Shown: piece after piece, positions 1 to 64,000 of the stretch
Layout of the letters: each line of letters begins with the position of its first letter
How positions within the stretch are numbered: the first letter of the stretch is position 1
Assembly: GCF_000526375.1 (NCBI RefSeq)
Contig: NZ_JAFY01000002.1
Coordinates: 1,054,001 to 1,118,000 of the forward strand
Reading direction: 5' to 3'
From: Aminiphilus circumscriptus DSM 16581
GTDB lineage: Bacteria > Synergistota > Synergistia > Synergistales > Aminiphilaceae
Length of the DNA: 64,000 nt
Position numbers and translations under genes: made by a program
The notes under the pieces: model-generated
Seen by the model: only the letters and a program-made list of their open reading frames with translations
Databases searched by the model: none
What the model was told of the DNA's origin: nothing

Positions 1-770
1 GCAGGACAGTGGTATTCGAGAGCGAAGAGACGATGAGAGGGGGGATTCGTCGCGTCCTGGGAAAACGAATTCCTGTCTCCGCAATGGGCACATTCGAAAG
101 TGTTGCGGTGAGTCGTTCCCTTTGTGGAAAGCCTTTCGCCGCAATGAATGCAGTGTCCCGGTTCGTTGCGGTCGGCTGTCTCCGTCAGTTTTCCGCAGAC
201 GGAGCAGACGAAGACGTTTTTGGGATGCCGAGCGTTTCCGGCGAGGAGATAGCCGGGAAACAAGTCGGTCACCTTGCCACAGGTGCGGCAGGAGGCGGTT
301 TTTACCCAGAGAAAATACTTTACATGCGCCTCCTCGTTGCCGCAGAGAGTGCATCGGGTGCGGTAGAGATGGCCGACTTCATCCTCAAGATGCAGAAGGA
401 GGTCGCGTGCGGCATCCGCATAGGCCGCGAGGTCGAGAAACGCCATTTCCTGCTCCACGATCCAACAGGACATGGGGTTGATGTCGCAGCCTGTGGTGTT
501 ACATCCGATTCTGTTCGCTTCCAAAAGGGGTGTGCCGCCGCCCATGAAAGGGTCGGCGATGTTCAGTTCGTGAAACTTGTGCGGGGCGTAGAACGTCTCT
601 CTCAAAGGGTTGCCGGCGAACTCCGCCAGCATAAGGCCCCGAAACAGTGTTCCCGGTCGCCGGGCAAACCATTTGTGAACTGCAATGATCGGTCTGTAGT
701 TCTGTTGAATCTGTTTTTCCCGTAGTGCAAGGTCTGCGATAAAGGGGATGTCGAAATGCTTTTCAATCAT
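1..770 (-). CDS. Zinc-ribbon adenine-specific DNA methylase (DUF1156/COG1743-like), 3' end beyond window
   Basis: An open frame starts at an ATG at 770 and runs uninterrupted off the left edge (about 256 residues visible). A good GGAGG lies just upstream of the start. Near residue 33 is HKWFARRPG, the N-terminal signature of the DUF1156/COG1743 methylases, followed by the AdoMet-binding loop DPFMGGGTPLLEA and a DINP motif. After about residue 145 there are five CxxC knuckles (CTLC, CRTC, CSVC, CIHC, CAHC), so a zinc-ribbon insertion is clear. The catalytic DPPY motif would lie beyond the edge. It probably modifies adenine in DNA as part of a defence or restriction-type locus that continues to the left. 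A 20-codon frame ending at 763 overlaps its start by eight bases, suggesting translational coupling to a remnant upstream. It is a relative, not a copy, of the larger methylase at 22.7 kb. Confidence 0.85.
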   Translation of the reverse strand, partial: MIEKHFDIPFIADLALREKQIQQNYRPIIAVHKWFARRPGTLFRGLMLAEFAGNPLRETFYAPHKFHELNIADPFMGGGTPLLEANRIGCNTTGCDINPMSCWIVEQEMAFLDLAAYADAARDLLLHLEDEVGHLYRTRCTLCGNEEAHVKYFLWVKTASCRTCGKVTDLFPGYLLAGNARHPKNVFVCSVCGKLTETADRNEPGHCIHCGERLSTKGTTHRNTFECAHCGDRNSFSQDATNPPSHRLFALEYHCP

Positions 771-884
771 CGAGGGCCTCCTGAATGTCGTGTTCGGCGG
801 GTCCACTGCGTTCGGGAAGGATCATAACACGAATTTCAGAGCCCCCGCGGTGTGTCGCGTTCGGAGGGATGCCGTCCGTTTCCG

Positions 885-2162
885 CTATCCCACAAGCCAG
901 AGCGCGAGGCCGGGATAGCGGATGAGCAGGGCGATCATGACGAAGAGCATGGCCACGAAGGGGATGATCCAGACCGCGAGGTCGGAGATGGAACCCCGCT
1001 GGCGCACGCCCTGGATGACGTAGAGGTTCAGCCCCACCGGTGGAGTGATGAGCGCCATCTGGATCAGGAGGATGAGGAGAATGCCAAACCAGATGGGGTC
1101 GTAGCCCAGGCTTTGGATGATGGGGTGCACCACGGGAATGGTGAGTACCATGAGCGAGAGGGTCTCGATGAAGAATCCAAGAACCACGTACATGGCGATG
1201 ATGATCATAAGGGTGACGAAGGGCGTCATGCCCAGGCTGCCCACGAGCTGGGTGATCTGCTGGGAGAGTCCCAGGAAGACGAGGATGAAGTTCAGGAAGT
1301 TCGCCGCCAGAAGGATGAGCATGATCATGCCCGTGGTTTTCATGGTGCCCTTCATGGAATCCACGAGAATCTGCCAGGAGATCCTCCGGTACCACAGGGC
1401 GATGAAGAACGCCGCGAGCACCCCCAGCGCCGCCGATTCAGTGGGGGTGGCGAACCCCGTGTAGACCGACCCGATGACCACGGAGAAGATGATCCCCACG
1501 GGGAGGAGGTCTTTCAGGCTGTGCACGCGCTCGCGCCAGGACGTGCTCCGTCGGACGCCGCCCAATTCGGGCTTCACCACGCAGGCTCCCAGGATGAAGA
1601 GCATGAAGAGCACCGTGAGAATCACGCCGGGGACGATGCCCGCCACGAAGAGCTTGGGGATGGACGTGTTGGTCATGAAGCCGTAGACGATCATGTTGAT
1701 CGAGGGAGGGATGAGGATTCCCAGGGTGCCGCCGGAGGCGATGCTGGCGGCGAAGAGGCCGTCGTGGTAGCCGAATTTCTTCGCCTGGGGCATGGCCACG
1801 GTGCCCATGGTGGCCGCGGTGGCCACGCTGGAGCCGGACGTGGCGGCGAAGAGGGCGCAGGTGGCGACATTGGCGTGCATGAGTCCGCCGGGCAGCCCGC
1901 AGAGCCAGGTGTCCACCGCCTTGTAGGTGCGGTCGGCGATGCCCGAATGAACGAGAAACTGACCCAGCAGGATGAAGAGGGGGATTGCAAAGAGGGTGAA
2001 GTTGGTGCTTCCCTCCCAGGAGATCTCCCCGAGAGAGCGATAGAGCGGAAAGGGTGTGAACACCTTTCCCAGGATAAGGCCGAGTCCCGCCATGGTGGCC
2101 GCCACGGGGATGCTCAAGAGGAGAAGCGCCACGAGGAGAACGAACGCCACGGCCCAGATCAT
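885..2162 (-). CDS. dctM: TRAP transporter large permease DctM
   Basis: 425-residue polytopic membrane protein, normal length for the DctM/SiaM family. It carries the family signatures SGSSVATAATMG (about 109-120) and GGTLGILIPPS (about 144-154), which form the sodium and substrate path. It couples sodium entry to uptake of an organic acid delivered by the periplasmic protein encoded at 3198-4241. The start at 2162 is chosen because its ATG overlaps the dctQ stop as ATGA and the first residues (MIWAVAFVLLVALLLL) begin the first membrane helix. A longer in-frame extension upstream lies inside dctQ and has no transporter character. It is the last gene of the DUF2848-dctP-dctQ-dctM operon; the methylase begins 115 bases further on. 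Confidence 0.95.
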   Translation of the reverse strand: MIWAVAFVLLVALLLLSIPVAATMAGLGLILGKVFTPFPLYRSLGEISWEGSTNFTLFAIPLFILLGQFLVHSGIADRTYKAVDTWLCGLPGGLMHANVATCALFAATSGSSVATAATMGTVAMPQAKKFGYHDGLFAASIASGGTLGILIPPSINMIVYGFMTNTSIPKLFVAGIVPGVILTVLFMLFILGACVVKPELGGVRRSTSWRERVHSLKDLLPVGIIFSVVIGSVYTGFATPTESAALGVLAAFFIALWYRRISWQILVDSMKGTMKTTGMIMLILLAANFLNFILVFLGLSQQITQLVGSLGMTPFVTLMIIIAMYVVLGFFIETLSLMVLTIPVVHPIIQSLGYDPIWFGILLILLIQMALITPPVGLNLYVIQGVRQRGSISDLAVWIIPFVAMLFVMIALLIRYPGLALWLVG

Positions 2163-2803
2163 CGGTCTTCCTCCCTTTTCGTTTCCGTCGCGCCGAGAGT
2201 TTTTGCCGCCAGGGCCTTTTCCTCGTCGATCTCCTCCTCGAGAAGGGGGCAGCCCGCGAGGGCCGACGCGGTTGCCGTATCCCCCCGGAGGAGGGCGGTG
2301 AGGGTTTCTCCGAGCAGAAGGAGTACCGCCCAGGCGAAGAAGGCGATGCCGAGGATCCAGAGCAGCATGGGAATCCACAGCGGGGTCTGGAGCGGCGTGT
2401 TCGCCAGGGAGCCCTTGGTGAAGGAGAGGGAGAAGGCTTTCCAGCCGTACCAGGTCATGGGGAGTGTGTAGGCGGCGAAGGCCCCCAGGGCCGCCACGTC
2501 GAGGACGAGTCGGACGTTGCGACGCAGCTTCAAATAGACCGCATCCACCCGGATGTGGGCCTTGGTGAAGAGTGCATACGAGAAGGACCAGGCGCTGAGA
2601 ATCGCCAGGGCATAGCTGGAGTATTCCTCCGCCCCTCCGGTGCTGATGCGGAAGAATTTGCGGAGCAGCACCTCCACGCCGATAAACCAGGACATGCCGA
2701 AGAGCAGAAGCCCTCCCGCAACGACCGCCAGGACGGAGAATCTTTCACTCAGGGCGAGGAGCGCCGATCTTTGCCGGGGTGTTTCTTCTTTTGTCGTCGT
2801 CAC
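2159..2803 (-). CDS. dctQ: TRAP transporter small permease DctQ
   Basis: 214 residues with four predicted membrane helices. The conserved AEEYSSYA stretch (about 58-65) and the HIRVD motif (83-87) are typical of DctQ subunits, which pair with DctM in the inner membrane. A GTG at 2803 is preferred as start: it has GGAGGAAG at correct spacing, whereas an ATG 13 codons upstream has none. It overlaps dctM by four bases. A 394-base gap containing a repeat element separates it from dctP, an unusually long gap inside a TRAP operon. Confidence 0.9.
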   Translation of the reverse strand: MTTTKEETPRQRSALLALSERFSVLAVVAGGLLLFGMSWFIGVEVLLRKFFRISTGGAEEYSSYALAILSAWSFSYALFTKAHIRVDAVYLKLRRNVRLVLDVAALGAFAAYTLPMTWYGWKAFSLSFTKGSLANTPLQTPLWIPMLLWILGIAFFAWAVLLLLGETLTALLRGDTATASALAGCPLLEEEIDEEKALAAKTLGATETKREEDR

Positions 2804-2982
2804 GTTCGCTTCCTCCGTGTGTCGTTGACAGACCATCTCCACAGCCCAGACCGGATGTGTCGCTTTCCGGTCCGAGCGTGGATGGCTTCATGGAGAATCT
2901 CCAGGAACCCAAAAGCCTCTGCAAAACGCCCCATCGCCCTCGGGAAAAGGCGATGCGCTCGGGATAAAGTCGGGACATTACA

Positions 2983-3092
2983 TTAAGGGAAGCTCTGAAT
3001 AAAGACCTTTCGCTTTCCCTTGACTCGAGTCGCATCAGGCTCTGCGAGGCGCCCTGCGGGGCTGGCGCAGCCTTATTCAGAGATTCCTAAGG
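2983..3092. repeat. Palindrome-ended repeat element, copy 1
   Basis: About 105 bases bounded by a terminal inverted repeat: GGAAGCTCTGAATAA on the left and TTATTCAGAGATTCC on the right (14 of 15 positions complementary). A second, diverged copy lies at 45852-45956 in the same orientation, sharing the ends, CTTGAC near the left and GCAGCCTTATTCAGAG at the right. It sits in the dctP-dctQ gap. No reading frame is conserved, so it resembles a small non-autonomous (MITE-like) or REP-like element. Confidence 0.75.
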
Positions 3093-3161
3093 AAGAAGGA
3101 AATTCCTTTGCGCAGAGGTTTTTCAAAAGACGCGGCCAACGCGCCGTTCGTGCGGTTTCCC

Positions 3162-3186
3162 ACGGGGGCGGTGTTTCCGCCCCCGT
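3162..3186 (-). other. Hairpin immediately after dctP
   Basis: A perfect 10-base-pair stem (ACGGGGGCGG / CCGCCCCCGT) with a 5-base loop begins 12 bases after the dctP stop. There is no U-run after it on the transcribed strand. It may protect the dctP mRNA end or reduce read-through so that binding protein is made in excess over permeases, a common arrangement in binding-protein operons. Confidence 0.55.
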
Positions 3187-3197
3187 CTCCGTTGCCG

Positions 3198-4241
3198 CTA
3201 TTTCGCCTTAAGTCCCGTCACCGCGCCGATGGTGCTCTCCCACCGCGCCACCGCTTCGGGGCCGGCCTTTTGTGCCCAGGCGGGAAGAACCCGCTCCACC
3301 AGGATCTTCCGGGCCAGTTCGAGATCGCCCGGGGCGACGGGGATCAGTTCAAGCGCCGCGGGAGTCTTGCCAGGGCACTCCCCCTGACCGGTCAGGCAGG
3401 CGATGCCGAGCTGGGTCTCCCGGTCCGTGGCGTTCCAGCCGGGAATCTCCAGTTCCTTTTCGATGAGCGCGGTGAGGGTCTGCTGCTCCTCCGGAGAAAG
3501 CCCCTTCCACGTGTCCATGCGCATCACGCCGATGATGTAGTCCCAGCCGCCGATGGGGAGGGGATAGAGGTACTTGGCTACCTCGCCCCAGCCGGCGTTG
3601 AAGCCGGAGAGGCTCCCCGTCACCGCGCCGTCCACCACGCCCCGTTGAAGTGACTGGGGCACTTCCGAGAAGGCGAGGTTCACTCCCGTGGCGCCAAGGG
3701 CCTCGATGAACTCTGCGGTGGTCCAGCCGCTGGCCCGGATCTTCTTGCCCTTCAGGTCTTCGAGGCTGCCGATCTTCTCGTTGGAGAAGAGCACCTGGGC
3801 GGGATAGGGCATGATCGTGAGGAGTTTCGCGTTGAAGCACCCTTCAAGAGTTTTCTCCAGCACGGGGCGGTAGGCCTCGACCACCTTGCGGGCGGTTTCG
3901 ATGTCCGGCGCCAGGGCGGGAAGGTCGAGCCCGGCCAGCTCGGGGCAGTCCGAGACCACGTAATCCGCCACGGTGTGCACCACGTCGAAGAGGGACTGGT
4001 CCATGGCACGGAGCACCGCCGCGCCGGAGAGGTTCACCTGACCCAGGGAGGTCATGATGACCTCGGTCTTGCCTCCCAAGGCCTCGGGGAGTTTTTTGGT
4101 CCAGAAGGGTTCCTCCAGATTCAGATAAGCCGTGAGGTTGCTCCAGCTTCCGACGACCCGGAGCTGGGGTATTGCAAAGGCCGGGGAGGCCGCGAAGAGG
4201 AAGACCAGGATCAGGGCGAGCAGTGGATGGATTCTGCGCAT
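3198..4241 (-). CDS. dctP: TRAP transporter periplasmic substrate-binding protein DctP
   Basis: 347-residue secreted protein. Residues 1-23 form a classical signal peptide ending ASPAFA. The DctP-family core is visible: DLKGKKIRASG around 162-172, whose arginine normally grips the substrate carboxylate, then SEVPQSLQRGVVDGAVTG (about 191-208). It binds an organic acid or similar carboxylated compound in the periplasm and passes it to DctQM. The start at 4241 has GGAGGG at good spacing and places the signal peptide at the N-terminus; 28 more in-frame codons upstream look non-coding. Substrate cannot be read from sequence; the DUF2848 neighbour hints at a specialised carboxylate. Confidence 0.93.
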   Translation of the reverse strand: MRRIHPLLALILVFLFAASPAFAIPQLRVVGSWSNLTAYLNLEEPFWTKKLPEALGGKTEVIMTSLGQVNLSGAAVLRAMDQSLFDVVHTVADYVVSDCPELAGLDLPALAPDIETARKVVEAYRPVLEKTLEGCFNAKLLTIMPYPAQVLFSNEKIGSLEDLKGKKIRASGWTTAEFIEALGATGVNLAFSEVPQSLQRGVVDGAVTGSLSGFNAGWGEVAKYLYPLPIGGWDYIIGVMRMDTWKGLSPEEQQTLTALIEKELEIPGWNATDRETQLGIACLTGQGECPGKTPAALELIPVAPGDLELARKILVERVLPAWAQKAGPEAVARWESTIGAVTGLKAK

Positions 4242-4582
4242 GCGTATCCCTCCGTTCGTTCTCGTTCGTCGTCTTTGGAGCCCGCACAGGGGAAGCGGGG
4301 CGGGCGGTTCCGGCGGCACGCACACGGCGTCGCGCCGAATTCCGGGGCGATTCGTCCGACAGAAGCGACAAATGGGGAAACGGTGCTTTTACGTTGTTCC
4401 CTCGCGTCACCTCCTCACGCCGCACCGGCGGGTCTTTGAAGCGGGTGCGCAGATGCGATGCTCCGCGGTTTCCGGGGCGCGTTCGTCCTTTTTCGCTTCG
4501 GAGACGCTCCGTCCTGAGAAAGGCCGAAGGCGCACGTCACTGCCCCGCAGCGGCAAGGCGGTCCGTCGTGGCCTTCGGAGAG
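4242..4582. other. Intergenic region between DUF2848 gene and dctP
   Basis: 341 bases with no convincing coding frame, repeat or terminator. Both neighbours are read on the minus strand, so it may be a long untranslated spacer or hold a dctP promoter that cannot be recognised by eye. Confidence 0.4.
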
Positions 4583-5278
4583 TCAGTTTCGGTCGGGAAG
4601 GACCCGGACGCGGTAGGCCCCCCGCAGTTCCCGCCCCAGGACGGGATCGGAAAGGCGTAGCTCCCACCGGGAGGCGAAGCGGGTCGCCTTGGCCGAGAGC
4701 GGGATGGTGCCGCTGAAAAGGGCGACCCGGGGCGCCTCGTAGGGGAGATCTTCCTTCGCAAGAGCGAGGAGCGTCTCCGGAGACAGAAGCAGCCCCGTCC
4801 GCCCCCGCTGGTATTCCGAGAACGGTTCGTTTCCGTTGGCGACTCGGGATTCCAGGATCAGGTCGTCCCAGTGATCCTCCAGTTCATCCAACGGCCAGAC
4901 GGTGGACGAAACCACCTTGGTGCAGATCTGCTTCGCCTTCGCCACCGAGACCGCCTCGAGCTTCCGGTCCGTGTGGTCGCTCGCCAGGGCCACGTACCAG
5001 CGCCCCGCGTCGTCGGAGGCGAGAAAAAATTCCACCTCGCCGGAGGTCTCCTCACCCACGACGAAAAGCTCGCTTCCGTCGGTGATCCGCTCCGGATCGA
5101 TCCAGTACATGGAAGGAATCCGAGAGGGAACGGGAACGCCCAGTTCGGCGAGTTCCCGCACGTGGGCCGCGACGCTCTCCTGATTTCGTCCCGCGTAGCC
5201 CACGGCCACGCAGGCATCCCACAGAAGGGTCACCTGGTCCACGCCCTGCCGACTCTCCACCGCGAAACTCTTGCGCAT
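4583..5278 (-). CDS. DUF2848 family protein
   Basis: About 231 residues matching the DUF2848 family by overall pattern (N-terminal WDACVAVGYAGRNQESVAAH, then a GVPVPSRIPSMY segment and a C-terminal GTIPLS). DUF2848 proteins resemble fumarylacetoacetate-hydrolase-like enzymes and often sit beside transporters for organic acids, but no reaction is established. It is the first gene of the operon with dctPQM. The ATG at 5278 is preferred; a GTG at 5320 is an alternative with a poorer ribosome site. No signal peptide is present, so it is cytoplasmic and may act on the imported compound. Confidence 0.7.
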   Translation of the reverse strand: MRKSFAVESRQGVDQVTLLWDACVAVGYAGRNQESVAAHVRELAELGVPVPSRIPSMYWIDPERITDGSELFVVGEETSGEVEFFLASDDAGRWYVALASDHTDRKLEAVSVAKAKQICTKVVSSTVWPLDELEDHWDDLILESRVANGNEPFSEYQRGRTGLLLSPETLLALAKEDLPYEAPRVALFSGTIPLSAKATRFASRWELRLSDPVLGRELRGAYRVRVLPDRN

Positions 5279-5355
5279 GCCTTTCACCCCGTTTCGTCGT
5301 CCGGAACTGTGGCTTTTCACATGCTGTTTCTCTTCGGGAAAGGATTCTGCTCTTC

Positions 5356-5383
5356 ATTGTAGCATTCTCCTTTTTCAGGACAA
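5356..5383 (-). promoter_or_regulatory. Candidate promoter for DUF2848-dctPQM
   Basis: Reading the minus strand, TTGTCC, 16 bases, then TACAAT preceded by TGC (extended -10). It lies about 80 bases upstream of the DUF2848 start and in the right direction. Confidence 0.5.
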
Positions 5384-5463
5384 GGTCATGTGTGCATAGG
5401 GGTTCTTTTCAGTGACGCGGGGCGGTGTGCAGCACGAGAGTGGAGCAGAATGGTATTCCGAGA

Positions 5464-5508
5464 AAACAAAAAGCCTCTCCGGCGGAAACGCACGTGTCGC
5501 CGGAGAGG
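5464..5508 (-). terminator. Rho-independent terminator downstream of acn/citF remnant
   Basis: An 11-base-pair perfect stem, CGCCGGAGAGG paired with CCTCTCCGGCG (arms at 5474-5484 and 5498-5508), followed on the minus strand by TTTTTGTTTTC. It is placed just beyond the citF tail and was probably the original end of the citrate-lyase operon. Confidence 0.8.
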
Positions 5509-5551
5509 TCGCATTTTCTCTGTCTCAGGACGTCAGAAGCTCCGGGCCGTC

Positions 5552-6024
5552 TCAGGAAATGCGGAAGAGGCTGTCCAGGATGGTGCCGTCCCGGTATTCG
5601 ATGAGCGCCACCACGTTCTCCGGTTTCGGGTCGGGAAGGGGAGCCTCCTCGGCCTTTCCCGTCAGGCCCTCCACCTCGGCCTTGAGGTCGGCGATCTCCT
5701 TGACGGGGAGCTTCGCCTTCCGGGCCGCCTCGCGCAGGTCCGTCCGGAGGGGATTGATGCAGATGCCCCGCTCGGTGACGATGGCGTCCACGGTCTCGCC
5801 GGGAGTTCCCGGGGGTCCGTCAGCGTTCCCGTCAGGGCCGACGCGGCGGCTACCTCGGGGCTCACCAGATAGACCTGGCCCGTCTTGTGGCCGCAGCGGC
5901 CGAGAAAGCTTTGGTTGATCGTCCGGAGGGACACGCCCTCCGTGGGCGGCACGAAACCCATGCCGATGCAGGCACCGCAGCTCGATTCGAGAATGCGCAC
6001 TCCCGCGGCCACCAGAGCACGCGG
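5552..6024 (-). pseudogene. Fused remnants: aconitase C-terminus joined to citrate lyase alpha (citF) C-terminus
   Basis: Two different gene tails are read in succession on the minus strand. From about 6024 to 5800 the protein is the end of an aconitase: ESSCGACIGMGFVPP carries a cluster-ligand cysteine motif, then SLRTINQSFLGRCGHKTG and VYLVSPEVAAASALTGTLTDP. At about 5800-5790 the sense frame changes, and from there to 5552 it reads TPGETVDAIVTERGICINP and on to the end, the C-terminus of the citrate lyase alpha subunit. Neither gene has its front part: the aconitase lacks about 90 percent of a normal protein and citF most of its length. The simplest reading is one deletion joining two neighbouring genes of a citrate pathway. 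Confidence 0.75.
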
Positions 6025-6279
6025 TCGCCGGTTTGTTGTTTTTTCGGGCGTGACTTCTTCCCCTTCGGCTGCTCCTTATGCTACGATGGAACGGTCACCA
6101 GGGAAAGTGAAGACGACGAAAAAACTCTCCGCTGCCGAGACCGGGTTCCGCCCCGTGCTTCTGGAGAGGATCGCACGTTCGGGGGCACGGATGGCTCAGT
6201 TCGAATACCGGGTCCTTGCCGGTGCGGCGGGTTTTTCGGGGGCTTTTTTTCAGTACGGACGGGAAGGGGGGTGGATCGT

Positions 6280-6756
6280 GTGAAGAACGGAAATCTCCTC
6301 CTCGTGGCGTCTCTCCGGGAGGCTTCGGATGTGGTTGCGACGCTCGAGAGAAATGGTTTTGCCGTGGCGGCCGTTCCGGATGTCATTCGGGCAGGGCACA
6401 CTCTGGAGCGTGGTCCTTCGCCGGACCTGGCCCTGCTGGATCTCGACGTGCCGGAAAACTGCATTTCCGCGGCAATGGCGGTCCTTGCCTCCCGCCGGGA
6501 GGACGGGGCCGTGTTCGTGGACGTTGCCGACGACGGCGTCGGTTTTGCCCGCGAGGCCGTGCCCGAGGGCGGCGGAGCCGAACCGGCGGCGGACTTTCTT
6601 GTCACATCGGGAGCGGGGCTGCGCCTGCTCGATCCGCCGGCGAAACAGCTCGATGCCAGGGTGGAGCGCTTCGCCGGACCCGGGGGGAAGGGCACGTGCT
6701 TCCGCATTGTCCTTCCAGAAGAAGCGCTCGCCGGGGAAGTGGCGGACGAGGAATGA
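6280..6756 (+). pseudogene. Receiver-domain / histidine-kinase ATPase fusion remnant
   Basis: 158 codons from a GTG at 6280 preceded by GGGGGG. The first 65 residues look like a response-regulator receiver (LLLVASLREASDVVATLERN, then PDLALLDLDVP), but the usual early acidic pair is missing. From about residue 85 the sequence jumps to the end of a histidine-kinase ATPase domain: VDVADDGVGF is the G1 box, and GLRLL with GGKGTCFRIVLPEE is the domain end. The phospho-acceptor histidine region and N-box are absent, so kinase activity is unlikely. It is probably an internally deleted hybrid kinase, though a small regulatory protein cannot be ruled out. Confidence 0.55.
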
Positions 6757-6853
6757 GACGGAGCGGCGACCCGAAAAGGGGCGCCGCGGAGTGGCCGAAG
6801 AAACCGGACAGACCGGACACATCAGACAGACGACTGGAGGAGGCGACCTGTTC

Positions 6854-8638
6854 ATGGAAGGCAGATTCGGGTGGAAACGGCGTATCGGTGTGGTGCTGAC
6901 GGCGCTGGTGCTGTTGGGCGTTGCCGCGGGAACGCTTTGGGCGGAGGTGCCCTCCGCCTACGAGGAAGGGTGGCGCTTCGGCGTCGCCTACCGGAGCGAG
7001 GTGGCGGGCAATCTCGCCGTAATGCATGACGCTTCCGTGGCGCGCGGGATCGACCGGACCGCCGTTCTCTCCGCGGCCCGGGAGCGGGAGGCGCTGTTCC
7101 GGGAGGTGCTCCCCGCCAAGGTGGAGTGGATGCGCGGCGTGGCCGACGGCGCGGGTGTCCCCTACGAGGACGTGCTGCTCTACAACGCAGCGGACCGTCT
7201 GATGACGGGGTTCGTGGGCGAGTGCACCACCTTCGTCGCCTCCGGAAAGGCCCTCGCGGGAGGCAAGGGAACCCTCATTGCCAAGAACCGCGATCTCGGG
7301 CCGAACACCCTCAGCGAAGTGGCCATGGAGGAGGGAGGCACCTTCGCCGCCACCGACGCCTACAAGGCCGCCTACATCGACATTCCCCAGGCGGAGACCG
7401 CCTATCGGTTCGTCGGCTCCCGTTCCGCGGGGCGCTGGGGATACGGAATGGGGATCAACGAGCATCAGGTCACCGTGGCGGACAACGACGCTCCCACCCG
7501 GGACGAACTCGCCTTCGACAAGGGGCTCCACGACAACGACTACGTGCGCCTCGTCCTCGAACGGGCGAAGACCGCCCGGGAGGGCGTGGAGGTGCTCACG
7601 AAGCTGACGGAGAAGTACGGCCAGGCCTGGAACTCCATCATCTTCGAGATCGGAGATCCGAACGAGCTGTGGATCGTGGAAGTCTCGGGAAAGCGCTGGG
7701 TGGCCAAGCAGTACAGGGACACCTTCACGGCCCGGTCCAACCAGTTCCAGATCACCGACGACTACGACCTCGCCGCGGAGGATCTGCTCTCCTTCGCCCA
7801 GTCCAAGGGATGGATCGGCAAGGATGTGACGGGCAAGATCAACTTCCGCGCCGTCTACGGCACCACCGAACTGTACCCCGAGGACAACGAGAACCTCGAG
7901 GATCGCCCCGCCGCGGAGACCCTGTACAACACGGAAATGCGGTACCGTCGGGCCATGGAACTGCTCCAGGGCATCTCCGGCCGCATTTCTCCCGCAGCCA
8001 TGCTCCCCCTGATGCGGGACCACTACGACACCTACCCCCTTCCCAGCGGCAAGGTGCTCGAACTGAAGCAGGTGCCCTACTACAGCACCCCCCTCGCGCA
8101 GGACGAGCGCCAGGAGTGGATGACCGCCTTTCCCGAGGAGGACACCGTGAAAGTCTCCGTCTTCCCCAGGGCGATCTGCCACCACGCTTTCGAGGGAATC
8201 ACCGCCGCAACGGCCATCCTCTCGGCCCGTCCGGACGTGCCGAACGAGCTGGGGCTGATGCTCCACGCCTACATGCAGCCGTGCAACAGCCTTTTCATCC
8301 CCTTCTACACGGGGGCCTCCTCCCTTGACGGGCGGTACAGCACCCCCGAGGCGGGATCGCGCTTCTTCCAGATCTCGAAGATGGCCTTCGGCTCCCACGA
8401 GCTCTACCACGCCCCGCTCCGCATCGTCTTCGACCCCTACGAGGCGAGCCTCTTCAAGGACATGGAGGCCATGGAAAAAGAGTACCAGCGCCTTAAAAAA
8501 GACGGTGCCGACGAGGAAGCCCAGGCGCTGCTCGACGAATTTCTCTACGCCCGGTGGGACAGCGCTCTCGCCGCCGCCGACGAGGGGCTGACCCGGATGC
8601 TCGAGGCCGCCGCGGCCTCTTCCGCCTGGTCCCGCTGA
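6854..8638 (+). CDS. Secreted C45/C69-like Ntn-hydrolase (acyltransferase/dipeptidase family)
   Basis: 594 residues. An N-terminal hydrophobic stretch (about 11-30) is a signal peptide. The region from about 36 to 140 follows the C45 acyl-CoA:6-aminopenicillanate acyltransferase pattern: EEGWRFGVAYRSE, then GVADGAGVPYEDVLLYNA, then GECTTF, where Cys124 would become the N-terminal nucleophile after self-cleavage, and IAKNRDLG. The C-terminal half (CHHAFEGI, LGLMLHAYMQPCNSLFIPFY) is more like C69 dipeptidases. It probably cleaves an amide or short peptide in the periplasm. The ATG at 6854 has GGAGGAGG about nine bases upstream. It is followed by a strong terminator and so forms its own transcription unit. 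Confidence 0.7.
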   Translation: MEGRFGWKRRIGVVLTALVLLGVAAGTLWAEVPSAYEEGWRFGVAYRSEVAGNLAVMHDASVARGIDRTAVLSAAREREALFREVLPAKVEWMRGVADGAGVPYEDVLLYNAADRLMTGFVGECTTFVASGKALAGGKGTLIAKNRDLGPNTLSEVAMEEGGTFAATDAYKAAYIDIPQAETAYRFVGSRSAGRWGYGMGINEHQVTVADNDAPTRDELAFDKGLHDNDYVRLVLERAKTAREGVEVLTKLTEKYGQAWNSIIFEIGDPNELWIVEVSGKRWVAKQYRDTFTARSNQFQITDDYDLAAEDLLSFAQSKGWIGKDVTGKINFRAVYGTTELYPEDNENLEDRPAAETLYNTEMRYRRAMELLQGISGRISPAAMLPLMRDHYDTYPLPSGKVLELKQVPYYSTPLAQDERQEWMTAFPEEDTVKVSVFPRAICHHAFEGITAATAILSARPDVPNELGLMLHAYMQPCNSLFIPFYTGASSLDGRYSTPEAGSRFFQISKMAFGSHELYHAPLRIVFDPYEASLFKDMEAMEKEYQRLKKDGADEEAQALLDEFLYARWDSALAAADEGLTRMLEAAAASSAWSR

Positions 8639-8645
8639 CGCCCGT

Positions 8646-8685
8646 GCCCGCCCGGGATCTTTGTATGCCGGGCGGGCGTTTTTTC
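8646..8685 (+). terminator. Rho-independent terminator after C45/C69-like gene
   Basis: Perfect 10-base-pair stem GCCCGCCCGG / CCGGGCGGGC (arms 8646-8655 and 8668-8677) followed by GTTTTTTCG. Confidence 0.9.
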
Positions 8686-8862
8686 GTCGCCCTGTTTTCT
8701 GGCTGGTTTGGTTTCTTGGCCTGACGTTACCCTTTCGGCCGAGGCGGAACCCGTCGCGGTGCTGGACGACCTGGATCTTTTTCTGGCGGTGACGCGGAAA
8801 CCCTCCGCGGGTGCTCGCGGAAACAGGCGGTGACCTTCTTCCTGCTTTCGTAGCAGAGTGCG

Positions 8863-8891
8863 TTGACGTGGTTCCTTTTCAGTGGTAGGGT
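8863..8891 (+). promoter_or_regulatory. Candidate promoter for lipoprotein-HEAT operon
   Basis: TTGACG, 17 bases, TAGGGT, ending about 95 bases before the lipoprotein start. The -35 matches five of six consensus positions; the -10 is weak. The rest of the 300-base gap after the terminator shows no other feature. Confidence 0.45.
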
Positions 8892-8986
8892 TGTACTCTC
8901 TCGGTAGAAATACGTACCCGGAAGCATGCGGCGTACCGGAAAAACGGAAAGAACCGGGCGGTGAAAAAACAGGGAGGTGGCGTGGT

Positions 8987-10735
8987 ATGGGTGGCATGAA
9001 AGGAAAGCGTCTGATCTGGCTGATTCTGGTGTTCAACGTCTTCGTTCTGGGCGGTTGTGGCGGTGGTGGCGGCGGCGGTGGCGCGCCGGACACGTCGGTG
9101 TCGGTGACATCCGTGGAAATCCTGCCCGAGGGGGATGTCCATCTCCGGAGTCCCGTGTCGTTGACGGTGGCTCTCGACAGCGCCACGGAACTGAGCGACC
9201 TCGGCATGGCCTATTATCTCGTCAGCAAGGACGAAGAAACGCAGCGGATCGAAAGCTACCACTTCGGCAGCGCATCGATTCCTCTGGTGTCCTCGGGGGA
9301 GGGGGCCTACACGCAGACCTTCGTCTTCTCCGACGATGTCCCCGCGGGAACGTACAACCTCGTGGTCCAGGTGGATCCCCTCGAATCCGTGCTCTCCCGG
9401 GCTGTGGTCTTCGAGGCTCCGGAGAGCCTCCTCGTCACCGTCGCGGACGACCGGAACCTGCCGGACCTCGTGCTGCGCGAGCTGCGTCCCCATTCAGCCT
9501 ATCTGGTCCTCAACCACGACGAGCACACCGCCGACAACGTGCGACGCAGCCACATCGCCGGGACGCTCGACGTGGAATCCGTGGCATACGGCGCGTCGAA
9601 CGTGGCCCTAGGAGCCTTCGTGGAAACCGACAGAGGCTACGAGGAGGTCCTGCTCTGGGATTCCGCGAGCCGTTCCTATGTGAGACACCTGATTCTTCCC
9701 TCCCTCGACGCGAACACGCTGCAGTCGCTCATGGTGGGTGTCTTCGTTCCCGAGGCCGTGCGGAACCGCCTTGCAGGGCGGACTTCCACAAATTTGAAGT
9801 TCGTTGTGGATCCCCTCGGCGCGATCGAGGAGAACGAGGCGACGGCGGTCGTTCCCACCAGGGGTGACGACAATGAGATCGTTCATCCCGTGAACATCTA
9901 CGAGGGCGTGCCCGTGGCGGCCTCCGATGCGGCGGGGCTCGCCTTTCAGACGAGCTTCAGCAAAGGATTCAGCAACAATTATTTCGGCACGGAAGTGGAT
10001 TTTCTGGGCAAGGCCTGGTTCGGGATTCAGGGCATCGGTGCCTCCGTCTCCGGTGGTGTTCCCGTGACGATTCTGGGGCACACCTTCGATTTCCTGAAGG
10101 CAACGTCGGACGCGCACTACAATCCGATCATGCCCACCGATTCGGCTTTCGATCTCGACGTGGAGTTTGCGGGCATGACGCTCTACAGCAAGAGCGGCAA
10201 TGCGAACTTCTCCTGGGAGGAGACCTGGCAGATCGAGAAGCGCATGGGCTACTCCCAGACGTTCGTCATCGCCGTCGTGCCCGTGGAGCTGAGCGCGGGA
10301 GCGAGCGGAGCCCTGGGCATCAAGGCCACGGTGAACATCGCCGCCGCCTTCGAGGGGACCGTGTCGCCCTTCGTGGACGTCGGTGCCTACGCCTCCGCGG
10401 CGGTCAATCTCGCGGTCGCCAAGGGAGGCGTCCGGGGTACGCTCTACCTGGTGGGGTGCACCTTCGACACGACGCTGGGCGGAACCATCGCCGCCGACAC
10501 GGGGGCGACGCAGCTCACGGGAACGCTCACCGAGAAGGTGGGATACACGCTCAAGGGTCCCAACGGAAAGATCGAGCTCTATGTGGACTGGCCGAAGACC
10601 TGCTGGAAATGGCACGTCATCCCCTATCCCTGCGGTTGGCACGAGGCGACCAAATCGCTCGTGAGCTGGTCCGCCTTTTCCAAGAGCGACACGCTCTTCG
10701 ACAAGCAACAGTCCGTGACGGTGCCGCTCCAGTGA
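8987..10735 (+). CDS. Poly-glycine-led outer-surface lipoprotein, function unknown
   Basis: 582 residues starting with a lipoprotein signal (VFVLGGC lipobox, acylated cysteine near residue 25) followed at once by a run of eight glycines, a flexible tether common in surface lipoproteins. Residues about 40-170 look like an immunoglobulin-like beta domain (segments such as SVSVTSVEILPEG and YTQTFVFSDDVPAGTYNLVVQ). The remainder is beta-rich with many small residues and three or more cysteines near the C-terminus. No catalytic motif is recognised. The start has GGGAGG at good spacing. The next gene follows after 22 bases and is probably co-transcribed, so the two products may act together at the cell surface. 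Confidence 0.7.
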   Translation: MGGMKGKRLIWLILVFNVFVLGGCGGGGGGGGAPDTSVSVTSVEILPEGDVHLRSPVSLTVALDSATELSDLGMAYYLVSKDEETQRIESYHFGSASIPLVSSGEGAYTQTFVFSDDVPAGTYNLVVQVDPLESVLSRAVVFEAPESLLVTVADDRNLPDLVLRELRPHSAYLVLNHDEHTADNVRRSHIAGTLDVESVAYGASNVALGAFVETDRGYEEVLLWDSASRSYVRHLILPSLDANTLQSLMVGVFVPEAVRNRLAGRTSTNLKFVVDPLGAIEENEATAVVPTRGDDNEIVHPVNIYEGVPVAASDAAGLAFQTSFSKGFSNNYFGTEVDFLGKAWFGIQGIGASVSGGVPVTILGHTFDFLKATSDAHYNPIMPTDSAFDLDVEFAGMTLYSKSGNANFSWEETWQIEKRMGYSQTFVIAVVPVELSAGASGALGIKATVNIAAAFEGTVSPFVDVGAYASAAVNLAVAKGGVRGTLYLVGCTFDTTLGGTIAADTGATQLTGTLTEKVGYTLKGPNGKIELYVDWPKTCWKWHVIPYPCGWHEATKSLVSWSAFSKSDTLFDKQQSVTVPLQ

Positions 10736-10757
10736 CGGAGCTCCGCGAAGGATTTTC

Positions 10758-12599
10758 ATGCGAGTGAACCGTCTCTTCGCCATTCTCGTGGTGCTCTTCC
10801 TCTGGATGGGCCTTTGGGGATGGTGGACTCAGCGCGAAGAACGCGAAGTACCCGAACCTCCCCTGGAGGAGGCCCCCGCGCCGGTACTGCGGTGGGAGGG
10901 CGGAGCCCGGTACGAGGTGGCGGTGCAGAGCGACATGTTTTCCGGAGAGGCGCCGGATCCTGCGGCGCCTTCCACCCTTCGTTTCTCGGGAGTGCTGCAT
11001 CTCCGGGTTGCCTCGGCGGACGCGGAGTCCGTGACGGCGGACCTTCGCTTCGGGCCTCTTGCCTGCGAGGTGTTCGGGCAGCCTGCTCCCGAGATGGCGG
11101 AGCGTCTGTCCGCGCCCTTTGTCGTGCGCTTTGCCCGGGACGGACGCATTGATGCGGTGCTCCTGCCCGAGGCGATTCCCGAGGGAGAACGCATCGTGGC
11201 GGAGGAAGCGCTTCGGGCCGCCGAGATCGTGCTCTCCGGCGACGCGGCCGCCTGGACCGCCCTGGAGTCCCATCGGACGGGGGAGTATGAAGCCCGCTAC
11301 GAGCGAGGCGAAGGCGGAGCGATCCGCAAGCGGAAGATACGATATCTCGATGCCGCCTCCCCGGTGCGGGTGGAGGTGCTCTCCTCGGACATGACGGCCC
11401 GGCTCTCTTCCACGGTGTGGCTTGCCTCCGCGGAGGGGGTGGAGTTCCTTGCGGCATCGAGCGGCGGCGCGCCCCTTTTTCGGACCCGCCTGGCCTTTTC
11501 GCTCCGGGAGATCTCCGGCGAGCCCGACCTGTCCGCTCCGCCGGCGAGGGCAAAGTCCGTATCCGGCAGGGCGACGTCTTCTCCGGCGCCGGGAGCGGCC
11601 ACGCCCTCTTCCGGGGGGGCAGCCGCGCCCTCTCCGGCATCCGGAAGTGGTGCGGCACCGCCTTCCGAGGCCGGGCGTTTCACGTTGCTGCTTGATGCTT
11701 TCGACCGGCGCGACCAGGAGGGGTTCGAGGAGCTGCTCGCCCTGCTGCAGGCCGATCCGGAGCTGGGAGCGGAGGTGGTGGCCCGCATCCTCGACCCGAG
11801 GACCGAGGACGCCCTGCAGGCGGCCCTGGTGGATCTGCTCGGCACGAGCGGTACGCCCGAGGCGCAGCGCTTTCTGCTGGGACTGGCGGAAAACCCCGTC
11901 GCGTCTTCCATGAACGCACTGCGGGCGGTCATCGCCCTCGGCGGCGTGGCTTCCCCCACGGAGGAGGCCCAAAGCGGCCTGTGGCGGCTCGCCCGGGCGA
12001 AAGGCGACGAGCGGGTGGAGGACCTTGCGCGCACGTCTCTTCTGGCGCTCGGCGTCACCGCCGCGACGCTCGGGAGCGCCGACGACCCCGCCGCAGCCGA
12101 GGCGTCCCGGTCCATCGTGGACGGGCTGTTGGGGGTGCTCGACGGCGCGAGCGGGCCGGAGCTGCGGGTGACTCTCAAGGCTCTTGGCAACACCGGAAAT
12201 CCCGCGGCGGCGGAACGCGTCGGCGCGTTTCTCCGGGCGGAGGACCCCGCCACCCGGGCCGCCGCCGCGACGGCGCTGCGGCGCATGCCTGGAGAGGCCG
12301 TGGAGACGCTCCTTCTTGCCACCCTCGCCGCCGAAGGCGTTCCCCAGGTACGGGGGGCGCTCGTGCGCAGCCTGGGTACCCGCGAGCCGGACGAGCGAAT
12401 CGTCTCCACCCTCGCTGCGAGCGCGCAGGCGGAGGAGAGCCCTCTCGTCCGGGGAGAGATGATCCGCACCCTCGCGAAGGGGGGCGACCGTTTTCCCGCC
12501 GTGCGCGAGACCTTTCATCGCATGCTCGATACCGAGACGGATCCGCAGAATCTGGAGTTGCTCCGCCGGTTCCTCTCGCGGACGCCCTCCGGGCCGTGA
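10758..12599 (+). CDS. Membrane-anchored HEAT-repeat protein with vitellogenin-like N-terminal domain
   Basis: 613 residues. An N-terminal signal anchor (about 5-24) is followed by a beta-rich domain to about 250. Its segment LSAPFVVRFARDGRIDAVLLP and the following helix with EEALRAAEIVL resemble the lipoprotein N-terminal (vitellogenin_N) fold. A Pro/Ala/Ser-rich linker spans about 254-306. From 307 to the end are tandem helical pairs such as ATRAAAATALRRMPGEAVET and VRGALVRSLGTREPDE, typical HEAT repeats. The order beta-domain then helical superhelix is that of lipid-transfer proteins of the vitellogenin/MTP class, but the link is by pattern only. It lies 22 bases after the lipoprotein gene and is probably in the same operon. 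Confidence 0.65.
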   Translation: MRVNRLFAILVVLFLWMGLWGWWTQREEREVPEPPLEEAPAPVLRWEGGARYEVAVQSDMFSGEAPDPAAPSTLRFSGVLHLRVASADAESVTADLRFGPLACEVFGQPAPEMAERLSAPFVVRFARDGRIDAVLLPEAIPEGERIVAEEALRAAEIVLSGDAAAWTALESHRTGEYEARYERGEGGAIRKRKIRYLDAASPVRVEVLSSDMTARLSSTVWLASAEGVEFLAASSGGAPLFRTRLAFSLREISGEPDLSAPPARAKSVSGRATSSPAPGAATPSSGGAAAPSPASGSGAAPPSEAGRFTLLLDAFDRRDQEGFEELLALLQADPELGAEVVARILDPRTEDALQAALVDLLGTSGTPEAQRFLLGLAENPVASSMNALRAVIALGGVASPTEEAQSGLWRLARAKGDERVEDLARTSLLALGVTAATLGSADDPAAAEASRSIVDGLLGVLDGASGPELRVTLKALGNTGNPAAAERVGAFLRAEDPATRAAAATALRRMPGEAVETLLLATLAAEGVPQVRGALVRSLGTREPDERIVSTLAASAQAEESPLVRGEMIRTLAKGGDRFPAVRETFHRMLDTETDPQNLELLRRFLSRTPSGP

Positions 12600-12656
12600 T
12601 TCCCGGGGATTCGCCTCCTCCGGGTGGAACCGCGAGGTAACTGTGCCGCCCCGCCC

Positions 12657-12684
12657 TTGACAGAACGACGAATCGGCCTACACT
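12657..12684 (+). promoter_or_regulatory. Promoter of FMN riboswitch-ribB unit
   Basis: TTGACA, 16 bases, TACACT, ending about a dozen bases before the riboswitch aptamer. Both hexamers are close to the housekeeping sigma consensus. Confidence 0.75.
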
Positions 12685-12696
12685 GACGGTGAGCCT

Positions 12697-12842
12697 GTTC
12701 TCGGGGCGGGGTGCGAATCCCCACCGGCGGTATCCCGGCTGTGCCGGGGAGCCCGCGAGCGCTCCGTTCCTCTTCGGGGGAGCGGAGGTCAGCAGATCTG
12801 GTGCGATGCCAGAGCCGACGGTGACAGTCCGGACGAGAGAGA
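12697..12842 (+). promoter_or_regulatory. FMN riboswitch (RFN element)
   Basis: The conserved RFN blocks appear in order: TCGGGGCGGGGTGCGAATCC, CCACCGGCGGT, GAGCCCGCGAGCG, CAGATCTGGTGCGATGCCAG, then GCCGACGGTGACAGTCCGGA. A variable stem (CTCCGTTCCTCTTCGGGGGAG) fills the usual insertion. It binds flavin mononucleotide and shuts off the downstream riboflavin gene. No T-run terminator follows, so control is probably at translation (see the hairpin at 12908). Confidence 0.95.
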
Positions 12843-12907
12843 GCGAGCCCTCCGCATTCATTTCCCTGCGGCGTGCCCTGCCCGTTGCATTCCTCCCCCG
12901 ATTCAGG

Positions 12908-12928
12908 CCTCGACTCGATTCGAGGAGG
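12908..12928 (+). promoter_or_regulatory. Hairpin overlapping the ribB ribosome-binding site
   Basis: CCTCGA and TCGAGG form a stem around a 6-base loop, and the 3' arm runs into the GGAGG (12924-12928) that serves the GTG start at 12937. Sequestering this site is the likely output of the FMN riboswitch. Confidence 0.6.
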
Positions 12929-12936
12929 TCGTTACC

Positions 12937-13674
12937 GTGAATCCCCATGTCTGTGCCTGCTCCTGTTCTTTGTCCTCTGCCGCGCCTTCACCTTCTTCCG
13001 CGGTGTCCCCGCTCCCTTCCGTTCCCGCTCCCACCTTGCCGGCCACGCCTTCCGAGCGGGTCCGCGCAGCCCTGGCGTCACTGCGTCGCGGCGAGGGTGT
13101 CCTTGTCGTGGATGACGAGGACCGCGAGAACGAGGGGGATCTGATCTACGCCGCATCATCCCTCACCGAGGCCCAGATGGCCCTGCTCATCCGGGAGTGC
13201 AGCGGCATCGTCTGCCTCTGTCTCCCCGAGGAGAAGATCCGCGAGCTGGACCTTCCCCCCATGGTGGCGAAGAACACCAGCCCCTATCAGACGGCCTTCA
13301 CGGTCTCCATCGAGGCGAGCGAGGGCGTCACCACGGGCGTCTCCGCCGCGGACAGGGTCCGGACCGTCAAGGCCGCCGTGGCGGAAGGAGCCCGTCCGGA
13401 GGATCTGCGCCGCCCCGGCCACGTCTTCCCCCTCTGTGCCCGTCCCGGAGGCGTCCTCGAACGGCGGGGACACACGGAGGCCACGGTGGATCTCATGCAC
13501 CTCGCGGGGCTGCCTCCCTACGGTGTGCTCTGTGAGCTCACCAACCCCGACGGCACCATGGCCCGCCTGCCCGAGATCCTGCGCTTCGGCGCGGAGCACG
13601 GACTTCCCGTGGTGACCGTGGAGGACCTCGTCGCTCACAGACGAGATGTTTCACGAGAACGCGCCGAAATCTGA
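12937..13674 (+). CDS. ribB: 3,4-dihydroxy-2-butanone-4-phosphate synthase
   Basis: 245 residues. It converts ribulose 5-phosphate to the four-carbon precursor of riboflavin. [10 protein letters not shown] (59-68) holds the metal-binding acidic residues; the segment [17 protein letters not shown] and the metal-ligand histidine in GHTEAT are also present. It is the stand-alone form: there is no fused GTP cyclohydrolase II domain. The first 38 residues are a Pro/Ser-rich, cysteine-containing extension absent from most homologues, so a later start is conceivable, but only the GTG at 12937 has a good ribosome site (GGAGG, 8 bases). It is under the FMN riboswitch and no other rib gene follows. Confidence 0.95.
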
Positions 13675-14001
13675 TTTTTTTCGGGCCGCCTTGTCGTCAG
13701 TTTTTCTCGAAGAGGTTTCAAGGAATGTGTCGAATGCGGAGGGAGACGGCGTGCGGTACCTGCGGACAGGAACTCACCTCACTCCGAAATCTTGCAAACG
13801 GCCTTGATGAACCCCCCGAGCGTGGAGACCGTATGTCACTCCGCCCGCTCCCTTCGGAGATGTGCGCCCGGGGCGTGTCCTTTGCCGGGTGCGGGGAGTT
13901 CTCTTGTGAACCCTGCGCCGCGAACCGTGGACTTTAAACAGCGGACTGCGACCGAGGCATTCTTCCCCTCAAACGCTCTTTACGCCGAACATCGAAACGT
14001 C
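13675..14001. other. Intergenic region after ribB
   Basis: No convincing gene. A 70-codon frame with four CxxC-like pairs exists (13725-13937) but lacks a ribosome site and recognisable family, so it is not called. Confidence 0.4.
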
Positions 14002-14030
14002 CGCCCGCGCGCTGCGCGGGCGTTTTTTTC
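14002..14030 (+). terminator. Rho-independent terminator
   Basis: CGCCCGCGC / GCGCGGGCG stem with a 3-base loop followed by seven T. It lies 330 bases after ribB and ends that transcript or insulates the grd unit that starts 300 bases later. Confidence 0.85.
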
Positions 14031-14336
14031 GCCGCCCTGTCGCACCCTTTTGTGCGGACGTCCAAAAGACGTCCGAATTCCTCCTCTAAGGTTCTCGCTC
14101 TGGTCCGATGCGAAAGAACACATTCTTTCCTATGATGCGAATGAAGGAAATGCGGCATTTCGGCGCGACCGGCGAGCGGCGTGCCCCGGCGTGTCGTGAG
14201 CGTCACGGACAACGTGCGAGAACGTGGAACGGGGTACGGAAGAGGGAAACGGATGCGGCGGTGGTGGGAAACTCCGGGGATCGCCGCGCCGGGATGGTTC
14301 GAATGCGCCGGAAGGCGCGGGGGAGGGAGGCGCATC

Positions 14337-15632
14337 ATGCGGTTGGAACTGCACGAGGTCGTCATTCGGCGAATCCAGTGGGGAGACAGGACGGGAGCCT
14401 GGAACGGCGTCCTGACGGTGAACCGCGAGGAGGCCGCCGCGGAAGTGGCGAAGGACGAGCGTTTTGCGTCGGTATGCCTCGATCTGGCCCATCCGGGCGA
14501 GAAGGTGCGGATCATTCCGGTGAAGGACGTGGTGGAACCGCGGGTGAAACTTGCCCGGTCGGGGGAGCCCCTCGGCTATTTTCCCGGGTTCTTCGCTCCC
14601 GCGGGAACCGCGGGGAAGGGGGTCACCCTGGTGTTGCGGGGTGCTGCGGTGGTGACCTGCGGTCCCATCGTGGCCTTTCAGGAAGGGTTCATCGACATGT
14701 CCGGTCCTGGGGCGGCCTACACGCCCTTCTCCGAGACGGCGAACCTGGTTCTCACCGTGGAGCCCGATCCGCGCCTGACGAAGCACGCCTACGAGGAGGC
14801 ACTCCGGCTCGCTGGGCTGCGCCTGGCGGTGTACCTCGCCACGGCGGCCAGGAACGCGACCCCGGACGCGATCTCCGTCTACGAGAAGGGCAACGTGAGC
14901 GACGAGGCGATCCGCCTGCCCGATCTTCCCCGGGTGCTCCACGTCTGCATGGCCATCACCCAGGGGCTCCTGCACGACACCTTCGTGCACGGCGGGGACA
15001 TGAAGGCCTCCCTTCCCGTGCTGCTCCATCCCAATGAAGTGCTGGACGGCGCGGTGGTCTCGGGCAACTGCGTCTCCGCCTGCGATAAAAACACCACCTG
15101 GCACCACCAGAACGACCCCGTGGTGCGCGCGCTCTATCGGCGCCACGGCGAGGACCTCAACTTCCTCGGCGTGGTGGTCACCCCCGAGGATGTGCGTCTC
15201 GCTGGAAAGGAGCGGGCCGCCTCCATGAACGCGGCCCTTGCGGAGAGCCTCGGCGCAAGGGGCGTGATCGTCACCGAGGAGGGGTACGGCAATCCCGACA
15301 CCGATCTCTGTCTCAACGCCAAGCAGATGGAGTGCCGGGGCATTCGCACGGTGATCATCGCCGACGAGGCGGCGGGCACGGACGGTGCGAGCCAGGGGCT
15401 TGCGGATTCCGCCCCGGAGATAGCGGCCTTTGTCTCCACGGGCAACGTGAACGAGATGATCGAGGTGCCCGCCATGGAGCGTGTGCTCGGCTATCCCGAC
15501 GCCATCGCCCTTCTCTCCGGAGGCGCCCCGGAGAGCCTGCGCCCCGACGGCAGCATGTTCGTTGAGCTGCAGTCCGTCATCGGTTCCACCTGCGAGCTCG
15601 GCGCCGGTCGCTGGGGCTGCGCGGAATTCTAG
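14337..15632 (+). CDS. grdE: Glycine/sarcosine/betaine reductase component B, alpha-beta proprotein
   Basis: 431 residues, the length of GrdE/GrdG/GrdI proproteins. Family blocks include VRIIPVKDVVEPRVK, GPIVAFQEGFIDMSGPGA, and SGNCVSACDKNTTWHHQND, in which Cys245 is the residue that becomes the catalytic pyruvoyl group after self-cleavage into beta and alpha chains. The pyruvoyl forms a Schiff base with the amine substrate so that the selenol partner (GrdB) can cleave the carbon-nitrogen bond. The start at 14337 has GGGAGG six bases upstream. grdB follows after 28 bases. Which substrate (glycine, sarcosine, betaine or another amine) is used cannot be told from sequence; grdA, grdC, grdD and thioredoxin genes are not in the window. 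Confidence 0.92.
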   Translation: MRLELHEVVIRRIQWGDRTGAWNGVLTVNREEAAAEVAKDERFASVCLDLAHPGEKVRIIPVKDVVEPRVKLARSGEPLGYFPGFFAPAGTAGKGVTLVLRGAAVVTCGPIVAFQEGFIDMSGPGAAYTPFSETANLVLTVEPDPRLTKHAYEEALRLAGLRLAVYLATAARNATPDAISVYEKGNVSDEAIRLPDLPRVLHVCMAITQGLLHDTFVHGGDMKASLPVLLHPNEVLDGAVVSGNCVSACDKNTTWHHQNDPVVRALYRRHGEDLNFLGVVVTPEDVRLAGKERAASMNAALAESLGARGVIVTEEGYGNPDTDLCLNAKQMECRGIRTVIIADEAAGTDGASQGLADSAPEIAAFVSTGNVNEMIEVPAMERVLGYPDAIALLSGGAPESLRPDGSMFVELQSVIGSTCELGAGRWGCAEF

Positions 15633-15660
15633 GCGTGTCTCGGGAAAGGAGGAACGGACC

Positions 15661-16965
15661 GTGATCTATCGTATTGTCCACTACACCAATCAGTTTTTCG
15701 CGGGGCTCGGCGGGGAGGAGAAGGCGGATCTGCGCCCCCTCGTCCGCCCCGGCGCAGTAGGTCCCGCCCAGGGGCTCGAACAGGCCCTCGGAGGAGAGGC
15801 CGTCGTTGTCGCCACGGTGATCTGCGGGGACAACTACATGGCGGAGCACCTCACCTCCGCCACGGAGGAAGTTCTCGCTCTGATCCGGGAACACAAGCCC
15901 GACGCGGTCACCGCGGGACCCGCCTTCAACGCCGGGCGGTACGGAACGGCCTGCGGCGCCGTGCTGGAGAAGGTCGCCGCCGTGCTGAAGGTCCCCGTCG
16001 TGAGCGGCATGTATCCCGAGAATCCCGGCGTGGAACTCTACGGCAGGAACGTGATGCTCGTGAAAACCGGCGACAGCGCCCGGGGCATGAAGGACGCCCT
16101 GGCGAAGATGGCGGAGGTGACGCGCAAGCTCCTCCGCAAGGAGCCCCTCGGCCCGGCGAAGGAGAGCGGCCTGCTCCCCCGGGGGATCCGGCGAAACGTC
16201 CTCCACGAGAAAAGCGGCGCGGAGCGGGCGGTGGAGATGCTTTTGGCCCGCCTGCGGCAGCAGCCCTTCGTCACGGAGTACCCCATGCCGACCTTCCGTC
16301 GGATTCCCCCGGCCCCTCCCGTGGCGGATCTGCGCAGGGCCACCATTGCCCTCGTCTCCTCCGGCGGCGTCGTTCCCAAGGGCAACCCGGACCGCATCCG
16401 GGTCTCCTCGGCGGAGTCCTACGGCGCCTATGACATCAGCGCACTGGAGGACCTGACCCCAGAGAACTACGAATCCATCCACGGCGGCTACGACAGGGTA
16501 TGGGCGAACGTGGACCCCGACGTGGTGATTCCCCTGGACGTGATGCGCGCCCTGGAAAGGGAGGGCGCCTACGGCAAACTGCACCCCGTGCTCTACACCA
16601 CCACCGGAACGGGAACCTCCGTGGCGCACGCGGAGCGCTTCGGCCGGGAGATCGGTGCCGCCCTCAAGGAGGCCGGTGTTGACGCAGTGATTCTCACCTC
16701 CACCTGAGGCACCTGCACTCGATGCGGCGCATCGATGACGCGGGAGATTGAAGCGACGGCGAACATTCCGGTGGTGCAGATCGCCACCATCGTGCCCATC
16801 ATGCTCACCGTCGGGGCGAACCGTATCGTCCCCGGCGTGGCGATACCCCATCCCGTGGGAAACCCCGCCGCGGGGCCCGAGGAGGATCGGGCGGTGCGGC
16901 GAAGCCTTCTTCTGCGGGCCTTCACCGCCATGACCACCCCCGTGACGGAGCAGACCCTCTTCTGA
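15661..16965 (+). CDS. grdB: Glycine/sarcosine/betaine reductase component B gamma subunit, selenoprotein
   Basis: 434 residues including selenocysteine. The frame is interrupted by TGA at 16705-16707 (codon 349) but continues in the same frame with full family homology to the stop at 16963. The context AVILTSTUGTCTRCGA is the known GrdB active site, with U349, C352 and C355. Upstream, VVATVICGDNYM and ITAGPAFNAGRYG-like blocks match the family; downstream, VVQIATIVPIMLTVGANRIV does too. Reading the TGA as a stop would drop 85 conserved residues. A selenocysteine-insertion hairpin follows (16705-16738). Start is a GTG with AAGGAGGA upstream. It forms the selenol half of the substrate-specific component with GrdE and donates the product to GrdA. 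The sel genes needed for insertion must lie elsewhere. Confidence 0.93.
16705..16738 (+). promoter_or_regulatory. Bacterial SECIS hairpin for grdB selenocysteine
   Basis: Directly after the in-frame TGA, TCGATGC (16719-16725) and GCATCGA (16729-16735) form a perfect stem closed by a GGC loop. The loop begins 18 bases after the TGA, within the range where bacterial SECIS loops are bound by SelB, and the loop starts with G as usual. Confidence 0.8.
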
Positions 16966-17277
16966 TCGGCGGAACGCAGGCAGGGCAGCGGGAATTTTCG
17001 CCCCCCGCCTTTTTTCCGGGCGATTTTCCCGGCAGCGGGGCGGAGGTGACGCAACAACAACGAAGAGAGGAGTGCGCGGCGGCCTGGACCCGTCCGCGCA
17101 GCTTCTCCTTTTTCCGTGCCGGTTTCTTTCGGGAAGGGCACCTTTTCTTTTCGGGGCGTTTCTGCGACGATGGCTTCCGGAAACGCCCCACGCGGAGTTT
17201 GACTTCCGGACCCTGCCCCGGCGGGAATCCGGAGCGCGAAGTGACGAGGCTTCGACACGAAGAAGGGAGGAACGGAC
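16966..17277. other. Spacer between grdB and the OCD-family gene
   Basis: 312 bases with no gene. A weak GC stem (GCGGG / CCCGC) followed by CTTTTTT near 16990-17020 may be a partial terminator. No promoter is obvious, so whether the next gene is co-transcribed with grdEB is open. Confidence 0.35.
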
Positions 17278-18261
17278 GTGAAAGTGCTGTGGCTTTCCCG
17301 CAAGGATGTGGAGGATCTGGGCATTTCCGTGCGCGACGTCACCGAGGTGGTGGAGTTGGGGTTCCGTCTTAAAGGGGAGGGAAAGGTGGAGATGCCGGCG
17401 AAGATCGGCATCCACACCAGGAAGGACTGCTTTCTTCACGCCATGCCCGCCTATGTGGGGGGCGACGTGGACCTGGCGGGAATGAAGTGGGTCGCAGGGT
17501 ATCCGCCGAACCAGGCCAAGGGATTGCCCTACATCACGGGCATCTGGTGCCTCAACGACAGCGAGACGGGCTTTCTCAAGGCCATTCTTGACGCGAGCTG
17601 GATCACCGCCTGGCGCACCGGGTCGGCGAGTGCCGTCTGCGCCCGCCATCTCGCCTCGCCCGAGGCGCGCACTCTCGCCGTCGTCGGGCTGGGTGTTCAG
17701 GGGCGGACCAACTTCGCCGCCATCAAGGACGTGCTCCCCTCCATCTCCCGCGCCCAGGTGTACGACGCCTTTCCCGAACAGACGAAGCGCTTCGTGGCGG
17801 ACATGTCCCCCGGCGCGCCCGACGTGGAGTTCGTCGCCGCTTCGGACGTGAGAAGCTGTGTTCGGGACGCGGACATCGTGGTCACCTGCACGCCCATCGT
17901 CGCGGACCCGCAGCGGTTCATCCCTGTGGACTGGCTCAAGAAGGACGTGCTCTGCATCTCCGTGGACTACGACGCCGCCTTCGAGGCGCCGGTCATGAAG
18001 GACGCCCGCATCTTCGTCTGCGACGACCGCCACCAGTATCTCTGGACCCAGGAGCACGGCGTCTATTTCCAGAAGGGCTATCCCCAGGAGGCGGACCTCT
18101 ACGCCGACATGGGCGACATCTGCGCCGGCACAAAGCCCCCCGTGCGTGAGGGCCGCCGCGCCGCGGTGCTCATGGGCATCGCCAGCCACGACGTGATGAC
18201 CGGCCACCTGGTCTGGCGCAAGGCCATCGAAGCCGGAAAAGGCATCGAGCTGGAGCTGTAG
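17278..18261 (+). CDS. Ornithine cyclodeaminase / mu-crystallin family protein
   Basis: 327 residues, normal for the family. It has the NAD-binding Rossmann motif VVGLGVQGR (about 138-146) and the N-terminal catalytic segment with AGMKWVAGYPPN and RTGSASAVCA. Members include ornithine cyclodeaminase (ornithine to proline), alanine dehydrogenase-type enzymes and ketimine reductases, so the reaction cannot be fixed. It starts at a GTG with GGGAGGAAC upstream. Its place after grdEB suggests it makes or recycles an amino or imino acid linked to that reductase. A strong terminator follows, closing the unit. Confidence 0.85.
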   Translation: MKVLWLSRKDVEDLGISVRDVTEVVELGFRLKGEGKVEMPAKIGIHTRKDCFLHAMPAYVGGDVDLAGMKWVAGYPPNQAKGLPYITGIWCLNDSETGFLKAILDASWITAWRTGSASAVCARHLASPEARTLAVVGLGVQGRTNFAAIKDVLPSISRAQVYDAFPEQTKRFVADMSPGAPDVEFVAASDVRSCVRDADIVVTCTPIVADPQRFIPVDWLKKDVLCISVDYDAAFEAPVMKDARIFVCDDRHQYLWTQEHGVYFQKGYPQEADLYADMGDICAGTKPPVREGRRAAVLMGIASHDVMTGHLVWRKAIEAGKGIELEL

Positions 18262-18281
18262 CCCCGACCGGACACACGACG

Positions 18282-18336
18282 TTCCCGGAATGTCCCGTGC
18301 GCGTTCTCGCGGGACTTCCGGGAATGTTTTGTTTTG
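18282..18336 (+). terminator. Terminator of the grdEB-OCD region
   Basis: TTCCCGGAATGTCCCG pairs with CGGGACTTCCGGGAA (one bulge), then TGTTTTGTTTT. It begins 20 bases after the OCD-family stop. Confidence 0.8.
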
Positions 18337-18448
18337 GGTTTTCGTGTTGCGTTGTCGTTTTGCGTTTCCGTTTTTGTTTTCGTGTTGCGGTGTCGCACGC
18401 TTCACGGGGAACGCCCGTTTTTTCCTGCGAAAGAGAGGTGCGTTCCCC
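18325..18448. repeat. G/T-rich low-complexity tract and inverted repeat
   Basis: From 18325 to about 18395 the plus strand is nearly all G and T in GTTTT/GTTTC units. It is followed by GGGGAACGC (18406) and its inverse GCGTTCCCC (18440). No gene is present. Confidence 0.5.
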
Positions 18449-18500
18449 GGAATGTCGCGGTCGCGACGCATGCGGAAGCGAAAAAATCGATGCCGGCGCG

Positions 18501-18785
18501 TTACCTGCCGGATTTCGCCACAAAGCGAATTTCGACGGCGCAGCCTACGGCTCGGGCGTAACTCCTGAGTGTTCGCAGTGAAGGAGCGTGGTCGTTGTTG
18601 GCTTTGAGGCGCGAGACGGCGCTTTTCGTGGTCCCCATCGCTGCGGCGACCTGTTCCTGTGCGAGTCCGGCGCGCTTTCGCGCCGTCAGAAGCTCCCGTG
18701 CGAGTGCCTGTTCTTCCTCCAGCAGACCGTCCTTCATCGCCCGTGAATACGGCATTCCCAGGTCAGGGCCGAACTCCACAACCAA
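18501..18785 (-). pseudogene. XRE-family HigA-like antitoxin fused to a toxin fragment
   Basis: The C-terminal 65 residues are a clean XRE helix-turn-helix of the HigA type: LARELLTARKRAGLAQEQVA, then MGTTKSAVSRLKA and PSLRTLRSYARAVGCAVEI. The N-terminal part, VEFGPDLGMPYSRAMKDGL, is instead the middle of a RelE/HigB-type toxin, where a GxxLGMPYSR motif precedes the catalytic beta strands. The start is a TTG or GTG without a good ribosome site, and an in-frame stop lies 17 codons upstream. So toxin and antitoxin genes appear joined, with the toxin's active end and the antitoxin's start lost. It may still encode a DNA-binding protein. Confidence 0.55.
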
Positions 18786-18877
18786 TTCGACGGCCCGAGC
18801 GTAAGCAGCTAGAATTCCCGGCGGTCAGGATTCGATCGTAGCCAGAAGACGCCCGTATTGTTTCACGTCGGAGGCGT

Positions 18878-18905
18878 TTGCATAGTGCCCAAGGTGTGGG
18901 ATAAT
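18878..18905 (+). promoter_or_regulatory. Candidate promoter for the helicase-methylase-ATPase operon
   Basis: TTGCAT, 16 bases, GATAAT, about 230 bases upstream of the helicase start. An AT-rich stretch with poly-A/T runs follows (18930-18990), clearly lower in GC than the surroundings. Otherwise the 18786-19135 gap holds no gene. Confidence 0.45.
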
Positions 18906-19135
18906 TTCTCTGAACAGCAAAGAAAACTACGCAAATGGATTAAAAATTTTTTTGAAAATTCGTAAAAGCTTCGAAATGTGTTTTCATTGTTTTAGCGGCG
19001 CGCAGTCTGCTTGTTCTCCTTGCCCGCGAGCTAAGTGCGGCGGAAGTCATCGGAAAGCGGAACGTTGAAAAAAACGGAGTGGCGTATTCTTGAGGGAAGG
19101 CCTTTTTCGATTTCGGGACAAGGAGGATGACACCC

Positions 19136-22702
<3,567 letters not shown>

Positions 22703-22720
22703 GGAGCTGATCCGCACAGC

Positions 22721-25633
22721 ATGACGGAGAACACGGAGAAGAAAAAACTCATCGAGGTCGCTCTTCCCCTGGATGCGATCAACGTTGCCGCCGCCCGCGA
22801 AAAATCCATCCGCCACGGTCATCCGAGCACGCTGCATCTCTGGTGGGCCCGGCGACCTCTCGCCGCCGCCCGGGCGGTGCTCTTCGCCCAGATGGTGGAC
22901 GACCCTTCCGCGCATCCCGGTCTTTTCCCCACGAAGGAAGAGCAGGACCGGGAGCGCCAAAGGCTTTTCAGGATTCTGGAGGAGCTGGTGCTCTGGGAAA
23001 GCAGCACCGACGAGGAGGTCCTCGAAAAGGCGAGGGAGGAGATACGCGCATCCTGGCGGCGGACCTGTGCGGAAAACCGGAATCATCCCCGCGCCACCGA
23101 GCTGTTCGACCCGGAGAGACTCCCTGCGTTTCACGATCCCTTCGCCGGAGGGGGTGCTCTGCCCCTGGAGGCACAGCGACTGGGGCTCGAGAGCTATGCC
23201 TCGGATCTCAACCCCGTGGCGGTGCTCATCAACAAGGCCATGATCGAAATACCGCCCCGCTTCGCCGGAAGACCTCCCGTGAACCCCGAGGCGCGAAAGG
23301 ACAACAGGCTCTTTGGAACGGAGTGGAAGGGAGCGTGCGGTCTCGCCGAGGACGTGCGTCATTACGGCAGATGGATGCGCGACGAGGCGGAGCGGCGTAT
23401 CGGCCACCTGTATCCCAAGGTCGGGATTACCCCGGAGATGGTGGCGGAGCGCCCCGACCTGGAGCCCTACAAAGGCGCGCAGCTCACCGTCATCGCCTGG
23501 CTCTGGGCGCGGACCGTCAAGAGCCCCAACCCCGCCTTCGCCTCCGTGGACGTGCCGCTGGTCTCCTCCTTCATGCTCTCCACCAAGCCTGGCAGGGAGG
23601 CCTATGTGGAGCCCGTCGTCGGAAACGGCGGATACCGGTTTGTCGTGAAGATCGGCAAGCCAGGCGACCCGGAAGCGGCGAAGAGCGGTACCAAGCTCTC
23701 CCGCGGGGCGCATTTCCGCTGCCTTCTGTCGGGGACGCCGATTGTCGGCGACTATATCAGGGCGGAGGGGAAAGCCGGACGGATGGGAGCCCGGCTCATG
23801 GCGATCGTCGCGGAGGGGGATCGGGGGCGGGTGTATCTTTCCCCGACTGCGGAACAGGGAAATGTTATTCGCAGTCTAACAATGCCGGAATGGGTTCCTG
23901 AAACGTCTCTCCCCGATGACCCGAGGCATTTTTCGACCGTACAGTATGGTTTAACGACATATGGCAGTCTCTTTACTCCCCGCCAGCTCGTGGCTCTGAC
24001 CACTTTCTCCGACCTTGTGGGAGAAGCGATGGAGTGTGTCCGGCACGATGCGGCGGCAGCCGGTTTGCGCGACGCCTCCGCTGATGCGGAGGGTGCGGAC
24101 GGCCACCTGCGGGATGGCGGCTCCGGCCCTCTCGCCTACGCCGAAGCGGTAGGAACGTATTTGGCATTTGCCGTCGATAAGGCGGCGGATTACTGGTCAA
24201 CAATTTGTTCGTGGCATTCGAGCAAAGAGCTGATTCGTAATACATTCGCTAGACAGGCAATACCAATGATATGGGATTTTGCGGAGGCAAACATTTTTTC
24301 CGGATCAACGGCGAACATGTCGAGCGGAATCGAGTGGATAGGGAAGACCCTGTCCGAGCTGATGGACGGAGCGGCGGGTTTTTCCCGACAATGCGACGCT
24401 CAAGCTCAGGTGCTGAGTTATGGCAAGATCGTCTCTACCGACCCCCCCTACTACGACAACATCGGCTATGCCGATCTCTCGGATTTCTTCTATGTCTGGC
24501 TCCGGCGCTCGCTTCAGCCGGTTTTTCCGGATCTCTTCGCCACCATGAGCACGCCCAAGGACGAGGAGCTGATCGCCTCGCCCTATCGTCACGGCAGCAG
24601 GGAGAACGCCGAATCGTTCTTTCTCGGGGGTATGACGAGGGCCATGGAGCAGCTGGCCGAACAGGGGCATCCCGCCTTTCCCGTGACCGTCTACTACGCC
24701 TTCAAGCAGTCGGAGACCGATGAGGGCGGCACCGTGAGCACCGGATGGGAGACCTTTCTCGCCGCGGTGATCCGGGCCGGATTTGCCGTCACGGGAACGT
24801 GGCCGATGCGTACGGAACTCGGTAACCGTATGTTGGGCAGAGGGACCAACGCCCTTGCCTCCAGCATTGTCCTTGTCTGCCGCAGGCGCCCTGCCGACGC
24901 GCCGGTGACGACACGGCGCGACTTTCTGGCCGCGTTGAAGGACGAGCTTGCTCCGGCGCTGCGCCTGCTCCAGTCGGGAAACATCGCTCCCGTGGACCTT
25001 GCCCAGGCGGCCATCGGTCCGGGCATGGCGGTGTTCACCCGTTCCGCCGCAGTGCTGGACGCCCAGGGAAAACCGCTCTCGGTGGGAGATGCCCTGGCGC
25101 TCATCAATAAGGTTCTGGACGAGATGCTGGTGGAGCAGGAGGGGGATTTTGACGCCGAAACCCGGTGGGCGTTGGCGTGGTTCGAGCAGCATGGTTTCGA
25201 CGAGGAGGAGTTCGGCACGGCGGAGACGCTCTCCAAGGCGAAGAACGTCTCCGTGGAGGGACTGGCGGAGGCGGGAATCCTCGAATCCAGGCGGGGGCGG
25301 GTGCGCCTTCTGCCTCCGGGGGAGCTGTTCCGGGAGTGGGATCCGGCGAAGGACTCCCGCCTCACGGCCTGGGAGATGGTGCACCATCTCATCCGGGTCC
25401 TCGAAAGCGCCGGAGAAACTTCCGCTGCGGAGCTGGTTGCGAAGATGAGGGGGCGGGCCGAGACGGCCCGCGACCTGGCCTATCGGCTGTACGCGCTGTG
25501 CGAGAGGAAAAAACGGACCGGAGAGGGCTTGTCGTACAACGGGCTGGTGCAGAGCTGGCCCGAGATCGTTCGTCTCGCCCGGGGCGGCGCGGTACGCCCG
25601 AGGGAGCAACTTTCGTTTGAAAGTGAGGAATAA
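22721..25633 (+). CDS. DUF1156 adenine-specific DNA methylase (COG1743)
   Basis: 970 residues. N-terminal [19 protein letters not shown] is the DUF1156 signature. Motif I is [12 protein letters not shown] (139-150), and the catalytic motif IV is [13 protein letters not shown] (DPPY at about 574-577), followed by the [12 protein letters not shown] segment typical of the family. It is predicted to methylate adenine N6 and so mark host DNA, with the helicase and the HEPN-DUF499 protein as partners. The next gene starts three bases after its stop. Two stretches inside it (about 23860-24000 and 24150-24330) are distinctly lower in GC than the rest, as if recombined from another source. Confidence 0.9.
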
Positions 25634-25636
25634 ACC

Positions 25637-28600
25637 ATGGCCATGACGAACCGGGAGCGTGTCGAAAGAGCGATGGAGCTGTTGCGGCAGGGACTTGCCC
25701 CCTTTGTCGAGCGGGAGTTCCGCAATCAGTACGGAGTGGATCCGTCGGCGAAGGCACAGTCGCTCTTCGTGGAGGACCGCATGGCCCAGAGGCCCCTTGT
25801 CGAGTGGGATGTGTCGTTGCTTCTGAAACTCATGTGGGATGCGTGGAACGAGGTGTTTCGCCAGGTCCTCGGTTTTTCCGAGCGTTCTCTCGTGAGTGAA
25901 CTGCGGGAGTGGCGCAACAAGTGGGCGCACCAGGAGACCTTCACGGGCGACGATACGGACCGGGTTCTCGATTCGGCGGCCCGGCTGCTTGCGGCGGTGT
26001 CGGCGAAGGAGGCCGACGACGTTGGGAGAATGAAGATGGAATTGCGACGCCTCATCTTCGACGAACAGGTCCGGGGCGAGAAACGCAGGATCGGGGGTTC
26101 CCTCGTGGAAGCCGCGTCGGGGGCGCTGAAGCCGTGGCGGGAAGTGATCGCCCCCCATGCGGATGTGGCGAGCGGCCGCTACCAGCAGGCGGAGTTCGCC
26201 GCGGACCTGTGGCAGGTTCACCTCGGCGAGGGTACGCCCGAATACCGGGATCCCCGGGAATTCTTCCGTCGAACTTTTCTCACGGAAAGCCTGAAACGCC
26301 TCCTCGTCGGCGCCGTGCAGCGTCTCCGGGGTTGCGGCGGAGATCCGGTGGTGCAGCTCCAGACGAACTTCGGCGGCGGCAAGACGCACTCCATGCTCGC
26401 CCTGTACCACCTTTTTTCCGGTACATCCCCGGGAGAGCTTGCGGGTGTGGAGGAGGTCCTCGCCGAGGCTGGTGAAAAGGCGCTTCCATCGGCCCGACGC
26501 GTGGTTCTCGTGGGCAACAAGATCTCTCCGGGCAACCCCGTCACGAAGTCCGACGGAGTGACGACGGTACGCACCCTCTGGGGGGAACTTGCGTGGCAGC
26601 TCGGCGGAGCGGAGGCCTATGCCCGGGTGCAGGCCGACGACGAACGGGGAACGAACCCAGGCGACGTGCTCCGGGAGCTGTTTCGGGAATACGGCCCCTG
26701 TCTTGTCCTGGTGGACGAATGGGTGGCCTACGCACGGCAGCTTCACGACCAGAGCGATCTCCCCGCGGGGAGTTTCGAGACCCAGTTCAGTTTCGCCCAG
26801 GCTCTCACCGAATCGGCCCGTCTCGCGGGGAACTGCCTTCTCGTCATTTCCCTGCCCGCGTCGGATGCGGCGGGATCTCCCCATACGAACGCCGACGATG
26901 TGGAAGTGGGGGGCATTCGTGGGCGGGAGGCTCTGGATCGCCTTCGGAACGTGGTGGGACGCCTGGAGTCCTCGTGGCGCCCCGCCACGGCCGAGGAGGG
27001 GTTTGAGATCGTTCGGCGCCGGCTTTTCGAGCCCCTCGCCGGGACGAAGTCCTTCAAGTACAGGGATGTGACCGCCAGAGCCTTTTCGGAAGCGTATCGT
27101 GCGCAGAGTTCGGAGTTTCCCCCGGAATGTCGCGAGGCGGACTACGAGGAACGGATTCGTGCGGCCTATCCCATTCACCCGGAGGTTTTCGACAGGCTCT
27201 ACACGGATTGGTCCACCCTTGTGAAATTTCAGCGTACCCGGGGTGTGCTGCGCCTCATGGCGGCGGTGATTCACAGCTTGTGGGAGAAGGGAGACCGAAG
27301 TCCTCTCATTCTGCCCTCCATGATTCCCATAGACGATTCCCGGGTGCAGTTCGAGCTGACCCGTTACCTTTCGGACAACTGGGTCCCCATCATCGAAAAG
27401 GACGTGGACGGGCAGAACTCTCTTCCGTTGAGACTTGACGGAGAAAACCCCAACTTCGGTAAACTTTCCGCTGCCCGACGCGTGGCCCGCACGATCTATC
27501 TCGGCTCCGCGCCCACTGCGGCGGCGGCTCACCGGGGACTTGAGGATCGGCGTGTGAAACTCGGCTGCGTGATGCCGGGAGAAACGCCGGCGCTCTTCGG
27601 CGACGCGCTGCGCCGGCTCGCTGCGTCGGCGACCTATCTTTTTCAGGATGGTGCCCGGTTCTGGTACTCCACTCAGCCGACGGTGACCAAGCTGGTGGAA
27701 GACCGGGCCGAACAGTTGCGGCGTGATTCCGACAAGGTGGCGCAGGAACTCGACGAGCGGCTTCGTGCGGATCTCCGGCAGCGGGGAGATTTTCCGAGGA
27801 TTCATGTCTTGCCGAGAGCGGGGGCGGATGTTCCCGACGATCATGTGACGAAGTTGGTGGTCCTGTCCGCGGAATATCCGTACAGCAGGGGAAAGGAAGA
27901 GACGAGCTCCGCCGAGGCGGCGGCAAAAGCCATCCTCGAATCCCGGGGAAGTGGCCCGCGTCTCTATCGGAACACGCTCGTCTTCCTCGCTGCGGACAAG
28001 GTACGGCTCCAGGATCTCGACGAGGCGCTCCGGAAGTATCTTGCCTGGAGGTCGATCCTTGCGGAAAAGGAAAGCCTCAACCTCGACCCGCATCAGGTCC
28101 GCCAGGCGGAGGAGCGAAAACGTTCCGCGAACGACGAGGTTGTCGCACGGCTACCCGAGACCTATCAATGGCTGCTCGTTCCCGAACAGGAGACGCCCCA
28201 GCCTCCCCTTGCCTGGAAGGCGCTTCGTCTGTCGAACGGCGAGGGCCTTGCCGTTCGGGCGTGCAGAAGGCTCCGCAGCGAGGAACTGCTGTTGTTCTCC
28301 ATCGGCTCGACTGTTCTTCGGCAGTGCGTGGACCGGATTCCTCTCTGGCGTGGTGATTCGGTTTCGGTGAAGCAGCTCGTGGAAGATTTTGCAAGCTATC
28401 TCTATCTGCCCCGCCTCGCCGGTCCCGAGGTTCTCGTGGCGGCGGTTGCGGATGGTGTCGGTCTTCTTTCCTGGAGGAACGATTCCTTCGCTTTCGCCGA
28501 GGGGTACGACGAATCATCGGGACGTTATCCGGGCCTGAAGGCGGGAGAATCCCTTGCTCTCTCGGGCGAACCCCGCGGTCTTATCGTGAAGCCCGAGGTG

Positions 28601-29008
28601 GCGGAAAAGCAGCGGGAAGCGGAAAGCCGTCCCCGAAGCGTTTCCTGGGAGGAGAAAGACGGAGGGGCTGAGGGGCGGGCGGAGGAGCGCGCCGGAGAAA
28701 GCCTCGGGAATGGAGTAAGTGGAAAGAGTGGAGAAAAGAATGTCGTCGCTTCGCCTCTCGAACGGACGAAGAAGCCCCGAAGATTCCATGGCACGGTGAA
28801 GCTCGATGCCATGAGGGTCGGTCTGGATGCAAGCCTGATCGCGCAGGAGGTCGTGGCGCACCTGGCGGGACTGGTGGATGCGAAAGTCAACGTGACGCTG
28901 GAAATCGAGGCATTCATTCCCGAGGGCGCCCCCGACCACGTGGTGCGCGCCGTGACGGAAAACGGCAGAACCCTGAAATTCACCTCCCACGGTTTCGAGA
29001 GCGAGTAG
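25637..29008 (+). CDS. Swt1-type HEPN domain fused to DUF499 AAA+ ATPase (COG1483)
   Basis: 1123 residues. The first 125 form a Swt1-like HEPN domain: FVEREFRNQY, FVEDR, and REWRNKWAHQ, in which R93-x4-H98 is the RNase motif of active HEPN toxins. The DUF499 ATPase follows with LQTNFGGGKTHSML (Walker A, about 242-255) and LVLVDEWVAYARQL (Walker B). A low-complexity charged linker (about 1000-1055) leads to the conserved C-terminal segment AHLAGLVDAKVNVTLEIEAF. By family knowledge this ATPase sits with DUF1156 methylases and DUF3883 helicases. The HEPN end suggests an RNA-cleaving abortive response controlled by the ATPase, which is inference. It is the last gene of the operon. Confidence 0.88.
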   Translation: MAMTNRERVERAMELLRQGLAPFVEREFRNQYGVDPSAKAQSLFVEDRMAQRPLVEWDVSLLLKLMWDAWNEVFRQVLGFSERSLVSELREWRNKWAHQETFTGDDTDRVLDSAARLLAAVSAKEADDVGRMKMELRRLIFDEQVRGEKRRIGGSLVEAASGALKPWREVIAPHADVASGRYQQAEFAADLWQVHLGEGTPEYRDPREFFRRTFLTESLKRLLVGAVQRLRGCGGDPVVQLQTNFGGGKTHSMLALYHLFSGTSPGELAGVEEVLAEAGEKALPSARRVVLVGNKISPGNPVTKSDGVTTVRTLWGELAWQLGGAEAYARVQADDERGTNPGDVLRELFREYGPCLVLVDEWVAYARQLHDQSDLPAGSFETQFSFAQALTESARLAGNCLLVISLPASDAAGSPHTNADDVEVGGIRGREALDRLRNVVGRLESSWRPATAEEGFEIVRRRLFEPLAGTKSFKYRDVTARAFSEAYRAQSSEFPPECREADYEERIRAAYPIHPEVFDRLYTDWSTLVKFQRTRGVLRLMAAVIHSLWEKGDRSPLILPSMIPIDDSRVQFELTRYLSDNWVPIIEKDVDGQNSLPLRLDGENPNFGKLSAARRVARTIYLGSAPTAAAAHRGLEDRRVKLGCVMPGETPALFGDALRRLAASATYLFQDGARFWYSTQPTVTKLVEDRAEQLRRDSDKVAQELDERLRADLRQRGDFPRIHVLPRAGADVPDDHVTKLVVLSAEYPYSRGKEETSSAEAAAKAILESRGSGPRLYRNTLVFLAADKVRLQDLDEALRKYLAWRSILAEKESLNLDPHQVRQAEERKRSANDEVVARLPETYQWLLVPEQETPQPPLAWKALRLSNGEGLAVRACRRLRSEELLLFSIGSTVLRQCVDRIPLWRGDSVSVKQLVEDFASYLYLPRLAGPEVLVAAVADGVGLLSWRNDSFAFAEGYDESSGRYPGLKAGESLALSGEPRGLIVKPEVAEKQREAESRPRSVSWEEKDGGAEGRAEERAGESLGNGVSGKSGEKNVVASPLERTKKPRRFHGTVKLDAMRVGLDASLIAQEVVAHLAGLVDAKVNVTLEIEAFIPEGAPDHVVRAVTENGRTLKFTSHGFESE

Positions 29009-29038
29009 CGGTGGAAGATACTCCCGACAGGAGAAAGT

Positions 29039-29064
29039 GCCGCGCCGGAAGACTCCGGTGCGGC
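29039..29064. terminator. Hairpin between convergent genes
   Basis: GCCGCGCCGG / CCGGTGCGGC with a 6-base loop sits between the stops of the DUF499 gene and the ABC ATPase gene on the other strand. It lacks a long U-run on either strand but is well placed to end both transcripts. Confidence 0.5.
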
Positions 29065-29087
29065 GCGTCACTTCGAGAGGGGAAACC

Positions 29088-29864
29088 TCACGCCATGTCG
29101 AATCCCGCCACGGCGGAGAGGAGTTGCCGTGCGAAGGGGTGCGTCACGTCGCCGATGCGGCTTACGTCGCCCGTTTCCTCCACGAAGACGCCGTCGTGCA
29201 TGAAGAGCACGGAGTCGCAGAGGTACGTCACCGCCTCGAGATCGTGGGTGATGAAGAGGTAGGAGAGGCCGTGTGTTTCCTTCAACTCGGCGAGCAGGTC
29301 CATGATCTGCACCTGGACGGAGACGTCCAGCGAGCTTACGGCCTCGTCCAGAAGCAGAAAACGGGGGGCTCCGGCGAGGGCGCGGGCGATGCAGACCCGC
29401 TGGAGCTGGCCGCCGCTCAACTGGTGCGGATAGCGTTCGAGAAACCCGCCGCCGAGCCCGACCCTTTCGAGAAGCTCGGCGGCCCGCTCCCGGAGTTCCC
29501 GCTTGTCGAGTCCTTCGAGAGTGCGGAGAGGCTCGTTCATGACGGCTTCGATGCGGAACCGCGGGTTCACCGAGGACGTATAGTCCTGAAAGACCACGCT
29601 GCCGCACCGGCGGGCCTTCGTCCCGCGTCGGTCGTAGAGATCCTCGCCGCACACGAGAACACGCCCCCTCTCCGGCCGGAGCAGCCCGATCAGAACCCGC
29701 CCGAGGGTGCTCTTGCCGCATCCCGATTCCCCGACGATGCCGAGGCACTGTCCCTCTCTCAGGAAGAGGGAGACGCCCTTCAGGACGGGCCTGCGCCTCC
29801 TCCGAAGGAAAAAGGGGCTCGCTTCCGGAAAGCTCACGTGAATGTCAGAAGCTTGCAGCAGCAT
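29088..29864 (-). CDS. Peptide/nickel-type ABC transporter ATP-binding protein (NikE/DppF-like)
   Basis: 258 residues, complete. Walker A is GESGCGKST (45-53), the signature is LSGGQLQRVCIARAL, and Walker B runs into LLLDEAVSSLDVSVQ. The short length fits the NikE/CntF type used for metal or metallophore uptake better than the roughly 330-residue oligopeptide DppF. The ATG at 29864 lies within the end of the upstream ATPase gene, so translation was coupled. Its partner ATPase is broken and no permease or binding protein is present, so the transporter is probably non-functional although this gene is intact. Confidence 0.85.
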   Translation of the reverse strand: MLLQASDIHVSFPEASPFFLRRRRRPVLKGVSLFLREGQCLGIVGESGCGKSTLGRVLIGLLRPERGRVLVCGEDLYDRRGTKARRCGSVVFQDYTSSVNPRFRIEAVMNEPLRTLEGLDKRELRERAAELLERVGLGGGFLERYPHQLSGGQLQRVCIARALAGAPRFLLLDEAVSSLDVSVQVQIMDLLAELKETHGLSYLFITHDLEAVTYLCDSVLFMHDGVFVEETGDVSRIGDVTHPFARQLLSAVAGFDMA

Positions 29865-30426
29865 CGGCGGTCTCCACGGAGCCCACGGCGCGGCGGAAGC
29901 GCCGCACCAGGGACGAGCGGGTTTCCATGAGATACCTGGCATGCTCGTTCTTCGGCGACAGGAACACCTTCCGGAGGTCTCCCTTCTCCACGATCTCCCC
30001 GCGGTGCATCACCAGGACCGTGTCCGCCACCGAAGAGAGGACCCCCAGATCGTGGGAGACGAAGAGCATGGCACAGGCACACTCCCGTCTCACGCGGCGG
30101 ATTTCCTTCATCATTTCGAAGCGGGTGACGGAGTCGAGCGCCGTGGTCGGTTCGTCCGCGATGAGCAGCTTCGGCCCGAACAGGAGGGCGAGCCCGATCA
30201 TGACGCGCTGCAGCATGCCGCCGCTCAGTTGGTGGGGATAGCATCCGAGCACGCTCGCGGCGTTGCCGATCCGCATCTGTTCCAGCATGGCGATTCCCGT
30301 CTTCACCGCATCTTTGCGGCTCGTTCTTCCGTGTGCCCGGAGCGTCTCGGCGATGTGCCCCTCCACGGTGACCATTGGGTCGAAGGATGTCATGGGATTC
30401 TGGAGAATCATGGAGATCTTCGCATC
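29845..30426 (-). pseudogene. 5'-truncated ABC transporter ATP-binding protein (NikD/DppD-like)
   Basis: About 193 codons of a NikD/DppD-type ATPase beginning inside the protein at ISMILQNPMTSFDPM (the Q-loop). The signature LSGGMLQRVMIGLAL and Walker B IADEPTTALD are present, but the Walker A region and about 70 N-terminal residues are missing. The break coincides with the end of an IS3-family fragment at about 30425, so the front of the gene was lost with or after an insertion. It overlaps the intact NikE-like gene by 20 bases. Confidence 0.85.
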
Positions 30427-30703
30427 ACTGCTGGAAGCACAGGTGATCATCGAAAGCTGGCGCGTTTACTACAACGAGGCGCGACCTCACCAAAGCCTCG
30501 AGTACAAAACACCCTGTGAATTCCTCGAAATCTATCGGCAAGGAGTTGATGGCATGAACGACAAAGTGCGAAAAGATCTCTCGGAAGGGGAGCCCCTTGT
30601 CACCGAAGTGCTCGCCCAGAGAGTATCGTCGTGACGTAGAGCTGATTTTCCGGGAGCTGTCGATACTAACTTTCCTCGTGGTACTCAATTTGGGGGCTGG
30701 TCA
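30425..30703 (+). mobile_element. IS3-family element remnant (transposase OrfB C-terminus and right end)
   Basis: The plus strand encodes the tail of an IS3-family integrase core: IIESWRVYYNEARPHQSLEY, then TPCEFLEIYRQG, ending at 30634. The element's right inverted repeat is TTTGGGGGCTGGTCA (30689-30703), which reads TGACCAGCCCCC inward. The left four-fifths of the element, including OrfA and the catalytic DDE residues, is absent. It lies between the truncated ATPase gene and the truncated ATP-grasp gene and marks the deletion boundary on both sides. Confidence 0.85.
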
Positions 30704-31126
30704 GCTCGGGTTGCTTGTGCGCTGCAGACAACCTACACCATGACCTTCTTTTTTTGAATCCCCCTCCGCAAGCACTTTTTGCACACTCTTTAGAGCATAA
30801 TCGCGCTGAACTTCTCCCCCCTGAAGAAATTCTTCCACCAGCGCCCCTTCGAACCGCTTCTGCCCCTTGAATTTTCCGTCCGGGCGGGACCCGCTGCAGA
30901 TCTCCCGGCACGCATCCGTCAGCGCGGAAAGGTTGTTTGTGTCGCAGACGACCACGTCGTCCGCCAATGCCACCACGGGATGCCGTTCCCCCGAGGGGGT
31001 GTATCTGTGGTAGAACTCCGGATTTCGGGTCACGAGGACAAAGCCGTGTCCCATCTCTCGTATTTTCCTGGGGAACAGCATTCCCGAGGCGAAGCACCAG
31101 CTTTCGATCATCAGAAGGTTTTTCAT
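30701..31126 (-). pseudogene. ATP-grasp enzyme remnant with internal and 3' deletions
   Basis: The first 80 residues look like the N-terminal domain of an ATP-grasp ligase: MKNLLMIESWCFASGMLFPR, then VLVTRNPEFYHRY, then ALADDVVVCDTNN. After CREIC the sequence jumps to FEGALVEEFLQGGEVQRD, the lid region of the ATP-grasp fold, so about 100 residues are missing. It then ends on a TGA supplied by the IS3-family inverted repeat. A normal enzyme would be about 400 residues. The ATG at 31126 with AGAGG is intact. With the NikDE-like genes downstream on the same strand, it may have belonged to a metallophore or peptide biosynthesis-uptake cluster. Confidence 0.65.
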
Positions 31127-31225
31127 GAGAACCTCTTTTCGTGCAAAAATTTTACAAAAATATGAAAAAAATCATCCAAAAGACTTTTGACCAAGATGAT
31201 CCACGAGAGTTTTCACGAGAACGGT

Positions 31226-31272
31226 TTAGTTTAGTGGATCTAACTAATAGTGTGCCTTTGCGGCTTTGTCAA
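31226..31272 (-). promoter_or_regulatory. Consensus promoter with overlapping DtxR/IdeR-like operator
   Basis: On the minus strand TTGACA (31272-31267), 17 bases, then TATTAG (31249-31244). Overlapping the -10 and running downstream is TTAGTTAGATCCACTAAACTAA (22 bases, 31247-31226; two TTAG and two CTAA blocks in inverted order), which resembles the iron-box layout of DtxR/IdeR/TroR-type metal regulators. It drives the ATP-grasp/NikDE remnant cluster; the coding part is broken but the control region looks intact. Confidence 0.6.
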
Positions 31273-31507
31273 GGGCGCTCCTCATGCTTCGACCCTGCAT
31301 TTTTTGCGGCAGCTCCGGAGCATGCGGAAAAATCGGTTGGAGAACGTGCGTTCGGCGTACTCCACAGGTGCCTGCCTCATTGTGGTGTACGCCGTGACGG
31401 GAAACGGCGGGTCCCTGCAATGCGCCTCTCGCGATGCCGTTTTGACGGCCATCGCGGTTGGAAGTATGCTTTTCCTCGAAAACACTCGTGACGAGGAGGC
31501 GGTGAAG

Positions 31508-32065
31508 ATGAGCAAAGTGGTTCTTGTTCCTCTCGCGGAGGGATTCGAGGAGATCGAGGCGATCACCGTCATCGACGTGCTGCGCCGGGCCGGCCTCGAC
31601 GTGGTGACGGCGTCGGCGGACGACCACCTGGTTCGGGGAGCCCACGGCGTGCGGGTCGCCGCGGAGACGACCCTTGCGGCCTGCTCAGATCGGGATTTCG
31701 ACATGATCGTCCTTCCCGGCGGCATGCCCGGTGCGGCGAACCTGGTGGCATCCAAGCCGTTGCAGGCGCTGCTGCGGCGGCATACCGAGGCGGGGCGTCC
31801 CCTGGGGGCGATTTGCGCCGCTCCGGCGGTGGTTTTGCACACCCTGGGCTATCTCGGAAGCGAGAAGGTCGCCTGCTATCCCACCTTCCGGGAGCGGCTC
31901 GATCCGGCGAACCGCACGGAGGAACGGGTCTGCGTGGGCGAGAAGCTCGTGACCGGTGCGGCGCCGGGTGCGGCCATGGAGTTCGCCCTCGCCCTCGTGG
32001 CGTTTCTCTTGGGCGAGGCGAAGGCGGACGAGCTGGCGGCGGCGATGCTGGTGAAACGGGTGTGA
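31508..32065 (+). CDS. DJ-1/PfpI (YajL-like) family protein
   Basis: 185 residues of a single DJ-1 fold. The nucleophile elbow GAICAAPAVVLH puts Cys103 in the conserved place, and GFEEIEAI supplies the partner glutamate near residue 14-15. Members act in protein or nucleotide deglycation or chaperoning, or in glyoxal removal; the exact role is unsettled. The ATG at 31508 has GGAGG eight bases upstream; earlier in-frame codons overlap the promoter region and are unlikely. It is followed by a terminator at 32251. Confidence 0.92.
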   Translation: MSKVVLVPLAEGFEEIEAITVIDVLRRAGLDVVTASADDHLVRGAHGVRVAAETTLAACSDRDFDMIVLPGGMPGAANLVASKPLQALLRRHTEAGRPLGAICAAPAVVLHTLGYLGSEKVACYPTFRERLDPANRTEERVCVGEKLVTGAAPGAAMEFALALVAFLLGEAKADELAAAMLVKRV

Positions 32066-32250
32066 GATGAAGGGCCGGGGAGGGGCCTGTTCTTCCGGGA
32101 GTTCCGGAGACGGTTCGATTTCCCTGGAAATGGTCCGGTGGAGGCGTGCCGTGCGCGACCGTCGCGAAGGCGTCCTCCGGGTCGTGTGTTCGTGATGGAC
32201 TCGGCGCGTTTGTGTTTTCCGTCTCGCCCGGTCGTCGCGGAAGAAGATTC

Positions 32251-32281
32251 CCCGGCGGTTCCGGCCGCCGGGTGTTTTTTT
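32251..32281 (+). terminator. Rho-independent terminator after DJ-1 gene
   Basis: CCCGGCGG / CCGCCGGG with a 6-base loop, then GTTTTTTT-type tail. It lies about 190 bases past the DJ-1 stop; nothing else is seen in the 32066-32385 gap. Confidence 0.75.
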
Positions 32282-32385
32282 CCGCGTGGAGCGGAGAGGG
32301 TGATGCAAGGAAAGACTCCTGCGTGGAAGATGCGGAGGAAGAATGTGTGTTGCAAGGACTTTCAACGGAGCCCGGGCTCGAGGCG

Positions 32386-32511
32386 AACCTGAGAAACTAC
32401 TTCGCGGACCTCCGGTACGAGGAGGTTGCGAAAGGGTACCATTTTGTGATGCACGAGAACCCCGACGAAGTGAACGCCCGCATCGACGCGTTCCTCAAGG
32501 ACCTCCGGTAG
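32386..32511 (+). pseudogene. C-terminal scrap of an alpha/beta hydrolase
   Basis: About 41 codons ending EVAKGYHFVMHENPDEVNAR and IDAFLKDLR. This is the end of an alpha/beta hydrolase, where the GH of GHFVMxENPxEVN holds the catalytic histidine (here GYHF). No nucleophile or oxyanion region exists upstream, so only the tail remains. Confidence 0.6.
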
Positions 32512-32527
32512 TCGGTTAGAAGGTGCG

Positions 32528-33013
32528 TCAGGCGAGATCCAGGGTGAGGAGCACGTCCTTTCCGGCCGTCACGGTTCCCGAGGCGGCCGAAAAGGACGCC
32601 ACCAAGGCCATGTTCGTCACCAGGACGGGAGAGAGCGCGGAGGGCGCCCGGGTCCGGATTGCGTCGAAATCACAGCGGACGATGGGATCGCCCGCCGCGA
32701 CCCGGTCTCCCTCGGTGGCGAGGCGGACAAAACCCTCCCCCCGAAGCGCCACGGTCTCGACGCCGATGTGAACGAGCACTTCGACGCCCTCGGGTGTCCG
32801 GATGCCGAAGGCGTGTCCCGTGGCGAAGAGCGCCACGAGTTCGCCCGCGCAGGGAGCCACCACCATGCCGCCACCGGTGGGATCGGGCTCGACGGCGACG
32901 CCGTCTCCGGCCATGCGTTCCGCGAAGACCGGATCGGGCACCTCCTCCAGGGGAACCACCCGTCCCGAAAGGGGCGCCAGCAGGATAACGCGTTTTTTTC
33001 CGAAGCCGAACAT
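32528..33013 (-). CDS. crr: PTS glucose-type EIIA component
   Basis: 161 residues of the EIIA-Glc family. His67 (GHAFGI) and His82 (VLVHIGVETV) are spaced 15 apart as in the known enzyme, His82 being the phosphorylated one. It passes phosphate from HPr to an EIIB. It is the last gene of the gntR-nagA-nagB unit, so its partner was most likely the GlcNAc-specific EIICB, whose gene survives only as a start fragment at 35172-35273. It might now serve another permease. The start has GGGAGGG upstream. Confidence 0.9.
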   Translation of the reverse strand: MFGFGKKRVILLAPLSGRVVPLEEVPDPVFAERMAGDGVAVEPDPTGGGMVVAPCAGELVALFATGHAFGIRTPEGVEVLVHIGVETVALRGEGFVRLATEGDRVAAGDPIVRCDFDAIRTRAPSALSPVLVTNMALVASFSAASGTVTAGKDVLLTLDLA

Positions 33014-33081
33014 GCAGAGCCCTCCCGTTTGTCCCGTCTCCCTTTCCGTTTACGTCCGTTCGCGGTCTCTTGCGTGCGCGC

Positions 33082-33810
33082 TCAGAAGAGCAGCGATGCG
33101 GCATCGTCGTCGACGATGACCGTGGCGTTCGGGTGGAGCTGCAGCACCGACGCGGGAAGATCCGGCGTCACGGCCCCGAGGACGGCGCCCCGGATGGCCT
33201 CGGCTTTTTCCGGCCCCGAGGCGAGGAGGAGAAGGCGCCGGGCGCTCATGATGGTCTTGATGCCCATGCTGATGGCACTTTGGGGAACCTCCCCTGCGGA
33301 GGCGAAGAAGCGGGCGTTCGCCTCGATGGTGCTCGGCGCGAGCCGGACCACGTGGGTTCCCTTTTCAAACTTCACGTCCGGCTCGTTGAAGCCGATGTGG
33401 CCGTCCCTGCCGAGGCCGAGAATCTGCAAATCCACTCCTCCGGCCCTTCGGACGGCCTCTTCGTAACGCTCGCATTCGGCGGCGATGTCCGGCGCGTCCC
33501 CCCTCGGAATGTGGCGCTGTTCGGGGGGAATGGAGACGAACCGGAAGAAGTGCTCCTCCATGTATCTGTGGTAGCTGTTGGGATGTTCCGGGGCGAGCCC
33601 CACGTACTCGTCGAGGTTGAAGGTTGTGACGCCGGAGAAATCCACGTCTCCTGCCTGGTGAAGCCGCACCAGTTCCCGGTAGAGTCCCTTCGGCGTGTCC
33701 CCCGTGGCGAGGCCGAGCACGCACCGGGGGTTCAGGATCACCCGGCTCGCCACGATGTAGGAGGCTTTGCGGCTCATCTGGTCATAATCCCGTGCAGTCA
33801 CGACGCGCAT
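33082..33810 (-). CDS. nagB: Glucosamine-6-phosphate deaminase
   Basis: 242 residues. GLATGDTPKGLY (33-44) is the phosphate loop, FNLDEYVGL holds the catalytic Asp67, and GLGRDGHIGFNEP carries the ring-opening histidine. It turns glucosamine 6-phosphate into fructose 6-phosphate and ammonia. The start at 33810 lies 29 bases inside the end of nagA, giving translational coupling; AGGAGG is about 11 bases upstream. It completes GlcNAc breakdown begun by NagA. Confidence 0.95.
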   Translation of the reverse strand: MRVVTARDYDQMSRKASYIVASRVILNPRCVLGLATGDTPKGLYRELVRLHQAGDVDFSGVTTFNLDEYVGLAPEHPNSYHRYMEEHFFRFVSIPPEQRHIPRGDAPDIAAECERYEEAVRRAGGVDLQILGLGRDGHIGFNEPDVKFEKGTHVVRLAPSTIEANARFFASAGEVPQSAISMGIKTIMSARRLLLLASGPEKAEAIRGAVLGAVTPDLPASVLQLHPNATVIVDDDAASLLF

Positions 33811-34945
33811 GGTCGTCGAAGACCTCCTCTCCTGCAACGAAAGTTTTCCGCACCCGCCAGGATTCGTCGAGGAGGACGAAATCCGCCCGACAGCCCGGCT
33901 CGATGCGCCCACGGTCTTTCTCTTCCAGAAGGCGGGCGGGGTTTCCGGAGACGAGCCGCACCGCCTCCCAGAGGGGAAGTCCCGTCTCGGCGGCGAAGTT
34001 CCGCAGCGCCCGGTCAAGGGTGAGGATACTTCCCGCGATGGTGCCGTCGGAAAGTGTCGCCTCCTCGCCGCGGACCGTCACGGTCTGCCCTCCCAGGTCC
34101 CATGTCCCCTCGCCGAGGCAGGAGCCGCGCATGGCGTCGGAGACGAGCACGAGACGGTCCTTTCCTTTCATGGCCAGAACGAGTCGGAAGACTGCGGGGT
34201 GGGTGTGGACGCCGTCGGCGATGAGTTCGCAGGTGACATCCGCGTCGAGGGCGGCCCCGGACAGCCCGGGCCTGCGGTGGTGAAAGGGAACCATGCCGTT
34301 GAAGAGGTGCGTGGCGCTTTTGGCGCCGCGGCGGAAGGCCTCCATGGCCAGTTCGTAGGTGGCGGAGGAGTGCCCAAGGGAGGGAACGATTGCCGCTTCC
34401 CGCAGTGCATCAAGCAAACGCCACTCCTCGTCCTCCTCGGGAGCGAAGGTGACGAGGCGCAGCGCCCGCTGCCAGCGCCGCACGAAGTCCGGATCGGGGC
34501 GCCGCACGAAGGTGCCGTCCTGGGCCCCGAGGCGGCTGCGGCTGAGAAAGGGCCCCTCCAGGTGCGCTCCGAGCACCCGGGCGCCGCGCCGCGGCGGCGT
34601 GGTCATGGCGGTGTGCACCGCCTGGAGTGCCGCGTCGATATGGGGCTCGTCCATGGTCATGGTGGTGGGGCAGAAGGCGGTCACGCCGTGGGCGGTGAGC
34701 GCTTCGGCGATGCGTTCCAGCGAGGCGGAGGAGGCATCCATGGTGTCGGCGCCGCAGACGCCGTGGACGTGGATGTCCAGAAACCCCGGAGCGACCCAGG
34801 CGCCCTCCGCCTCCGTGACGCTCTCCACGTCGGAGGGAACAGCGCTTTCCGGCACGATGTCCCTGATGCGCTCATCGAAGAGAAGTGCCTTTCCCTCGCA
34901 CCAGGTTCTGCCCGTAAGGATCTTGCCGCCTCTGAGGGCCTTCAT
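33782..34945 (-). CDS. nagA: N-acetylglucosamine-6-phosphate deacetylase
   Basis: 387 residues of the amidohydrolase superfamily. APGFLDIHVHG is the metal-binding HxH strand, GAHLEGPFLS holds the glutamate ligand, and LGHSSATYE and THLFNGM carry the remaining histidines. It removes acetate from GlcNAc 6-phosphate. The ATG at 34945 has GGAGGAGG seven bases upstream; the in-frame extension above it runs through imperfect tandem repeats and is not coding. It is followed by nagB with overlap. Confidence 0.95.
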   Translation of the reverse strand: MKALRGGKILTGRTWCEGKALLFDERIRDIVPESAVPSDVESVTEAEGAWVAPGFLDIHVHGVCGADTMDASSASLERIAEALTAHGVTAFCPTTMTMDEPHIDAALQAVHTAMTTPPRRGARVLGAHLEGPFLSRSRLGAQDGTFVRRPDPDFVRRWQRALRLVTFAPEEDEEWRLLDALREAAIVPSLGHSSATYELAMEAFRRGAKSATHLFNGMVPFHHRRPGLSGAALDADVTCELIADGVHTHPAVFRLVLAMKGKDRLVLVSDAMRGSCLGEGTWDLGGQTVTVRGEEATLSDGTIAGSILTLDRALRNFAAETGLPLWEAVRLVSGNPARLLEEKDRGRIEPGCRADFVLLDESWRVRKTFVAGEEVFDDHARRDCTGL

Positions 34946-34988
34946 GGCGTTTCCTCCTCCGTCTTCGTGGCGATGAGGCTTTTCGCCG

Positions 34989-35072
34989 GCGTGCCTCCGC
35001 TTCGGTTCCGCGGTGGCTGCTGCGTGCCCGGCGTGCCTCCGCTTCGGTCCCGCCGCAGTTCCTGCGTGCCCG
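34989..35072. repeat. Two imperfect 42-base tandem repeats
   Basis: Two units each beginning GCGTGCCTCCGCTTCGGT and ending CTGCGTGCCCG, diverged in the middle, lie upstream of nagA in the space left by the missing PTS permease gene. A partial third unit may follow. Confidence 0.6.
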
Positions 35073-35171
35073 GGGATCCGTCCCGCCCCCCCTTTGCCGC
35101 ACCGAAGCGGCGATTTCCGGGGCATACCTGTCCGACGGGCGGAGAGCCCGCCGGACAGGCGTTCGCGCGTC

Positions 35172-35273
35172 TCACCGTTTTTTCAGATGGCGTTTCATGG
35201 CGAGGGCCGCCGCGGGGAGCACCGCCACGGGAAGCATCAATGCCTTGCCGAGTTTCTGCAGACTTCCGAGCAT
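35172..35273 (-). pseudogene. N-terminal stub of PTS GlcNAc permease (EIIC)
   Basis: 33 codons: MLGSLQKLGKALMLPVAVLP continuing into AAALAM, the standard start of the glucose/GlcNAc EIIC domain, then KRHLKKR and a stop. A normal permease would be about 480-650 residues. The ATG has an AAGAGGG upstream, so the stub is still translatable. Its position between gntR and nagA, with EIIA at the end of the operon, shows where nagE used to be. Confidence 0.75.
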
Positions 35274-35343
35274 CTGTCGCACCCTCTTTTCGTGGAATTT
35301 CGGATCACTGGTCCCGGTAAACGTTTTCACCGTTCCGGGATGC

Positions 35344-36087
35344 CTAAATCCCGAAGGAAACCTCGTACTTGAAGCGCTTTCCCCGATAGATGCACTTGGA
35401 ATACTCCACCGGCGTTTTCGGGGCTGCGTAGGCGACCCGCCGGAAGAGCAGGAGGGGCGTCCCCGGGGCGAGATCCAGGTGCTCCGCCTCGAAGTCGGAG
35501 CAGAGCACGGGCTCGATGGTCTGCCGCGCGTGGGAGAACTGCACGCCGAAACGGGTCCGCATGAGCGCGTAGAGAGATTTTCCCTCCAGAAGCTCCCGGG
35601 AGAATTCCGGAAAACGGCACGCGGGAATCCAGACATTTTCCAGCGAGAAAGGTTCGTCCTCCACGAAGCGCAGGCGAAGGATGTTGAAGACCGTTTCCTC
35701 TCCGGAACCGATCTCCAGGGCCTCGCGAATGGTCCGGGATGCCTCCTCGCGTTCGAAGAGGAGGATTTTCGTCCGCGATGCCAGGCCGGCGGCGCGGATG
35801 TTGTCGGAAAACCCCGCCAGATGGGAGGACGTGCAGGCCGATTTGGGATGGGCCACGAAGGTTCCACGTCCCCGCTCCCGGTAGAGGATGCCCTCGTTCA
35901 CCAGGGCCGTGACGGCCTTGCCCGCGGTCATGCGGCTGATGGCGAAGCGCTCGCAGAGATCGCGCTCCGAGGGGACGGGATCGCCCGGGGAGAGTTCTCC
36001 GTTGTCGATCATCTCCTGGAGCGCTTCCTTGATCTGGTAGTAGAGCGGGATCGGGCTGTTCTTGTCCAGTTTGCGCAGGAAAATCAC
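35344..36087 (-). CDS. GntR-family regulator of the HutC/UTRA type (NagR/DasR-like)
   Basis: 247 residues. An N-terminal winged helix (PLYYQIKEALQEMIDNGELS, then PSERDLCERFAISRMT) is followed by a UTRA effector domain (about 85-240). Such proteins bind GlcN-6-P or GlcNAc-6-P and repress amino-sugar genes. The GTG at 36087 touches its own GGGAGG, so translation may really begin a few codons later, where no standard start exists; the exact start is uncertain. It heads the nag operon and has a matching operator upstream. Confidence 0.88.
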   Translation of the reverse strand: MIFLRKLDKNSPIPLYYQIKEALQEMIDNGELSPGDPVPSERDLCERFAISRMTAGKAVTALVNEGILYRERGRGTFVAHPKSACTSSHLAGFSDNIRAAGLASRTKILLFEREEASRTIREALEIGSGEETVFNILRLRFVEDEPFSLENVWIPACRFPEFSRELLEGKSLYALMRTRFGVQFSHARQTIEPVLCSDFEAEHLDLAPGTPLLLFRRVAYAAPKTPVEYSKCIYRGKRFKYEVSFGI

Positions 36088-36133
36088 CTCCCGGAGGATG
36101 CGTGGGTTTTTGGATATATTGTCTTGTTGACAT

Positions 36134-36147
36134 GTGGACTATGCCAC
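36134..36147. promoter_or_regulatory. Candidate NagR/DasR-type operator
   Basis: GTGGACTATGCCAC is an inverted repeat containing TGG-CTA--CCA, close to the DasR/NagR consensus TGGTCTAGACCA. It lies between the divergent gntR and SNF2-helicase genes, directly after a TTGACA (36127), so it could control either direction; autoregulation of gntR-nag is most likely. A TATACT at 36189 may serve the helicase gene. Confidence 0.5.
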
Positions 36148-36298
36148 TTGAGGTCCAGGAAGGCAATCCCTTTACGGGCGCCTCTGGGGTATACTGAAAA
36201 AACAGGGCGGGAGAGGCATTTCTCCAAGCGCTCTTGTGTCTCCGGTCGGGCGGGCGCCCCCGGAGACGCCCATCTTTTGCGAACGCGGGGGGACCCGG

Positions 36299-39200
36299 AT
36301 GAACGAGAGAGAGGCTCAGGACACGAGGACGGACAGGGAGGCGGAAGCGCGGTACGCCGCCCTGGACGAGCCAGAAAAACTGGTGGTGCGCTCCGCGGGG
36401 GTGGCGTATGTTCCGCTGAACGAGACGGGGTTCTCGAAATTCTTCGGCTTCGCGTTTCCCGAGACGTTTGCCCGGACCGGCGTGTTGCGGGCGCCCCAGC
36501 GCCTGATCAAGAGCCTGGCATCGAAGGGCGTGCTGCAGGATGCGGGCAAGCTCCGGTGGCGGTGCGCTCCCGAGCTTGTGGACACGGCCTTCCGTGATGC
36601 GGTGTCGCGGAATGAGCTGACGCAGTTGCTCTACGCGGTGCGCCGGGTCGTGCCCGTTCCGCTCCGCTTCGGCCAGGAGGTGTACGAGAACGCGGACGAC
36701 CTCGCCCGGGGCTTGCGCTATGCCCTCTTCAGCGGCGAAGAGGAGACGTTCCTCCGCCTTTTCAAGGGGCCGAGGCTTTCGGACGACGAACGGACGAGCC
36801 CGGCGTCGCTCGTGCGCGCGCTTCTGGCCGTTCCGGAAAATCTCCCCTTTTTTCTGGGCCTGTCCGAACGTGCCGTCACTGTGCTGGCGGGGTTTTTCAC
36901 CTCGGAGGCGCTGCGGTTTCTTCGGCCGCTTCCTCCGCTGCTTTCCTTTTTGCGCGCCGCGCTGCGAAAATATCCGGGATCTTTCCACCTCATTTCCCTC
37001 GCCGCCGTCGAGGGGGTGCTCCGGGGCGACCGGGAGGTCGTGGAGGAGGCGCGTGCGCGTTTCGCAAAACTGCCGTCACCCCTTCCGGGGGAACTCCTCG
37101 CCTGGGACAGCTCCTTCGTGGCGCTGCGGCTCCTGACGGAGGAGGCGGGCGCCGCGGCGGCGGCCGCCCGGTACGAGCAGGCTCTGGAAGAGCTTTTTCC
37201 GAAGGGGAAAAAAGGTCCCCTTCCCTTTCTCTTCGCCCTTTTCTATCCCCTGGCGCGCATCGCCTGCGGCGACCGGACAAGCCTCCAGCGAGCCTATGAC
37301 TACGGCGTGGCCTGCCAGGAGGCGTCCGGCAACGTTCCTTTCGCGAACGCCCCGTTCATCGCCGCGGTGACGGCGGCCTTCTTCCTGCGGCCCACCGAGC
37401 CTGTCTTTGCCCCTGAGCAGGGGGAGTCCGCCAGGGCGGAGAAGCCCGGGGAACTGCTGGTGTCCCTGCTGGCGGCGGAGGCGCGGCGGGCGGAGAAGGA
37501 GCGCGTGCGAGAGGGGGACCTTCACCCCATCGAAAGTCTGTTTCTCGCCCTCGGCGCCGCCTGGACCGGAGTGGGTGTTTCCGAGGAATACCTTGCCTTT
37601 TTGGAGAAGCTGACGAAGAAGCTCTTCGCCTGCGGCTATGCGTGGCTTGGGGGCGAGTGCGCGGCGGTGCTGCGGGCTCTCGGATACGCCGGATCGATGG
37701 AGGGCGTGCCGACGGAAGAAGGTTTTCGCCTTGTGAGGCTCTGGAAGGGCCATTCTTCCTGGGAGGTGGCGCTCTCCGGACTGGAACAGGTGGCGATGGG
37801 ACCGGGAGAGGCGGAGGAGGATGAGAAACAGGCGGTGTCCAAGCGTCTCGTGTGGCATCTGATTCTGAAGTCCTCGTCGCTTCCGGGGGGACTTGCCGTG
37901 CAGATCGAGCCTCTGGAGCAATCCTTCCGGGGGCGCTGGAGCAAGGGGCGCAAGGTGGCGCTCAAGCGGCTCTCCCGGGACCGAAAGAGCGTTCCCTACC
38001 TGACGCTTCAGGATCACCGCGTCTGCGACAGCCTTGAGGAAAACAAGTACTACACTCCCTTCGGCGTCGGTTCCACCTACGACTTCGATCTTTCCCGGGC
38101 GCTGGAGGCGCTGCAGGGGCACCCTCTGCTCTTCCGGAGCGACGACCCCTCGGCGCGGCTGGAGATCGTGGCGACGGAGCCGCGCCTGGAGACCACCCGC
38201 ACGGACGGGGGGATCCGCCTGCGGATCGTTCCCTGGCTCTCCTCGGAGTCCTCCTGGAGCCTCTTCGAGGAAAGCCGCTTCCGGCTCCGCTTCGTGCGTC
38301 CCCGGCAGCACCACCTGGACCTCGCCCAGCTCCTCGGCAGACAAGGGACGCTTTTTCCCGCGGAAGCGCTGCCCCGCCTTACCGCGTCGCTGTCGCAGCT
38401 TGCTTCTTTCGTGGAAATCCGCACCGACCTGGAGGGAGTGGTGACCCGGGAGGAGATTCTCCCGGGAGATCCTCGTCCGGTGGTGCAGCTCGTTCCCTCT
38501 CCGCCGGGCTTTCTGGTGGAACTCTTCGTCCGTCCTCTCGGTCTCGACGGGCCGCTCTGCAAGGCCGGCAAAGGAGGCGTCACCGTCTTCGGCCTCCGGG
38601 AGGAGGCCCGGGGCGTGGCGCAGCGCTCCTTCGCCGACGAGGAGGAGCGGGCCCGGCTCTTCCGGGAATCCTGTCCCTCTCTCGACCGGGGGGAGCAGCT
38701 CGCGCCGGACCAGTGGCGCTTCGACGATCCCGAGGACTGCCTGGAGTTCCTCCTCGAACTGGAGGAACAGGGCGACCGGGTGAACGTCGAGTGGCCCTCG
38801 GGGGGGCGCCTGGAAGTGCGGCGCCTTGTGGGGCACGGGGAGTTCCGGGCCTCCCTCCGGGGAGAACGGAACTGGTTCGCCCTCTCCGGCACGGTGGAGG
38901 TGGACGAGGAGACCGTGCTGGACCTGCGGCAGCTTCTGGACCTGATGGAAAAAAACCGGGGACGCTTTCTTCCCCTGGGCAAGGGAGGTTTTCTCGCCCT
39001 CACCCGGGAGTTCCGGCGGCGGCTGGATGAGCTGGCCCTTTTGGGAGAGGTCAAGGGAAAGGATCTGCGCTTCTCGCCCCTGGCGGCGCCGTTTCTGGAG
39101 GAGCTGGAGGCGGAGACCCCGGGACTCGTCAAGGACGAGGCATGGGAGGTGCGGATGGACCTGCTCCGGGAGGCGTCCACGCTCGCTCCGGAGCTTCCCG

Positions 39201-40594
39201 CCACGTTCCGGGGAGAGCTGCGCCCCTACCAGCAGGACGGCTTCCGCTGGCTCTGCCGTCTCGCCCACTGGGGCGGCGGTGCGTGCCTCGCGGACGACAT
39301 GGGGCTGGGCAAGACCGTCCAGGCCCTGGCGTTGTTGCTCTCCCGGGCGCATCTGGGGCCGTCCCTCGTGGTGGCGCCCACCTCCGTGGCGGCCAACTGG
39401 ACGAGCGAGGCCGCACGCTTCGCCCCCTCCCTGCGCGTGCACGATTTCCGGCGGAACGACCGGGAGCGTCTCGTGGCGGAACTCGCCCCCTTCGACGTGG
39501 TGGTGACGAGCTACGGCCTGCTCCTCGGCGAGGAGAAACTCCTCTCCCGTCCCCAGTGGAACGTGGTCATTCTCGACGAGGCCCAGGCGATCAAGAACGC
39601 CGGGGCGAAGCGCACCGCCGCGGCGTTCTCCCTGAACGCCTCCTTCCGCATGGCCACCACGGGAACGCCCGTGGAGAACAACCTGGGGGAGCTCTGGAGC
39701 CTCTTCCGCTTTCTCAACCCCGGCCTGCTCGGCTCCGCCCAATCCTTCGCCCGGCGTTTCGCCGCGCCCATCGAGAAAGAGGGGGACCGCACCGCCCGGG
39801 TGCGCCTCCGGCGTCTTCTCGCCCCCTTCCTGCTCCGGAGGACCAAGGAGGCCGTGCTGGAGGAGCTTCCGGAGAAGACCGAAGTGCTCCTCACGGTGGA
39901 CCTCTCCGAAAAGGAGCGGGCACTCTACGAGTCGGTCCGCCGCCGCGCCCTGGAGACCATCGAGCAGGACGTCGGAGAGGAACGGGACCGCCGGTTCCGC
40001 ATCCTGGCGGAACTCATGCGGCTTCGCCGGGCCTGCTGCAATCCCCGGCTCGTGCTGGAGGGAACGGAGCTGCCCAGCGCCAAGCTCGACGCCTTTGCGG
40101 AGCTGGTGGAGGACCTCCGGGCGAACCGTCACCGCGCCCTCGTCTTCAGCCAGTTCACGGGTCACCTGGCCCTGTTGCGCCAATATCTGGACTCGGAGGG
40201 CATTTCCTACCAGTACCTGGACGGCGCAACTCCTCCGGAGGCGCGCCGCCGCGCCGTGGACGCCTTCCAGAGCGGCAGCGGCGACGTCTTTCTCATCAGC
40301 CTTCGGGCGGGCGGCACGGGGCTCAATCTCACCGCCGCGGACTACGTGATCCACATGGACCCCTGGTGGAACCCCGCCGTGGAGGATCAGGCCTCAGACC
40401 GGGCGCACCGCATCGGCCAGAAGCGCCCTGTGACGATCTACCGCGTGGTGGCCAGGGACACCGTGGAGGAGAAGATTCTCGATCTGCACCGTACCAAGCG
40501 GGAACTCGCCGAGGGCTTGCTCGAGGGGACCGACGCGGCGGTGCGCCTCTCCACGGAGGATCTGGTGGCCCTCTTCCGGGAGGAATCCGCGTGA
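36299..40594 (+). CDS. Large SNF2-family helicase
   Basis: 1431 residues. The C-terminal 460 hold a full SNF2 motor: LADDMGLGKTVQAL (Walker A, about 995-1008), LDEAQAIKNAG (motif II), ATTGTPVENNLGELW, LVFSQFTGH, and QASDRAHRIGQKRPV (motif VI). The N-terminal 950 residues have no clear domain; a long helical, TPR-like part is followed by the beta-rich region usually found in these large bacterial HepA-like proteins. The ATG at 36299 has GGGGGGA at five bases. It overlaps the methyltransferase gene by four bases (GTGA), so both are made together. Alone such proteins can be housekeeping translocases; the pairing suggests a DNA-modification-linked role. Confidence 0.85.
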   Translation: MNEREAQDTRTDREAEARYAALDEPEKLVVRSAGVAYVPLNETGFSKFFGFAFPETFARTGVLRAPQRLIKSLASKGVLQDAGKLRWRCAPELVDTAFRDAVSRNELTQLLYAVRRVVPVPLRFGQEVYENADDLARGLRYALFSGEEETFLRLFKGPRLSDDERTSPASLVRALLAVPENLPFFLGLSERAVTVLAGFFTSEALRFLRPLPPLLSFLRAALRKYPGSFHLISLAAVEGVLRGDREVVEEARARFAKLPSPLPGELLAWDSSFVALRLLTEEAGAAAAAARYEQALEELFPKGKKGPLPFLFALFYPLARIACGDRTSLQRAYDYGVACQEASGNVPFANAPFIAAVTAAFFLRPTEPVFAPEQGESARAEKPGELLVSLLAAEARRAEKERVREGDLHPIESLFLALGAAWTGVGVSEEYLAFLEKLTKKLFACGYAWLGGECAAVLRALGYAGSMEGVPTEEGFRLVRLWKGHSSWEVALSGLEQVAMGPGEAEEDEKQAVSKRLVWHLILKSSSLPGGLAVQIEPLEQSFRGRWSKGRKVALKRLSRDRKSVPYLTLQDHRVCDSLEENKYYTPFGVGSTYDFDLSRALEALQGHPLLFRSDDPSARLEIVATEPRLETTRTDGGIRLRIVPWLSSESSWSLFEESRFRLRFVRPRQHHLDLAQLLGRQGTLFPAEALPRLTASLSQLASFVEIRTDLEGVVTREEILPGDPRPVVQLVPSPPGFLVELFVRPLGLDGPLCKAGKGGVTVFGLREEARGVAQRSFADEEERARLFRESCPSLDRGEQLAPDQWRFDDPEDCLEFLLELEEQGDRVNVEWPSGGRLEVRRLVGHGEFRASLRGERNWFALSGTVEVDEETVLDLRQLLDLMEKNRGRFLPLGKGGFLALTREFRRRLDELALLGEVKGKDLRFSPLAAPFLEELEAETPGLVKDEAWEVRMDLLREASTLAPELPATFRGELRPYQQDGFRWLCRLAHWGGGACLADDMGLGKTVQALALLLSRAHLGPSLVVAPTSVAANWTSEAARFAPSLRVHDFRRNDRERLVAELAPFDVVVTSYGLLLGEEKLLSRPQWNVVILDEAQAIKNAGAKRTAAAFSLNASFRMATTGTPVENNLGELWSLFRFLNPGLLGSAQSFARRFAAPIEKEGDRTARVRLRRLLAPFLLRRTKEAVLEELPEKTEVLLTVDLSEKERALYESVRRRALETIEQDVGEERDRRFRILAELMRLRRACCNPRLVLEGTELPSAKLDAFAELVEDLRANRHRALVFSQFTGHLALLRQYLDSEGISYQYLDGATPPEARRRAVDAFQSGSGDVFLISLRAGGTGLNLTAADYVIHMDPWWNPAVEDQASDRAHRIGQKRPVTIYRVVARDTVEEKILDLHRTKRELAEGLLEGTDAAVRLSTEDLVALFREESA

Positions 40595-42198
40595 GCGGAC
40601 CCGGCGAGTCCTACGGCCTCTTCTGGCCCGGCAAGAACGCAGCGAAAGATTTGGCGGCGGCCCCGCCCTCGGGGCGCCTCCGCCCCTGCCCGGAGGAGAG
40701 TGTGGACTGGGAGCGCACGCAAAACCGCATGATCGAGGGGGAGAACCTGGAGGTGCTCAAGCTCCTCCGGAAGGACTGCGAGGGCCGGGTGAAACTCGTC
40801 TACATCGATCCTCCTTACAACACGGGAAAGGATTTCGTCTACGCCGACGACTACCGGAGAGAGGCGCCGAAAAACGCTCCGCGGCGCGGCGGAAACGGCG
40901 GCGCGGAGGGCGCGTCCCGGCAGGAGGCGGAGGAGCGGCGCCATGCGGCGTGGCTTTCCATGATGTATCCGCGGCTTCTCGCGGCCCGGGACCTTCTGGC
41001 CCGGGAGGGAGTGCTCTTCGTCTCCTGTGACGAAGGAGAGCACCCCCGCCTGCGGCTGCTGCTGGACGAGATCCTCGGCGGAGCGAATTTCGTGGGGGAT
41101 TTGGTCTGGGCGGGGGGGCGCAAGAACGATTCGCGCCTCCTCTCGGTCTCCCACGAGTACATTGTCTGCTACGTCCGGGACGCGGCGTTTCTGAGAGAGC
41201 TGGGTGTCCGGTGGCGGCAGCGCAAGAGGGGGCTGGAGGAGATCTATGCCCAGTACCGGAAGCTGCGGCGGCGCTTCCGAAGCGACCACGCCGCCGTGAC
41301 CGCCGCGATGAAGGCCTGGTTCGCCGCCCTTCCCGACGAGGCTCCCGCCAAGGCGCACCGCCACTACTCCTGTGCCGATGCGCGGGGGCTCTACTTTCCG
41401 GACAACATCTCCTGGCCCGGCGGCGGCGGTCCCCGGTTCGAGGTGCTCCATCCCCGGACGGGCAGACCCGTGAAAATCCCCTCCCGGGGGTGGATGACCA
41501 GCGATCCCGAGAAAATGCGGCGGTGGATCGCCGAGGATCGGGTGCACTTCGGCGACGACGAGACCGCCGTCCCCTGTTTCAAGTCCTATCTGGCCGACCG
41601 GGAGGAGCAGGTCCCCTACAGCGTCTTTTACCGGGACGGGCGGGCCGCCACCAAGCGCCTGCGCCGCCTCATGGAGGAGGACTGCTTCGATTTCCCCAAG
41701 GACGAGGAGGTGCTGCGCGAGCTGGTGGCCATGGTCACCGATCCCGGCGACCTGGTGCTGGACTTCTTCGCCGGGTCGGGATCGACGGGGCACGCCGTGC
41801 TGGCCCAGAACGCCCTCGGCGAAGGAGACCGGCATTTCCTGCTCGTCCAGAGCCCCGAGCCGCTCGACCCCGCCAACAAGGGGCAGCGAAACGCCGCGGC
41901 CTACTGCGACCGCCTGGGCAAACCCCGGACCATCGCGGAACTCGCCAAGGAGCGGCTCCGCAGGGCGGGCCGGGCGGTGGCTCAAGACGCGACACGCCCC
42001 GGCCGCGCACGTTCTTCCGGTGAAAACGGAGCGCTGCGTTCGGAGGGAGCAGACTGCACGGAAAAGAGAGAAGCGGCCGAAAGCGGCGGAGAACGCGCGC
42101 TCCAGGACTTCGGTGCCCCTCCCGACCTGGGCTTCCGCGTCTACAAGCTCGAACCGTGCGAAAGGAGCGGCGCGGAAGACGAGGGAGCGCTTCCCTGA
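40591..42198 (+). CDS. Type III Mod-like DNA methyltransferase
   Basis: 535 residues of the beta class (motif IV before motif I). VKLVYIDPPYNTGKDF has the catalytic DPPY at 73-76, and LDFFAGSGSTGHAVL (about 390-404) is the AdoMet-binding motif I. GRKNDSRLLSVSHEYI, the family's target-strand segment, is present. N6-adenine is the likely product. The start is a GTG with GGGAGGA six bases upstream, overlapping the helicase stop. No Res nuclease follows; the SNF2 helicase takes its place. The last 60 residues are a variable, charged tail. Confidence 0.87.
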   Translation: MSGPGESYGLFWPGKNAAKDLAAAPPSGRLRPCPEESVDWERTQNRMIEGENLEVLKLLRKDCEGRVKLVYIDPPYNTGKDFVYADDYRREAPKNAPRRGGNGGAEGASRQEAEERRHAAWLSMMYPRLLAARDLLAREGVLFVSCDEGEHPRLRLLLDEILGGANFVGDLVWAGGRKNDSRLLSVSHEYIVCYVRDAAFLRELGVRWRQRKRGLEEIYAQYRKLRRRFRSDHAAVTAAMKAWFAALPDEAPAKAHRHYSCADARGLYFPDNISWPGGGGPRFEVLHPRTGRPVKIPSRGWMTSDPEKMRRWIAEDRVHFGDDETAVPCFKSYLADREEQVPYSVFYRDGRAATKRLRRLMEEDCFDFPKDEEVLRELVAMVTDPGDLVLDFFAGSGSTGHAVLAQNALGEGDRHFLLVQSPEPLDPANKGQRNAAAYCDRLGKPRTIAELAKERLRRAGRAVAQDATRPGRARSSGENGALRSEGADCTEKREAAESGGERALQDFGAPPDLGFRVYKLEPCERSGAEDEGALP

Positions 42199-42664
42199 CA
42201 GCAACAAGCGCGCTTCCGGGGGTTCTTCCTTTTCCCTTTCGCTTCCCTTTCGCGCACTCCTTTTCTCGGCCAAAATCACCCGATTCCTGGCCGATTTCCA
42301 GCCAAGGATCATTGCAAGTCGCTTTTGAGTCTGGCCGGATGTCACAGGGATCCGCGGCCTGTACGGGGTTGCACGGCCTGTTCGGATTTGGGGGCCCCTG
42401 CCACTGGTGACCGACGGTGCGCGGTCTTTTCGGGGATGTTCGCTCCACTTGTTCCATAATGGGTTTTATGGCAAACTTGCCGAAAGGACACAGGTGAGGA
42501 TCCGGGAGGATCCGGAGTCGGGCACGGGTCGCCTTCTGCGGGTGCCTGGGACTTTCTTCGAGGAAGTGCCAGATCCTACCCGGCCCTGACGTCCGGAAGG
42601 TCTCTCGAGGAGGCGGAGGCATGTGGGAATTCGAAGGCAACCTGTCGAGTCCGAGGGCGCTTCC
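42199..42664. other. Intergenic region before the GGDEF gene
   Basis: About 465 bases with no convincing gene. TTCCATAATGGGTTTTATGGCAAAC-like sequence near 42450-42480 is AT-richer and may hold a promoter, but no good -35/-10 pair is seen. A cyclic-di-GMP riboswitch was considered because of the neighbour, but its core is absent. Confidence 0.4.
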
Positions 42665-45600
42665 ATGAGCGGAAGCGGAGACCGGCGAGGCGCGTGCCTC
42701 CCGGAATTTCTTTGCATCATGCGGTTTTTTCCCGCCCTCGCGGTCCTGCTTTTTCCCCTTCTCGCGCCGCTTCCGTTGCCGTCTTCGGCATCCGCTTGGA
42801 CCTTCGCCACCGAGAACGACGGCTTCTTCCGCTCCTTCTCCGTCTCCGACGGCCTCTCCCAGTCCACGGGGCAGGACATCCTTCAGGATTCCTTCGGACA
42901 CCTGTGGATCGGCACCCAGGACGGGCTGAACCGCCTCACCGGCAACGGATTCCGCGTCTACCGCAGGGAGGAGGGAAATCCCCGCTCCCTCTCGAACAAC
43001 GTCATCATGGAACTTTTCGAGGACTCCCGGAAGACCCTGTGGGTCGGCACGTTCCAGGGAGGGCTGAACCGCTACGACCCCGCCTCGGATTCCTTCGAGC
43101 GGTTCACTTCCGGGACCGACGCGCGCTCCCTGCGATCCGACCAGGTGAGGGATCTCGCCGAGAACGGAAAGGGCGAGCTTCTCGTGGCCACCGACCAGGG
43201 ACTCGACATCCTCGATGCGGCGCGAGAGCGGGTCCGGAGGATTTCCGCCACGGACGGCCTCTATGTGGACCGCCTTTTTGTGGACGGGGAGGGAACGGTC
43301 TGGATGGGGTGCGACACGGGGCTTGTGCGGCTCAATCCCGACGAGTCGATCTCCGTCTTCTTTCCGCCGCTGGACGGGCCGCGACAGGTGATCTCCCTCA
43401 CCAGTGGTGAGGGGCGGGAGATTCTCGTCGTCTTCGAGACGGATGCGCTGTTTCTCTTCGACCCCGCCACGGAGAGGTTCCGCCCCTATGCGAGACGGCA
43501 TCCGGAGCTGGCGACGGCCAACTATCTCACGGTGGAGCGCACGTCCCGGGGGACGCTCTGGATCGGGACCTTCGACAAAGGGCTCTTTCGGGACGACGGC
43601 CCGGGCACACCGATCCTCCATTTCCGAAGAAACCCCGAATATTTGGGAACCCTCGCGGGGAACGCGGTGCGCAGGCTCTACGAGGACAAAAACGGCCACC
43701 TGTGGGTGGGCACCTACTACAACGGCGTGTCGGTCTTCGCTCCGGAGCGGCAGAAATTCCACGTGGTCCGCTCGGACCCGCAGAATCCCTCCTCGCTTCT
43801 GGACAACATGGTCCGCGGGTTCTGGCTCGACGAGGAGAAGGGCGAGCTCTGGGTCGCCACGCTGCAGGGTGTGAGCCGCTGGATTCCCCGGAGTGGAGGA
43901 TACCGGCGCTACACCGCCGACGACGGTTTTCCGAAAAACCTGGCCGCACGAGTGCGGGGGATGTACCGTGCGCCGGACGGACGGCTCTTCGTCTTCTGCT
44001 TCGGTGGCCTTGCCGTCTACGACGGAGCGCAGGACCGGTTCGTGCCCTACGTGCCGCCGGGGGAGTTGCCCGAGGGGTACCGGTCCGATCGGACGCTGGC
44101 GCTGCACCTGGACCGGTGGGGAAACGAGTGGATCGCCACGGAGGATGGGGTCTTTCGGCGCGATTCCCAAGGGAAATGGACTCGTTTCGTCCACGATGAC
44201 GGCGACCCGAGGAGCCTGGCGAGCGACTACATCACCCGTTTCTTCGAGGACCGGGAGGGCCGGGTCTGGATCTCCTCCGAGTCCGCGGGGGTGAGCATCT
44301 GGACGCCCGGCCTGGACGGATTCGACACGCTGGCCCACCGCATGGGCGATCCGGAGAGCCTTGGGTCGAACAATCTTTTCGCCTTCGCCGAGACCGACGA
44401 CGCCTTCTGGCTCGGCACCCAGGGAGGCGGTCTTTCGCGCCTCGACAAGGGAACGGGGAAAATCCGGAACTACGGTTTCGGGGAGGGCCTTCCGAACGAG
44501 ACGATCTACGCGGTGCTCCCCGGCGCGGAGGGAGAGTTGTGGCTCAGCACCAACAACGGAGTCGCCCGCTTCAACCCCAGAGATGGGGCCGTGCGGGTCT
44601 TTGACGAATACGACGGGCTCCAAAGCCGGGAGTTCAATAATTTCGCCTTTTTCCGGAGCGGAGACGGCACGCTCTTCTTGGGCGGCGTGGCGGGGTTCAA
44701 CTATTTCCGCCCCCAGGAGCCGGACGGTGCTCTTCCTCCCCGGGGTGTCGTGCTCGACGAACTGCTCGTTTGCGGGGAGAACCGGAACGACGCCTGGATG
44801 CTCAACACCTCCGGAACCATCGATCTCGCCTGGCACGAGAAGGATCTCACCCTGGTGTACTCTCCGATGGATCTCTCCGCGGGCGACCGCATCGAATTCA
44901 TGTACCGGCTTGTGGGGTACGACGAGGACTGGAAGCGGGTGGGACACCGGCGGGTGGCGGAATACACCAACCTTCCCGACGGAGAGTATCTCTTCCGGAT
45001 CAAGGCGTCCAACGGATCGGGAGGGTGGGGGGAGGACGCCGCGGAATATCGCATCCGCATCGGCGTTCCCCCCTGGAAGACGCCCTCCGCCTACGTGGTC
45101 TACGTGTTCAGCGGCTTCCTTCTCATGTTCTCCGTCTACACTGTTGCGGCCCGAAGGCAATCCAAGGCGCTGCGGAAGGCGGAGGAAGAACGGGTGCGGC
45201 TGGAGGATCTGGTCCGGGAGCGGACGTCCGAACTGGTGCAGGCCAATCGGGAGCTCGCGGTTCTCGCTTCCCGGGACACACTGACGGGGCTTTGCAACCG
45301 GCGTAAGTTCGACGAGACCTTCGCCGCGGAATTCTTCCGGGCGGAACGGTTCGACCGACCTCTTTCCCTTGCCCTGGGGGACATCGATCAGTTCAAGACG
45401 CTGAACGACCGGGAGGGACATCTCTTCGGCGACCAGGTTCTCGCCGCCGTGGCGGAAAGCCTCTCCGCGGGAATCCGGAGCACCGACGTTCTCGCCCGGT
45501 GGGGTGGGGACGAGTTCGCCCTGCTCATGCTCGAGACGGGGACCGAAGAGGCCCTGGCGGTGGTTGAACGGCTGCGGCGCGGGCTCGCCGAGGTGGGACG

Positions 45601-45754
45601 GCGTCTCGGCAGGGAGATTTCCATGAGCTTCGGCGTGGCGGGCAAGGTGGGGGACGAGACCCCTGAAAACCTGATGCACCGCGCCGACGAGGCGCTGCTG
45701 CGGGCCAAGCGGGAGGGACGGAACCGGGTGGTGCGGGGCGATTTTCCCGAGTGA
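42665..45754 (+). CDS. Membrane diguanylate cyclase with periplasmic two-component-type propeller sensor
   Basis: About 1029 residues. After a signal sequence, repeated units such as FGHLWIGTQDGLNRL, KTLWVGTFQGGLNRY and GHLWVGTYYNGVSVF form Reg_prop beta-propellers to about residue 690. A Y_Y_Y domain follows (IEFMYRLVGYDEDWKRVG, YTNLPDGEYLFRIKASN). A membrane helix (about 808-828) and a coiled coil lead to a GGDEF domain with intact RWGGDEFALL and LGDIDQFKTLND, so c-di-GMP synthesis is expected. The inhibitory RxxD site is not seen. The ATG at 42665 with GAGGG is chosen; a GTG at 42623 and an ATG at 42719 are alternatives. It senses an outside signal and sets c-di-GMP inside. Confidence 0.9.
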   Translation: MSGSGDRRGACLPEFLCIMRFFPALAVLLFPLLAPLPLPSSASAWTFATENDGFFRSFSVSDGLSQSTGQDILQDSFGHLWIGTQDGLNRLTGNGFRVYRREEGNPRSLSNNVIMELFEDSRKTLWVGTFQGGLNRYDPASDSFERFTSGTDARSLRSDQVRDLAENGKGELLVATDQGLDILDAARERVRRISATDGLYVDRLFVDGEGTVWMGCDTGLVRLNPDESISVFFPPLDGPRQVISLTSGEGREILVVFETDALFLFDPATERFRPYARRHPELATANYLTVERTSRGTLWIGTFDKGLFRDDGPGTPILHFRRNPEYLGTLAGNAVRRLYEDKNGHLWVGTYYNGVSVFAPERQKFHVVRSDPQNPSSLLDNMVRGFWLDEEKGELWVATLQGVSRWIPRSGGYRRYTADDGFPKNLAARVRGMYRAPDGRLFVFCFGGLAVYDGAQDRFVPYVPPGELPEGYRSDRTLALHLDRWGNEWIATEDGVFRRDSQGKWTRFVHDDGDPRSLASDYITRFFEDREGRVWISSESAGVSIWTPGLDGFDTLAHRMGDPESLGSNNLFAFAETDDAFWLGTQGGGLSRLDKGTGKIRNYGFGEGLPNETIYAVLPGAEGELWLSTNNGVARFNPRDGAVRVFDEYDGLQSREFNNFAFFRSGDGTLFLGGVAGFNYFRPQEPDGALPPRGVVLDELLVCGENRNDAWMLNTSGTIDLAWHEKDLTLVYSPMDLSAGDRIEFMYRLVGYDEDWKRVGHRRVAEYTNLPDGEYLFRIKASNGSGGWGEDAAEYRIRIGVPPWKTPSAYVVYVFSGFLLMFSVYTVAARRQSKALRKAEEERVRLEDLVRERTSELVQANRELAVLASRDTLTGLCNRRKFDETFAAEFFRAERFDRPLSLALGDIDQFKTLNDREGHLFGDQVLAAVAESLSAGIRSTDVLARWGGDEFALLMLETGTEEALAVVERLRRGLAEVGRRLGREISMSFGVAGKVGDETPENLMHRADEALLRAKREGRNRVVRGDFPE

Positions 45755-45851
45755 TCCCCTCTGTGCGCAGGAGATCCCCTTTGCGGAGCACCCGGTGAAC
45801 GGGGCGGCGGAGAACGCAGGGAATGAAGGAACCGCAGGAAATGCAAAACAT

Positions 45852-45956
45852 AAGGAAGCTCTGAATAAAGGCCTTGCGCTTTTCCTTGACGCGGGTTGCA
45901 TCAGGCTTTGCAAGGTGCTCTGCGAGGCTGACGCAGCCTTATTCAGAGGTTCTATA
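45852..45956. repeat. Palindrome-ended repeat element, copy 2
   Basis: Same element as at 2983-3092: left end GGAAGCTCTGAATAA, right end TTATTCAGAGGTTCT, with matching internal blocks (CTTGACGCGGGTTGCATCAG; CGCAGCCTTATTCAGAG). It lies 100 bases after the GGDEF gene. The two copies differ at roughly a fifth of positions, so they are old or belong to a larger family. Confidence 0.75.
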
Positions 45957-46570
45957 AGCACGCCCTTTGAGCGGAAAGAGCTTTAGCGCTTTGTGCTCAG
46001 GGGCATTTTGTATTGTGGATCCTCAAGGGACGCCTTTTCCGCATCGCCTCCACCGTGGCGCAAGCCGCCCGCATGGCCCGGCGGTTCCGGAGGCAAGCCA
46101 CTCCCTCGCCACGGCGTCGCCGCTTGGACACGGCGAGGAGCTTCCGGAAGAGGCCGGAGAATCGCCTCTTTTGCCCGCCGAACACCAGAATACCCTTCTC
46201 CGAACGATGTAACCGCCCACGACACCGCACCGATGGTTTTTCGCGGATTGGTTCGGTTCGGTTCGGTATACTTTATGCGATAGCGCTATGCTATACTGGT
46301 CTCAAAGGGCAACGTCGCCTTCCGAAAGCGATTTTTAGTTTTTGACGGAAATGCGGCGACCCGTCGGTTCGCACCGGCGAAAAAGCGACGAAGGCTCCGT
46401 TTTCGCCCTTTCCGGTTTTTTCGCGTTCTCCCTCTTCCGCCTTGCAGACGAGTGTACCCCGGGTGCTCCGCGTTACCGCCCTTCCTTGGCGCGGCGGGCA
46501 CCCTCCGGAGCGGAACGGACTTTTCCCGTTTCCTACGCGCAAGGGCACTGCCCCGGGACGGAGGATCGCC
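45957..46570. promoter_or_regulatory. Long leader region of the osmoprotectant operon with palindrome between two TATACT boxes
   Basis: About 600 bases without a gene. Near 46246-46297, three TTCGG units run into TATACT (46267), then the perfect palindrome ATAGCGCTAT (46280-46289), then a second TATACT (46292). This could be a promoter with an embedded repressor site for the opuC genes 275 bases downstream. A weak AAGAGGC / GCCTCTT stem with TTTT lies near 46150. Confidence 0.4.
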
Positions 46571-47194
46571 ATGACGCAACCCTTCCTCACCGCTCTCTGG
46601 CAACATCTGGTCATCGTGTGCACCGCCGTGGGTATTGCCGCGTGCATCGCCGTTCCCCTGGGGGTCGTCGTGTCGGACCATCCCCGGGTGGCCGGAGCGA
46701 TTCTCTTCGTGGACGGCGTGGTCATGACCATTCCCTCCGTGGCGCTTTACGGGCTGCTCATGCCCGTGCTGGCCCTCGTCGGCAAGGGAATCGGCACCGT
46801 GCCCGCGGTCATCGCCATGATTCTCTACTCGCAGCTTCCCATGCTCCGCAACACCGTGGCGGGCATCCGTAACGTGGATCGTTCGGTGATCGACGCCGCC
46901 CGGGGCATCGGCATGGGGAAATGGCGGATTCTCGCCACCGTGAGCCTTCCCCTGGCCTTTCCGGTGATCATGGCGGGCATCCGCTCCTCCTTCGTCATGG
47001 GAGTGGGGGTGACGGCCATCGCGGCCTACATCGGAGCGGGGGGGCTGGGCATGTACATCATGCTTGGCATCGCCAACAGCAATCGGGATCTGATCGTCAC
47101 GGGAGCCCTGGCGACCACCTTCCTGGCGCTCCTGGCGGACCTGCTTCTGGGACGACTGCAGCGCGTGCTGGAACGCCGCATGGGAAAGGGGTGA
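46571..47194 (+). CDS. Osmoprotectant ABC transporter permease (OpuCB-like)
   Basis: 207 residues, about five membrane helices. The permease EAA-type loop is visible as DRSVIDAARGIGMGKWRIL followed by VSLPLAFPVIMAGIR. This matches OpuCB/ProW-like permeases for glycine betaine, choline or carnitine. The ATG at 46571 has GGAGG six bases upstream. It is first of four genes; the ATPase frame begins within its stop codon. Confidence 0.92.
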   Translation: MTQPFLTALWQHLVIVCTAVGIAACIAVPLGVVVSDHPRVAGAILFVDGVVMTIPSVALYGLLMPVLALVGKGIGTVPAVIAMILYSQLPMLRNTVAGIRNVDRSVIDAARGIGMGKWRILATVSLPLAFPVIMAGIRSSFVMGVGVTAIAAYIGAGGLGMYIMLGIANSNRDLIVTGALATTFLALLADLLLGRLQRVLERRMGKG

Positions 47195-47199
47195 CGGCC

Positions 47200-48483
47200 G
47201 TGGAGAAGACCACGGGCGAGATCCGGATCGTGGAGCGCACCGAGGCCGCCGAAGTCGTTTCGGAGGAGCGACCGGCGCTTTCGTCTTCCGGGGCGGATGT
47301 CGCGCCTGTGCCCGGGCACGATGGCGGAAAAGCGTGCGACGGAGAGGAAACGCCCCTCATCCGTTTCGTCGGTGTGGAGAAGCGGTACGACAACGGCGTC
47401 GTGGCGGTGCGGAATCTCGACCTTGAAGTCCACAGAGGCGAGATTCTCGTGCTCATCGGTCCCTCGGGGTGCGGCAAGACCACCACGCTGCGCATGACAA
47501 ACCGCCTCGTGGAGCCCACGGAAGGAACGATCCTCTTCGCCGGGGAGGATATTTCGGGCTTCGATCCGGAGGAACTGCGCCGCCGCATGGGGTACGTCAT
47601 CCAGGGCATCGGCCTTTTTCCCCACATGTCGGTCTTCGAGAACGTGGCGGTCGTTCCCCGGCTGAAGGGCATGAAAGGCGCTCCCCTCCGGGAGACGGTG
47701 GAGCGGAGCCTCGCCCTTGTGGGGCTTCCTGCGGAGGAGTACGCCCGCAAATGGCCCCGGGAGCTGTCGGGAGGACAGCAGCAGCGCGTGGGGGTGGCCC
47801 GGGCGCTCGCGGGGGATCCCGAGGTGATCCTTATGGACGAGCCCTTCGGCTCCCTCGATCCGCTCACCCGGGAGAGTCTTCAGGACGAGCTGCTCAAGCT
47901 CCAGCAGGCCCTTGGCAAGACGGTGCTCTTCGTCACCCACGACATCGCCGAGGCGATGAAGATGGGAAGCCGCATCGCCGTCCTCCGGGCGGGAGAACTC
48001 GTGCAGGTGGGGGATCCGCTGAGCCTGCTCACGGCGCCGGCGGACAGCTTCGTCCACGATTTCGTGGGGGCGTCGAATCCGCTCTCCAAGTTCGCCTTCA
48101 TGAAGGTGGAGCGGGTGCGCCTGCTTACGGAGGGGCTCCCCACGGTGCGCATCGGGGAGACCTTCGCGGAGGTCCGGAAGGCCGTGAAGTCTACCTCGCT
48201 GATTTTCGCCAGAAATCCCTTCGCCTATGTGCTCGACTACGCGGGGCGCCTGCTGGGATTCGTCGATGCCGGAGCGAGCCGGGATCCCTCCATGCGGGTC
48301 GGCCCGTTCCTGCGCCGCGCCACCTCGGTGAGCCGCAACGCCACCATCCACGACGCGCTGCTTATCATGGTGACTCTGGGGATTCTGAATGTTCCCGTCC
48401 TCGGCGAGGACGGTTCCTTTCTCGGAGTGCTCACCTTCCGGAACCTGAACTCTTACATCTGGGAGCAGGGGGAGGGATCCTGA
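47200..48483 (+). CDS. Osmoprotectant ABC transporter ATP-binding protein (OpuCA-like)
   Basis: About 427 residues. GPSGCGKTTTLR (Walker A, about 87), LSGGQQQRVGVARAL, and VILMDEPFGSLDPLTR (Walker B) are all intact. The C-terminal 120 residues contain a CBS-like pair (LGFVDAG, TLGILNVPVLGEDGSFLGVL) that senses ionic strength in this family. A GTG at 47191 overlaps the permease stop but touches its own ribosome site; the GTG at 47200 fits spacing better. The first 45 residues are a poorly conserved charged extension. Confidence 0.92.
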   Translation: MEKTTGEIRIVERTEAAEVVSEERPALSSSGADVAPVPGHDGGKACDGEETPLIRFVGVEKRYDNGVVAVRNLDLEVHRGEILVLIGPSGCGKTTTLRMTNRLVEPTEGTILFAGEDISGFDPEELRRRMGYVIQGIGLFPHMSVFENVAVVPRLKGMKGAPLRETVERSLALVGLPAEEYARKWPRELSGGQQQRVGVARALAGDPEVILMDEPFGSLDPLTRESLQDELLKLQQALGKTVLFVTHDIAEAMKMGSRIAVLRAGELVQVGDPLSLLTAPADSFVHDFVGASNPLSKFAFMKVERVRLLTEGLPTVRIGETFAEVRKAVKSTSLIFARNPFAYVLDYAGRLLGFVDAGASRDPSMRVGPFLRRATSVSRNATIHDALLIMVTLGILNVPVLGEDGSFLGVLTFRNLNSYIWEQGEGS

Positions 48484-49112
48484 TGTTCCTCGGCGTGGCC
48501 ACTCCCCAGTTCATCCTTCAGTTTCTGCTGGAGCACCTGTGGCTGGTGGGGGTCGCCTGCGGCATCGCCTTTCCCCTCGCCCTGATCCTGGGCATCTGGG
48601 TCACCCGGCCCTCTTCCCGGGAGGGGCATGTGGCCCGGTACGTGACTCAGTTCGTCTTTCTCGGCCAGGCCGTGCCGAGCCTCGCCGTCATCGGTCTCGT
48701 CATGGCCGTGCTCGGCACGGGGGAGGCCACGGCGATCTTCGCGCTCACCATCTATTCCCTTGTTCCCATGGTGCGGAACGTGGTGGAGGGACTGCGCAGC
48801 GTGGACGCCTCGGTGCTCGATGCGGCAAAGGGGATCGGCATGGCGCCCCTGGGCGTTCTGGTCCGGGTGGAACTGCCCCTGGCGCTGCCGGTGATCTTCG
48901 CGGGGCTGCGCACCGCCGTGGTGATCACCATCGGCACGGCGGCCCTGAGTTCCCAGGTGGGAGGGGGCGGGCTGGGACGCATGATCTTCACGGGACTCTC
49001 CATGATGGACACGGGGCTCATTCTTTCAGGCGCGGTTCCCACAGCGCTTCTGGCGATCTTCGCGGACAAGGCGCTCGGCCTGGTGGAACGGCGCTTGCGC
49101 GGCAGTTGGTGA
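48483..49112 (+). CDS. Osmoprotectant ABC transporter permease (OpuCD-like)
   Basis: 209 residues, second permease of the transporter. The coupling loop reads DASVLDAAKGIGMAPLGVL then VELPLALPVIFAGLR. Its ATG overlaps the ATPase stop (TGATG). It forms a heterodimeric channel with the first permease. Confidence 0.92.
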   Translation: MFLGVATPQFILQFLLEHLWLVGVACGIAFPLALILGIWVTRPSSREGHVARYVTQFVFLGQAVPSLAVIGLVMAVLGTGEATAIFALTIYSLVPMVRNVVEGLRSVDASVLDAAKGIGMAPLGVLVRVELPLALPVIFAGLRTAVVITIGTAALSSQVGGGGLGRMIFTGLSMMDTGLILSGAVPTALLAIFADKALGLVERRLRGSW

Positions 49113-49179
49113 CGCGGCGACGGAGAAGGTGGAATCCGGGGGAAGGTCCCCCGAGAGACCGAAAAAAGGAGGGATTCGC

Positions 49180-50082
49180 ATGAGGAGAAGAGGAGGATGG
49201 ATTCTTGCGGCGGTGCTCGCGGTGGCGCTCTTCGCCGCGCCGCTCGCGGCGGCGGAGAAGTTCGTCGTGGGGAGCAAGGCCTTCACGGAGCAGCTCATCC
49301 TGGGCAAGTTCGCGGCGGTCATCCTGCGCGATCTGGGATTCAACGTGGAGGAGAAGATCCCCCTGGGCGGCACGAACATCGTGCGCCAGGCTCTGGAATC
49401 GCGGCAGATTCACGGCTACGTGGAGTACACCGGCACGGCGGCGACGGTGTTCTTCAAGGCCAAGGATCCTTTCCCCAGCGGCCAGGCCACCTACGAGTTC
49501 GTCCGCGACCAGGACGCGCCGAAGGGGCTTGTCTGGCTGCCGCCCATGGCCTTCAACAACACCTACTGTCTCATGCTCCGGGCCGCCGACGCGGAACGGC
49601 TCGGTATTTCAACCACATCGGAGCTGGCGGCCTACGTGAACGCCAATCCGAAGGAACTCAAGTTCGGCGTCACCAACGAATTCTTCGCTCGCCCGGATGG
49701 ACTGCCGAAGCTCCTCGCCACCTACGAAATGAAGCCCGAGCCGAGGAACCTGAACCAGATGGAGCCTGGGCTCATCTATCTCGCCGTGAAGGACGGCAGC
49801 ATCGACGTGGGGACGGGCTTCACCACGGACGGGCGGATCCGGGCCTACAACCTCAAAGTCCTTGAGGACGACCGGAACATGTTCCCCGTGTACAACCCCT
49901 GCTTCGTCCTCCACAAGGACATCCTGGACAAACACCCCGAGATCGCCGAACCCTTCGCGAAACTCGGGGCGCTTCTCGACGAGGAGGCCATCACGGAACT
50001 CAACTACCAGGCCACGGAGGAAAACCGCGCTCCCGGGGAGATCGTGGAGGAGTTCCTCAAGAGGCACGGCATCATCAAGTAG
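49180..50082 (+). CDS. Osmoprotectant-binding protein (OpuCC/ProX-like)
   Basis: 300 residues. A signal peptide (1-25, ending APLAAA) precedes KFVVGSKAFTEQLILGKFAA, the standard start of OpuCC-type proteins, and GGTNIVRQALESRQIHGYVE with YTGTAAT. No lipobox cysteine is seen, so it is free in the periplasm, consistent with a two-membrane cell. AAAAGGAGGG precedes the ATG at 49180. A terminator follows at 50260. Confidence 0.92.
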   Translation: MRRRGGWILAAVLAVALFAAPLAAAEKFVVGSKAFTEQLILGKFAAVILRDLGFNVEEKIPLGGTNIVRQALESRQIHGYVEYTGTAATVFFKAKDPFPSGQATYEFVRDQDAPKGLVWLPPMAFNNTYCLMLRAADAERLGISTTSELAAYVNANPKELKFGVTNEFFARPDGLPKLLATYEMKPEPRNLNQMEPGLIYLAVKDGSIDVGTGFTTDGRIRAYNLKVLEDDRNMFPVYNPCFVLHKDILDKHPEIAEPFAKLGALLDEEAITELNYQATEENRAPGEIVEEFLKRHGIIK

Positions 50083-50259
50083 ACGTGCCCAAGCCCGAAA
50101 CGGCGCGCCGCCGAATGCCGAGGAGAAAGGTGCGGCATGTCGCCGGAGGCGCCGCGGAAGAGCGCCCCGGAAGAAGGCGTCTCTGCAGTCTCCGTGGGTC
50201 TCCGAAGGTTTCGAAGTCCCTGAAGTTCCGTAAGTCCGGAACGTGTTCGGAAGTTGCTC

Positions 50260-50290
50260 GCCCCGGAGCACCGTCTCCGGGGCTCTTTTT
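50260..50290 (+). terminator. Terminator of the opuC-like operon
   Basis: GCCCCGGAG / CTCCGGGGC stem with 6-base loop followed by TCTTTTT, about 180 bases after the binding-protein stop. Confidence 0.85.
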
Positions 50291-50353
50291 CGACCCTGCG
50301 CGTCGCTTCTTCGAGACGGTCACACTCCCCCGGAAGCGCCCTCCCGGGATTGC

Positions 50354-50382
50354 TTGAAGCGGATTATGCTGAATGCTACACT
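50354..50382 (+). promoter_or_regulatory. Promoter of rocB-cdaR-DUF2993
   Basis: TTGAAG, 17 bases, TACACT with a preceding TGC (extended -10), about 115 bases before the rocB start. Confidence 0.65.
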
Positions 50383-50498
50383 GCGAGGGGTTTTTCTTTC
50401 ACCGAGGAAGAAGGCTACTCCTGAAAACGCTACGAACGAAGCTCTCCCGAAAAGGGCATCGCACGACAGAACGCACGACGGAGGAGTTGAAAACGGAC

Positions 50499-52184
50499 AT
50501 GACCGACCTCATTGAAAACACGCCCCGTGGAATTTACGCACTGCTGCAGGACCTGATGCGGGTCCGGAGCATTTCCGGCACCGAAGGAGAGAACGAGCTG
50601 GTCCGCGTTCTGCGGGATCGGCTGGCGGCATTGCCCTACTTCCGGGCCCATCCGGAAAACCTCTTCCTCGCCCCGGTGGAGACGGGCGGATTGGGCCGGC
50701 ACGCGCTCCTCGCCTTCGTGGAGGCGTCGCCGCGGACGGCGAAGACCGTCGTTCTCACGGGGCACTACGACGTGGTGGACGTGGATGTGTGCGGCGAACT
50801 GCGAGACCTCGCCTTCGAGCCCGAGGCCTATTCGAGGCGCATCGGTGAACGGGACATTTCTCCCGAGGCAAGGCGGGACCTGGAATCGGGAAATTTCCTC
50901 TTCGGGCGGGGCATCATGGACATGAAGGGCGGGCTTGCCATCCACGCGGCCTACCTGGCGGAGATGTCCGCCGCGCCGGAGCGCCTGAGGACGAATCTTC
51001 TCTTCCTGGCCGTTCCCGACGAAGAGGTGGACTCCGTGGGCATGCGGGGCGCGGTTTCCCACCTGGTGCGCTTTGCCGAGGAACGGGGCCTCGACTACCG
51101 TGCGGCCCTTCTGGGCGAGCCCTTCAAGCGGGGCGTCGCCGAGGGAGGAGCGGCGACCCGGGTGAGCTACCTGGGATCCACCGGCAAGGTGACGGCCCTC
51201 TTCTTCTGCGTCGGCTGTCCCACCCATGTGGGGCGCTATTTCGACGGCGTGAACTCCCTGCTTCTCGCCACCCACGTGATGGCGGAGATGGAGGGCAACC
51301 CCAACCTGCTCGACGGAGACGCCTCGGGTCCCCTCTGTCCTCCCGCGTGTCTCCGCATGAAGGATCTGCGGGAACGCTATTCCGTGACGCTTCCCGAGCG
51401 TTCCGCCGCCTACTCCAGCGTGCTCTTCGTCACCCGGACGCTCGGGGAGATTCTGGAGGAGATGCGCAGGGTCGCCGCTCAGGCGCTGGACAGGACGGCG
51501 GCGCAGCTCGCCTCGGTGCGGCGCAGCTACTGCGAGCGTCTCGGACAGGCAGATCCCGGCACGGACCTCCTCGGAGGCACCTCGGAACGGCGGGTCTACG
51601 AGGTCCGGGAGGTCTTCCGTCTCGCCGCGGCGCTTCTCGGCGGAGAGGAGGCCCTGTCCCGCCGGGTGGAAAGCATCGCCTCCGGGCTGCCCGACACGAT
51701 GGACCAGCGGGAGAAGGGAATCCGCCTCCTCGACGAGGTGCTCTCCCTGTCGAAACTCAAGGGACCCTGCATCGTCGTGGGATTTCTCCCCCCCTTCTAT
51801 CCCTCGAGGGTCAACGCGGGACGCACGGATCGGGAACGCCGGCTCCGGACCGCCGTGGCGGGTCTCGGCGACTACGCCCGGGAAGCCCACGGCGAGCGCC
51901 TCCAGGTTCTGGACTACTGCGGGGGCATCACCGACATGAGCTACCTGGGTTTTCAGGGCACGGAGGAGGAACTGCGCCTGCTGGAGGAGAACCTCCCAGG
52001 ATGGGGAACGCTCTATGCGCTCTCCGGAAAGGACCTGCTGCGCCTCGATGTGCCGGGCTTCATCCTGGGATGCGGCGGCGAGGACGCCCACAAGGACACG
52101 GAGCGCATGGACGTTCCTTTCTCCCTGGAAACCGCTCCCAAACTGCTTCGGTACCTGGTGGAGCGCCTCGCGGCGGAGGAGTGA
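50499..52184 (+). CDS. rocB: RocB-like M20 family peptidase
   Basis: 561 residues, the length of RocB proteins. The M20 metal site is visible: VLTGHYDVVDV (H and D), FGRGIMDMKGGLAIH (D), and VPDEEVDSVG (catalytic and metal glutamates). RocB is tied to arginine or amino-acid use in other bacteria, but its exact substrate is not established. The ATG at 50499 has GGAGG about 14 bases upstream, and a TTG at 50487 has the same site very close, so the start is uncertain by four codons. The regulator gene follows after 67 bases. Confidence 0.85.
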   Translation: MTDLIENTPRGIYALLQDLMRVRSISGTEGENELVRVLRDRLAALPYFRAHPENLFLAPVETGGLGRHALLAFVEASPRTAKTVVLTGHYDVVDVDVCGELRDLAFEPEAYSRRIGERDISPEARRDLESGNFLFGRGIMDMKGGLAIHAAYLAEMSAAPERLRTNLLFLAVPDEEVDSVGMRGAVSHLVRFAEERGLDYRAALLGEPFKRGVAEGGAATRVSYLGSTGKVTALFFCVGCPTHVGRYFDGVNSLLLATHVMAEMEGNPNLLDGDASGPLCPPACLRMKDLRERYSVTLPERSAAYSSVLFVTRTLGEILEEMRRVAAQALDRTAAQLASVRRSYCERLGQADPGTDLLGGTSERRVYEVREVFRLAAALLGGEEALSRRVESIASGLPDTMDQREKGIRLLDEVLSLSKLKGPCIVVGFLPPFYPSRVNAGRTDRERRLRTAVAGLGDYAREAHGERLQVLDYCGGITDMSYLGFQGTEEELRLLEENLPGWGTLYALSGKDLLRLDVPGFILGCGGEDAHKDTERMDVPFSLETAPKLLRYLVERLAAEE

Positions 52185-52251
52185 CCCGGGAGAGCGAATG
52201 GAGGAACGTCAACGAATCTGCGGCGCATTGCCCCGAAGGGAGGCGAGCGGC

Positions 52252-53589
52252 ATGCTTTCGTCCCTGGCGCAGGAAGTGGCCACCATCACTGCGGAGATCA
52301 TCGGCCACGCGGTGCTTCTCACGGACGAGACGGCGCGGATCATCGGTTCGAGCGACCCCTCGCGCATCGGAGGACTCCACGCTCCCTCCCTGCTGGTGAT
52401 GCGGGAGCGCTGCCTGGAGATCACCGACGCGGAGGAGGCGGCGCGCCTCGCCGGAGGCGTCCGCTCCGGCGTGACCCTTCCCATCGAGCTGGAGGGGCGG
52501 GTGGTGGGATCCATCGCCATCGCGGGAGATCCTTCGGTGGTGGTCAAGTTCGGCCGCCTCGTGCAGAAGCACGCGGAACTCTTTCTCCGGGAGCAGGTTC
52601 TGCTTGAATCGGCCCTGCTGCGGGAGAGCCTTGTGCAGAACCTCATGCAGGAACTGCTTTCGTCGGAGATCGCCCCCGAGGACGAACCCCGGTGGATCGA
52701 GCGGGGGCGCAGCGTGGGCGTGGATCTCACCTGTCCCCGTTTCGTCCTCGCCTTTTCCTGCCGCAGAGACGGGAAGTCTTCGGAGCGGGGGCGGAAAAGG
52801 GAGAACGCCTCGGCTGGGGGCCGCGCCCCGGAATTGCAGGCCGGAGCGCTCCGAAAGCTCGTGACGTCGAGCCTCGGGGGACATTTTCGGGAGTCCCGGA
52901 CCGTGATGGTGCCCCTGAGCGAGTGCCTGTACGCGGTTCTGCTCCCTGCCCCCGGTGCGGCGGAGGGGGGAAACACCCTCTCCGGCGGCGGGGAGCGGAG
53001 AGAGGACTTCTCGCTGCTGGAGCGGATGCGCCTCGACGAGGTGCGGGCGTCCTGCTCGGAGATTCTTGCGGAACTCGCCGCCCAGGGGCTTGCGGGAACC
53101 TTCGGCGTCGGAGGAATTGCCCGGCGGCCTGCGGCGTACCCCCGGGTCTATCGGGACGCCCTGGAGACCCTGGATGTGGGGTCGCGCCTGGGCGGCGGCG
53201 TGTTCCACCGGGAGGAGCTGCTCTTCGAGCGTTTTCTTGCCTCGGCGGACCCTTCCCGGGCGGAGGAACTGCGACGGCGCTTCCTGCTCCCCCTCGAAAA
53301 GGTCGCGGACCGGGAGGAGCTGGTGTGCACCTTCGTCGCCTGGTGCGACTCGGGAGGAGCCCCCTCAAGGGCTGCGGAAGTTCTCCGCTGTCACAAGAAC
53401 ACCCTGTACTACCGGCTGGAGAAGATACACCGCCTCACCGGGCTCGATCCGCGGAACGTTCGCGAAGCGGGACGGCTCGCGGTGCTGCTTCAGGTGGATC
53501 GGCTGTACGCAAAGGGAAGCGACGGGCAAAACGCGGCGTCTCCGGCTTCGGTGCCGCGGAAATTCGTGCGTGGAGGTGCCCCTGAATGA
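52252..53589 (+). CDS. CdaR/PucR-family transcriptional regulator
   Basis: 445 residues. The N-terminal 130 match the sugar-diacid-recognition domain (LSSLAQEVATITAEIIGHAV, RIIGSSDPSRIGGLH). A GGDEF-like middle and a C-terminal PucR helix-turn-helix follow (SRAAEVLRCHKNTLYYRLEK, LTGLDPRN). The ATG at 52252 is preferred over one at 52198 because it has GGGAGG eight bases upstream and starts where the family starts. It probably controls the operon it sits in, in answer to a small acid. Its stop overlaps the next start (ATGA). Confidence 0.88.
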   Translation: MLSSLAQEVATITAEIIGHAVLLTDETARIIGSSDPSRIGGLHAPSLLVMRERCLEITDAEEAARLAGGVRSGVTLPIELEGRVVGSIAIAGDPSVVVKFGRLVQKHAELFLREQVLLESALLRESLVQNLMQELLSSEIAPEDEPRWIERGRSVGVDLTCPRFVLAFSCRRDGKSSERGRKRENASAGGRAPELQAGALRKLVTSSLGGHFRESRTVMVPLSECLYAVLLPAPGAAEGGNTLSGGGERREDFSLLERMRLDEVRASCSEILAELAAQGLAGTFGVGGIARRPAAYPRVYRDALETLDVGSRLGGGVFHREELLFERFLASADPSRAEELRRRFLLPLEKVADREELVCTFVAWCDSGGAPSRAAEVLRCHKNTLYYRLEKIHRLTGLDPRNVREAGRLAVLLQVDRLYAKGSDGQNAASPASVPRKFVRGGAPE

Positions 53590-54461
53590 AAAGCAGCAGA
53601 AGCGGAGAAAAAATGGCTGGACGGCGGTCTATCGCGGTGCGTGCCGCCGCGTCGGTGTTGGCGCTCTTCATCCTCGTCCCCCTCGCCGTTTTCGGCGGAC
53701 CCTCCCGGGCCTTCGCCGCGGAGACTCAGGCAGTGCGGACCTTTTCGGGCGCCGTGGAGGAGACGGATCTTTCCACCCGGTTGCTCCGTAACCTTGTGGA
53801 GAGCCTGGCTCCGGAGAGCCTGGAGCTTGTCCTCGAAGGCGGTCCCGATGCGTCCGGGGCGGTGCGGCGGCTCTATTTCGAGGCCCGGGGGGCGAAACAG
53901 GGGGGCATTCGCATCGAGTCGCTCCGTCTCGAGGCGCTTTTCGTGAAATTCGACCTCGGAGGCCCTTCCGGAAACGACGGAAGTGTCCACGGGGAGGGGA
54001 ATCTCGGGGACCTGAACGTGTCCGAGGCGGTACAGGGCTATTTCGAGGGGCGGGTTCTGGAGAAGGATCTGAACGACTTTCTCCTCGGCGCCACCCTCAC
54101 GGGAGGCGGCGCGGAGTGGCGGGACCTGCGCTTCGATCTGCGCCCCGGAGGCTTTTCCGCCTCCGCCCGGTTTGCCTCGGGGGTCGTCTCCGCCCGGGTC
54201 GTGGTGGAGAGCGATCTGGAGATCGAGGATCGGGACCGCCTGCGCATGAGGAACTATCGCATCTCCGTGAACAACGCCGAGACGGACATGGCCATGATCC
54301 TGGAGGCCATCGAAAAGGCGCAGCCCCTGCTGGATTTCAGGGATTTCCCCTTTCCCGTGCGGCTCCGGGAACTTACCGTGGACGAGGACGCCCTTGTTCT
54401 CGCCACCCGGGTGGCGCCCACCCGCTTCGAAGGAACGACCCTGCGCTACGAGGCTCGCTGA
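53586..54461 (+). CDS. Secreted DUF2993 (LmeA-like) protein
   Basis: 291 residues with a signal peptide ending around SRAFAA (residue 44). The rest is a beta-rich fold with the DUF2993 pattern: SLRLEALFVKFDL, NLGDLNVSEAVQGYFEGRVL, FPVRLRELTVDEDALVL. LmeA-like proteins bind phospholipid in the cell envelope. It overlaps the regulator gene by four bases and ends the operon before a terminator. The link to RocB is unexplained. Confidence 0.7.
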   Translation: MKSSRSGEKMAGRRSIAVRAAASVLALFILVPLAVFGGPSRAFAAETQAVRTFSGAVEETDLSTRLLRNLVESLAPESLELVLEGGPDASGAVRRLYFEARGAKQGGIRIESLRLEALFVKFDLGGPSGNDGSVHGEGNLGDLNVSEAVQGYFEGRVLEKDLNDFLLGATLTGGGAEWRDLRFDLRPGGFSASARFASGVVSARVVVESDLEIEDRDRLRMRNYRISVNNAETDMAMILEAIEKAQPLLDFRDFPFPVRLRELTVDEDALVLATRVAPTRFEGTTLRYEAR

Positions 54462-54520
54462 AAAGCCGAAAAAAGCGTTGGCGAAAGGAGAGCGGCGCGG
54501 TGGAAAGAAAACGGAGAAAA

Positions 54521-54546
54521 GGCCCGGTGAAAGCCGGGCCTTTTAC
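54521..54546 (+). terminator. Rho-independent terminator after DUF2993 gene
   Basis: GGCCCGG / CCGGGCC with a 6-base loop, AAAA before and TTTTACA after. Confidence 0.8.
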
Positions 54547-54558
54547 AGTCGCAAGTAC

Positions 54559-54587
54559 TTGCACGTGCAATTAATAGCTGGTAGACT
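54559..54587 (+). promoter_or_regulatory. marR-kynU promoter with a 12-base palindromic operator
   Basis: TTGCAC, 17 bases, TAGACT. The -35 is the left half of the perfect palindrome TTGCACGTGCAA (54559-54570), the kind of site a MarR dimer binds; repression by the adjacent MarR would block polymerase directly. Confidence 0.65.
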
Positions 54588-54709
54588 TTCGGAAACCCTG
54601 ATCAAGTAGGAATCGCTCTCTCGATTTTCGATTGCATCGCGTTTTTCCGAGATCGGCGCGGCATTTTTCAGAGGTTCCTTTCCTTGAGGAAAACCACCTG
54701 CGCGGGGGG

Positions 54710-55147
54710 ATGAACGTGGACCATTGGACGCCGGGAAGACTGATTTCGACGCTCTATCGCCGCTGCCAGCGCCATCTGGACCGGCGTTTCGCTGAACTGG
54801 GGATCGCCGCGGGGCACGGGCTGTACCTCTATCTGGCGGAACTGGCCCGGCGGGACGGTGTGACCCAGACCGAACTCGCCTCGTGCCTTGCCCTGGATCC
54901 CGCCTCGGTGACGCGGTCGCTGCGGCGTCTCGAAGCGCTGGAGTGGGTGTCCCGGCGGAAAGGGGAGGACGGGCGGGAGCGGCATGTCTTTCTCGCGGAC
55001 CGGGGGCGGGAGGTACTGCCCCTGATCCGTCGGGTTCTAGAGGAGTGGGATGCGGCGGCGGCGAAAAACTTTTCGCCGGAGGAACGGCAGCACCTGGAAA
55101 GGCTGCTCGGAAGAATGACGGCGAATCTGGAGGAGGAAGAAAAATGA
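54710..55147 (+). CDS. MarR-family transcriptional regulator
   Basis: 145 residues with the MarR winged helix: DGVTQTELASCLALDPASVT, RSLRRLEALEWVSRRKGEDG (wing), then ERHVFLADRG. Its stop overlaps the kynureninase start, so the two are co-translated and it most likely responds to kynurenine or a related compound. The ATG at 54710 directly follows GGGGGG; a GTG two codons later is an alternative start. Confidence 0.9.
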   Translation: MNVDHWTPGRLISTLYRRCQRHLDRRFAELGIAAGHGLYLYLAELARRDGVTQTELASCLALDPASVTRSLRRLEALEWVSRRKGEDGRERHVFLADRGREVLPLIRRVLEEWDAAAAKNFSPEERQHLERLLGRMTANLEEEEK

Positions 55148-56418
55148 CGCGAAACTGGTCGGAAGAGGCACGGAAAAGGGACGAGGCGGACAGACTCGCG
55201 CCGTTTCGCGCGAGGTTCCACGTTCCCGCCGGAACGGTCTACATGGACGGAAACTCTCTGGGGCTGGCGTCGGTGGACGCCCTGGAATCACTCGAGCGCG
55301 CCGCCCGGGAGTGGCGGGATCTGGCCATCGGCGGGTGGCTCGATGCCCGGCCCGACTGGTTCACCTACGGCGAGCGCATCGGCGCGAGAATGGCCCCTCT
55401 CGTGGGGGCCGAACCCGAGGAGGTCGCTCTGGTGGGGTCCACCACGGCCAATCTCCACTCCCTGGTGGCCACGTTCTACCGGCCAAAGGGGACGCGCCGA
55501 AAGATCCTCGCGGACGAGCTGAACTTTCCCTCGGACCTCTACGCCCTTGCCAGCCAGGTGCGGCTCCAGGGGGGAGATCCGGCGAAGGACCTGATTCTGG
55601 CGAAAAGCGCCGACGGCCGCACCCTCGACGAAGAGGCGCTCATCTCCCTGATGGACGACACCGTGGCCGTGGCGGTTCTTCCCGCGGTGCTCTACCGCAG
55701 CGGGCAGCTTCTGGACCTGCGGCGGCTTACCCAAGCTGCCCACGAGCGGGGAATCGTGATCGGCTTCGACTGCGCCCATTCCGTGGGATCCGTGGCGCAC
55801 CGCCTCCACGACGACGACGTGGATTTCGCCTTCTGGTGCACCTACAAACACCTGAACGGTGGTCCCGGCTCGCCCGCGGGGCTTTTTTTGCACCGGCGGC
55901 ATTTCGAGCGCGAGCCGGGGCTGGCGGGATGGTTCGGCTACGTGAAGGAGCGGCAGTTCGACCTGGCGCTTCACTTCGAGCACGCGCCCAGCGCGAGCGG
56001 CTGGCAGATGGGATCGCCCTCCATCCTTTCCGCCGCGGCCCTCGACGGAGCGCTCAACCTCTTTGACGAGGCGGGCATCCTCACGGTGCGGGCCAAGTCG
56101 CTGGAGCTGACATCCTTCCTCATCGAGCTGGCGGAGGCACGCCTCGTCCCTCTGGGATTCGAGGTGGGCACTCCCCTGGAGCCGGACCGGCGGGGCGGGC
56201 ACGTGGCCCTGGAGCACGACGAAGGATGGCGGATCTGCCGCGCCCTGAAGGCCAGGGGCATCGTGCCGGATTTCCGCCCCCGGCGGGTGATCCGGCTTGC
56301 GCCGGTGGCGCTGTACTCTACCTTCGCGGAGGTGGAACACACCGTCTCCGCCCTGGAAGAGATCGTCCGGAATCACGAGTACGAGGCGTTTTCCTCCGAG
56401 CGCGCCGCCGTCTCCTAG
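55144..56418 (+). CDS. kynU: Kynureninase
   Basis: 424 residues, PLP fold type I. MDGNSLGL starts the fold, GSTTANLHSL is the phosphate loop, FDCAHSVGS holds the PLP aspartate, and CTYKHLNGGPGS has Lys235 for the Schiff base. FGYVKERQFDL and GWQMGSPSILS are family blocks. It cleaves kynurenine to anthranilate and alanine, so the cell can degrade tryptophan products without other kyn genes here. GGAGGAAG precedes the ATG, which overlaps the marR stop as ATGA. Confidence 0.95.
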   Translation: MTRNWSEEARKRDEADRLAPFRARFHVPAGTVYMDGNSLGLASVDALESLERAAREWRDLAIGGWLDARPDWFTYGERIGARMAPLVGAEPEEVALVGSTTANLHSLVATFYRPKGTRRKILADELNFPSDLYALASQVRLQGGDPAKDLILAKSADGRTLDEEALISLMDDTVAVAVLPAVLYRSGQLLDLRRLTQAAHERGIVIGFDCAHSVGSVAHRLHDDDVDFAFWCTYKHLNGGPGSPAGLFLHRRHFEREPGLAGWFGYVKERQFDLALHFEHAPSASGWQMGSPSILSAAALDGALNLFDEAGILTVRAKSLELTSFLIELAEARLVPLGFEVGTPLEPDRRGGHVALEHDEGWRICRALKARGIVPDFRPRRVIRLAPVALYSTFAEVEHTVSALEEIVRNHEYEAFSSERAAVS

Positions 56419-56778
56419 CAAAGCGGCGGAAGGCCCGCCCGGATCACACACGCCCGGTCAACGCTTGACAAAGCGTCCGTGTATGTGGAATATCCTGCTT
56501 GAAGTTGCTCGAATTTTCTCGCCGGAAATCAAATTGTCTGCCATCATTCAAGCGACGGAACATCTGAAGATGGGGAGATTGACTGTGCCTTCAGGCGCGA
56601 AGCAGACGACCTCGGCGAAGTGCTCCGCGCCCGCAGGCCCACGCGCCTGCCCGTCGTGGTGGTTTGCGATGCAGGGAGAACCGTGCCGGTCCATCGTCGG
56701 TCCATCTTTCCGGCGACACGTGGCTGAGGTAAGACGCCCGTGGCTGTAGCCATACCCGAAAATTTCGCGAGGTGCAAC
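56419..56778. other. Intergenic region before the hsdM remnant
   Basis: Contains TTGACA (56465) with GAATAT 17 bases on, the -35 being embedded in the inverted repeat ACGCTTGACAAAGCGT. A 73-codon frame (56502-56725) rich in GC third positions (RARRPTRLPVVVVCDAGR) may be a gene scrap but is not recognised and has no start. Confidence 0.4.
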
Positions 56779-57137
56779 ATGGCGAAGCGAAAAGGCAAGG
56801 CGCAAACAGGCGGTACCGCCGGTGCCACGATCGGTTATGAGGCCGAACTGTGGCGCATGGTCGATACGTACCGCGCCTGGCGCGGCGAGAAGGGGGCCGG
56901 CAAGTACGCCGATGTGCCCGGTTTCTGCAGGAGTGTCCCGCTGGAGGAGGTGCGCAAACACGGCCACGTGCTCACTCCCGTCGCTACGTCGGCGCCGAGG
57001 TGCAGGAATACGATGGCGAACCGTTCGATGAGAAGATGCGGCGACTTGTCACCCAGCTCCGCGAGCAGCAGGCGGAGGCGGTCCGACTCGATGCAGCCAT
57101 TGCTGAAAATCTGAAGGAGCTGGGGTATGGAGAATAA
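56779..57137 (+). pseudogene. Type I restriction methylase HsdM, internal-deletion and frameshift remnant
   Basis: The first 30 codons are a normal HsdM start (ATG at 56779 with GAGGTG), including [15 protein letters not shown]. They run directly into the HsdM C-terminus: [20 protein letters not shown], then [13 protein letters not shown]. About 350 middle residues, including the AdoMet and NPPF motifs, are gone. After HVLTP near 56979 one base is missing: the plus-one frame continues with [19 protein letters not shown] to LKELGYGE and a stop at 57135. So there is both a deletion and a later frameshift. Its end overlaps rhuM by 11 bases as in intact type I loci. Confidence 0.85.
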
Positions 57138-58221
57138 ACCGGTGTTGGTTCCACCCGAGGGCCAGCTTCTCATCTATCAGGATGGTTCCCTTCGCGTGCA
57201 GGTGCGTCTCGACGGCGAGACCGTCTGGCTCACCCAGCGGCTGATGGCCGAACTGTACCAGGTATCAGTCAAAACGATAAACGAGCATTTGCTCAACATC
57301 TACGAAGAAGGAGAGCTGGAGCCAGAGGCAACTGTCCGGAAATTCCGGAGAGTTCAAACCGAAGGCTCGCGGCAGGTTTCCCGCGTGGTGGACCACTACA
57401 ATCTGGAAGCCATCCTGGCGGTGGGCTACCGCGTCCGTTCCAGCCGCGGCGCCGCCTTCCGCCAGTGGGCTACCGCCCGGCTTTCGGAGCTGCTGGTCAA
57501 GGGCTTTACCTTGGATGACGATCGGCTCAAAGAGGGCCGCACCTTGGGGGATCACTACTTCGAAGAACTGCTCGAACGCATCCGCGATATTCGCGCCTCC
57601 GAGCGGCTGTTTTATCAGAAGATCACCGACATCTACGCCACCAGCATCGACTACGATCCCAAAGCCGAGATCGCCCAGACCTTTTTCGCCACGGTGCAGA
57701 ACAAACTCCACTGGGCCATTCACGGCCACACCGCCGCGGAGATCATCTATCAGCGCTCCGATGCGAACAAGCTCCACATGGGCCTGGCCACCTGGAGAAA
57801 CGCACCCCACGGTCCCATCCGCAAGGCCGATGTGACCGTGGCCAAGAATTACCTCTCGGAAGAGGAAATCCGCGAACTCAACCGCGTGGTCACCATGTAT
57901 CTCGATTACGCCGAGGACATGGCGCGACGTCACAAACCCATGTACATGGCCGACTGGGTGAAAAAACTCGACGCCTTTTTGCAGTTCAACGAGAGGAATA
58001 TTCTTACACACGCAGGCCGCATCTCCCATCAAGTGGCCGAAGAGCGCGCTCTGGAAGAATTTGGAAAATACGATAAAGAACGACGCAGGCTGGAAGCAGT
58101 GCAGCCCGCGAGCGACTTCGACCGGTTTCTCGAAGAGACGAGGCAACTGGCGGGTGGAAAGATAAAGGAGCCGCCGGAAAAAGACAAGGCGCTACGGAAA
58201 ACAACGAGGGAAAAGAAATGA
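57127..58221 (+). CDS. rhuM: RhuM family protein
   Basis: 364 residues, complete. [20 protein letters not shown] is the helix-turn-helix-like front of RhuM, followed by [20 protein letters not shown] and [20 protein letters not shown] with IIYQRSDA. RhuM genes often sit inside type I restriction operons between hsdM and hsdS, and here it follows the hsdM remnant directly; hsdS and hsdR are absent. Role is uncertain (described as virulence-associated in Salmonella). Codon use is less GC-rich than in the neighbours, consistent with transfer. Confidence 0.88.
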
Positions 58222-58546
58222 AGGACGCGCAACAAGATAGTGTCTATCAAAGGTGGGTAAGATCAGGGGCCCTTCACCATGTAGCCAGTACCGGGACGCC
58301 GGGCACACGCGGGATGTGCCGTATGAGGGTGGAGTCGTAAATCCTTCGCGGGCAGCACGGGACCGGGCGGGAGATGGTCTCTCCGGACGTGTTGCAACTC
58401 TGCCCGGAGCCGCCGTTTTTTCGCTTCCTTCAGGTCCGAGAAAATATCGCTCCTCATCGTCCGTAGAGAATGACGGATGGCATTTCCCCTGTCCCGTTTC
58501 AGGGATGACGTTCTCCCGGTTCCGTCACAAAAGGTTTTCCGGCCCG
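58222..58546. other. Intergenic region before the met operon
   Basis: About 325 bases with no recognised gene, repeat or RNA on either strand; probably the eroded end of the restriction locus. Confidence 0.4.
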
Positions 58547-58575
58547 TTGACAAAATCCAGGGGGCTCTCTATACT
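58547..58575 (+). promoter_or_regulatory. Consensus promoter of the metQNI leader
   Basis: TTGACA, 17 bases, TATACT: six of six and five of six consensus matches at ideal spacing, ending 23 bases before the SAM riboswitch. Confidence 0.9.
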
Positions 58576-58597
58576 ACCCGCAACAACTGAATAGGGA

Positions 58598-58703
58598 TCG
58601 ACGCATCCAGAGCGGTGGAGGGACAGGCCCTACGAAACCGCGGCAACCTTCGCGAAAGCGAAAAGGTGCCAATTCCTGCAGGATTTCCTGGAAGATGGTC
58701 GAG
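58598..58703 (+). promoter_or_regulatory. SAM-I (S-box) riboswitch
   Basis: The S-box blocks occur in order: CATCCAGAGCGGTGGAGGGA, CAGGCCCTACGAAACCGCGG, CAACC, AAGGTGCCAATTCCTGCA, and AAGATG. The closing P1 stem is TCGAC/CATC on the left and GATG/GTCGA on the right. With SAM bound it should allow the terminator at 58721 to form and stop transcription of metQNI. Confidence 0.95.
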
Positions 58704-58720
58704 GCGGTGTTGCCAATATG

Positions 58721-58756
58721 GTCTCTTCCTCGATTCCGGGGAAGAGACTTTTTTTG
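58721..58756 (+). terminator. SAM riboswitch terminator
   Basis: GTCTCTTCC / GGAAGAGAC with a 10-base loop followed by TTTTTTTG, 18 bases after the aptamer, so it is the riboswitch expression platform. Confidence 0.9.
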
Positions 58757-58815
58757 TGTTTGTGCGTTTTTTGTGCGTTCCCATGCGGCAGTTCAAGGGA
58801 AAGGAGGAGACCGAC

Positions 58816-58917
58816 ATGACCCGATGCTTCACGAAACGGTTCACGAACGGAATGATGTGCACCATGATGATGTGCGACGACGGCGGATCTCCTCCAGGAA
58901 GGACCGGCGGCTGCTGA
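58816..58917 (+). CDS. Met/Cys-rich leader peptide
   Basis: 33 codons with an ideal ribosome site (AAGGAGG, eight bases before the ATG). The centre reads NGMMCTMMMCDDGG: five Met and two Cys codons within eight. It ends 18 bases before a strong terminator and lies between the SAM riboswitch terminator and metQ. This is the architecture of a translation-coupled attenuator, where scarcity of charged Met-tRNA (and perhaps Cys-tRNA) stalls the ribosome and prevents the terminator. The peptide itself probably has no other role. That it is translated is inferred from the site and codon content. Confidence 0.65.
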   Translation: MTRCFTKRFTNGMMCTMMMCDDGGSPPGRTGGC

Positions 58918-58935
58918 TTCGTCGCTTTCCGGACT

Positions 58936-58969
58936 GGCCGGGATCCGCTTGGGATCCCGGCCTTTTTTT
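58936..58969 (+). terminator. Second terminator in the met leader (attenuator)
   Basis: Perfect 11-base-pair stem GGCCGGGATCC / GGATCCCGGCC with a 5-base loop and seven T. It is located 18 bases after the leader-peptide stop and 150 before metQ, so any transcript that passes the riboswitch must also pass here. Confidence 0.9.
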
Positions 58970-59122
58970 GTGCTCTGAAAGGGAGGTGGACGCTGGTGCG
59001 GTGACGGCAAAGGCGACGGGCGGCGCACTCGGAAGAAGCGCGGAGGAAAGGATCGCCGGGGCCGGAAGACACGGCCCGGCGGGGACGATGCGGACATCAC
59101 CGCAAGGGAGGAAGACGACATC

Positions 59123-59938
59123 ATGAGAACGAATGTGGTTGTGCGTGGAGCAGTGGCTGCGGTTGCGTTTGTGCTGTGCGTTGCGGCGGGGGGAACGCGC
59201 TCTTCGGCGGAGGAGCTGGAGAAGCTCCGGGTGGGCGCCACGGCGGGCCCCCACGCGGAGGTGCTGGAGTTCGTCCGGGAGGGGGCGCGGGCGCGGGGGA
59301 TCGATCTCAAGGTGGTGGAGTTCAGCGACTACATCGCGCCCAATGCGGCCCTCGACCAGGGGGATCTGGACGCCAACTCCTATCAGCATCAGTTCTTTCT
59401 GGACACGCAGAACAAGGACCGGGGCTATCACCTCGTGTCCATCGCCAAGACCGTGGTTTGCCCCCTCGGTTTCTACTCGAAGAGGATCAAGAACATTGCC
59501 GAGCTGAAGGACGGGGCCACCGTGGCGGTGCCCAACGACCCCGCCAATGTGGGGCGCGCCCTGGTGCTCCTTGAGCGGCAGGGGTTCATCAAACTTCAGG
59601 AGGGGTTGGGATACAGGGCGTCCGTGCTGGACATCGTGGCAAACCCCAAAAAGCTCAGGATCGTGGAGATCGAGGCACCCCAGCTTCCCCGCTCTCTGGA
59701 CGACGTGGATCTCGGGGCGGTGAACGTGAATTACGCCGTGGAGGCGGGGCTGTCGCCCATGACGGACGCGCTGCTGATCGAGGATCCCGCCACATCCCCC
59801 TTTGCGAATCTCATCGTGGTCCGGGAGGCGGACAAGGACCGGCCGGTCTTCCGGAAGCTCGTCGAGGCCTACCAGACGGAGGACGTGAAGCGGTTCATGC
59901 TGGAGCGCTTCAAGGGCGCCTTCGTTCCCGCATGGTAG
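59123..59938 (+). CDS. metQ: Methionine ABC transporter substrate-binding protein
   Basis: 271 residues of the NlpA/MetQ family. After a signal sequence (about 1-28), LRVGATAGPHAEVLEFV begins the mature fold, then VVEFSDYIAPNAALDQGDLD and ANSYQHQFFLD, all typical of MetQ. No lipobox is evident, so it is probably a free periplasmic protein. GGGAGG precedes the ATG. The SAM riboswitch upstream confirms a methionine role. metN follows after 127 bases. Confidence 0.93.
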   Translation: MRTNVVVRGAVAAVAFVLCVAAGGTRSSAEELEKLRVGATAGPHAEVLEFVREGARARGIDLKVVEFSDYIAPNAALDQGDLDANSYQHQFFLDTQNKDRGYHLVSIAKTVVCPLGFYSKRIKNIAELKDGATVAVPNDPANVGRALVLLERQGFIKLQEGLGYRASVLDIVANPKKLRIVEIEAPQLPRSLDDVDLGAVNVNYAVEAGLSPMTDALLIEDPATSPFANLIVVREADKDRPVFRKLVEAYQTEDVKRFMLERFKGAFVPAW

Positions 59939-60065
59939 GGTCGGAAGCGACACGGGAGGTGCGGGCGATGGGTGTTTTTTCCGGAACGAGAGCAGGGGGT
60001 GTTTCGCGCCTCCGGGGACGGGCGGTCTCCGCGGGCGCGGGGGCCGCGAAAGGAGGCGGTGCGCC

Positions 60066-61127
60066 GTGGCGATCTCCCTGCGCGGTCTGACCAAGGTCTA
60101 CGGCACCGGCACGGGGGCCGTGAAGGCCCTCGACGACATCACCCTGGAGATCCCGGACGGCGCGATCTTCGGGATCATCGGCCAGAGCGGGGCGGGAAAG
60201 AGCACGCTCATCCGCTGCGTCAATCTGCTGGAACGTCCGTCGGCGGGGACCGTGAAGGTGGGGGAGGTTGACTTCACCTCCCTCTCCGGAGATGCGCTGC
60301 GGCAGGCCCGGAAGAAGGTGGGCATGATCTTTCAGTCCTTCAATCTTCTGTCGCGTCGCACGGTCTTCGGCAATGTCGCCCTTCCCCTGGAACTGGCGGG
60401 GTGGCCGAAGGAGGACATCCGGTGCCGCGTGGCGGAGCTGCTCGCGCTCGTGGGGCTGGAGGAGCGGAGGGACCACTATCCCTCCCAGCTCTCGGGAGGG
60501 CAGAAGCAGCGGGTGGGCATCGCCCGGGCGCTGGCGAACAATCCGGAGGTGCTCCTCTCCGACGAGGCCACCTCCGCCCTCGACCCGGGAACAACCCGGT
60601 CCATTCTGGCGCTGCTTCGGGACATCAACGAAAAGCTGGGGCTCACGATCCTGCTCATCACCCACGAGATGCAGGTCGTCAAGGAGATCTGCCACGGTGT
60701 GGCGGTTCTCGAAAAGGGGCGGATCGTGGAGCAGGGGTCGGTGTTCGACATCTTCGCCGATCCGAAGGAGCGGGCTACCCGGGACATGCTGGGGCAGGAC
60801 CTCGACGCGGAGCTTCCCGAGTCCTTCGCGGGGCTCGATTTTTCCCGGGAGCCCCTTCCGGGGAGCGATCTCGTCCTCCGGCTCCGCTTCTTCGGCGACA
60901 TCGCCGCGGAGCCCGTCATGTGCGATCTGATCCGGCGGTTCGATCTGGACGTGAACATCCTCACCGCTCACATCGATCATCTGCGCAACATGCCCTACGG
61001 AACCCTGGTGATCGGTCTTTCCGGGGAGGAGCGACAGCGGCAGGCGGCGCTCAAGGCGCTGCGCGCGCTGGATCTCAGAGTGGAGGTGGCCGGCTATGTC
61101 GCAAAAGCTCTTCGCCGTGCTATGTAG
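60066..61127 (+). CDS. metN: Methionine ABC transporter ATP-binding protein
   Basis: 353 residues. GQSGAGKSTLIR (Walker A, about 39-50), LSGGQKQRVGIARAL and VLLSDEATSALDP are intact. The last 90 residues are the NIL domain (LRLRFFGDIAAEPVMCDLIR, HIDHLRNMPYGTLVI), which binds methionine and inhibits transport when the cell is replete. The GTG at 60066 has GGAGG eight bases upstream. It overlaps metI by 32 bases. Confidence 0.95.
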   Translation: MAISLRGLTKVYGTGTGAVKALDDITLEIPDGAIFGIIGQSGAGKSTLIRCVNLLERPSAGTVKVGEVDFTSLSGDALRQARKKVGMIFQSFNLLSRRTVFGNVALPLELAGWPKEDIRCRVAELLALVGLEERRDHYPSQLSGGQKQRVGIARALANNPEVLLSDEATSALDPGTTRSILALLRDINEKLGLTILLITHEMQVVKEICHGVAVLEKGRIVEQGSVFDIFADPKERATRDMLGQDLDAELPESFAGLDFSREPLPGSDLVLRLRFFGDIAAEPVMCDLIRRFDLDVNILTAHIDHLRNMPYGTLVIGLSGEERQRQAALKALRALDLRVEVAGYVAKALRRAM

Positions 61128-61758
61128 CTCGTTTGCGGATACCCTCTGCATGGTGGGTGTTTCCAGCGCCCTCGCCTTTCTCTTCGGGCTCCCTCTGGGG
61201 GTGGTGCTTCTGGTGACCGGAAAGGGGCACATTCTGGAGAACCGTGCGGTGAACGGACTTCTCGGGAGCATCGTCAACGCGGCGCGCTCCACGCCCTTCA
61301 TCATCCTTCTGGTGCTTCTTCTTCCCGTGACGAGGATGGTCGTGGGGACCACCATCGGCACCGTCGCGGCCATCGTGCCCCTGGCAATCGCGGCCACGCC
61401 CTTCGTGGGACGGGTCGTGGAGGGGGCGCTCCGCGAGGTGGACGGAGGGGTCATCGAAGCGGCCCTCGCCATGGGGGCCACGCCCTGGCAGGTCATCCGG
61501 AAGGTGCTGCTCCCCGAGGCGCTCCCCGCCATCGTGGGGGGGCTCACCCTCTCGGTGATCAACCTCATCGGCTATTCCGCCATGGCCGGAGCCATCGGCG
61601 GCGGCGGGCTGGGGGATCTCGCCATCCGCTACGGCTACCAGCGCTTCCGCCTCGACGTGATGCTCGTCACCGTGGCGGTTCTCATCGCTCTGGTGCACCT
61701 CTGTCAGGCCACGGGAGATCTGCTCGCCCGGCGCCTCCGCCGCGACGGAAAAAGCTGA
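61096..61758 (+). CDS. metI: Methionine ABC transporter permease
   Basis: 220 residues with about five membrane helices. The coupling loop is DGGVIEAALAMGATPWQVIR followed by VLLPEALPAIVGGLT, and SVINLIGYSAMAGAIGGGGL is the MetI signature. The ATG lies inside metN in another frame, giving translational coupling. It closes the met operon. Confidence 0.95.
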   Translation: MSQKLFAVLCSSFADTLCMVGVSSALAFLFGLPLGVVLLVTGKGHILENRAVNGLLGSIVNAARSTPFIILLVLLLPVTRMVVGTTIGTVAAIVPLAIAATPFVGRVVEGALREVDGGVIEAALAMGATPWQVIRKVLLPEALPAIVGGLTLSVINLIGYSAMAGAIGGGGLGDLAIRYGYQRFRLDVMLVTVAVLIALVHLCQATGDLLARRLRRDGKS

Positions 61759-61907
61759 GCGCCGGGGAGTTGGGTGAACGAGGGCATTGCAGACGGGGGG
61801 CGGGTGCGGCCCCGGGATGTCTCAGAGCCGCGTTCCGCCCCGCTTGCTCTTATAACGTTTCAGGAGGGTGTTGGTCTGAACCCGCCGGATTTTCTTCATG
61901 ACAACGT

Positions 61908-61953
61908 CGACGCCCCTGCCGCGTTCATAGTTCATACGACGGCAGGGGCGTCG
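61908..61953. terminator. Strong hairpin 150 bases after metI
   Basis: A perfect 14-base-pair stem, CGACGCCCCTGCCG / CGGCAGGGGCGTCG, with an 18-base loop. There is no T-run on either side, so it may be a transcript-protecting structure or a factor-assisted terminator. The rest of 61759-62048 has no gene. Confidence 0.5.
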
Positions 61954-62048
61954 GCGTTGCGTGGTGTAGTCCGCGTGTGGCCCGTCGCGATTCATCCCGG
62001 CGGATTGACAGAACAAGACGGTTGGGATACAAAGAGGACACGGAGTGA

Positions 62049-62082
62049 TGAAAAATTTTCTTCAGAAAAAATTTTTGAAGAA
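62049..62082. promoter_or_regulatory. Paired AT-rich imperfect palindromes upstream of the rpiR gene
   Basis: TGAAAAATTTTCTTCA is followed at once by GAAAAAATTTTTGAAGAA; their AATT centres are 16 bases apart. They stand out in GC-rich DNA and sit 16-50 bases before the RpiR start, a likely autoregulatory operator. Confidence 0.45.
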
Positions 62083-62097
62083 GAGGAGTCGTTACCG

Positions 62098-63006
62098 ATG
62101 GCGAAGCACGTGCGAAGAACGGAAGAGCATCCGAACGGTTCCGTGCTGGAGCGCATCAGAACGATGGGGGAGCGGTTGAGCCCCAAACAGAGGCAGTTGG
62201 CTCGTTTCATCGTGGAATCCGGTTCCGAGGCGGCGTTCATGAACTCCGTCGCTCTCGCCGCTGCGGCGGGGGTCAGTGACGCCACGGTGTCGCGGCTTGC
62301 CACGGCGCTCGGTTATACGGGGTTCGCCGAGTTCCAGGCGGGAATTCAGGCGTTGCTCCAGGAGGACATTTCCTCGCTCCGGAGGTTTCCCCTGGACAGG
62401 GAGAGTTCCGGAGACACGCTCTTCGCCAAAGTTTTCGCGCTGGAGGCGGGCATTCTCAACGAAACGCGGGACGCCGTCGATGCCGCCGCCTACGACCGGG
62501 CGGTGGATCTGCTCTCCGGGGCGAAGAAGGTCCTTGTGGTGGGGTACGAGCCCAACGCCTGCGTCGCCTCCTACGCGGCGTTCTTTCTGGGTGTCCTGAG
62601 GGCGAACGTGCAGAGCGCCACCACGCTGGACGTGCGGGTCTTCAATGCCGTTCAGGACATCGGTCCCGATTCGGTGGCATTGGTCTTCAGCTTTCCCAGG
62701 TATCCCCGGCGCATCCAGACCACGGTGGAATTTCTCAAGGCCAAGGGTGTGCCGGTCATCGGCATCACGGACAGCGTGCTCTCGCCTCTGGCCCCTCTCT
62801 CGGACGTGCTCTTTCCCGTGCCCATGAAGTTCATCACCTTCATCGACCCTCTGGCGGGAGCCATGGCCCTGGTCCATTCCCTGCTCATCGGGGTTTTTCT
62901 GAAGGACGCGGAACGTTCCCGGGGGCAGGTGCGGGCCTTCGAGGAGTTCGCCGGCAAGGACCGCTATTTCCTCAGGCAGGACGTGGACATTCTCGGTCTG
63001 CTCTAG
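62098..63006 (+). CDS. MurR/RpiR-family transcriptional regulator
   Basis: 302 residues. An N-terminal helix-turn-helix (RLSPKQRQLARFIVESG, AAAAGVSDATVSRLATALGY) is followed by a SIS domain (VLVVGYEPNACVASYAAFFL, VALVFSFPRYPRRIQTTVEF) that binds phosphosugars or similar. It lies just upstream of a TRAP binding-protein gene on the same strand and probably controls that transporter. GAGGAG precedes the ATG. Confidence 0.92.
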   Translation: MAKHVRRTEEHPNGSVLERIRTMGERLSPKQRQLARFIVESGSEAAFMNSVALAAAAGVSDATVSRLATALGYTGFAEFQAGIQALLQEDISSLRRFPLDRESSGDTLFAKVFALEAGILNETRDAVDAAAYDRAVDLLSGAKKVLVVGYEPNACVASYAAFFLGVLRANVQSATTLDVRVFNAVQDIGPDSVALVFSFPRYPRRIQTTVEFLKAKGVPVIGITDSVLSPLAPLSDVLFPVPMKFITFIDPLAGAMALVHSLLIGVFLKDAERSRGQVRAFEEFAGKDRYFLRQDVDILGLL

Positions 63007-63037
63007 CCGGTCGGAAAAAACGGTGGCAGCAGGGAAT

Positions 63038-63050
63038 ATGTTTCAAACAT
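63038..63050. promoter_or_regulatory. Palindrome upstream of the TRAP gene
   Basis: ATGTTTCAAACAT is a perfect inverted repeat around a central C, 32 bases after the rpiR stop. It may be the RpiR operator for the downstream TRAP genes; nothing else is evident in 63007-63340. Confidence 0.4.
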
Positions 63051-63340
63051 CGGAGTTTTTGTGCGTTTCCGTGGTTGTGAAGGGCTCCGGTGCCTGCATC
63101 GGGTCCGGCGCGGCGGCGTTCGGGATGAACGGGAGGGGGGTGAGGGATCGGAGGGAGAGCGGGTGTATCGGTCCGAGGTGAAGGGGACGTGGCTGGCCGG
63201 CGGTGTGTCCTCCTCCGGAGGGCGATCCGGTATCGGAGGGCGCGTCGCGGAAAGGAAACCCGCAGTGGCGGTGGGTGGTTTTCGGAAGGAAGCGGAGTCA
63301 ATCTTCCGCTCCGACAGAAGAAATGAGGTGACGTCATTTC

Positions 63341-64000
63341 ATGAGAAAAATGGTATTCGGCATCCTCGTCGTTGCGTTGTCGGTTCTCTTCGCCGTTTCG
63401 GGATGGGCGGCGGAGACGGTCAAAATCCGCATGGCTGGTCAGAGCCCCATGGAACACCAGGCCACGAAGCACCAGTTCGAGTTCAAGGAAGCCATCGAGA
63501 AGCAGTCCGGCGGTCGGTTCGAGATCAAGGTCTATCCGGCGAACCAGCTCGGCGACTACACCCAGGTGTACGAAGAGATCATGCGGGGAACGCTGGAAAT
63601 GGCCCTCATCAACATTCCCAGCCAGTTCGACCAGCGCCTTGAACTGACCTACGTTCCCTATCTCGTCGAGAACTATGACCAGGTGAAGACCTTCTTCGCT
63701 CCTGACGGTTTTATCGTGAGGGCCCTCGGCTCGATTCACGAGAAGCTCGGCGTGAAGCTCCTCGGCTTCAACATCGAAGGTCTCGGCGGCTTTGCAACCA
63801 CGGTTCCCGTGGAGAACGCCGCGGATCCCAAGGCGAAGAAGAACGTCCTGCTCCGGGTGCCCCCCATGGACGTGTTCAAGCTCCACGCGGACGACCTGGG
63901 GTACACCACCATCTCCGTTCCCTACGCCGAACTCTACACGGCCCTGCAGACCGGCGTCGCCCAGGGATGGAGCGGCGGTCCTCCCGTTTTGACCTACCTC
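63341..64000 (+). CDS. TRAP transporter substrate-binding protein DctP, 3' end beyond window
   Basis: 220 residues visible from the ATG at 63341 (GAGGTG about ten bases upstream); the frame is open to the right edge. A signal peptide (1-24, ending SGWAA) is followed by VKIRMAGQSPMEHQATKHQF and ALETGTxEM-type MRGTLEMALINIPSQF, matching DctP proteins. KKNVLLRVPPMDVFKLHADD holds the expected substrate arginine. It is a different subtype from the DctP at 3.2-4.2 kb. Permease genes should follow outside the window. Regulation by the upstream RpiR is likely. Confidence 0.9.
   Translation, partial: MRKMVFGILVVALSVLFAVSGWAAETVKIRMAGQSPMEHQATKHQFEFKEAIEKQSGGRFEIKVYPANQLGDYTQVYEEIMRGTLEMALINIPSQFDQRLELTYVPYLVENYDQVKTFFAPDGFIVRALGSIHEKLGVKLLGFNIEGLGGFATTVPVENAADPKAKKNVLLRVPPMDVFKLHADDLGYTTISVPYAELYTALQTGVAQGWSGGPPVLTYL

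Follow-up and report, generated by a model that had tools for sequence, protein, structure and literature searches.

A component B pair of Grd type in Aminiphilus circumscriptus, placed outside the sampled glycine, sarcosine-type and betaine-type groups and probably separate from the adjoining OCD-family gene

Glycine reductase is a selenium enzyme that yields energy from glycine-like molecules. Component B of the Grd system sets which molecule becomes acetyl phosphate, and few of its substrates are known. In the window, which is the whole stretch of 64,000 nucleotides from the amino-acid-fermenting bacterium Aminiphilus circumscriptus DSM 16581 that was analysed, we found an adjacent grdE and grdB pair (grdEB) followed by a gene of the ornithine cyclodeaminase (OCD)/mu-crystallin family. 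On balance, we favour the reading that grdEB encodes a component B which takes GrdA, GrdC and GrdD in trans and acts on a glycine-like amine other than glycine, and that the OCD gene is a separate unit.

grdE (14337-15632, + strand) starts with ATG and encodes the 431-residue proprotein of component B, which matched PF09338 with 594 bits over residues 1-425 in a profile search. grdB (15661-16965, +) starts with GTG and encodes the component B selenoprotein, 434 residues including an in-frame UGA, with 516 bits to PF07355 and 561 bits to TIGR01918. Both subunits are full length, and the OCD gene lies behind them on the same strand (17278-18261, +; 327 residues, 184 bits to PF02423). The sequence-only reading had described this order, with a Sec-containing grdB, and our results confirmed the genes and their placement, with fitting starts and ends. 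The Sec codon (U349; 16705-16707, +) is in frame inside STUGTCTRCG and is followed by a CxxC (UGTCTRC); the UxxCxxC motif was found in 30 of 30 GrdB rows of the clade to which the pair belongs. A SECIS-like hairpin (16719-16735, +) lies within the grdB coding sequence and starts 11 bases past the UGA. It reads UCGAUGC-GGC-GCAUCGA, against UCGUUGC-GGC-GCAACGA in the canonical grdB that the genome also carries, a difference of one compensating pair change, and neither fold was unusually stable when compared with shuffles (z -0.4 to -0.9). The genome contains a tRNA-Sec (79 bits, cut-off 47), from which alone the Sec machinery was judged.

The codon of GrdE Cys245 (15069-15071, +) lies in SGN-CVSACDKN, and this residue is expected to form the pyruvoyl group, as in amine-type (glycine or sarcosine) component B. 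Alignment showed Cys at this position in 30/30 clade rows and in 143 of 159 GrdE rows overall; the remaining 16 (betaine-type and others) carry F or G. Upstream of the pair, 3' of a ribB-type gene, a terminator-like hairpin of 9 GC pairs followed by TTTTTTT (14002-14023, +) suggests that a new unit would begin with grdEB. This is only a hint, because 7 terminator-like sites were found in 13600-18600 and 4.6 in shuffles.

The pair had been described as lacking grdA, grdC and grdD. This holds for the window, where none of the three was found near grdEB, but not for the genome, since contig C5 carries grdE, grdA, grdB, grdC and grdD in a row as a complete operon. Its grdC reached 738 bits with NF040746 (cut-off 450), its grdD 543 bits with NF040747 (cut-off 350), and the Sec codon of its grdA is TGA. 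The orphan status of grdEB was therefore rejected, and with a complete operon and a tRNA-Sec present, grdEB can draw on components A and C in trans.

grdEB would then encode the component B that gives a Grd-type selenium reductase its substrate specificity, with the catalytic mechanism known for glycine and sarcosine reductases. Cleavage of GrdE at Asn244-Cys245 would give a pyruvoyl group, which would form a Schiff base with the amine substrate. Sec349 of GrdB would attack the CH2 carbon, the carboxymethyl group would pass to GrdA, and acetyl phosphate would be released by GrdC/D, with GrdA, GrdC and GrdD presumably coming from the C5 operon. A precedent is the proposed fluoroacetate reductase of Cloacibacillus, in which FarE/FarB, a component B pair apart from grdACD, is proposed to work with a common A and C (PMC10838667). 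The same paper describes FarE without the pyruvoyl cysteines and FarB without the CxxC, whereas the window pair has both, and the pair reached only 176 bits with the fluoroacetate reductase model NF053623 (cut-off 675).

Phylogeny of GrdE and GrdB against the glycine, sarcosine and betaine clades, which the sequence-only reading had proposed as a check, put the pair outside all sampled groups. Its clade comprised 33 of 167 rows in the GrdB tree (support 100), 30 of 58 rows in both the GrdE tree and a smaller GrdB tree (support 99 in each), and 23 of 59 rows in the joint GrdE+GrdB tree (support 100), which was built without one long-branch row of locus L280. The clade contains only Synergistota and was apart from the sampled glycine, sarcosine-type and betaine-type groups in the GrdE, GrdB and joint trees, the latter two groups being sampled without the proven GrdF/GrdG and GrdH/GrdI of Peptoclostridium acidaminophilum and Sporomusa. 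In the joint tree it was sister to the glycine enzymes of Synergistota themselves (support 99), from which it may have split off, and the branch of the window pair was long (0.43). Identity to the glycine pair of the same genome was 59% for GrdB and 54% for GrdE.

Family models agreed with the trees in giving no assigned substrate. Glycine component B shares the full-length subunits, the Sec, the UxxCxxC and the pyruvoyl-type Cys with the window pair, but the pair falls below the cut-off of TIGR01917 (527 versus 602 bits), lies in a separate clade and has no operon with A, C and D here. Sarcosine component B (GrdG/GrdF) is likewise amine-type, and GrdF is the best NCBIfam model for the window GrdB; however, the scores were below cut-off (NF040793 for GrdE, 479 versus 780 bits; NF040794 for GrdF, 595 versus 800 bits), though the model is narrow, passed by 6 genomes out of 118 in one order among the matches listed, and neither sarcosine-type group in the trees included the pair. 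Betaine component B (GrdI/GrdH) belongs to the same protein families, but betaine-type rows are without the pyruvoyl Cys that the window GrdE has, the GrdH model NF040795 gave 493 of the 775 bits needed, and the BCCT transporter found near 13/13 tested betaine-type loci does not occur in the window. The D-proline reductase subunits PrdA/PrdB are distant homologues, with scores far below the cut-offs (TIGR04480, 58 versus 700 bits; TIGR04483, 90 versus 300 bits); among 183 Synergistota genomes PrdB was detected in 7, and the window genome, for which this role was rejected, is not one of them. No sequence relative of GrdE or GrdB was found in the PDB. Fold searches with predicted models (GrdB, pLDDT 87 and pTM 0.57; GrdE, pLDDT 84 and pTM 0.88; from alignments of 51 of 80 GrdB and 51 of 73 GrdE sequences) returned no convincing solved relative. 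The earlier proposal of a new amine substrate is thus reasonable in so far as the pair forms a component B of its own outside the sampled groups, and such a substrate is possible but unproven.

Because the clade is sister to the glycine enzymes of Synergistota, grdEB could still be a glycine isozyme, a second component B used under other conditions whose sequence differences are drift; the retained amine-type Cys245 would fit this as well. We consider it unlikely, since 31 positions (12 in GrdE and 19 in GrdB) differ between the clade and glycine enzymes with at least 85% conservation on both sides, and relatives have a dedicated regulator. The glycine set took in each GrdB that has GrdC no more than 2.5 kb away, except L285, L290, L335 and L336, and 45 of its 82 rows had a GrdE. 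GrdB 315 and 317 also argue against an isozyme: both are T in the clade (30/30) and in both sarcosine-type sets, while glycine enzymes have V at 315 (77/82) and N at 317 (82/82). At GrdE 207, 290, 317 and 371 the clade matches the second (DCMF-type) sarcosine set, and the residues I207, G290, Y317 and V371 are common to the clade and one or both sarcosine-type sets; GrdB T317 and GrdE Y317 are found in betaine-type rows too. The resemblance to sarcosine enzymes is only partial, because many fixed differences (e.g. GrdB R247, E252, E325 and M381) match no sarcosine-type set. In these comparisons one gene may be counted twice (the GrdF set of 7 represents 6 genes), and the Clostridia set of 11 rows was taken as sarcosine-type from the order of genes in the DCMF genome, for which the accessible part of PMC6778437 supplies locus tags without coordinates. 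The most likely substrate of grdEB would be a glycine-like amine but not glycine itself; sarcosine or a different N-substituted glycine would be the first choice.

The neighbourhoods of clade relatives were then compared at 37 loci, and profile or phmmer searches served as a second test of the neighbours because gene calls were unreliable in GC-rich stretches. A divergent CdaR-type regulator adjoins grdE in 26 of the 28 loci with at least 1 kb upstream (the 9 with less were dropped from this count). Downstream of grdEB, grdX, thioredoxin and grdA genes are frequent, with grdA within 6 kb in 13/37 loci and grdC in 2/37; at L066 the small gene 3' of grdB is GrdX (NF038093, 62 bits, cut-off 40). 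This arrangement indicates that the clade is a working Grd component B. Known Grd chemistry requires an X-CH2-COO- substrate, and from this mechanism the clade members' own grdA, and sometimes grdC, imply such a substrate, yielding acetyl phosphate. A cyclic amino acid, which had been suggested earlier, is therefore not what the enzyme points to.

The window pair itself has none of the CdaR, grdX, trx and grdA genes that flank many relatives and may be little used. Together with its long branch, this could mean that grdEB is a relic, left stranded with neither regulator nor partners and being lost, but we regard that as highly improbable: both frames are open, all motifs are intact, and codon changes between the two species of the genus are mostly synonymous (34 synonymous and 10 other in GrdE, 43 and 19 in GrdB).

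For the clade as a whole, its spread over the phylum, its own regulator and the lack of fit to any sampled substrate group make it a concrete place to seek another electron acceptor of amino-acid fermentation. It might be a new Stickland acceptor system, in which a CdaR-linked component B reductively cleaves an N-substituted glycine that no reductase is known to use, giving free amine and acetyl phosphate, although we think this rather unlikely. Possible substrates include opine-type N-carboxymethyl amino acids and compounds encountered in collagen or hydroxyproline breakdown. The opine version is testable, because octopine-dehydrogenase-type genes adjoin two other grdEB pairs, at L195 (403 bases) and L333 (40 bases).

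A role in hydroxyproline or proline catabolism, where grdEB would reduce an imino acid or the product of trans-4-hydroxyproline dehydratase, was also considered. The nearest GrdE sequences outside the genus are those of G026 and G033 (about 76% identity, versus about 66% or less for the rest), and their pairs adjoin CdaR, the HypD activase and HypD (NF043068, 1191 and 1176 bits, cut-off 1100). A divergent ProRS-like gene lies 3' of grdB in these two genomes and about 1.1 kb away in G003 and G010, and the Clostridia pair L327 has HypD and a tRNA-editing-domain gene nearby. However, HypD was near GrdB in at least 2 of 81 HypD-bearing Synergistota genomes and in at least 1 of 43 such genomes of one Clostridia order, HypD of the window genome is on another contig, and the window and G026/G033 do not group together in the GrdB tree. 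With the X-CH2-COO- requirement also against it, this role is very unlikely.

The OCD protein keeps Lys70, Arg113 and Asp230 and has its own VDYD motif. Its closest solved relatives are delta1-pyrroline-2-carboxylate reductase (6t3e, 133 bits) and then archaeal alanine dehydrogenase (122 bits), but it falls below every NCBIfam equivalog cut-off (best ala_DH_arch, 170 versus 409 bits; PRK06141, 92 versus 322), so neither of these names nor ornithine cyclodeaminase, which was rejected, can be given to it. It is probably an imine-reductase or amino-acid-dehydrogenase type enzyme of an RpiR/TRAP-linked pathway.

A joint pathway of grdEB and OCD that handles an N-alkyl or cyclic amino acid, and in which OCD makes or recycles the amine, would agree with these solved relatives and with the same-strand adjacency in both species of the genus. 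The 312-base gap (16966-17277) also shows roughly the same conservation as the genes, with 18 mismatches and 5 indel columns among 313 alignment columns, and L195, a distant clade member, has another OCD 5.2 kb from grdEB. Even so, this is distinctly unlikely. The gap contains a terminator-like hairpin with T6 (16985-17015, +) that is kept in the congener, though not reported by a consensus scan. The linkage survey, also suggested earlier, found OCD beside grdEB in no genomes other than the window's and that of its one congener (two genomes of one genus). Of 93 GrdB stretches that extend at least 4 kb to either side, some of which cover the same place twice, the window is the only one with OCD within 4 kb of GrdB. 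A literature search found no title or abstract on a grdEB-OCD unit among the papers listed, and a search on Aminiphilus brought up nothing about the locus.

The OCD subfamily is widespread across Synergistota in other settings, where the gene accompanies an RpiR regulator and a TRAP-transporter cluster; in the 17 genomes whose OCD loci were compared, an RpiR regulator is nearby in 9 and the aconitase X large subunit in 6. An RpiR-DctP-DctM-RidA-dehydratase cluster without OCD begins at 61774, near the right end of the window, as though OCD had relocated from there. OCD is probably its own unit, likely transcribed separately, and seems to lie next to grdEB through an accident of position. The linkage was rejected as a clue to the substrate, for which the sequence-only reading had used it, and for the window pair the outcome is mainly corrective: its partners are present, and OCD is no guide to what it reduces.

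Where aconitase X is near OCD in other genomes, its swivel domain is in a separate gene. PMC8184944 relates the monomeric type of aconitase X to hydroxyproline and the heterodimeric type to mevalonate phosphate. cis-3-Hydroxyproline is a candidate substrate of the OCD pathway.

The window carries a second set of component B genes, namely a GrdE-type gene (14337-15632) and a GrdB-type gene (15661-16965) whose reading frame contains a UGA, followed on the same strand by a gene of the ornithine-cyclodeaminase/mu-crystallin family (OCD, 17278-18261). Pfam and NCBIfam scores assign all three genes to these families unambiguously. The UGA of grdB sits within STUGTCTRCG, and the hairpin 3' of it matches that of the glycine grdB of the same genome, with a compensating pair. 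The genome also contains tRNA-Sec. The observation made in the sequence-only reading, grdE and Sec-containing grdB and then OCD, is confirmed. GrdE of the pair keeps SGNC at 242-245, the site from which glycine- and sarcosine-type enzymes form their pyruvoyl group. The betaine-type GrdE rows of our alignment lack the cysteine at this site, in agreement with PMC10838667, which states that it is absent from the betaine and fluoroacetate types. Upstream of the pair, at 12693-13674, an FMN riboswitch (93.5 bits) precedes a DHBP-synthase (ribB-type) gene.

Four trees were built from the matches listed for 101 genomes of the order and 185 of the phylum, with a scan of titled contigs and Clostridia reference groups added. 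In all four, the pair belongs to a clade that is restricted to Synergistota among the sequences sampled and that adjoins the glycine enzymes of the phylum yet stays separate from them. Genes that pass the GrdF cut-off for sarcosine, present in 6 of 118 genomes, fell outside this clade, as did the BCCT-linked betaine-type pairs and a second Clostridia group; we took this group to contain strain DCMF's sarcosine enzyme, as inferred from locus-tag order in PMC6778437. The pair lies outside all of the sampled glycine, sarcosine-type and betaine-type groups. The titled-contig scan kept 80 loci; five reached at least 62% identity, all from titled Synergistota lineages, and the remainder were at most 59%. 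Within the clade, the window genus grouped with genomes G026, G033 and G053 in the GrdE tree (support 98) and the joint GrdE+GrdB tree (support 97), but not in the tree of GrdB alone. The pair is a component B of Grd reductases, a known kind of enzyme, in a lineage-specific clade.

We compared 37 clade loci. A divergent CdaR-type regulator was present upstream in 26 of the 28 with at least 1 kb of upstream sequence, and missing in the other two, the window and L086. Within 6 kb downstream, 13 of the 37 have grdA, mostly after grdX and thioredoxin, and grdC is present too at L297 and L086. Judging from these neighbours, the clade appears to be a functional line of component B enzymes, which would feed GrdA and GrdC. 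In the window genus the pair stands without the local regulator and partners of its relatives, so the earlier description of an orphan component B pair holds locally. At the genome level it is no orphan, since grdE, grdA (Sec codon TGA), grdB, grdC and grdD are consecutive on another contig, C5. This arrangement is like that proposed for the fluoroacetate reductase of Cloacibacillus, a second component B with shared A and C, in PMC10838667. A CdaR homologue, which may be the former partner of the pair, is also found at window 52015-53589.

The closest solved relatives of the OCD protein are a delta1-pyrroline-2-carboxylate reductase and archaeal alanine dehydrogenase. Lys70, Arg113 and Asp230 are invariant across 31 close homologues, and a VDYD motif recurs in most of these. 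OCD matches at 1e-30 or better occur in 68 of 183 genomes, with a single match in the window genome. Of 93 GrdB stretches with 4 kb of flank on each side, only the window had OCD within 4 kb; the congener locus L064, whose upstream flank is short, shows the same linkage. Among the loci surveyed, the grdEB-OCD adjacency is confined to these two. OCD neighbourhoods were examined in 17 genomes: nine have an RpiR regulator nearby and six an aconitase X large subunit. An RpiR-DctP-DctM-RidA-dehydratase cluster without OCD starts at window 61774, 43 kb from the OCD gene. The grdB-OCD gap contains a hairpin and then six T, kept in the congener; the consensus scan did not report it and found no promoter-like site. 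Given the restricted linkage, the settings elsewhere, the OCD-less RpiR cluster and the gap hairpin, OCD is probably a positional neighbour of grdEB and not its partner. The cluster of RpiR, TRAP transporter, RidA and SDH-alpha-type genes at window 61774-64000 and L345, here without OCD, elsewhere includes OCD and aconitase X. At L279 (G000:C2:806000-825900), two aconitase X genes share an apparent histidine-degradation cluster with genes for urocanase, aromatic amino acid lyase and formiminotransferase.

The clade is separated from the glycine enzymes at 12 GrdE and 19 GrdB positions. Its residues at GrdB 273, 315 and 317 and at GrdE 207, 290, 317 and 371 are common to one or both sarcosine-type sets, and at some of the remaining positions it differs from every set compared. 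This pattern points away from glycine as substrate and weakly favours a secondary amine. The earlier idea of a new amine substrate is supported in part: the distinct clade with glycine-unlike residues makes one possible, but OCD is lost as a substrate clue. In G026 and G033, trans-4-hydroxyproline dehydratase (HypD) and its activase adjoin the pair. A divergent ProRS-like gene is next to the pair or about 1.1 kb off in G026, G033, G003 and G010. HypD and a gene with a tRNA-editing domain likewise lie close to L327, a Clostridia pair outside the clade. These neighbours pull towards hydroxyproline, taken as a lead only because HypD adjacency is rare: HypD was near GrdB in at least 2 of 81 HypD-bearing Synergistota genomes and at least 1 of 43 from one Clostridia order.

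The divergent ProRS-like protein (L278:6438-8000, L082:10489-12024 and L297) matches the Pfam tRNA-editing domain, not the synthetase domain. It has matches in 71 of 183 Synergistota, and its gene adjoins grdEB or lies about 1 kb away in four genomes of three families. L327:254-8240 carries grdEB, grdX, the tRNA-editing-domain gene, a ThiF-family gene, HypD and the activase on one strand. Octopine-dehydrogenase-type genes follow grdEB at L195:11475-15591 (403 bases away) and L333:6616-10402 (40 bases), whose pairs belong to different groups, which suggests opine reduction.

About 13 kb of the window (18337-31399) is missing from the congener, in which the counterparts of window 18336 and 31400 lie about 90 bases apart. 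Inside this segment, a complete HmaA-HmaB-HmaC anti-phage set lies at 19127-29008 (PADLOC 1645, 1523 and 1150 bits). A RhuM-family gene lies at 57127-58221 (PF13310, 387 bits; PADLOC candidate PDC-S05, 498 bits), and a SAM riboswitch (88.8 bits) at 58600-58700.

Follow-up and report, generated by a model that had tools for sequence, protein, structure and literature searches.

SAM-I riboswitches and leader attenuators are each a known kind of regulatory element, and amino-acid leader-peptide attenuators are familiar from trp, his and ilv. His-leader attenuators have been described in Firmicutes (PMC9413887). For methionine, a predicted Met-containing leader peptide (ending CMCRRMCAF), named metL, was found before metNIQ in Streptomyces lividans (PMC8079986). 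Stacked elements have also been described: a tandem SAM-I/AdoCbl arrangement forms a NOR gate before metE, for example in Bacillus clausii (PMC9481103), and a SAM riboswitch is combined with a T-box in Bacillota (PMC12452182). A survey of structured RNAs in which the Synergistetes species Thermovirga lienii is covered makes no mention, in the section consulted, of leaders of the kind described below (PMC6429828). In the open-access PMC literature, the only literature searched, we came across no description of a leader-peptide attenuator stacked with a riboswitch, and no precedent for a Met-rich leader peptide other than S. lividans metL.

The window analysed here is a stretch of 64 kb from Aminiphilus circumscriptus in which methionine transporter genes are preceded by a composite leader (Table 1). 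The sequence-only reading had described, in this order, a near-perfect promoter, a complete SAM-I aptamer with its own terminator, a 33-codon frame with an ideal ribosome site and a MMCTMMMC core, and a second terminator of 11 base pairs followed by seven T. All of these parts were recovered. Pfam also supported its placement of the leader before metQNI, with the nuance that the operon, directly downstream of the leader and terminator 2, runs metQ-metN-metI. We consider it very probable that metQNI is controlled by two transcription attenuators in series, SAM-I and then a ribosome-mediated Met/Cys leader, and that expression needs both low SAM and scarce charged Met/Cys-tRNA; no wet data are available for this arrangement.

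Table 1. Features of the metQ leader and operon (positions in the window).
Feature	Position	Strand	Basis
Sigma-70-type promoter, TTGACA-N17-TATACT	58547..58575	+	11/12 consensus letters; 1 found vs 0.0 expected in shuffles
SAM-I (S box) riboswitch aptamer, complete	58600..58700	+	Rfam RF00162, 88.8 bits, E 8.9e-20
SAM-I antiterminator 5' strand (predicted), GGUCGAGG	58697..58704	+	fold of 58693-58740, -14.2 kcal/mol
Intrinsic terminator 1 (SAM-I expression platform), 13 bp + T-run	58720..58749	+	fold z -4.6
Shine-Dalgarno (SD) site of leader frame, AAAGGAGGAG at 58800-58809	58800..58810	+	sequence; fold
Segment 1, GGAGGAGA, inside SD site, complementary to 58888-58895	58803..58810	+	fold
Leader peptide frame, MTRCFTKRFTNGMMCTMMMCDDGGSPPGRTGGC*, 33 codons + stop	58816..58917	+	ORF; Met/Cys-core homologues in relatives
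Control codons Met-Met-Cys-Thr-Met-Met-Met-Cys (MMCTMMMC)	58852..58875	+	sequence
Segment 2, GGCGGATCTC at 58882-58891, TCTCCTCC at 58888-58895, CCAG at 58894-58897	58882..58897	+	fold
Small hairpin around leader stop codon, within antiterminator	58906..58926	+	fold
Intrinsic terminator 2, 11 bp (58936-58962) + T7	58936..58969	+	fold z -5.2
Terminator 2: 5' arm (segment 3), loop, 3' arm (segment 4)	58936..58946, 58947..58951, 58952..58962	+	
metQ, methionine-binding lipoprotein	59123..59938	+	Pfam Lipoprotein_9, E 8.7e-91
metN, ATPase with NIL domain	60066..61127	+	Pfam ABC_tran+NIL
metI, permease	61096..61758	+	Pfam BPD_transp_1

The promoter is the sole promoter-like site within 58300-59300, and no internal promoter was found in the window between terminator 1 and the leader frame. 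Directly upstream of the promoter lies a RhuM-family gene (PF13310, 57127-58221). The RF00162 match exceeds the gathering score of 44.4, covers the full model length with the core pairs kept, and is the only one in the whole genome; an FMN riboswitch (RF00050, 93.5 bits) is present in the window at 12693-12848. In the predicted fold of the SAM-I expression platform, GGUCGAGG pairs with CCUCGAUU (58728-58735) and overlaps the 3' strand of the aptamer helix P1, so that P1 competes with the antiterminator and the antiterminator with terminator 1, as is asked of such a platform.

The second half of the leader has what is expected of a leader attenuator, that is, a good SD with control codons of the pathway and an intrinsic terminator between frame and gene. 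A Met/Cys run of such density occurs once in the window and in none of 3000 leader shuffles. Our Rfam scans did not recognise the Met/Cys leaders. A T-box was also considered as the second sensor and dismissed, since no T-box match at the gathering threshold was found anywhere in the window.

To mimic a stalled ribosome, the RNA up to the Met/Cys codons was removed before folding. The window leader then forms an antiterminator in which 58882-58891 pairs with 58940-58949, and 58894-58897 with 58934-58937, around the small hairpin (-35.3 kcal/mol, z -2.8). The same fold was obtained in all nine first homologues, including that of family f4. Pairing of segment 2 with the terminator's 5' arm was seen in each of the 40 non-redundant loci tested, with a mean of 11.6 pairs vs 4.1 in shuffled RNA. 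The sequence-only reading would have been refuted had no other pairing been able to disrupt terminator 2; such a pairing is present and conserved. In the free RNA, the SD is the usual partner of segment 2 (in the window, 58803-58810 with 58888-58895) and terminator 2 forms, and the last Met-Cys codons (58869-58875) are also able to pair with segment 2 (58883-58889). A conserved antiterminator, exclusive with the terminator, which a ribosome standing at the control codons would free, is thereby predicted by folding, not by probing. Sequences drawn from L053 and L060 with faulty coordinates were excluded from the folding analysis.

We then looked at pairings exchanged between loci. Own pairs beat swapped ones for segment 2 with segment 3 (z -4.2) and for the SD with segment 2 (z -4.7, 39 loci), while the upstream-region control did not (z -1.2), the hairpin control scored weakly (z -2.5) and the terminator arms themselves reached z -15.9. 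As the loci are related, the swap and shuffle tests lack full independence. Compensatory changes among homologues were observed in the stem of terminator 2, and segment 2 is near-invariant at synonymous sites among close homologues. Taken alone, the stem between SD and segment 2 is unexceptional in the window (z -0.8). The antiterminator strand starts at a median of 15 nt past the last Met codon, and the leading edge of a ribosome waiting at a codon lies at about that distance; the fold began 9 nt after the last Met codon, so shorter distances were undetectable. Terminator 2 is very stable at equilibrium and antitermination must therefore be kinetic, as it is in trp attenuators. Our folding describes equilibrium, and attenuation is a kinetic process.

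A search of related genomes for the same order had been proposed from the sequence, and it was found. Promoter, SAM-I, terminator, Met/Cys frame, terminator and met gene follow one another at 10 loci in nine Synergistota genomes of four families (f1, f3, f4 and f10). The gene is metQ in G000 (the window's genome), G001, G069, G066, G048, G023 and G015, metY in G082 and G187, and metX at a further G082 locus. The first T-run stands about 44-55 nt past the aptamer, and the SD, the Met run and the T-run terminator are kept in all 10. Nine of them have the same promoter type ahead of SAM-I, and G187 has a weaker -10-like hexamer. In the congener G001 the whole leader is conserved nearly letter for letter, with greater divergence downstream of terminator 2. 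In family f4 the peptide (MRLSDSNMMMCDMMCCLCGAPEGEYGG) and the RNA have clearly diverged, and all parts are still present. The small frame, whose absence from relatives would also have spoken against the sequence-only reading, is conserved: homologues with Met/Cys core and SD were found in six families (f1, f3, f4, f5, f6 and f10). Since SAM-I without a Met/Cys leader precedes metK and other genes in relatives, and the Met/Cys leader without SAM-I precedes metQ in f6 and in scanned f5 loci, the two are separable modules, and the leader is a self-standing one. Given its upkeep in distant relatives, the two-step arrangement looks, as far as sequence comparison can tell, like a real double lock and not a chance pattern.

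To define the leader class, a covariance model was built from nine members and run over 188 Synergistota genomes, and the matches were inspected individually. The pattern GGATCTCCTCCNGG, tried as a finder over the 188 genomes, proved unspecific, with many matches within long frames. We obtained 59 Met-type leaders (with a Met run, typically MMMC), 55 of them directly before metQ, metN, metY or metX. Seven leaders have the same RNA cassette with other codons and none of these precedes a met gene. At two of the seven, the cassette carries Ile/Leu/Val runs and precedes ilvH; one of these leaders (VHETQAATVIRSSLALILLVVLILRCGSPPGALGRM) is in the window's own genome (L230, G000:C2:529772-529894, - strand). 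Codon type follows the pathway, as a sensor of charging predicts. We lean, only slightly, towards one cassette shared phylum-wide in Synergistota, with its own SD as segment 1 and a near-constant anti-Shine-Dalgarno coding stretch as segment 2, in which the pathway is set by swapping control codons (Met/Cys for met genes, Ile/Leu/Val for ilvH) and whose Met/Cys version, stacked behind SAM-I in several lineages, acts as a NOR gate with SAM and tRNA charging as its two inputs.

Some leaders stand before other genes. L220 and L229, two of the four Met-type loci not directly before a met gene, have MMC-type leaders; the former is followed by a JAB-domain gene, and the latter has a ThiF-family gene at some distance downstream. 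These neighbours suggest sulfur metabolism, and the same control may extend to a cysteine or sulfur-transfer cluster. In G003, of the window's family, the gene behind a Met-type leader encodes a 429-aa protein with no Pfam match (L197:744-2033). In G010 (L240) a Tyr/Phe/Ile-rich leader (MAKNFNGLYVYSIYFIIFASCGSPPGLIGS) with the same cassette stands before a membrane-protein-like gene of no clear family. Short frames with MMMCCMM or MMMCRMM were seen in G094 and G107 (L092, L097) before a membrane-protein-like frame of ~466 aa, which is possibly another Met-controlled transporter.

Beyond the phylum, 84,980 species genomes were scanned for MMCxMMMC by codons only, with ~0.5 random matches expected by base count. 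Short frames of this type were found before metN in Lachnospiraceae, Christensenellaceae and Eubacterium, and before metY in Ruminococcaceae and Chloroflexi. Each of these five loci has a stem and T-run ahead of the gene, and in four of them the stretch that follows the Met codons also folds back onto the terminator's 5' arm. L117 was left out of the antiterminator assessment (the wrong hairpin had been selected), and L116, L118, L119, L120 and L124 were set aside as not being before met genes. In L116 and L124, both from Chryseobacterium, frames ending CFDMMCMMMMC* are closely followed by a gene of at least 802 aa, which resembles outer-membrane receptors.

Other explanations of the leader have to be weighed against these data. 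The frame has a good SD and a conserved peptide core, and MMC-type motifs can bind Cu(I); it could encode a small Met/Cys-rich peptide with a job of its own, such as copper or soft-metal binding, with the later hairpin merely its terminator. We find this scarcely credible: the N-terminus of the peptide varies freely and only the Met core is constant, the same RNA cassette carries Ile/Leu/Val in place of Met before ilvH, the terminator arm is tied to segment 2, and nearly all Met-type leaders lie directly before met genes. The strong conservation of the core would also fit arrest by the nascent peptide within the exit tunnel, with free Met, SAM or some other ligand as the signal in place of tRNA charging; TnaC responds to Trp in this manner, and runs of identical residues can slow ribosomes. 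Against such arrest, which we regard as very unlikely, no conserved residues occupy tunnel positions upstream of the Met run, the order within the core varies (MMCTMMMC, MFTMMMC, MIMCMMMR, MMMCDMMCC), and it is with the regulated pathway that the codon type changes.

It might also be that only the SAM-I switch matters and that the leader module behind it is only a relic, SAM-I alone being sufficient before metK in relatives. We judge this very unlikely, since no tandem locus has lost the SD, the Met run or the T-run terminator, G000 and G001 hardly differ in the frame, segment 2 and terminator but diverge more further downstream, and the module stands by itself at other loci.

For two attenuators in series, parts, conservation, pairings and order were computed, and the following mechanism is proposed from them. 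At high SAM, the SAM-I aptamer would close, P1 would take the antiterminator strand and terminator 1 would halt RNA polymerase. Transcripts past terminator 1 would meet a ribosome translating the Met/Cys frame. With charged Met- and Cys-tRNA present, this ribosome would reach the stop codon, and the SD (and the Met codons) would re-pair with segment 2, letting terminator 2 form. With the ribosome stalled at the Met/Cys run, segment 1 would be masked by stalled or queued ribosomes and segment 2, free just ahead of the stalled one, would pair with the 5' arm of terminator 2, and transcription would enter metQ. SAM binding, SAM-driven termination, translation of the frame, stalling, the directions of response, read-through under starvation and the combined gate are all inferred, the logic being read from anatomy. 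The sequence-only reading had called this an AND-type gate. Its two separate sensors are supported, and the wording needs to change: as each element is OFF on abundance, an AND of scarcities is a NOR of abundances (SAM; charged Met- or Cys-tRNA). Met is the initiator residue too, and Met starvation could also lower initiator fMet-tRNA and weaken loading on the leader.

If true, a metabolite riboswitch and a ribosome-based sensor would here be coupled within a single transcript as a natural RNA gate with two inputs. One input would report on the end product SAM and the other, separately, on the amino acid as translation uses it. The case suggests that Met, although it is the start residue, can serve as a control amino acid, and it would offer a practical signature by which leader attenuators could be sought in Synergistota and in other groups.

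Compared with known systems, the first element resembles SAM-I (RF00162) in its aptamer, in the overlap of P1, antiterminator and terminator, and in its met gene target, but behind its terminator the transcript carries a second attenuator, one that depends on translation. The tandem SAM-I/AdoCbl gate likewise places two serial OFF switches with NOR logic before one methionine gene; both of its inputs are riboswitches, whereas the second input here is based on ribosome and tRNA. With the SAM/T-box combination a single transcript would respond to both SAM and uncharged tRNA, as proposed here, but a T-box binds tRNA directly, while none is found in the window, where a translated leader would do the sensing. 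S. lividans metL shares a Met leader ahead of met transporter genes and differs in being leaderless, with no clear intrinsic terminator and no SAM-I reported and an unrelated sequence (PMC8079986). With leader-peptide attenuators in general, the window leader shares the short frame, the pathway control codons, the competing antiterminator and the intrinsic terminator. Unlike them, it reads Met plus Cys, its near-constant segment 2 (coding for -GSPPG-) is complementary to the frame's own SD, and the cassette is reused in Synergistota with Ile/Leu/Val codons.
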